A stretch of DNA of 21,912 bases, taken from a virus. The number at the start of each line of letters is the position of its first letter. Position 1 is the first letter of the stretch. Position numbers and translations under genes: made by a program. Where the stretch lies: the IMG/VR virus record IMGVR_UViG_3300022689_000234, positions 1 to 21,912 of that record. The stretch is one strand, 5' to 3'. Below, in pieces: positions 1 to 21,912 of the stretch. Under the pieces are notes generated by a model, which worked only from the letters and a program-made list of their open reading frames with translations, searched no databases and was not told the DNA's origin.

Positions 1-90
1 AACGCCGTTTTACAGGGTGACGGTAGTAGGGCCCTTTCATACATTCAAATTATTGAGCGAAACGACCTAAGAGAAACGAGTAAATTTTAA
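1..90 (+). CDS. C-terminal end of an upstream late protein (partial)
   Basis: Frame 1 is open from the left edge to a TAA at 88-90 and encodes 29 residues ending LRETSKF. The stop shares its last base with the ATG of the next gene (TAATG), the same junction used several times downstream, which supports this being a real coding end. Its position just before the nozzle-like gene suggests a head-tail or tail connector protein, but the fragment is too short to recognise. Confidence 0.6.
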   Translation, partial: NAVLQGDGSRALSYIQIIERNDLRETSKF

Positions 91-2591
91 TGGCTAAGAG
101 AACACAATTCTATCAAAAACTACCCTGGACAGGCGGCGTCAACGACTCCGTCGATCCGGGCGTTTTGACAGACAACGATCTTGTCAGAGCAGACAACGTA
201 GTCTTTGCCACAAGCGGTTCCAGACTTAAACGCGAAGGCCTTTCTTACCTAGACACACCTCTACCAGAGCCGGACCTTCGGTCCAGTTCTTCTACCAACC
301 GAACACTTAAGTTCACTACAAACTCAATTCAGAAAACTAGCGGGGGCTCTACAGACCAGCTGTTAGTAACTGGTGAACACGTTACTGTCTCAGGTGTAAG
401 CAATTACGCAGCCACGGAGGCCGAGATAACAGTAAGCCATACTGCGCAAGTCGCAACTATTCAGGCAGTAGCTAAAGCATCTGTTCCAGCAGCTTCTTAT
501 TTCTTACTAGATGCCGCCGAAGGCGGGCCTGACTACTACGTGTGGATGGACACCACAGGCTCTGACGTAGACCCAGCTATTGCTGGGAGAACGGGGGTAC
601 AAGTTGATATATCGGGCGATACTACTGCTAATGATGTGGCTTCTTCTGTTAACACTGCCATTGATGCTCTTAGTGAGTTTTCATCCACAGTTAGTACAGA
701 CACCGTTACAGTCACTTGGGGGGCTTCGGGAGTTGCAATCGACCCAACAGACGACGGATCAACGGGGTTCACACTAAGTGTCACGACTCAAGGATCTTCT
801 CAAATCACTTATACAGGGGCTTCTAGCCTGGCGGAGAGTGAAACTCCTGCAGGAGAAATCACGGTTAGAAGAGAAGAAGACGTGCTTAACGTTACTGACT
901 ATTGGCGTACAGACACGTCAAACGTACAGCAACAAGAACTTATCTCATGCACGAATAAACTTAACCTCTTCAAGTATAACTCCTCAAACCTTAGAGAAGT
1001 CATTACAGGCCAAGAAGAAACAACGGAAATCACAGTTTTAGCAGCAGCCTCTATGACCACAGGAGACTACTGGACACTAAACGCTGCTAATGATTCTACA
1101 GAGTACTACGTATGGTATAACATTGCAACTGGTGGCGGCGATCCCGCCCCTAGTGGAAAAGACGCAATTGAGGTAACTGTTGGAGGAAGCGACACAGCCG
1201 CACAAGTAGCTACCGCTACGGCTAGTGCTATTGACGCCTTAGATGGCTTTAGCGCAAGCGCCTCCGACGCAGTAGTAACAGTCACAAACACCAGTGCAGG
1301 AGAAACAACTGACGCTGCAGACGTTAACGCTGGCGTAACTGTTGAAGTAACTGCGCAGGGCGCAGCTAAGCCTGCTAACGATGTTGAGACAGTAAGGTCA
1401 ATTGTATTTAACAATAGACTAATACTGACGTTCAATGACGCAGGGGTCTTACCTATCTACTACAGACCTGAAAGCTCACCAAAGTATCAAAAACTTCTTA
1501 ACGCGCCCGATGCAAGCATCATGACCACATTCCTTTCAAGGCTTTGGTGTAACGACAAGACCGACCCGCACAGGCTTCACTACTCAACAACAGGGGAACA
1601 TGAAGAATGGAATGGAGCTGGCGACAGCGGAGCAATCGACATTGACCCCGGTGACGGAGACCCAGACGGGATCACTAACATCTTCTCATATAAAGGGGCA
1701 ATCTTTGTTCAAAAGAAAAACAAATACTACCGAATCCTTGGCGATGCTCCAGAGAATTTCCAAGTTGTACCGATCTCTAAAGGTATTGGTTCCGAGGGTT
1801 CACTTGCGATCAACATTGATCAAGACGATGTTGTATTTGTTTCTAAGAGGGGTTTCCATTCAGCACAGGCAACTGATCAATTTGGAGATGTGTCATCGAG
1901 GTTCCTGTCTGCAAAAATCCAGAACACATTTAACACTTGGCCACAGACAAGATTAAAGTATGTTCAAGGTGTATGGTTACCAGAACTAAACTCTATAATT
2001 TTTGGCCTAACAGCCACAGGCTCTACCAACAATGAGGTTTGGCTCTACAACGTCGAGCAGCAAGCTTGGTATAGATGGCCAGACATTTCTTGTCAAGCCG
2101 TAGGGGCAAGACTAGTGGGTAATATAACTAAGCCAGTGTTTGGGACCACCGATGGCCGAATTATCCAAGGACAAAACGGAGATTTCGAGGACTTTGGAAC
2201 AACAGCGTACACGTACCGAGTTAAGACTGGAAGAATATATCCAGGGGGGAACCCTACATCCACTAAAGCTTTTAAGCGCATAGGCTTTATCTACAAGCCC
2301 ATCGGAGACTTTAGTTTTAGCGTTAGGGTAAAGGTAGATAACGGGGCTACGCAAGCGTTTACGTTTTCTCAAGAATCAACCACAGAAAAGCTTGGGGTCG
2401 ACTTTATCCTTGGCCAGAGTGTGCTTGGATTTGACAGTGTTCTTAGCCCTTATTTTAGCACAATAGACGGCTACGGTCGGGGCCTGACATTAGAGATTGA
2501 GCAGACCTCACTTGACCAGCAAGTTGAAATATATGGTTTTATTGTAGAATATGAAGAAGAGGGCTTCCGCCAAGAAGTCAAAACGGACTAA
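90..2591 (+). CDS. Tail nozzle / tail tube B-like protein with two inserted repeat domains
   Basis: An 833-aa virion protein. The N-terminal pattern (GGVNDSVDPGVLTDNDLVRA, then NVVF and a G-x-L-x-R-E-G-like stretch near residues 15-50) resembles phage nozzle proteins such as T7 gp12 and P22 gp10. The second half (about 430-760) is rich in short aromatic beta-strand blades such as IFSYKGAIFVQKKNKYY and DVVFVSKRGFHS, consistent with a beta-propeller. Two homologous domains of about 115 residues (about 122-238 and 313-426) sit in the N-terminal half; both contain YYVW, DPA, a D-T-A/T element, IDAL followed by FS, VTVT and a final T-x-QG. It is the first complete gene of the late operon and is followed by the fibre genes. 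The family call rests on overall pattern, not on a catalytic signature. Confidence 0.6.
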   Translation: MAKRTQFYQKLPWTGGVNDSVDPGVLTDNDLVRADNVVFATSGSRLKREGLSYLDTPLPEPDLRSSSSTNRTLKFTTNSIQKTSGGSTDQLLVTGEHVTVSGVSNYAATEAEITVSHTAQVATIQAVAKASVPAASYFLLDAAEGGPDYYVWMDTTGSDVDPAIAGRTGVQVDISGDTTANDVASSVNTAIDALSEFSSTVSTDTVTVTWGASGVAIDPTDDGSTGFTLSVTTQGSSQITYTGASSLAESETPAGEITVRREEDVLNVTDYWRTDTSNVQQQELISCTNKLNLFKYNSSNLREVITGQEETTEITVLAAASMTTGDYWTLNAANDSTEYYVWYNIATGGGDPAPSGKDAIEVTVGGSDTAAQVATATASAIDALDGFSASASDAVVTVTNTSAGETTDAADVNAGVTVEVTAQGAAKPANDVETVRSIVFNNRLILTFNDAGVLPIYYRPESSPKYQKLLNAPDASIMTTFLSRLWCNDKTDPHRLHYSTTGEHEEWNGAGDSGAIDIDPGDGDPDGITNIFSYKGAIFVQKKNKYYRILGDAPENFQVVPISKGIGSEGSLAINIDQDDVVFVSKRGFHSAQATDQFGDVSSRFLSAKIQNTFNTWPQTRLKYVQGVWLPELNSIIFGLTATGSTNNEVWLYNVEQQAWYRWPDISCQAVGARLVGNITKPVFGTTDGRIIQGQNGDFEDFGTTAYTYRVKTGRIYPGGNPTSTKAFKRIGFIYKPIGDFSFSVRVKVDNGATQAFTFSQESTTEKLGVDFILGQSVLGFDSVLSPYFSTIDGYGRGLTLEIEQTSLDQQVEIYGFIVEYEEEGFRQEVKTD
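272..284. repeat. Mini-hairpin GGACC-TTC-GGTCC
   Basis: Perfect 5-bp stem with TTC loop inside the nozzle-like gene. Confidence 0.6.
453..803 (+). repeat. Copy 1 of an internal duplicated domain in the nozzle-like gene
   Basis: Encodes about residues 122-238. It shares with the second copy the ordered signature YYVW, DPAIAG, G-x-QVDI, DTTANDVA, IDALSEFS, VTVTW and VTTQG. The similarity is at protein level; the nucleotide sequences have diverged. Confidence 0.75.
514..526. repeat. Mini-hairpin CCGCC-GAA-GGCGG
   Basis: Perfect 5-bp stem with GAA loop inside the first duplicated domain of the nozzle-like gene. Confidence 0.65.
1026..1367 (+). repeat. Copy 2 of an internal duplicated domain in the nozzle-like gene
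   Basis: Encodes about residues 313-426 with the signature YYVW, DPAPSG, IEVTV, DTAAQVA, IDALDGFS, VTVTN and VTAQG. A spacer of about 75 residues separates it from copy 1, so this is an interspersed rather than directly abutting duplication. Confidence 0.75.
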
Positions 2592-2601
2592 GGAGTAGGC
2601 A

Positions 2602-3441
2602 GTGCCTAAACTGAGTGCAACAAGAACATATGCTGATGAGCAGTCACCTGTACAAAGTGACTTTGATGCATTTATAGATGACATTGAGATTCTTGTAAAC
2701 ACCATTAAACTCGACGATGATAACTTTCAAGACGGCGGAATCACAGCCAGTGATAAACTCGTAGATGAGTCTATTCAGGCTAACCAAATTAGAAACAATA
2801 ATATCACCACTTCTAAAATTGCAGACTCTGCTGTTACCACTGAAAAGATTCAAGATGATGCGGTAACCACAGCTAAGATTGCTAATGGAGCCGTTGACGA
2901 GGACGTGACTAGTATTTTAGCTGGATATATGCCCCCAGGTGCTGTAGAAATGTTTCACACGTTTAACTCTACAGTAAGCGTTCCACGGGGCTGGATGATA
3001 TGTAATGGAGACGAAGTAAATGAAACTAACTATGAAGCTTTGCACGGGGCAGGCACTTACACAACTGACGTAGTTTCCACATCTCCCTTGCTAAACAAAT
3101 TTCTGCCTGATATGGCAGATAGATATGCAGTGGGGGCTCTAGACACTACTCAAGACGCGGCAGATGCTTGGTCGAGGGTTAACGGAGATTACTTTGGAAA
3201 TGAAAATCATACCATTGATATTTCTCATACCCACACCTCAACACACAATCATAGTACAACTTTAGGGCAAAGTGACGAAATACTTTGTGACACCAGAGGG
3301 GGGACGCTCCCTATTTGGTTTTCTTTAGATTCTATTTTAGATTATGATTCAGAAACTCTAACTACTGGCTCTGGAGGATCAACAACCTTGGATGTCCAGC
3401 CTGAATCTGTTGAATTTTTATTTATAGTAAAGGTGGTGTAA
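2602..3441 (+). CDS. Collar-domain tail fibre protein, paralogue 1
   Basis: A 279-aa protein starting at GTG, with AGGAG six bases upstream. Residues 1-50 form a conserved attachment head (TRTYADEQ and DDDNFQDGGITAS). Residues about 55-100 are a short fibrous repeat (ITTSKIADSAVTTEKIQDDAVTTAKIANGAV). A phage tail-collar domain follows (FHTFN, PRGWMICNGDEV, NYEALHGAG, KFLPDMADRYAVG, residues 117-179), then an H-x-H cluster (HTHTSTHNH, 209-217), a unique tip and a conserved C-terminus LDVQPESVEFLFIVKVV. Collar-domain proteins form trimeric fibres that bind the host surface. The stop overlaps the next ATG by one base. It has two paralogues immediately downstream. Confidence 0.85.
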   Translation: MPKLSATRTYADEQSPVQSDFDAFIDDIEILVNTIKLDDDNFQDGGITASDKLVDESIQANQIRNNNITTSKIADSAVTTEKIQDDAVTTAKIANGAVDEDVTSILAGYMPPGAVEMFHTFNSTVSVPRGWMICNGDEVNETNYEALHGAGTYTTDVVSTSPLLNKFLPDMADRYAVGALDTTQDAADAWSRVNGDYFGNENHTIDISHTHTSTHNHSTTLGQSDEILCDTRGGTLPIWFSLDSILDYDSETLTTGSGGSTTLDVQPESVEFLFIVKVV

Positions 3442-4316
3442 TGGCAAACCTTGATGTTACCAGATTATACAGTGACGGAGAAGTTTTAGAGATAAACCAT
3501 CTGGATCAAATTGTGACAGATATTGAAACTTTTCTAAATACAACAAAAATAGGTGATGACAACATTCAAAACAAAGGGATTACAGCCTCCACTAAATTTG
3601 TAAATGAATCAATTTCTTCAGCTAAGTTTTCTGATCTGGCTATCACTAGCTCAAAGATTGAGGACTCGGCAGTAACTGCAGCAAAAATTCAGAATAATGC
3701 TGTAACAAATTCTAAAGTTGTTGATCAAGCCGTGACTGCGGCTAAAACTACTTCTCTATTTCTTTATAGTGAGATAGGTAAAGTTAGGCTTTTTCATACT
3801 TACGGAAGTATTTCTTCGGAGGCAAATTTAATTGATATTCCTAGAGGTTGGATGATATGTAATGGAGATCGTGTTACTGAGGCTAATTATGACGCAATAC
3901 ATGGAAGCGGTTCATGGGCTGAGGACGGAGTTTCTTCAAGCGCTCTAGCATTAGTAGATAGTGGCAACGGCGCGTATTTACCATCTATGTCAAATTTATA
4001 CGCGGTAGGAGATGCAGATAATGACACTTCTCAAACAGGAATTTCAGCAATAACTACCGTAGGTAACGCAGGCAGTGAAGTAGATATTTCACATACACAT
4101 ACTTTGCCTCCCCACTCTCATGATGGCAGTGATATTACTAATCTTGTAGTGAATTCGGCTGGATCTACAGATGATGTTATTAACACTGCCTCTGGCACTT
4201 CCGCGATAGGGACAAGCTCTTCTACTAATACATCTTCAAGCTTGTCTTCAGATGGGGGAGTTCAAGATATTAGGCCCTCCGGTGTTAACTTTTTATTTTT
4301 AATGAGGGTAATATAA
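3441..4316 (+). CDS. Collar-domain tail fibre protein, paralogue 2
   Basis: A 291-aa protein with the same architecture as its upstream neighbour: head (TRLYSDGEVLEINHLDQIV, then IGDDNIQNKGITAS), fibrous repeat (ITSSKIEDSAVTAAKIQNNAVTNSKV), collar domain (FHTYG, PRGWMICNGDRV, NYDAIHGSG, YLPSMSNLYAVG, about residues 118-190), an H-x-H cluster HTHTLPPHSH (218-227), and the C-terminus DIRPSGVNFLFLMRVI. Its tip between the histidine cluster and the C-terminus is Ser/Thr/Gly-rich and unlike those of the other two. Start and stop both form TAATG junctions with neighbours, so the three genes are probably translationally coupled. It may form a separate homotrimer or a mixed fibre with its paralogues; sequence alone does not say. 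Confidence 0.85.
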   Translation: MANLDVTRLYSDGEVLEINHLDQIVTDIETFLNTTKIGDDNIQNKGITASTKFVNESISSAKFSDLAITSSKIEDSAVTAAKIQNNAVTNSKVVDQAVTAAKTTSLFLYSEIGKVRLFHTYGSISSEANLIDIPRGWMICNGDRVTEANYDAIHGSGSWAEDGVSSSALALVDSGNGAYLPSMSNLYAVGDADNDTSQTGISAITTVGNAGSEVDISHTHTLPPHSHDGSDITNLVVNSAGSTDDVINTASGTSAIGTSSSTNTSSSLSSDGGVQDIRPSGVNFLFLMRVI

Positions 4317-5155
4317 TGGCCACGCTGACCATCACAAAAAGCTATGTAGAAAATGAAGTTTTAAGTGCCTCCGATATAGATAATATTATCAATTCCGTTG
4401 AAGCTTTTGTCAACACCACTGGCTTAAATGATGATAATATAAATTCAGAGAGTATTACAGCTAGTTCAAAAATAAAAACAGCCAGCATTACCACTTCAAA
4501 AATTGCGGACAGCGCAGTAACTACTGCCGCCCTGGGCACTGATAGTATTTTAACCCCTAAAATAAACAATTCTGCTGTTACAGCCAATAAAATCGCAGAC
4601 AACACATTACTAAAAAGTAAATTTTATTCTCAAGCACCCTTAGCTGGGCCTGGCACTACAATCATGTTTCATACTTTTAATGGGGCTTTAAGTATTCCAA
4701 GAGGTTGGATGAAATGTAATGGGGATCAGATTAATGAGTCTAACTACGATGCTATTCACGGCGCAGGCGCATTTGAATCTGATGGAATTTTATCAGGTGA
4801 TTTATTTGCTAAATTTTTGCCTGACATGAATAATAAATACCCTGTAGGGACAGAAGACACTACTGAAACAGGCATAAACGCAATAGCCACTGTAGGTAAT
4901 AGCGCTAACATTGCGGATATGTCACATTCTTCACATAGTGTTGCAAACCACACACACAACATAAATTTTGTAAACAACGTAATTATCGCGCTTCAGTTTT
5001 TTAACAGAATATGGTTTTACCGGTTTACAAGTAGTGATAATGGCTCGACCTTCTCATTTTCAGGTATATCTTCTCAATCTCACAGCACAGAGCTTAGTAG
5101 CGTAGACATACAGCCAGACTCTACTAAATTCATATATTTAATGAAGGTGATATAA
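4316..5155 (+). CDS. Collar-domain tail fibre protein, paralogue 3
   Basis: A 279-aa third member of the tandem fibre family. Visible parts are the head (TKSYVENEVLSASDIDNII, then LNDDNINSESITAS), the fibrous repeat (ITTSKIADSAVTTAALG... NNSAVTANKIAD), the collar domain (MFHTFNGALSIPRGWMKCNG, NYDAIHGAG, KFLPDMNNKYPVG), a histidine cluster HSSHSVANHTH (204-214) and the C-terminus VDIQPDSTKFIYLMKVI. The tip is hydrophobic and aromatic (NVIIALQFFNRIWFYRF), very different from the polar tip of paralogue 2, suggesting another ligand or a buried trimer core. This is the last fibre gene; a 43-bp gap with a hairpin and ribosome-binding site follows. Confidence 0.85.
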   Translation: MATLTITKSYVENEVLSASDIDNIINSVEAFVNTTGLNDDNINSESITASSKIKTASITTSKIADSAVTTAALGTDSILTPKINNSAVTANKIADNTLLKSKFYSQAPLAGPGTTIMFHTFNGALSIPRGWMKCNGDQINESNYDAIHGAGAFESDGILSGDLFAKFLPDMNNKYPVGTEDTTETGINAIATVGNSANIADMSHSSHSVANHTHNINFVNNVIIALQFFNRIWFYRFTSSDNGSTFSFSGISSQSHSTELSSVDIQPDSTKFIYLMKVI

Positions 5156-5166
5156 TAAACAAGCCA

Positions 5167-5179
5167 GGCGCTTCGCGCC
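5167..5179 (+). repeat. Intergenic GGCGC-TTC-GCGCC mini-hairpin
   Basis: A perfect 5-bp GC stem with a TTC loop between the third fibre gene and the first ejection-protein gene, 20 bases ahead of that gene's ATG and just upstream of its AAGGAG. There is no T-tract, so it is not a normal terminator. It is the only fully intergenic member of a dispersed family. Confidence 0.8.
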
Positions 5180-5198
5180 ACCTAAACAAGGAGATAAA

Positions 5199-6089
5199 AT
5201 GGCATTCGGATTACCAGCAGCAATAGGAATAGGCGGAGCCTTGCTAGGCGGCATAGCCGGGGGTATGGGAAAAGAATCCAAGCAAACCACCACAAGCGCC
5301 GTACAACTTAATGACGTAGACAAACTCAACGAAGGTGAAGGCGAACTCGCCACAGCTGCTAGAGAGAGCCAGATGGGCCAGTTTGGCAACCTAGAGTCTT
5401 TGCTTACGCAAGGTGGTATGAGCCAAGCACAGGGCGATATAAGCGCCGCTAGAGGCGAACAGCTGACCCTAGCCAATATGCTGCGCGAAGCGCAAGGCGG
5501 GCCTAACGAGGCTCAAATGACCAGAGCCCAAGCATTCTCTAGAGATATCTTTGCACCTCAAGAAGAGGCTCTTAGACAAAGCTTTGGAGACGCCGAAACC
5601 GAAACATCAAGACTCGCTGCCAGACTTGGAAGGTCCGTTGATGACCCTATTCTTAGAGCTAAACTTGCAAGCTCTCAGGCTGATCAAATGGCAAGCCTTC
5701 AAGCTAGACAAGGTGCCTTTACCGCGCAAAGCGCGCAGGGGTTTCAAAACCAGGCCCTTCAAATGCAAAACCAACTAGCCCAAGTAAGAGGTGGCCTTGC
5801 CACACAGGCCCTTCAAAATAGACAAGCACTAATGGGTATGGGGCAATCTCTTCTTCAGCAAGAAAGAAACTTTAGACTTGCACAGGCAGGCAGAACTTCC
5901 ACCACAACTCAAAATTCAGGTGGAGGACTTGGTGGAGCAATAGGCGGAGCCTTGGCTGGAGCCGGTGCTGGACTTGGGGCCCTTGGAAAGTTTAACAGCC
6001 TAAGTGGAGGGGGTGGCCAAGCCGCACCTACTGGCTTCATGGGAGCCCCTACAAACACAGGGGGCAATCCCTTTGGAAGTATTGCATAA
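5199..6089 (+). CDS. Candidate ejection (internal virion) protein, glycine-zipper ends
   Basis: A 296-aa protein preceded by AAGGAG five bases before the ATG. The N-terminus (residues 4-25, AAIGIGGALLGGIAGGMG) and a C-terminal stretch (GGGLGGAIGGALAGAGAGLGALG, about 245-267) are glycine/alanine zippers of a kind that can insert in membranes. The centre is long, helical and Gln/Ala/Arg-rich (QADQMASLQARQGAFTAQSAQ). Position after the fibres and before two more helical proteins matches the ejection-protein block of short-tailed phages, whose products leave the head with the DNA and form a conduit across the envelope. The role is inferred from context and composition; no enzyme motif is visible. 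Confidence 0.5.
   Translation: MAFGLPAAIGIGGALLGGIAGGMGKESKQTTTSAVQLNDVDKLNEGEGELATAARESQMGQFGNLESLLTQGGMSQAQGDISAARGEQLTLANMLREAQGGPNEAQMTRAQAFSRDIFAPQEEALRQSFGDAETETSRLAARLGRSVDDPILRAKLASSQADQMASLQARQGAFTAQSAQGFQNQALQMQNQLAQVRGGLATQALQNRQALMGMGQSLLQQERNFRLAQAGRTSTTTQNSGGGLGGAIGGALAGAGAGLGALGKFNSLSGGGGQAAPTGFMGAPTNTGGNPFGSIA
5482..5494. repeat. Mini-hairpin TGCGC-GAA-GCGCA
   Basis: Perfect 5-bp stem in the first ejection-protein gene. The same 13 bases recur in the recombinase gene at 12671-12683. Confidence 0.75.
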
Positions 6090-6098
6090 GGAGAACAT

Positions 6099-7121
6099 AT
6101 GAGCTTAGATGATTTTTTAAAAGGTATTGCAGCTTTCGATAAGGGACTAGGGGACTTTGCTGAAAGCGCTGCTACAGCTGATGCCCAAGAACAACTTGCT
6201 ACAATAAACCAGCAATTCGGCCAAGATCCAATGAATCAAGAAAGACAGCAAGCTGTAGATAGTCTTTCTCAAAATTTTGCTTTAAGGTTAACCCAAGCTG
6301 GCGCTAGCGCCGCTGAGGTACAGCAATCAGCTGGACGCATAGGACTAACTGAGTTTCAAAACCGTCAGTTAGGTAGACAGCAAGAGCAGTCCGAAGCAAA
6401 ACTAGAGATCGAAAAAATAAAGGCATTAAGGGCTGGCCAAGACCCTTTTAAAGTATTTAACATGAGGCTTCAACAGGAGAAGTTTCTTAGAGACACCGCT
6501 GAAAACTTTGAATCTCAGACAAGGGATTTAAGAGAGGGAATCGAAAGTGCCGATAAAGCAATGGCTGCTATTAACTTAGGGACTGAAAACGCTGCCGCTA
6601 GCGGCGCTGTGGGAACCATGCTAGCTAAAGCTCTTCAACCCGGTAACTTAACTGACAGAGAGCAAGCTGTATTTAAAGGTAACAGAGCCTTAGAAAACAC
6701 TGCAAAGCGCTTATACAGAACTTTTGTTTCGGGTGAGGGGTTTACCGAAAAAGATAAACAAGAGCTAACAGAGTATGTTACTGTCATGAAACAAGCTAAT
6801 GTAGAGACGTTTAACACACGCAAAAAAGATTTTATAAAGGGTAACGCTGCTTCTATTTCTGGCGTGGGAATGAGGCCAGAAAGGTTAGATAAGGCTCTAG
6901 ACACTTTCAAGTACACAAAACCCTCAGAGACTATACAAAAAAGTTTAACTCAAATTGATTTGAAAATAAACGAGCTAAGTAAAGCAATTAAAGATAAGAA
7001 ATTTTTTAACGCACTTCCCAAGAAAAAAAGACAGCTTTATGAGCAAAACTACAAAAAAGCAGTACTTCAAAAAAGACTTAAGATGAAATACTTAAACTCT
7101 ATTAAAAGGAGTGTCAGATAA
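6099..7121 (+). CDS. Candidate ejection (internal virion) protein, helical
   Basis: A 340-aa, almost entirely helical protein with AAGGAG before its ATG. It is rich in Gln, Glu, Lys and Ala (QNRQLGRQQEQSEAKLEIEKIKAL), with a basic C-terminus ending LKMKYLNSIKRSVR. The section from about 170 to 235 (GAVGTMLAKALQPGNLTDREQ ... RTFVSGEGFTEKDKQELTEYV) resembles helical segments of other phage virion proteins encoded near ejection genes. It has no transmembrane segment or catalytic motif that I can see. The stop overlaps the next ATG (TAATG). Two near-identical-core palindromes lie inside it, at 6300-6311 and 6594-6605. Confidence 0.45.
   Translation: MSLDDFLKGIAAFDKGLGDFAESAATADAQEQLATINQQFGQDPMNQERQQAVDSLSQNFALRLTQAGASAAEVQQSAGRIGLTEFQNRQLGRQQEQSEAKLEIEKIKALRAGQDPFKVFNMRLQQEKFLRDTAENFESQTRDLREGIESADKAMAAINLGTENAAASGAVGTMLAKALQPGNLTDREQAVFKGNRALENTAKRLYRTFVSGEGFTEKDKQELTEYVTVMKQANVETFNTRKKDFIKGNAASISGVGMRPERLDKALDTFKYTKPSETIQKSLTQIDLKINELSKAIKDKKFFNALPKKKRQLYEQNYKKAVLQKRLKMKYLNSIKRSVR
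6300..6311. repeat. 12-bp palindrome GGCGCTAGCGCC
   Basis: Perfect loopless palindrome with core CGCTAGCG in the second ejection-protein gene. Confidence 0.6.
6594..6605. repeat. 12-bp palindrome GCCGCTAGCGGC
   Basis: Perfect loopless palindrome sharing the CGCTAGCG core with 6300-6311, 282 bases downstream in the same gene. Confidence 0.6.
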
Positions 7122-9400
7122 TGGCAGACCCGCAACAAGATCAAGACTTACAAAGAATAGAAGCTTTAGATAAGCTTATAGGAAACTCTGACAATCAGGC
7201 GGTAGATACTGGTTTAGGTGAAACCGTAGACGAAGTGGCTATCCAGGTAGAGGATGCAGCAAACAATGCAGATGTTTCTGCTGCTGAAGAAGCTGCCATG
7301 AGCTTTCAAGATTCGTCAACAGGTGAAGACATCCCTTTGGCAGCCACGGGTTTTAGCCCAAATACAGCGAAAAACGAATCTATAGTGGACCCTATAGACA
7401 GGGTAAAGTTAGCACCCGGCAATAAGAAGGGGAAGCTAAATTACTTAAAAGAAAATTTTGACGATGCTCAAATAAATGATTACGGAGATTTCGTTGTTGA
7501 AAAAGAAGGTGAGTGGTATAAAGTTGACCCCTCAAGTCTAGGTATGATTGATGATTGGAGAAACACTAAGCAACTAATAAAGGCCTCGAAAGAAGTGGCT
7601 ATGGATGTTGTTGATGTTTGGCCAGAAGTTGTAGCTGCTGGGGTTGGTATAGGAACTGCCGTTGCCACAGGTGGAAGTAGTTTTCTAGCAATGATGGGTG
7701 CTGAAGCAGCTGCCGCTGGCGGCGTAGCTAGTTATAGAACTCTGTTAGGTAGGGCCGTAGGTACATATGATGCTACACCTGAAGAAACAGCACTAGACAT
7801 TGGAATGGAAGGAGTACTTGCAACTGCAGGCGTTGGTGTTATGGCCGGGGTTAAACCGGGCGGGGCCTGGCTATCTAAAAACATTCCCGCCATTTCTAAA
7901 GGGCTTAGAAAAGTTAACGAAGTGCCTGAGAGTATGGGGATGAGTGTCGGTAAATGGTTTGCAAATAACGGCGGCGTAAGTGCTAATGCCTACGAAACTA
8001 TGGTAAAAAAACCTGGACCATTAAGAAGTACTGTGAAATCTATTACCAAAAAAGCAGCGGGGATCGGAGGCGATTCTAGGGAAGCTTTTTGGCAAGCGTC
8101 CCAGGAAGCTCAACTTGATGATCTTTTTAATTTTGCTACTCAAGCCCGAAAACTTAAAAGCAAACTTTTTAATAGAATGCAAAACGAGGTTATTGTAAAG
8201 GCAGGAGATGACTTTGTAAATCCTTCTGCACGTTCTGCATATAGTGCCGCTATGGACTCCGTCCAAGCAGGAATGACAAAAGTTCAAGTGAGAGTAGCGG
8301 AGGAATCAGGAGATTTTGCACAGAGTGCAGCCGGAAAAGTTTTTGCAAAAGTTACAGGTAAAGCCCCTTCAAAGGTGGCCAGATGGAAAACTCTGTCCCC
8401 TAAAGAGTCAGTAGAGTGGTTACTTAAGCAGGCCGAAAGTGGGAAACCACTAAACCCTAAGCAAGCCAAATTCATTACCCCCTCAGCAGCTGAGTTAGAT
8501 AGATTGGCTGCAAACGGAGCGCATGTAGATTCTGGTCTAGGTGAATTATCTACTAGCCCTGAAGGAGTTCAAGCGTTAGAAAGACTTAACGATAGTTTAA
8601 TGTCGATGGCTAAGTCTAAAGCTACTCGGGGCGAAACTGGTGTGCGTATGGCAATGGAAAATAATAAAGTATTTAAAAGGAATCTTAGGTCTGTTACGGA
8701 TCAAATGAAAAACGTAAACGCAACTGGGGCTATGACTAAAGTCTCTAAGATTGGAGAAAGGTTTACTACAGCTACTACTAATAGTCTAGACGAAGCATCT
8801 AATGGAGTCTACTCAAATCTAAATAAAAGTTATAGTCAGCTTAAGCAAAGTCTAGACCCACTGGAAAATATGATAAAAGATTCTCCAGAAAAAAGTATGA
8901 AAGCAGCTCAAACTTATTTAGGTCAAATTAGTTCTACTAGAAACTCAGGCATACTCTCTAGAAAGGGGATGCGAGAAGCGCAAAACGCTGCAAGGCAATT
9001 AGATTCAGGGGTTGCTAGGCAATTAGAGGCCCTTCAGGATAGTATTGATCTTAAGCAAGCGGCTCTTGAATGGAACCCAATTGCTAAAGGCAGAGGGGGC
9101 ACAGAGTTTGGTATGGGGCTTTACGCAGTAGGTAGCGCTAACGCGCCGCTACTTGGTGCATTAGGGGCTAAAAAAGCTACAGCTAGCCGAGGGCTAAACA
9201 AAGCTGGCACCAAGACCACACAGTTCCTCTGGAAGCAATTAAACGTACTTAGAGCGTTAGACGGTCAAAGTAAGGAAGCTTTTATGAACGCTCCGGCAGC
9301 CGCCGCTGGCGCTTCATTTTTTGCTGCAGATTTAGTTGCATCTGACCCAGAATTAAGAGATAATCTATTAAGCAAGATACCTCTAAGGGACGGTCAATGA
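7121..9400 (+). CDS. Large candidate ejection / internal virion protein
   Basis: A 759-aa protein. Residues 1-90 are acidic and low in structure. Residues about 95-145 form a small domain (GNKKGKLNYLKENFDD ... GDFVVEKEGEWYKVDPSSLG). Residues about 165-250 contain long Gly/Ala hydrophobic stretches (VVAAGVGIGTAVATGG, FLAMMGAEAAAAGGV) that could insert into a membrane. The remainder is helical. The C-terminal part (about 665-745) again has small-residue hydrophobic runs. Size, composition and the place directly before the lysis genes suit an ejection protein that interacts with the inner membrane. No lytic transglycosylase motif was identified. Its TGA overlaps the endolysin ATG (ATGA). Confidence 0.45.
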   Translation: MADPQQDQDLQRIEALDKLIGNSDNQAVDTGLGETVDEVAIQVEDAANNADVSAAEEAAMSFQDSSTGEDIPLAATGFSPNTAKNESIVDPIDRVKLAPGNKKGKLNYLKENFDDAQINDYGDFVVEKEGEWYKVDPSSLGMIDDWRNTKQLIKASKEVAMDVVDVWPEVVAAGVGIGTAVATGGSSFLAMMGAEAAAAGGVASYRTLLGRAVGTYDATPEETALDIGMEGVLATAGVGVMAGVKPGGAWLSKNIPAISKGLRKVNEVPESMGMSVGKWFANNGGVSANAYETMVKKPGPLRSTVKSITKKAAGIGGDSREAFWQASQEAQLDDLFNFATQARKLKSKLFNRMQNEVIVKAGDDFVNPSARSAYSAAMDSVQAGMTKVQVRVAEESGDFAQSAAGKVFAKVTGKAPSKVARWKTLSPKESVEWLLKQAESGKPLNPKQAKFITPSAAELDRLAANGAHVDSGLGELSTSPEGVQALERLNDSLMSMAKSKATRGETGVRMAMENNKVFKRNLRSVTDQMKNVNATGAMTKVSKIGERFTTATTNSLDEASNGVYSNLNKSYSQLKQSLDPLENMIKDSPEKSMKAAQTYLGQISSTRNSGILSRKGMREAQNAARQLDSGVARQLEALQDSIDLKQAALEWNPIAKGRGGTEFGMGLYAVGSANAPLLGALGAKKATASRGLNKAGTKTTQFLWKQLNVLRALDGQSKEAFMNAPAAAAGASFFAADLVASDPELRDNLLSKIPLRDGQ

Positions 9401-10080
9401 TTAAAAGAGCACTCATAATACTAAGCGTCGGGGCTTCGCCCCACCTAGCACAGGCACAGCCTGTACCAGTCCCAGTAGAGATCCAGGACATGGTCGCTTG
9501 GTCTGAGTCTAGGGCGAAGCCCTGCGCTACGAACATTACAAGACTTAAGTATGACAGAGGCCAGCTTAGCATCGGTGCATACCAAATGTCTTCAAGATAT
9601 GGCAACGCCCAGAGCATGCTAAATTGGATGGCCATAGATATGACAGGGCTTGACCCTAAACGGCACGCGTCAGCGTACGCTGCTAGGTTTGAAGCAATCT
9701 GCGAGCGCAACCCCGACTATTTTCTTTCTCAGCAAACTGAGTACTTACTTCACCAGTGGCCTGAGTGGCAGAGGGCACTTCGTAGATACGAGGCCCTTGA
9801 GAGGGCTCCTAAGGCGCTTAAAGCACTGACCCTTAGTGTTGTGGTGTCTTTGGGATATGAGGGCTCAAAACCGATCCTAGAGCCTCTGAGGGTGCTTCTG
9901 CCCAGGAAGACTGTGTTAGATCTGATATACGATATATCGAATAAGAGAGCTTGCTACTGGAAATCCCGTGGCGGGGCCAACGTTAAGGGTTGGATGGTCC
10001 GGGCGGATAGAGAGTACAGACAAGCATTAATAATGATGGGCGAAGCCCAGCGGGGATTGAAGGTGGTGTGTGGTGAATAA
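9397..10080 (+). CDS. Secreted lysozyme-like endolysin (candidate)
   Basis: A 227-aa protein with a Sec-type N-terminus (MIKRALIILSVGASPHLAQA, probable cleavage after AQA at residue 20). The mature part begins with a pattern seen in lysozyme-fold glycosidases: AWSESRA with Glu37 as candidate catalytic acid, then YDRGQLSIGAYQMS (residues 52-65) with Asp53 and a G-x-YQ turn. The rest is helical with many Arg and Trp. It sits immediately upstream of, and overlaps, an XhlA-like holin gene, giving a two-gene lysis cassette at the end of the late operon. An exported endolysin would need the holin for membrane depolarisation or timing rather than for release. The gene carries three dispersed mini-hairpins, one inside the signal-peptide region. 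Function is inferred from motif plus context; the exact family is not certain. Confidence 0.55.
   Translation: MIKRALIILSVGASPHLAQAQPVPVPVEIQDMVAWSESRAKPCATNITRLKYDRGQLSIGAYQMSSRYGNAQSMLNWMAIDMTGLDPKRHASAYAARFEAICERNPDYFLSQQTEYLLHQWPEWQRALRRYEALERAPKALKALTLSVVVSLGYEGSKPILEPLRVLLPRKTVLDLIYDISNKRACYWKSRGGANVKGWMVRADREYRQALIMMGEAQRGLKVVCGE
9430..9442. repeat. Mini-hairpin GGGGC-TTC-GCCCC
   Basis: Perfect stem at the 5' end of the endolysin gene, in the signal-peptide coding part. Confidence 0.75.
9511..9523. repeat. Mini-hairpin AGGGC-GAA-GCCCT
   Basis: Second copy in the endolysin gene, in the opposite loop orientation to the first, within codons next to the candidate catalytic Glu. Confidence 0.75.
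10037..10049. repeat. Mini-hairpin TGGGC-GAA-GCCCA
   Basis: Third copy in the endolysin gene, near its 3' end and upstream of the holin ribosome-binding site. Confidence 0.75.
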
Positions 10081-10336
10081 TGAGGAAGTTACGTCGCATT
10101 TGTTAGATATTAAGGTGGCTATCGCTACTATCCAGCAACAAAATGTAGAAATGAAACAGGATCTTTTTGAGCATAATGAGAGCACGAAAGAAACTAAAGC
10201 AGAGCTGGACAAAGTAAAGCAAGATGTTCGAGAAGCTAAGGTTGTCCTTACCACTTTAAAATGGGTAATTGGATTTGTGATTGTGTCCGCGCCAGCGGCA
10301 GCTGCTGCTCTTTTAAAGCTTTATAACTCACTTTAG
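10070..10336 (+). CDS. XhlA-like holin
   Basis: An 88-aa protein read from GTG, overlapping the end of the endolysin gene by 11 bases; GTG at 10073 is an alternative start, both served by GAAGG/AGGTGG at about 10059-10066. It has a hydrophilic, probably coiled-coil N-terminal two thirds (EEVTSHLLDIKVAIATIQQQ ... KVKQDVREAKVVLTTLK), then a single C-terminal transmembrane helix (WVIGFVIVSAPAAAAALL). This is the layout of the haemolysin XhlA holin family. It is the last gene of the forward operon. Confidence 0.65.
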   Translation: MVNNEEVTSHLLDIKVAIATIQQQNVEMKQDLFEHNESTKETKAELDKVKQDVREAKVVLTTLKWVIGFVIVSAPAAAAALLKLYNSL

Positions 10337-10343
10337 TAAATTT
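10337..10343. other. Convergent operon junction
   Basis: Only 7 A/T bases separate the TAG of the holin gene (10334-10336) from the TAA of the last reverse-strand gene (10344-10346). No GC stem with a T-tract is seen between or immediately beside the stop codons on either strand, so the two operons appear to run into each other. Confidence 0.7.
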
Positions 10344-10658
10344 TTATTTGCCCCAGCTTATAGCTAGTTCTACAGCTTTTGCTGCGTCTGGGTGACTGTG
10401 GTCGAAGCCAATGCAGGGAGATGTGTCCTCCCTTGATATCTTCTTTAATGCGACACCCATAACATACCAGCACCATTCGCATAGATCAAACGCTGCATCT
10501 TTATGTACGGGATCGTTGGTTACATAATATCTATATTTCATTGCCAGTACTCTCACAGTCTGCTCCTCAAATAATTGATTGCAGAACTCCGCTTCATTCT
10601 TTACCCTCAAACTAAAAGCTTTTATTGCTTCATCTGTTTCTTCTTTTGAAAAAATCAC
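10344..10658 (-). CDS. Hypothetical protein, last gene of the reverse operon
   Basis: About 104 aa if read from the GTG at 10658, which forms a GTGA overlap with the upstream stop; a TTG at 10673 is an alternative that adds five residues. No good Shine-Dalgarno is seen for either, so translation is probably coupled. The protein is soluble and helical, with several Cys, Trp and His (FDLCEWCWYVMGVALKK, and CIGFDHSHPDAAKAVELAISWGK at the end). I do not recognise the family. Confidence 0.55.
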   Translation of the reverse strand: MIFSKEETDEAIKAFSLRVKNEAEFCNQLFEEQTVRVLAMKYRYYVTNDPVHKDAAFDLCEWCWYVMGVALKKISREDTSPCIGFDHSHPDAAKAVELAISWGK

Positions 10659-11038
10659 TTTAGTAGATACCAAGCGTTCTTAAAGGGCTTAACCTTTTCT
10701 CCATTTACATTAAAACTTCTGATTGCTGAGTTAAACGGAATTATATAATAATCATTTAAGTCATGAATATACACCACAAAAAAGTCTACTTCATGGGCTT
10801 TATAGGGTCTGTTCTTATACCCTGTCAGTTCACATCTGTAAGTGTTTCGGTTTTTAGAAAAAATGCCTTTTACCTGAATCTTTGATAACTTGCCATCATA
10901 GTCTACTATAAGATCGTAGGGTATCTTATCTGTTACACTAAAGCTGGCATAGCCACCTCTTAGCATGATCTCGGCAGCTACCCTGCTTTCAGCAGCTGCC
11001 CCGAAGTCAACACTAGTTAAGTTGTTTGGCTTGCTCAT
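10655..11038 (-). CDS. Small PD-(D/E)XK nuclease-like protein
   Basis: A 127-aa protein with the compact nuclease signature: GAAAESRVAAEIMLRGGY (Glu17 in the first helix), KIPYDLIVDYDGKLSKIQVKG with Asp42 and the Q-x-K pair Gln55/Lys57, and a later aromatic strand VDFFVVYIHDLNDYYIIP. This fits the PDDEXK group related to intron-associated homing endonucleases and DUF4365-like proteins. The likely role is DNA cleavage in recombination or attack on competing DNA, but the substrate is unknown. It overlaps the GroES-like gene by 26 bases and the next gene by a GTGA junction. Standalone short members can be nucleases or inactive DNA-binding relics; here the key residues are present. Confidence 0.65.
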   Translation of the reverse strand: MSKPNNLTSVDFGAAAESRVAAEIMLRGGYASFSVTDKIPYDLIVDYDGKLSKIQVKGIFSKNRNTYRCELTGYKNRPYKAHEVDFFVVYIHDLNDYYIIPFNSAIRSFNVNGEKVKPFKNAWYLLK

Positions 11039-11417
11039 AAGCTTCTTTTGATGGGTAGTAGGCCAGAACAGACTCTTCTTTAACCATCGCTAGTTTGTTG
11101 TATGTCGGCTCGTTCATCCCAGGGAATACTGAAATCTTTGATAGACCGAACTTAGGTAGAATAACTATGGCGCCTACTTGTACATCTAAGGGGATCTTTG
11201 AGCCGTCTTCGTCGTCGTAGCCGTCACCTACCATAACTACTTCGCCAACTTCTAGCTTGTTCTCCTCGGCGCCTCCGCGCGCCTGGTTGGGGTCTGTGGC
11301 AATCACAATACCGCCTTCAGACTTTAGCTCCTCTTCTACCAGCTTAACCAAAACTGTAGATCCCCTAAGTTTAAATAGTCCCTCAGAGTTTCTTAAACCT
11401 TTAAAAAAATTATCCAT
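11013..11417 (-). CDS. groES: GroES-like co-chaperonin (Cpn10)
   Basis: A 134-aa protein with the Cpn10 beta-barrel pattern: KLRGSTVLVKLVEEELKSEGGIVIATD (residues 16-42), containing the GGIVI segment that in GroES contacts GroEL through the mobile loop, then LEVGEVVMVGDGYDDEDGSKIPLDVQVGAIVILPKFG (55-91), matching the family's G-x-V-x-x-VG-x-G and PL-x-V-x-VG-D/A-x-V blocks. It is longer than bacterial GroES (about 97 aa): it has an N-terminal extension of about 15 residues, a mobile loop enlarged by roughly 10 residues (NQARGGAEENK) and a C-terminal tail of about 35. Phage co-chaperonins such as T4 gp31 replace host GroES so that GroEL can fold the capsid protein. The gene is in the reverse operon, away from visible structural genes. 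Confidence 0.85.
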   Translation of the reverse strand: MDNFFKGLRNSEGLFKLRGSTVLVKLVEEELKSEGGIVIATDPNQARGGAEENKLEVGEVVMVGDGYDDEDGSKIPLDVQVGAIVILPKFGLSKISVFPGMNEPTYNKLAMVKEESVLAYYPSKEAYEQAKQLN

Positions 11418-11679
11418 TGCCCATCTCCTCTAGCTCGCGCTTACGCGCCTCTATTTTTTTATCTAGTTCTATTAATCCTTTTTTCGCTGTCTTCAGTTCA
11501 TCCCTTATTTCATTATAATCTCTCTTGTCCCCAAGGGCAGCCTCCATACGGTTAGCCAGTACCTGCAATTCCTCTATAAGACCTACAAGATAGCTATAGT
11601 TTTTTGTTTTATCTGCGTTCCTCATATCCTCTAAAACATTACATAAAGTTCTATTTGGGAAGTTGGATATGTACCTCAT
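11410..11679 (-). CDS. Hypothetical coiled-coil protein
   Basis: An 89-aa soluble helical protein. The core (TLCNVLEDMR ... NYSYLVGLIEELQVLANRMEAALGDKRDY) is followed by a charged coiled coil (RDELKTAKKGLIELDKKIEARKRELEEMGNG). The start overlaps the upstream stop (ATGA) and the end overlaps the GroES-like start by 8 bases. The core reads like a small helical family found in other phage genomes, but no function can be assigned. Confidence 0.6.
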   Translation of the reverse strand: MRYISNFPNRTLCNVLEDMRNADKTKNYSYLVGLIEELQVLANRMEAALGDKRDYNEIRDELKTAKKGLIELDKKIEARKRELEEMGNG

Positions 11680-11897
11680 TTATTTACCTCCAGCGCTTCG
11701 CGCATCATTTTATAAACATAAAGTTTTCTTTTTTGTTGTTGTACGTACTCACGTACTTGTGCCCTGTAGGGAATATACTTCGAGGGCTTAGGTCTTGGGT
11801 GCATTAGTTTTTGCAGAGCAGACCTTTCTAAGAACTGAATTTTTTCTAAAGGAGTTAGTTCTGGGTCTGAACCCCCCGGTAAGTATTCATCAGTCAT
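11676..11897 (-). CDS. Hypothetical small basic protein
   Basis: A 73-aa protein with an acidic start (MTDEYLPGGSDPELTPLEKI), then a basic, Pro/Tyr-containing helical region (HPRPKPSKYIPYRAQVREYVQQQKRKLYVYKMMREAL). A short GC hairpin lies near its 3' end. It abuts its upstream neighbour without a gap. Function unknown; a nucleic-acid or protein adaptor would fit the charge but is only a guess. Confidence 0.55.
   Translation of the reverse strand: MTDEYLPGGSDPELTPLEKIQFLERSALQKLMHPRPKPSKYIPYRAQVREYVQQQKRKLYVYKMMREALEVNK
11693..11703. repeat. Mini-hairpin GCGC-TTC-GCGC
   Basis: Perfect 4-bp stem near the 3' end of the small basic hypothetical gene. Confidence 0.65.
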
Positions 11898-12119
11898 TTA
11901 GTGCATCCCTTCTTTTTTCTTGTCGCTCTTAGAGTAGACCTCGTCTTCTAGCACTACCTCGTCTGCGGCAGCAGCCAGGGCTTGAAGGATATCAAACGCT
12001 GCGGACTGTGCAGAAGTAAGCTCTGCTGCTTCGTCTAGTGCTGAGATCTCCGGGTCAAAGACTGGTTCAATCTTTAGTCCGTCGTCAGTGTCTTCCATGT
12101 GTATTGTTACTTTAGCCAT
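11898..12119 (-). CDS. Hypothetical small acidic protein
   Basis: A 73-aa protein beginning MAKVTIHMEDTDDGLKIEP, strongly acidic through an Ala-rich helix (ALDEAAELTSAQSAAFDILQALAAAADEVVLEDE) and ending in a Lys-rich tail (SKSDKKKEGMH). One base separates its ATG from the upstream TAA. The beta-strand start and acidic helix do not match a family I know. Confidence 0.55.
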   Translation of the reverse strand: MAKVTIHMEDTDDGLKIEPVFDPEISALDEAAELTSAQSAAFDILQALAAAADEVVLEDEVYSKSDKKKEGMH

Positions 12120-12120
12120 C

Positions 12121-12315
12121 TTAATATCCCTTCTTGCCTTTGCCCGCCCAGTTCGGGCCTTTAAAATCTAATCCAACTCCCTTTGGTGGTTTCTTCTCTA
12201 AATTCCCTTCCCCCTTAGCCTGGCACTTTGGACAGGCAACTGTCTCATCTGATCTAATCTTTAAAAACTCAAACTCTAGCCCGCAGTTCCTGCACTTAAA
12301 CTCATGAATTGGCAT
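12121..12315 (-). CDS. FmdB-type zinc ribbon protein
   Basis: A 64-aa protein opening MPIHEFKCRNCGLEFEFLKI, with a second knuckle ACPKC at residues 32-36, giving the C-x2-C / C-x2-C pattern of the FmdB-family putative regulatory proteins (typical start MP-I/L-Y-E-Y/F-x-C-x-x-CG). The C-terminal tail (GVGLDFKGPNWAGKGKKGY) matches the family's usual Gly-rich, aromatic ending. The biochemical role of the family is poorly known; a nucleic-acid-binding or regulatory role is assumed. It overlaps the end of the recombinase gene. Confidence 0.75.
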   Translation of the reverse strand: MPIHEFKCRNCGLEFEFLKIRSDETVACPKCQAKGEGNLEKKPPKGVGLDFKGPNWAGKGKKGY

Positions 12316-13000
12316 TTAACATCTCCTCAATCCTTTTATCATCAATTGGTTGCAGGTATCTATAAGCAGTAGTAATAGAGGACCATCCCATTACCTTGCA
12401 AAGCGTCGGCGCATCCGCGCCATTCCTAGCCAGGTTAGTAGCGCAAAGCTTTCTCAGGTCGTGGGGTTTTAGTCCTTTAGAAGAAAGCGCTTCGCGCAAT
12501 ACTTTTTGAGAGACGAGAATTGTAGGCGGAGTCACAAAGACCTTCCTTGTCTTGCCACCTTTACCGGTGACATAGCCATCCTTGACTTTATATGACTCAG
12601 ATATCCGAAGCCCAGATTTGAGCAAGAATTCTGCGTGATCCCTCGTAGCATGGTCTGCTATTGATTTGATTGCGCGAAGCGCAGCTTGGTAGTCTATCTT
12701 AACTGGCTTCCTGTCGTATACGTGCTTAAACTTATTTGCATACATCTTTAAAAAATCTTTATACTGATTGGGGCCTTCCTCTAGCCCTTGATCGATCTTC
12801 CATTGGGTAAAGTGTGAGAGTCTGATGAAGAGAGTCTTAATGGTGTAGGGCTTTAGTTGCTTACTTAGCTCGTTGTATGCGGCACTAGGCGAAGCCTCGC
12901 TTAAGTGTAAATACTTATGAAGTCTTGCTTCTTCTGCTTTCATAGTTGTCTCTGCCCATGCATTCTTGTGGTAGTCTAAGTACTCCTTCATTCTTCCCAT
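12302..13000 (-). CDS. Compact tyrosine recombinase / integrase
   Basis: A 232-aa protein. Residues about 10-95 form an N-terminal helical SAM-like core-binding domain. The catalytic domain has Arg132 in LLKSGLRISES, a beta-hairpin Lys (147 or 150 in VTGKGGKTRKVFV), His180 and Arg183 in KPHDLRKLCATNL, Trp206 in MGWSS at the His/Trp position, and the nucleophile Tyr215 in SITTAYRYL, nine residues after Trp206. The catalytic set therefore looks intact. The stretch between the first Arg and the HxxR box is short (48 residues), so the fold is reduced. It could integrate the phage, resolve replication products or act on host sites; no repressor or excisionase is visible nearby. The gene carries three GCGAAGC-type mini-hairpins and one related tetraloop palindrome. 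Confidence 0.85.
   Translation of the reverse strand: MGRMKEYLDYHKNAWAETTMKAEEARLHKYLHLSEASPSAAYNELSKQLKPYTIKTLFIRLSHFTQWKIDQGLEEGPNQYKDFLKMYANKFKHVYDRKPVKIDYQAALRAIKSIADHATRDHAEFLLKSGLRISESYKVKDGYVTGKGGKTRKVFVTPPTILVSQKVLREALSSKGLKPHDLRKLCATNLARNGADAPTLCKVMGWSSITTAYRYLQPIDDKRIEEMLNANS
12408..12421. repeat. Related palindrome GGCGC-ATCC-GCGCC
   Basis: 5-bp stem with a four-base loop in the recombinase gene. It has the same GC-rich arm style as the triloop elements but a different loop. Confidence 0.6.
12487..12497. repeat. Mini-hairpin GCGC-TTC-GCGC
   Basis: Copy in the recombinase gene, between the codons for the catalytic Arg and His boxes. Identical core to 11693-11703. Confidence 0.7.
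12671..12683. repeat. Mini-hairpin TGCGC-GAA-GCGCA
   Basis: Copy in the recombinase gene, in the inter-domain coding region. Identical to 5482-5494. Confidence 0.75.
12887..12897. repeat. Mini-hairpin AGGC-GAA-GCCT
   Basis: Copy in the N-terminal coding part of the recombinase gene, with a 4-bp stem. Confidence 0.65.
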
Positions 13001-13001
13001 T

Positions 13002-13442
13002 TTACTGACCTTTCAGTTGCATTAAGTTAGTAACTTTCTGGTTAAGTTGCTGGACTGCCTGCAGTGTGGCTCCTGCCGTTTGGCCTACCGTTAGTACGGT
13101 GTTAGTCATCTCCTGCATGTTCTCCATTGCAACTCTAGCTACTTCCTCAGTATCTCCTGAATCCATTGCTTCGTCAAGTTTTTTTAATAGTTTTTTATTT
13201 TCTGCAATTAATTGCTTGACAGCAGGACTTTCAGCACCTTCTTTTGGTATTCTAGTCTTGTGGTACTCCCTGGACGATGCCCAGTTTGATGCACAGAAAG
13301 CTGAAAGTGAAGCCGCTAGGAACACTAAAACAGGAGACAAAATAGCCTCAGGAAAGAACGGAGCTATGGCAGTACCTGCGATCATTGTGGATAAGGTCAG
13401 TGTCATTTTTCGGCCGCCGAGGTAACTAAATAAATTGTTCAT
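13002..13442 (-). CDS. Membrane protein with coiled-coil tail, holin-like
   Basis: A 146-aa protein. The N-terminal part (YLGGRKMTLTLSTMIAGTAIAPFFPEAILSPVLVFLAASLSAFCASNW, about residues 7-55) can form two transmembrane helices. It is followed by a hydrophilic helical region (KQLIAENKKLLKKLDEAMDSG, then NTVLTVGQTAGATLQAVQQLNQKV). The GGRK-then-two-helices layout occurs in small phage membrane proteins, some annotated as holins. However, a holin candidate already sits beside the endolysin, so this may be an anchor for a replication complex or an envelope modifier. ATGA overlap with the upstream gene. Confidence 0.55.
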   Translation of the reverse strand: MNNLFSYLGGRKMTLTLSTMIAGTAIAPFFPEAILSPVLVFLAASLSAFCASNWASSREYHKTRIPKEGAESPAVKQLIAENKKLLKKLDEAMDSGDTEEVARVAMENMQEMTNTVLTVGQTAGATLQAVQQLNQKVTNLMQLKGQ

Positions 13443-13768
13443 TTCTTTTCCTTTTTCTTTTCGATAAGGTTGTAATACTTGTCAAACCTATGGCCCCTAG
13501 GAATGGCTCCAACCAAAAACTTGTCAAAGCTCTTCCCGTACGGGTGCCAAAATATTTCATCCTCGTCATTTATGTTACAGCAGTAAAGGGCGCTTTCAAG
13601 TTGTGTTTTAGAAAAGCCGCCGTTGTTGAGTTCAATTATCTTAAGAAGTTCTTTCTGTGTACGCACAGCGTCGCAATCTGCGTCCTGACACGTAGCGATG
13701 TTATACAGAACCACTACTAAATCTAGTGGCCCTAATCGATGAAATGGCGTCCAATACCCCTGCTTCAT
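13439..13768 (-). CDS. Hypothetical protein
   Basis: A 109-aa protein with GAAGG six bases before its ATG. It is aromatic-rich (QGYWTPFHRLGPLDLVVVLYNIATC, IFWHPYGKSFDKFLVGAIPRGHRFDKYYNL) with a middle helix resembling a winged-helix-like segment (TQKELLKIIELNNGGFSKTQLESALYCCNI) and a lysine-rich end. I do not recognise the family; a small DNA- or RNA-binding role is conceivable from that middle part, but is inference. Confidence 0.55.
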   Translation of the reverse strand: MKQGYWTPFHRLGPLDLVVVLYNIATCQDADCDAVRTQKELLKIIELNNGGFSKTQLESALYCCNINDEDEIFWHPYGKSFDKFLVGAIPRGHRFDKYYNLIEKKKEKK

Positions 13769-13770
13769 TA

Positions 13771-14142
13771 TTAACCTTCTACTGCAGCTTTAACTTTTGC
13801 AGCTTTCTCTTTGATAGAGTCTTGTCTGCTTTGTTTAGCCTGATAAGAAACTTGGCCACCGCCAGCATCTTTTGGTACCATTTCTTTTACCAAAACAAAT
13901 GCTGTAGGAAACTTAGTTCCTCTAGCGCTCTCGGCTTCACCGATGCGGATATCAAAATTAATCTGTTTTCCAGCATCAGCCAACTCATTAATGGCGGCGG
14001 CTAGAGCCTTGGCTCCGTCAATGCCTCTAGAGTCAGGACCAAAAGTTAGGACAATTTTTTCTCTGCCTTTAACATCTACTTCGTCCTTACGGATGCGCTT
14101 AGCGCCGACAATCTGACCTGTATTCTGTTGTTGTTCACTCAT
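13771..14142 (-). CDS. Hypothetical protein near replication genes
   Basis: A 123-aa soluble protein, with a disordered N-terminus (MSEQQQNTGQ), a mixed alpha/beta core (KGREKIVLTFGPDSRGIDGAKALAAAINELADAGKQINFDIRIGEAESARGTKFPTAFVLVKEM) and an Ala/Lys helical tail. The repeated strand-like segments and its place with the polymerase, nuclease and recombinase make a DNA-binding role possible, but there is no OB-fold signature I can defend. It has a good AAGGAG before the ATG and overlaps the upstream gene by 8 bases. Confidence 0.55.
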   Translation of the reverse strand: MSEQQQNTGQIVGAKRIRKDEVDVKGREKIVLTFGPDSRGIDGAKALAAAINELADAGKQINFDIRIGEAESARGTKFPTAFVLVKEMVPKDAGGGQVSYQAKQSRQDSIKEKAAKVKAAVEG

Positions 14143-14347
14143 TACTTTCTCCTTTTTTTGTTATTTCCTCAATGAGGCTATCTATTTCTTCGGGGGTTTC
14201 TTTTGCAGGAAACACCCCTGCCGGTGTATATACATGTGTAGACTTAGAATTATCCGACCAGTGGTAACCAGCAATAGTACCTAAAATTAGATGCAACCTT
14301 TGATTCAGATTTGCATGTGTTAGGTAGACCTTACTAAACTGAGTCAC
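14135..14347 (-). CDS. Hypothetical small protein
   Basis: A 70-aa protein read from GTG with AGGAG six bases upstream. It has a YLTHANLNQRLHLILGTIAGYHWSDNSKSTHVYTPAG core and an acidic helical tail (ETPEEIDSLIEEITKKGESNE). The core looks like a short beta-rich domain that might bind a ligand or another phage protein. No family recognised. It overlaps both neighbours. Confidence 0.55.
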   Translation of the reverse strand: MTQFSKVYLTHANLNQRLHLILGTIAGYHWSDNSKSTHVYTPAGVFPAKETPEEIDSLIEEITKKGESNE

Positions 14348-14594
14348 TGTCTACTCCTTGATACTTAAGTTCAGCGGAGCCTTCAGCTAAAAGTCTGTAG
14401 GCCATAGCACATGCCTGTACCGCCTCTTTTCTAATCTGCGCTTTAGTTCCGTCTTTCTGTTCGTAGTCTAGAACAGCCTTAGATAACTCTCCTGCTTCTT
14501 CTGCGTGAGCCATTGCAAGGTGCTTGTTAGTTGGGAACTTTGCCCTAGCACTTTGCACTTCTCTTTTAACTTCTTCAAAAAATTCGTGAATCAT
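14334..14594 (-). CDS. MazG-like nucleotide pyrophosphohydrolase (candidate)
   Basis: The start is taken at 14594 because AAGGAG lies six bases upstream and the ATG overlaps the previous stop (ATGA); an in-frame upstream ATG exists but lies inside the previous gene. The 86-aa all-helical protein has the metal-binding motif AEEAGELSKAVLDYE (residues 31-45, EE-x-x-E), then RKEAVQACAMAYRLL (55-69), as in short phage MazG-like enzymes that remove non-canonical or excess NTPs. The second E-x-x-D half-motif of classical MazG reads E-x-x-Q here. It probably adjusts the nucleotide pool for phage DNA synthesis. Confidence 0.6.
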   Translation of the reverse strand: MIHEFFEEVKREVQSARAKFPTNKHLAMAHAEEAGELSKAVLDYEQKDGTKAQIRKEAVQACAMAYRLLAEGSAELKYQGVDSDSV

Positions 14595-15370
14595 TTTGCA
14601 CTCCTTGTGTATTCTTTTATTGCAAGAATATAGCACTCAGCCAGAAAGAAAGGGTTTCTACCTACTTGATGACTGGGTACTTCTTTACTTGGCATGTAAG
14701 TAAAATAATCTCTAAGCCTTTGCTTAGTTTGCTTTAGATCTGTCAACCTTAAGGCTAACTTACCTAAAAAAGTTTGGTGTACATAATTACTTGTTAATAG
14801 GATAGCTAGGTGATTAGCTATGTCCGTATCATTTTTTAAGTACCTTGTGTAAAGTACGTCAATAATTAACCACATGTCAAACATGTAGTACAGGGGTTTT
14901 CCCCACTTGCCTAGTAGTCCTCTGAGCAATATACTTAAAACTTCAGGGGTAATATTGTCTGGCAATTTCTTAGGTGTTTTTAATACTCCGTTTTTTCTGG
15001 TGTTAGTGAAAAACCCGAAGCGCTTAGCAACAACTTTGGCAATGTCCTTTAACACCGGTCGGAGCCGTCCTTGGCTCTTCACTGCAAAGACACATATCCA
15101 AGGAGTGTATTGGTCCCTAGACCCCCTATCCTTCTCTCTAATCCAAGGCTTCTTGGCTTTAGCGTGTCTGACAAGCATTCCATCTTTGTCAGGGAAAAAC
15201 AATAAAGGATTTACTGGCGGGATAACTTGATGATAATACGGGGGGTATAGCATACGTAAAAGTTCTAGATGCCCACAAAAAAAAGCGCTGTCTCCCTCGT
15301 CTGCGCCCCATTTAGGGTGCTGAGTAATAGCCCCATGTTCGTCAATATAATTTTCAAACTTTAAGTTCAC
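14591..15370 (-). CDS. Conserved-looking protein of unknown function
   Basis: A 259-aa protein starting at GTG with GGAG six bases upstream, in a GTGA overlap with the exonuclease gene. The first 100 residues carry notable motifs: QHPKWGADEGDSAFFCGHL, VRHAKAKKPWIREKDRGSRDQYTPWICVF. The rest is helical and aromatic (LLGKWGKPLYYMFDMWLIIDVLYTRYLKND ... FFLAECYILAIKEYT). The D-S-A, R-H and S-R-D-Q motifs look like active-site or core motifs, but I cannot name the family. Its place between a recombination exonuclease and a MazG-like gene suggests DNA or nucleotide metabolism. Confidence 0.6.
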   Translation of the reverse strand: MNLKFENYIDEHGAITQHPKWGADEGDSAFFCGHLELLRMLYPPYYHQVIPPVNPLLFFPDKDGMLVRHAKAKKPWIREKDRGSRDQYTPWICVFAVKSQGRLRPVLKDIAKVVAKRFGFFTNTRKNGVLKTPKKLPDNITPEVLSILLRGLLGKWGKPLYYMFDMWLIIDVLYTRYLKNDTDIANHLAILLTSNYVHQTFLGKLALRLTDLKQTKQRLRDYFTYMPSKEVPSHQVGRNPFFLAECYILAIKEYTRSAK

Positions 15371-16527
15371 AGCTTGCTCCGTCTTATTACTCGTCTTGGG
15401 CCTCCGCCCACTCCACCTGTCTTTAGTTGTTTTACTTCGTAGATGTCATTCTCATTAAATCTTATCTTACCTACCTTGCGTTTGTCAAGTATCTTTACCA
15501 TTTCTTCTTCAGCTTTTTTCTTTTCCTCAAGGGCTGCATCAGCATTCTTAATAGTTTCTAGTAAAGCCACAAGCTCCTTTTTTTCCGTTATTCTATCCAC
15601 ATCTTTTGGCCATCTTTTCTTTGGCCACGTTTTAAAGTATTCTTTTTTGCTGTCGACATTGTCTCCCCAGCACTCATTACTGAAAGGGCAGAACGCACAG
15701 GAGAAGGAGCCAAGTGCGAATTCTTTGTTAGCTCTTTCCGGGTCCTGGTGTAAATCCACCGCTTCCGAAACTCTAAGAAACTTATCTTTAACGTATTCAT
15801 AAGTTTTCTTATTAGGTTTAAATCTGACCTCTCTAACCTCTGACGTATTTTTGTTGTAGTATATAAGAGAGGCGAAGGTGACGCCCCTATCACGAAGAAA
15901 GCCACATTCAGAATTATAATAGAAGTTAAGCTGTAGTGCGTTCGAGAGAAAAGATGCATCTTTGCAAGTCTTGCGGTACGCTTCGAGGTCGTCAATATAA
16001 AAGGAGTTTTCGTCAATTTCTTCGACCAACGGATCTTTTCTAAAGTCCTCAACCTTTTCTTTCCATTTAGTTTTGTAAGCGGTAGAAAAACCGTCTTTAG
16101 TAGACTTGACGTCAATGACTGCTTTGTACTTAGGCGAAACAAATACCGCATCAAGACTTCCTTCTATTAATTCCTCTGCATGAGGAAGTTTAAAAAATGT
16201 CAGTGTCTGCTGACCATACTTTATCTGCAGGCCTGCATCTGCCTCGGAGAAAGCAAAACGGTACTGCTTCAGCAAGTGGTTTTCCACGTAATTTCCTAGG
16301 TCTAGAAGCCTTGTTACGTTGGGCTCGAAAACTTCTTGTGGGTCTTCTCTTAGACCGCGAAAGTTTGCTAAGTCGTACGCCAATCGTCGCTCACATTTCC
16401 CTGCGCTTGAGGGCCTTAGTGGAAAGTAGGGCTTAGCTCGTTTTTCTGAAGACTGTTTAGTGTATGTATCTAGTATCTCAGAAAATGAGACCGGGGGGCC
16501 TAGTATGTTATTTTTCTTTTTACTCAT
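15367..16527 (-). CDS. Cas4/RecB-like PD-(D/E)XK exonuclease with Fe-S cluster cysteines
   Basis: A 386-aa protein. Visible motifs are RPSSAGKCERRLAYDLA with Cys45, GNYVENHLL with His84, EGSLDAVF with Asp126, AVIDVKST with Asp139 and Lys141 (the D-x-K form of the E-x-K motif), ALQLNFYY with Gln199 and Tyr203, and CAFCPFSNECW with Cys277, Cys280 and Cys286. Four cysteines, one N-terminal and three C-terminal, are the 4Fe-4S arrangement of Cas4 and AddB-type nucleases. It probably resects DNA ends during phage recombination, replication or host DNA degradation. A charged coiled coil (about 315-350) and a basic C-terminus follow the nuclease core. It is not CRISPR-associated here. GAGGTGG precedes the ATG. 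Confidence 0.8.
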   Translation of the reverse strand: MSKKKNNILGPPVSFSEILDTYTKQSSEKRAKPYFPLRPSSAGKCERRLAYDLANFRGLREDPQEVFEPNVTRLLDLGNYVENHLLKQYRFAFSEADAGLQIKYGQQTLTFFKLPHAEELIEGSLDAVFVSPKYKAVIDVKSTKDGFSTAYKTKWKEKVEDFRKDPLVEEIDENSFYIDDLEAYRKTCKDASFLSNALQLNFYYNSECGFLRDRGVTFASLIYYNKNTSEVREVRFKPNKKTYEYVKDKFLRVSEAVDLHQDPERANKEFALGSFSCAFCPFSNECWGDNVDSKKEYFKTWPKKRWPKDVDRITEKKELVALLETIKNADAALEEKKKAEEEMVKILDKRKVGKIRFNENDIYEVKQLKTGGVGGGPRRVIRRSKL

Positions 16528-16726
16528 TTAAAACCACCTCATAGTTTGGCTCAAGCATCCTGTCACTCATGTAAAGTCTTAGAGCCTCAAGAGCGTAGTA
16601 TAGCTGAAGACTTTCGTAGTCTAAGGCCAGGGCTGTCTCGGCTGGGAGGTGTACCTCAGAGTATTTATTAAGTACGTCCGCCAAAGCTTGGTTGTTTAAC
16701 TCTAGTTTGTTTTCTATTTTTCCCAT
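16520..16726 (-). CDS. Hypothetical small helical protein
   Basis: A 68-aa acidic helical protein (NNQALADVLNKYSEVHLPAETALALDYESLQLYYALEALRLYMSD), nested between the polymerase and the exonuclease and overlapping both. The position suggests a partner of one of these enzymes, but nothing in the sequence shows this directly. Confidence 0.6.
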   Translation of the reverse strand: MGKIENKLELNNQALADVLNKYSEVHLPAETALALDYESLQLYYALEALRLYMSDRMLEPNYEVVLNE

Positions 16727-18582
16727 TTTTCTGATACTCCACCTTCTACTTCTAAATTTATTATACCGTTTTCAGACTTCAGAGTAAAGCCCGTCATGCA
16801 CTTTTTTAATATTTTATCTGCCTCTTCAGCGTCCTCTGAAGCGGCCTCAGCCAAGATACAATCATGTATAAGTAGTAAGGGCCTACAGTCTAGCCTTGAG
16901 TCTCTCCAAGCACTCTCGGCCTTCTCACAGGCTCTAATGTTAAGGTCACTTGCCGATGACTGTACGAGAGTATTAAAGCCATTCATATAAGCACTCTCCC
17001 ATTCTTGTATCTTGATGGGTCTGCCAAACAAGTTTTCTACAGTTCCTCCCGACTCAAAGACTTCTGTAATATATTTGTGGAAGTCAACTGCAGATTTATA
17101 GAATTTTTTAAAATCCTTTAATTTCTTTTTGGCTTCCGTGTCGTCAATTTCGTACCCGTTTTTTAGGAAGGACTCTTTAATTCTTTTAAACCCAGCCCCG
17201 TAGAATAAACTAAATCCTATTTCTTTAGAGGTCTTCCTCATGTTCGGGTACTTTTCTTTTACTTCGCCTGGCTCGCAGTCTAGGCCAAAGAAGGTGATAG
17301 TATTATAATCGTGAATAGAATGACCATCTTTGAGTATTTTATATAGGTTCTTGTCCCCACTGTACAAGGCAATGAGTGCTGCCTCAATACCTGACAAATC
17401 GTATTGCACAAACTTCTTACCTTCTCTAGGTTTAAAAAGTTTATATAGCTTAGGTGGGACTGCTTGCAAATTGGGCTCTCGGCAAGATAGTCTCCCAGTT
17501 CTCGTTCCTGCAATATTAAAAGACGGGTGTATAACCCCGCTGTCATGAAGACTGTGATAAGTAGGCAAATACATTGTAAGCACCTTGTCGGCGTCCCGCC
17601 ACTCTAGGTACTTGGCCACATCTTGTTTACCTTCTTTGTTCAACCTATTAAGTACAGACTTCTTAGTGGAAGGCTTGCCTTCGTCATCTGTAATGTCGTA
17701 TCCTAGTTGCTCTCCTAGTAGCCATGCCATTTGGGAGCTAGAGCTTAAGTTAAACTCTTCGAGCTTTGCTAGTTTTTTATCTTGAAGTTTTTTGTACCTT
17801 TGGATTGTGCTCTCAGTTTTGCTTTTATCTTTTAGCCTGGCAATTGCGGCTTTTAGTTTTTGGTCATACTCTGCTATGACTTCTTCCGCTTGGCGGTTAA
17901 AATAAGAACTAAACTGGTCCGCCCATTGGTCTTTTATTTCACTTTCAAGAACACTTCTAATTTCTTTGTACTCTTCTTCGGCCTTGTCTAAAGATTCAAA
18001 GTCCAACTCGATGCCCGTTAGCTCCATTCTAAGTAACATCTTGTTCCACTGAAGAACTCTTTTGTAAAAGTCTAGGGAGCCCTGCTCTTCTAACTTTTTC
18101 TTAAGCACTTTATATAGTCGGTAGGTGTACTCACAGTCTTTGAGAACATACTCATCATTGTCGTGGTTGTCAGGGGTTTCCCAGAAAGGCTCTACGCCTA
18201 GGAAGTACGGAGCTAAAGTCTTTAGTGAATATCGGCCTGCTTGCCTGTGTGAAACGCCTTGTGGAAGTTTTTGATTAGCTTTTCTTCTGCGGAACTCATA
18301 GACCTCAAGCCAGCTGTCAGGTATTTTATCTGTACAAATGTGCGCCATAATCTGAGTATCCCACTGATACAGGTGTAGTGGTAGCCAGTTGTGATGTACC
18401 TTTAAAAATTTTAGGTCAAACTTAAAATTCTGTCCTACTAATTCTTGGTTGATATCAGCTAATTTTTGGTAGTTACCTCTGAGTACTTCTTGTTTACCTG
18501 GCTCCCAAAGTCCGACACAAGTAATAGAATCCTTCCAGGGGCTAAGCCCTGTTGTTTCAATATCAAGTGATAGTACTGACAC
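16714..18582 (-). CDS. polA: Family A DNA polymerase (exonuclease + polymerase domains)
   Basis: A 622-aa replicative polymerase, read from GTG with AGGAG six bases upstream. The 3'-5' exonuclease has DIETTG (Asp7, Glu9), NFKFD (Asp56) and YVLKD (Tyr145, Asp149). The thumb contains FNLSSSSQM (277-285), preceded by an unusual charged helical stretch of about 60 residues (about 215-275). The palm and fingers carry TRTGRLSCREPNLQAVP (360-376), motif A DLSGIE (Asp395, Glu400), motif B RKTSKEIGFSLFYG (Arg449, Lys453, Phe457, Tyr461) and motif C HDC (His573, Asp574, Cys575). There is no 5'-3' nuclease domain, as in other phage polymerases. Phe457 aligns with E. coli Phe762. Motif A has Gly-Ile-Glu-Ala-Ala where Gln-Ile-Glu-Leu-Arg is usual, and motif C has Cys where Glu is usual. 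Catalytic aspartates are intact, so it should be active. Confidence 0.95.
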   Translation of the reverse strand: MSVLSLDIETTGLSPWKDSITCVGLWEPGKQEVLRGNYQKLADINQELVGQNFKFDLKFLKVHHNWLPLHLYQWDTQIMAHICTDKIPDSWLEVYEFRRRKANQKLPQGVSHRQAGRYSLKTLAPYFLGVEPFWETPDNHDNDEYVLKDCEYTYRLYKVLKKKLEEQGSLDFYKRVLQWNKMLLRMELTGIELDFESLDKAEEEYKEIRSVLESEIKDQWADQFSSYFNRQAEEVIAEYDQKLKAAIARLKDKSKTESTIQRYKKLQDKKLAKLEEFNLSSSSQMAWLLGEQLGYDITDDEGKPSTKKSVLNRLNKEGKQDVAKYLEWRDADKVLTMYLPTYHSLHDSGVIHPSFNIAGTRTGRLSCREPNLQAVPPKLYKLFKPREGKKFVQYDLSGIEAALIALYSGDKNLYKILKDGHSIHDYNTITFFGLDCEPGEVKEKYPNMRKTSKEIGFSLFYGAGFKRIKESFLKNGYEIDDTEAKKKLKDFKKFYKSAVDFHKYITEVFESGGTVENLFGRPIKIQEWESAYMNGFNTLVQSSASDLNIRACEKAESAWRDSRLDCRPLLLIHDCILAEAASEDAEEADKILKKCMTGFTLKSENGIINLEVEGGVSEKWEK

Positions 18583-19022
18583 TATACTCTCCTAAGTTTT
18601 TGCTTTACATAGTTCCATTGTGCTGTTGTTAATTTATAATTATTTTCACTCTTCTCTCTACAAACTTCAATCTTTACATAATCCATTCTATCATCGTACA
18701 CTACTAAAAGCAACTCATTTTCTGCTATCGCTCTTTTTCCTGTGCCGGGCTGGGTCTTAGTACCTGTTATATATTTTTCACCGGGCATATCAAAGGCTTC
18801 GGTAGTTCTGCAAAAGTAAAGCTCTCTCGATGTTACCCCGAAAACTAGGTCCATTAAATACCCAAGTCTGTCGCCGTCGTACCCTTCGGGTATAATGTTT
18901 AGCATGGGGTAAAAAAACTTTTCTGTGATCTCTTTGATAACCACGGGCTTTCTTCCTCTGGTTTCTGAGGCAGATGGTATACTTTTTAGTTTTTTTCTAT
19001 ATTTTCTTTTACGCTTTGCCAC
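18582..19022 (-). CDS. Hypothetical basic protein upstream of the polymerase
   Basis: A 146-aa protein from GTG, with GGAG seven bases upstream. A highly basic N-terminus (MAKRKRKYRKKLKS) precedes a mixed alpha/beta domain (KEITEKFFYPMLNIIPEGYDGDRLGYLMDLVFGVTSRELYFCRTTEAFDMPGEKY ... LLLVVYDDRMDYVKIEV) and a basic C-terminal helix (TTAQWNYVKQKLRRV). Its stop shares a base with the polymerase start, so it is probably co-translated and may work in replication. The basic ends suggest nucleic-acid contact. Family not recognised. Confidence 0.6.
   Translation of the reverse strand: MAKRKRKYRKKLKSIPSASETRGRKPVVIKEITEKFFYPMLNIIPEGYDGDRLGYLMDLVFGVTSRELYFCRTTEAFDMPGEKYITGTKTQPGTGKRAIAENELLLVVYDDRMDYVKIEVCREKSENNYKLTTAQWNYVKQKLRRV
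18880..18892. repeat. Mini-hairpin TACCC-TTC-GGGTA
   Basis: 5-bp stem variant in the basic hypothetical gene upstream of the polymerase. Confidence 0.55.
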
Positions 19023-19353
19023 CGATTAGCTCCATGAAATGCTCTAAGGAAATGACTGCTAGCTCTTCTTTTCTATTTGCTTTAATAACAAGCAGAGGCT
19101 CAGTACCTTCCATCTTGTTTTCTTTTGCCTGCTCCCAGTCTGTATACACAGCGATCTTTGCTCGATGTTTGCATTCTACTGAATATGGAAATTTCTTTAT
19201 GGCTGCTTCTGACAGTTGTATATCTACCCCGCCTTGGCCCATTCCGGTAGACCTAACATCGTTTTGTGTAAGGTCTGTAAACACTTTGAGTATCCAGTCC
19301 CTAACCGTCTGCTGATTTTTTCGGCCTTTAGCCTTGGCTGATTGTGGTTTCAC
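19009..19353 (-). CDS. PD-(D/E)XK nuclease, Holliday-junction-resolvase-like
   Basis: The start is set at the GTG at 19353, which overlaps the upstream stop as GTGA; the frame is open further upstream but there lies over another gene. The 114-aa product has a basic start (KPQSAKAKGRKNQQTVRDWILKVF), then DVRSTGMGQGGVDIQLS (candidate catalytic Asp), FPYSVECKHRAKIAVYTDWEQAKEN (E-x-K, Glu-Cys-Lys) and a strand LLVIKANR. This Asp / Glu-x-Lys order, with a helix following, is the PD-(D/E)XK fold as in small resolvases. In a replication operon it is likely to process branched DNA. It could instead be a restriction-like enzyme; no methylase is beside it. Confidence 0.7.
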   Translation of the reverse strand: MKPQSAKAKGRKNQQTVRDWILKVFTDLTQNDVRSTGMGQGGVDIQLSEAAIKKFPYSVECKHRAKIAVYTDWEQAKENKMEGTEPLLVIKANRKEELAVISLEHFMELIGGKA

Positions 19354-19556
19354 AGTCCGGCCTTCGCTAAGAGTAGAGCTACAATTCCTATGACTAAAGA
19401 CAGTGCCGCCTGAGAGCCGCCCCAGAAAAAGTGGGCCATTGCCTGGTCCTTGTCGTTGTCGGCGATAGCCGCCGCTGCTCCCAAGATAATATTCATTACG
19501 AACATAACTGAAAGCACACACTGAAAAAAGAATAGTAATCCTACTAAAGTTAGCAT
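19350..19556 (-). CDS. Two-helix membrane protein
   Basis: The start is placed at the second ATG (19556) because AAAGGA lies six bases upstream of it but directly abuts the first ATG at 19562. The 68-aa product has two hydrophobic segments: LTLVGLLFFFQCVLSVMFVMNIILGAAAAIA, and QAALSLVIGIVALLLAKAGL, joined by an acidic then aromatic loop (DNDKDQAMAHFFWGG). Function unknown; a holin-like or superinfection role would fit its size but is not shown. Confidence 0.55.
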   Translation of the reverse strand: MLTLVGLLFFFQCVLSVMFVMNIILGAAAAIADNDKDQAMAHFFWGGSQAALSLVIGIVALLLAKAGL

Positions 19557-19762
19557 TCGCATTCCTTTAGGCCGTATATGGTCATCTCTCTAAGCTCGCC
19601 GCACTTCGTGCATCTGCCTTCTTCAATTAACCTGTCATAGTTTTCTTGCATCTCGTCCGCTAATTCCTCTATGCCTTTAGCCAGCTCACTAGAGTCAATC
19701 ACGCCATCGGCAATCCAGTTTCGAACTTTAGCTGGTCTGATTTTTACTTCTTGGTCTGACAT
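19550..19762 (-). CDS. Small protein with C-terminal zinc-knuckle cysteines
   Basis: A 70-aa protein: an acidic helical part (RPAKVRNWIADGVIDSSELAKGIEELADEMQENYDRLIEEG) then CTKCGELREMTIYGLKECEC. The C-x2-C and C-x-C pairs at residues 51/54 and 68/70 can bind one zinc. GAGG is seven bases before the ATG, and the gene overlaps the ClpP-like gene by 19 bases. Function unknown. Confidence 0.6.
   Translation of the reverse strand: MSDQEVKIRPAKVRNWIADGVIDSSELAKGIEELADEMQENYDRLIEEGRCTKCGELREMTIYGLKECEC
19601..19611. repeat. Mini-hairpin GCAC-TTC-GTGC
   Basis: 4-bp stem variant in the zinc-knuckle gene. Confidence 0.5.
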
Positions 19763-20226
19763 TTTAAAACCTCATCGACTAACCCAATTTGTAATGCTTT
19801 TTTAGCATCAAAATAAGTGTCGTGCTTGTACCAACCATTTATTGTTCTCTTGGTAACCTTGACGTGCTGGGATACAATTGCCTTATGCTTTTCGTGCATT
19901 TTATTGTTTTGCTTAACATCTTCGACTGAAGCTGCACCGTCCTCACCGTAGTGAGTAAGGAGCACAGCGTTTTCTGTCATTGCTCTGTGATTACCTGCCT
20001 GAAGAATTACAAGTCCTGAAGACATGCATGGCCCCACCGCTACAGTTGTAACTTTGTGTGAGTGTAGCCTGAGTAAATCATAGATGGCAAGTGCCACATA
20101 TAAGTCACCGCCATACGTACTGATAAGGACAGTAAGATCATCATTAGTAACGCCAGCAGTAAGAATAGCGTCAGAAACTCCGTCCCATAATTCCTCATTG
20201 ATTTCGCCAAAGCATTTAATGAGCAC
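19744..20226 (-). CDS. clpP: ClpP-like serine peptidase
   Basis: A 160-aa protein read from GTG (GGGAG seven bases upstream). It carries the ClpP/crotonase-fold signature: VLISTYGGDLYVALAIYDLLR (33-53), TVAVGPCMSSGLVILQAGNHRAMTENAVLLTH (61-92) with candidate nucleophile Ser69 in G-x-x-x-S-x-G and His92, and HDTYFDAKKALQIGLVDEVL (135-154) with Asp136 as third triad member. It lacks the N-terminal propeptide and is shorter than bacterial ClpP (about 190-200 aa). In phages ClpP-like peptidases often mature the prohead, but this gene lies in the reverse operon with regulators, not with head genes. It may therefore process or degrade proteins early in infection, possibly using host ClpX/ClpA. No Clp ATPase is visible here. 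Confidence 0.85.
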   Translation of the reverse strand: MLIKCFGEINEELWDGVSDAILTAGVTNDDLTVLISTYGGDLYVALAIYDLLRLHSHKVTTVAVGPCMSSGLVILQAGNHRAMTENAVLLTHYGEDGAASVEDVKQNNKMHEKHKAIVSQHVKVTKRTINGWYKHDTYFDAKKALQIGLVDEVLKCQTKK

Positions 20227-20229
20227 AAA

Positions 20230-20643
20230 CTATCTCCCAATAACGGCAGTACCTGCTGCCCCAGCTGCTAAACCAAGCAATATCATAGTGTATGGGTTTC
20301 GGTACCAAGCGTTGACTTCTTCTTCCAACATTACCATTACTTCGGCACGTCGCTTTAGTTCGCGCTCTTGGATTTGTATGTACTCGCCTTGCTTACCCAT
20401 GTACTGTTTTTGCCCAACAGTTAATTGCATAAGCTCTTTAATGGCTACGTCACAGTCGGTAGCAATCTCTGCTTTTTCCGCATTACACCTTTTATCTGAT
20501 TCCCCAAGCGCTGCTTCGCAGGATTCGTGCAGCAAACGCTGCCTCCCTAAGCACTCTTTTTCACTCAGGGCTAGACTCGTCATCGGATTTAATAAGATGA
20601 CCGTACTTAGAACGAAACTCGTCAACCTTTTTCTTTGCAGCAT
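20230..20643 (-). CDS. Exported helical protein with cysteines every 11 residues and a C-terminal membrane helix
   Basis: The start is set at 20643, where AAAGGAG lies six bases upstream; a longer in-frame reading runs further into the previous gene. The 137-aa product has a Sec-type signal (MLQRKRLTSFVLSTVILLNPMTSLA), then a helical region with Cys31, Cys42, Cys53 and Cys64, an exact 11-residue period. A Gln/Glu/Arg coiled coil (about 75-112) is followed by a C-terminal transmembrane segment (YTMILLGLAAGAAGTAVIG). There is no lipobox. The predicted topology is a periplasmic rod anchored in the inner membrane, possibly disulfide-bonded. It overlaps the upstream membrane protein by 83 bases in another frame, as Rz and Rz1 spanin genes do, but spanin identity is not shown. 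Confidence 0.6.
   Translation of the reverse strand: MLQRKRLTSFVLSTVILLNPMTSLALSEKECLGRQRLLHESCEAALGESDKRCNAEKAEIATDCDVAIKELMQLTVGQKQYMGKQGEYIQIQERELKRRAEVMVMLEEEVNAWYRNPYTMILLGLAAGAAGTAVIGR
20511..20521. repeat. Mini-hairpin CTGC-TTC-GCAG
   Basis: 4-bp stem copy in the 11-residue-cysteine gene. A second small palindrome, GCAGC-AAAC-GCTGC, follows 8 bases later at 20529-20542. Confidence 0.65.
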
Positions 20644-20824
20644 ATTCTGCTCCTTTAATAGCGGCTTGTTTAATAGCAAGCTCTCGTTTATTTTTTTCAG
20701 CCTCCGCTTCAAACTTTTTTGTTTCTAGATCCGACTTAGCCTTAACTAAATCCTTTTTAGATTTAAAGAAAAGGGCTCCAAGAACTCCTGATATTGCCAG
20801 TAAAACTAAGGTTACATACTCCAT
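20561..20824 (-). CDS. Membrane-anchored coiled-coil protein (possible spanin-like)
   Basis: The start is set at 20824 because GGAGG lies five bases upstream; the ATG 12 bases earlier has no such site. The 87-aa protein has one N-terminal transmembrane helix (MEYVTLVLLAISGVLGALFF), then a charged, coiled-coil domain (KSKKDLVKAKSDLETKKFEAEAEKNKRELAIKQAAIKGAEYAAKKKVDEF) and an acidic tail. This layout occurs in inner-membrane spanins, but the cluster of lysines right after the helix favours the coiled coil being cytoplasmic, which argues against a spanin. It overlaps both neighbours. Confidence 0.6.
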   Translation of the reverse strand: MEYVTLVLLAISGVLGALFFKSKKDLVKAKSDLETKKFEAEAEKNKRELAIKQAAIKGAEYAAKKKVDEFRSKYGHLIKSDDESSPE

Positions 20825-21527
20825 TAGTACCTCCATTATCTACTTTACTCTTTAAGCCCTTGTCTGTCAAACGTTTGTTACTCCCTTGGCTAGGTGCCTC
20901 CTCATAATACACTGAGTAGTACCCACAAAAAGGGCAAGTCTGATCCTCTAAAGCTTCTATCCTAGTGAATTTACTTGGTTTATCTGGTTCGATATAGCTG
21001 TCTGGAACTTGTTCGGGAGTGTCAAATTTGCTTGACATATGGCAATCACAGTAAAACCCAGCTTCCGCTTCGCGGACCTTCTCCTTAAGCTTACGTTTCT
21101 TTTGGCGTTTGGCTTCTGCTGCTAGTAGTTGCGCGGAGCGCTGGCTTACTTTTTGTTTGATGACTTCAGTAACATCTCTGCCTTGAGAGTCGGTAACTGT
21201 AAAGTCATCCCTACCAATCATTTCTTGAAGGTGAATGGTTCTTGTAGTCCTCGGGTCGTATACGTATCCCTTAGACTCTCTGAAAATGTAGTGTTTTTCT
21301 GCATACTTAGCGTCGGCAATATTTTTGTTATTTATATTTAGCTCACGTTTAAGTTTGACAATTAATTCTGTCCTTGATTTACAATTAAGTTTACAATTAA
21401 GATTTGTTATATGAAATTTTACAGCACTCTTGGAGCAGCCAAGTCTTTCGGCACACTGGGCCACAGTTAGCTTATCTAGGAGCAGGGCTCCGATTTGTTT
21501 TTCCTTAGGTGTTAGTTTTGTCTTCAT
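20763..21527 (-). CDS. LuxR-type HTH + PhaR-like + zinc-ribbon regulator
   Basis: A 254-aa protein, AAGGA eight bases before the ATG. Residues 1-62 match the LuxR/GerE DNA-binding domain: LTPKEKQIGALLLDKLTVAQCAERLGCSKSAVKFHITNLNCKLNCKSRTELI, corresponding to the usual LTPRE...VKxHxxNIxxKL...SRTE. Residues about 79-128 (YIFRESKGYVYDPRTTRTIHLQEMI, DDFTVTDSQGRDVTEVI) resemble the N-terminal DNA-binding domain of PhaR-type polyhydroxyalkanoate regulators (NRRLYDT...ITL...DF-V-DA..GEDIT). A basic linker follows (RQKKRKLKEKVREAEAG). Then CDC (160-162) and CPFC (198-201) form a likely zinc site. The HTH is at the N-terminus instead of the usual C-terminal place in LuxR regulators. It is among the first genes of the reverse operon in view and may control host or phage transcription. 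The HTH call is firm; the PhaR call is moderate. Confidence 0.75.
   Translation of the reverse strand: MKTKLTPKEKQIGALLLDKLTVAQCAERLGCSKSAVKFHITNLNCKLNCKSRTELIVKLKRELNINNKNIADAKYAEKHYIFRESKGYVYDPRTTRTIHLQEMIGRDDFTVTDSQGRDVTEVIKQKVSQRSAQLLAAEAKRQKKRKLKEKVREAEAGFYCDCHMSSKFDTPEQVPDSYIEPDKPSKFTRIEALEDQTCPFCGYYSVYYEEAPSQGSNKRLTDKGLKSKVDNGGTNGVCNLSFTGNIRSSWSPFL
21064..21076. repeat. Mini-hairpin TCCGC-TTC-GCGGA
   Basis: 5-bp stem copy in the regulator gene, in the basic linker coding part. A close variant with loop GGA (GCGC-GGA-GCGC) lies at 21131-21141. Confidence 0.7.
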
Positions 21528-21756
21528 TTGTTATGTCCTTATCGTTAAAGCATTCATCAAACATAGCAGAGTTTATTAATAGTTCCAACTTAATTCTTAA
21601 ATCTTTTGTGCCCTCGCCAGAGAGCCTGAACGTCCTGCCACAGTTGTCCTTAACTAGGGCATATGTAGGCTTACCCTTAGAGGCATACGCCCCGTAGAAG
21701 TCAACCTCGTAAGCATTAGCAGCGCCAGAGATTAATAGTAGAAGTAGGTAAATCAT
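21505..21756 (-). CDS. Small exported protein, two cysteines
   Basis: An 83-aa protein with a clear signal peptide (MIYLLLLLISGAANA, cleavage after ANA) and a mature part of about 68 residues (YEVDFYGAYASKGKPTYALVKDNCGRTFRLSGEG ...). Cys39 and a later cysteine in DECF could form a disulfide in the periplasm. The N-terminal mature region looks beta-rich. The start overlaps the upstream TGA (ATGA), and the end overlaps the regulator gene by 23 bases. Possible roles include superinfection exclusion or envelope modification; this is inference. Confidence 0.6.
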   Translation of the reverse strand: MIYLLLLLISGAANAYEVDFYGAYASKGKPTYALVKDNCGRTFRLSGEGTKDLRIKLELLINSAMFDECFNDKDITNEDKTNT

Positions 21757-21912
21757 TTGTCTTTATCCTTTTTCTTTTTAGTCGGGCACCAGTCGTTGCC
21801 ACAAGGCTCTTTACAGAATCCGCAGGCGGTTTGCTTGCCGTTTAGGATTTGGTTGATTTCTTTTAATGCAGCGTTCGCAAGATTGGCTGTCTTTCCGTCT
21901 TTAGTACCAACC
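21753..21912 (-). CDS. C-terminal part of a Cys-rich small protein (partial)
   Basis: An open frame enters from the right edge and ends with TGA at 21753-21755, encoding at least 52 residues. It contains ANAALKEINQILNGKQ, then CGFCKEPCGNDWCP and a lysine-rich tail KKKKDKDK. The four cysteines could bind one zinc or form disulfides. The ATGA junction with the next gene supports it as coding. The N-terminus lies outside the window. Confidence 0.6.
   Translation of the reverse strand, partial: VGTKDGKTANLANAALKEINQILNGKQTACGFCKEPCGNDWCPTKKKKDKDK

Follow-up and report, generated by a model that had tools for sequence, protein, structure and literature searches.

What kind of protein is encoded by the first gene of the leftward block in this phage DNA, and does it reach into the carbon metabolism of the host? 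The window is the IMG/VR virus record IMGVR_UViG_3300022689_000234, taken over its whole length of 21,912 nt (21.9 kb). A sequence-only reading had described the gene product as a phage transcription factor in which a LuxR-type helix-turn-helix (HTH), a domain resembling PhaR, and a zinc ribbon are joined, and had suggested that it may act on host carbon-storage control. We have compared each part of the protein with sequence profiles, structure models, and related phages. The features discussed below are listed in Table 1.

The gene and its surroundings

Rightward genes for tail and other particle proteins, and for a lysozyme-like protein, occupy positions 90-10336 of the window. A leftward block runs from the right end to 10344 and contains DNA polymerase, Cas4-like exonuclease, tyrosine integrase, GroES-like, and ClpP-like genes. 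The regulator gene, with the RBS-like sequence AAGGA 5′ of its ATG, stands in this block with spanin-like, ClpP-like, polymerase, Cas4-like exonuclease, and integrase genes downstream of it. Its 3′ end runs into the next gene, which is membrane or spanin-like (spanin-like PHROG match, E 1.7e-4) and probably starts at 20824; the RBS of that gene, GGAGG, doubles as codons of the regulator, and with this RBS included the overlap zone covers 20763-20836. Promoter-like sites between 10,000 and 21,912 are at chance level (19, with 19.6 expected), and therefore no operator can be proposed.

Table 1. Positions of the regulator gene, its parts, the hairpins of the window, and the related stand-alone proteins.
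Feature	Position	Strand	Extent and basis
Regulator gene	20763..21527	minus	254 aa plus stop; ATG at 21527, stop at 20765-20763
LuxR/GerE helix-turn-helix domain	21357..21518	minus	residues 4-57; PF00196, E 4.1e-12; fold match
Middle segment, PhaR_N look-alike by eye	21159..21266	minus	residues 88-123, YVYDPRTTRTIHLQEMIGRDDFTVTDSQGRDVTEVI; match not significant
Basic helical linker	21072..21170	minus	residues 120-152; helix H120-152 in AlphaFold2 model, low confidence
C-terminal cysteine module	20922..21050	minus	residues 160-202; C160-D-C162 ... C198-P-F-C201; likely zinc-binding
Overlap of regulator 3′ end with next gene	20763..20824	minus	last ~20 codons (~60 nt); sequence
5-bp-stem GAA hairpins, C-G closed	starts 272, 514, 5167, 5482, 9430, 9511, 10037, 12671, 18880, 21064
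5-bp-stem GAA hairpin, T-A closed	start 10983
Stand-alone CDC...CxxC protein	L136:15650-15973		107 aa; Cys layout and shuffle test
Weaker CDC...CxxC candidate	L135:3431-3787		118 aa; motif and position only

Two relatives used throughout, L135 and L136, were fetched through the polymerase alignment and are the nearest and second nearest by polymerase identity (43% and 42%). The ClpP-like protease gene of the window (19744-20226, minus strand; PF00574, E 1.3e-21) lies in the replication and lysis block, and ClpP-like ORFs likewise adjoin lysis genes in L135 and L136. A GroES-like co-chaperonin is encoded at 11013-11417 on the minus strand (PF00166, E 4.9e-13), and a cpn10 gene is also present in phage MW202601. 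On the plus strand, three tandem genes for proteins of 279-291 aa occupy 2602-5155; the second and third have tail-fibre matches, and the genes share a 69-nt repeat with a spacing of 857 nt.

Very small perfect hairpins, which have a GAA triloop (TTC on the other strand) and varying stems, form a family in the window. The oligonucleotide d(GCGAAGC) is a very stable DNA mini-hairpin. At each of the 11 GCGAAGC/GCTTCGC sites, the stem is extended to a length of 4-5 bp. In comparison with dinucleotide shuffles, 5-bp stems number 11 where 0.95 are expected (the largest of 40 shuffles gave 4), and 4-bp stems number 20 where 3.4 are expected. Most of these hairpins are intragenic, one of them within the regulator gene, and no such enrichment was found in the nearest relatives, L135-L139. 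Terminator-like sites at 10000-21912 are in excess (22 vs. 10.9 ± 3.5), in part because of the GAA mini-hairpins.

The N-terminal LuxR-type domain

The N-terminal HTH is the best-defined part of the protein. Residues 4-57 match PF00196 with 46 bits and E 4.1e-12, well above the Pfam gathering cut-off of 23.5 bits, and with E 9.7e-15 in the record-wide search. No second domain in the protein exceeds a Pfam cut-off. The single-sequence AlphaFold2 model places helices at residues 7-17, 22-29, 33-46, and 52-62, which is the four-helix HTH fold, with pLDDT of about 85-92 over most of the length of the domain. When modelled residues 1-65 were compared with solved structures, VqmA (Z 11.6), phage VqmA (10.9), GerE (10.8), and NarL (9.7) were matched, and the alignments to these solved LuxR-type domains span 58-71 residues. 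When the protein sequence was searched against solved structures, convincing E-values were confined to the HTH. The signature AVKFH lies within the domain, and the DNA-contacting signature is kept. Thus, the GerE/LuxR assignment of the sequence-only reading is borne out by both profile and fold.

The regulator has the four-helix HTH in common with GerE, NarL, VqmA, and phage VqmA, but its arrangement is different. In classical LuxR/NarL proteins, a sensor or receiver is N-terminal and the HTH is C-terminal, whereas in the regulator the HTH is N-terminal. There is no receiver, PAS, or autoinducer domain, but instead a C-terminal cysteine module. LuxR receptors encoded by phages are already known (PMC6456758). 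In MW202601, whose polymerase and tail/stabilisation protein are 33% and 37.5% identical to those of the window, the 89-aa protein UOF79035 consists of the HTH only, and the 108-aa protein UOF79037 has a GerE HTH at residues 5-58. In these small phage LuxR-HTH proteins (phrog_3282), the GerE HTH stands alone or N-terminally, the latter as in the regulator; unlike the regulator, the MW202601 proteins have neither the middle segment nor the cysteine module. LuxR HTHs that are N-terminal or stand alone already occur in phages, and the regulator is not special in that respect.

The middle segment and PhaR

Is the middle segment a PhaR domain? The residues quoted in the sequence-only reading, YDPRTTRTIHL and DDFTVTDSQGRDVTEVI, are literally present within residues 88-123, but the parallel to PhaR that was drawn from them does not go beyond chance in the profile tests. 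If the segment were a strongly diverged PhaR_N domain (PHB_acc_N, PF07879), the protein would combine two DNA-binding modules, and host PHA or phasin promoters may be among its targets. We consider this improbable, even though the colinear order Y-D...T...I.L...DF.V.D..G.D.T speaks for it. PF07879, with a gathering cut-off of 25 bits, was absent from the Pfam matches (E up to 10) of both the whole protein and the isolated segment, while a genuine PhaR domain run alongside scored 105.5 bits; the record-wide search did not give it either. This absence is the profile half of what the sequence-only reading had named as counting against the likeness. An HMM of PhaR_N built locally from 109 distinct Pseudomonadota sequences scored the isolated segment at 6.2 bits, with E of about 7-14 against a library of the size of Pfam (24,736 families), and the whole protein at 3.1 bits. 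Among about 4,957 phage ORFs, the segment ranked 3rd and the whole protein 24th with this HMM.

The profile-profile alignment is more favorable to a PhaR_N origin. With hhalign, the middle segment and PhaR_N align with a score of 23.5 (Prob 42%, P 2.6e-4), which was attained by none of 800 shuffles. However, 1 of 1,700 real 70-residue phage segments reached the same score, and that segment looks, from its sequence, like part of an ATPase and not like PhaR. A likeness to PhaR at this level is to be expected by chance, because thousands of families could have been evoked. Most of the columns that are invariant in the 109 sequences are also lost. Of the N-terminal core, K-Y-x-N-R-R-L-Y, the corresponding stretch of the regulator, YIFRESKGYVYD, retains the final Y alone. 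PhaR has a two-domain make-up (PMC10888616), and the C-terminal, granule-binding partner domain PHB_acc (PF05233) has no match in the regulator by Pfam. Furthermore, PhaR_N did not turn up in any of the 50,697 phage records searched, even with matches up to E 10 allowed.

The structure models bear on the same point. The prediction for the regulator is good for the HTH, but the middle and C-terminal parts are poorly modelled, with pLDDT mostly under 60 and about 44-61 in the middle. There, the model has strands at 88-91 and 96-99, then a short helix (100-103), a bridge close to residue 111, and a further helix at 120-152; a model of PhaR_N has strands at 9-11, 16-18, and 35-37 and helices at 20-28 and 46-56, in keeping with the beta-beta-alpha-beta-alpha fold of that domain. 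The order of strands and helices in the low-confidence regulator model is congruent with that of PhaR_N and in register with the sequence alignment, so that the elements fall at matching positions, which may again speak for a PhaR_N origin. The first helix is 4 residues shorter in the regulator. The PhaR_N model itself gave only noise against the PDB (top E 1.4), where no solved PhaR_N structure was found by sequence, and for this reason no solved fold can be used as a yardstick.

We conclude that the middle, a small segment of about 45 residues, is not established as a PhaR domain; it resembles PHB_acc_N in visual motif order and, in a low-confidence model, in the order of strands and helices, but lies below any family threshold. 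That it is a true but highly diverged PhaR_N captured by the phage, giving a three-module regulator (LuxR HTH, PhaR_N, and zinc module) with two DNA-binding surfaces, we hold to be very improbable. If it were true, this would be the first PhaR-type domain in a phage within the collections searched. The proposal that the phage rewires host carbon storage (PHA control) through PhaR is tempting, but it finds no support other than the visual likeness and is set aside here.

The cysteine module and the probable function of the regulator

The two cysteine pairs noted before, C160/C162 and C198/C201, are present, but no zinc-ribbon family was matched above its cut-off, the only match being Lar_restr_allev with 13.1 bits and E 0.12. 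In the first pair, the spacing is C-x-C instead of C-x2-C. Judging from their arrangement, the pairs are predicted to hold zinc, and probably do.

The same cysteine layout without an HTH is seen in a 107-aa protein of L136 and in a weaker 118-aa candidate of L135. The L136 protein aligns to the module with a score of 69, as compared with 27 ± 5.6 for Cys-preserving shuffles, 1 of 2,000 of which attains it (E 0.0024 in a one-genome search). The L135 candidate is only weakly similar in sequence, since 152 of 2,000 shuffles with fixed cysteines attain its score, and it lies upstream of lysis, ClpP, and polymerase genes, as the regulator does in the window. The pattern CDC.{28,45}CxxC occurs in just two distinct proteins among 4,955 polymerase-locus ORFs, and these are the ones in L135 and L136; neither belongs to a family in Pfam or PHROGs. 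From the cysteine layout, the shuffle tests, and this rarity, it follows that the module recurs in the phage group. In at least one case, that of L136, it forms a separate protein, and in the window it is part of a protein with an HTH.

The L135 candidate stops about 10 residues past its CxxC, and the last ~60 nt of the regulator are shared with the RBS and start region of the next gene. Both would be understandable if the functional protein ended behind the cysteine module, at about residue 215, and if the final ~40 residues had been added recently, by extension or by a frameshift, as an overprint on the beginning of the spanin-like gene. We think this unlikely; the frame stays open as far as 20765, so that the longer product is made according to the sequence, which comes from one record.

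Somewhat less unlikely, though still a minority possibility, is that the regulator is not promoter-specific but works as an adaptor or as a factor directed at the host, with the HTH docking on DNA or on a host LuxR/NarL regulator and the cysteine module binding a host target, e.g., RNA polymerase. The module can act without the HTH, as its existence as a separate protein in L136 (and as a candidate in L135) suggests, and phages encode proteins that target bacterial regulators of the LuxR family by binding to them; the complex of LasR with the phage-encoded Aqs1 (6v7w) is among the structure matches. However, the HTH retains its DNA-contacting signature, and nothing indicates a protein partner.

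How widespread is the joined form? Neither the 50,697 phage records nor the scans of viral_contigs gave a full-length homologue, and full-length and segment searches for relatives returned nothing from the phages, viral_contigs, and genome_contigs collections; the absence from viral_contigs is weak evidence, because those scans used exact short peptide patterns. The plasmids search gave short matches, those listed being mainly to the HTH, and none covered 80% of the query. With Foldseek, the model of the regulator had no match among viral structures at E < 0.001, and the best were HTH proteins. Records of related phages contain HTH-only or cysteine-module-only pieces, not the joined form, and no paper on this architecture was found in the literature. 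Within the collections searched, the architecture of HTH plus cysteine module is seen once.

We consider it likely that the gene product is a phage transcription regulator composed of a LuxR HTH, a basic helical linker, and a predicted zinc-binding tail. The earlier view of the protein as a phage transcription factor is thus upheld, in the form of a LuxR HTH with a C-terminal cysteine module. By analogy with LuxR/NarL domains, the regulator would dimerize through the HTH, and the dimer would bind promoters on phage or host DNA. The basic helical linker would connect the HTH to the cysteine module, which may hold one zinc ion and contact protein or nucleic acid, so that the helix and the zinc-holding tail would provide a second contact. 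The regulator would most likely set the timing of phage transcription, because its gene heads the leftward replication block.

The protein is most likely a phage regulator whose kind is known and whose tail is unusual. Its combination of a LuxR HTH with a cysteine module was not seen elsewhere in the collections searched, and a related phage encodes the module alone. The gene thus offers a small, testable regulator of phage transcription.
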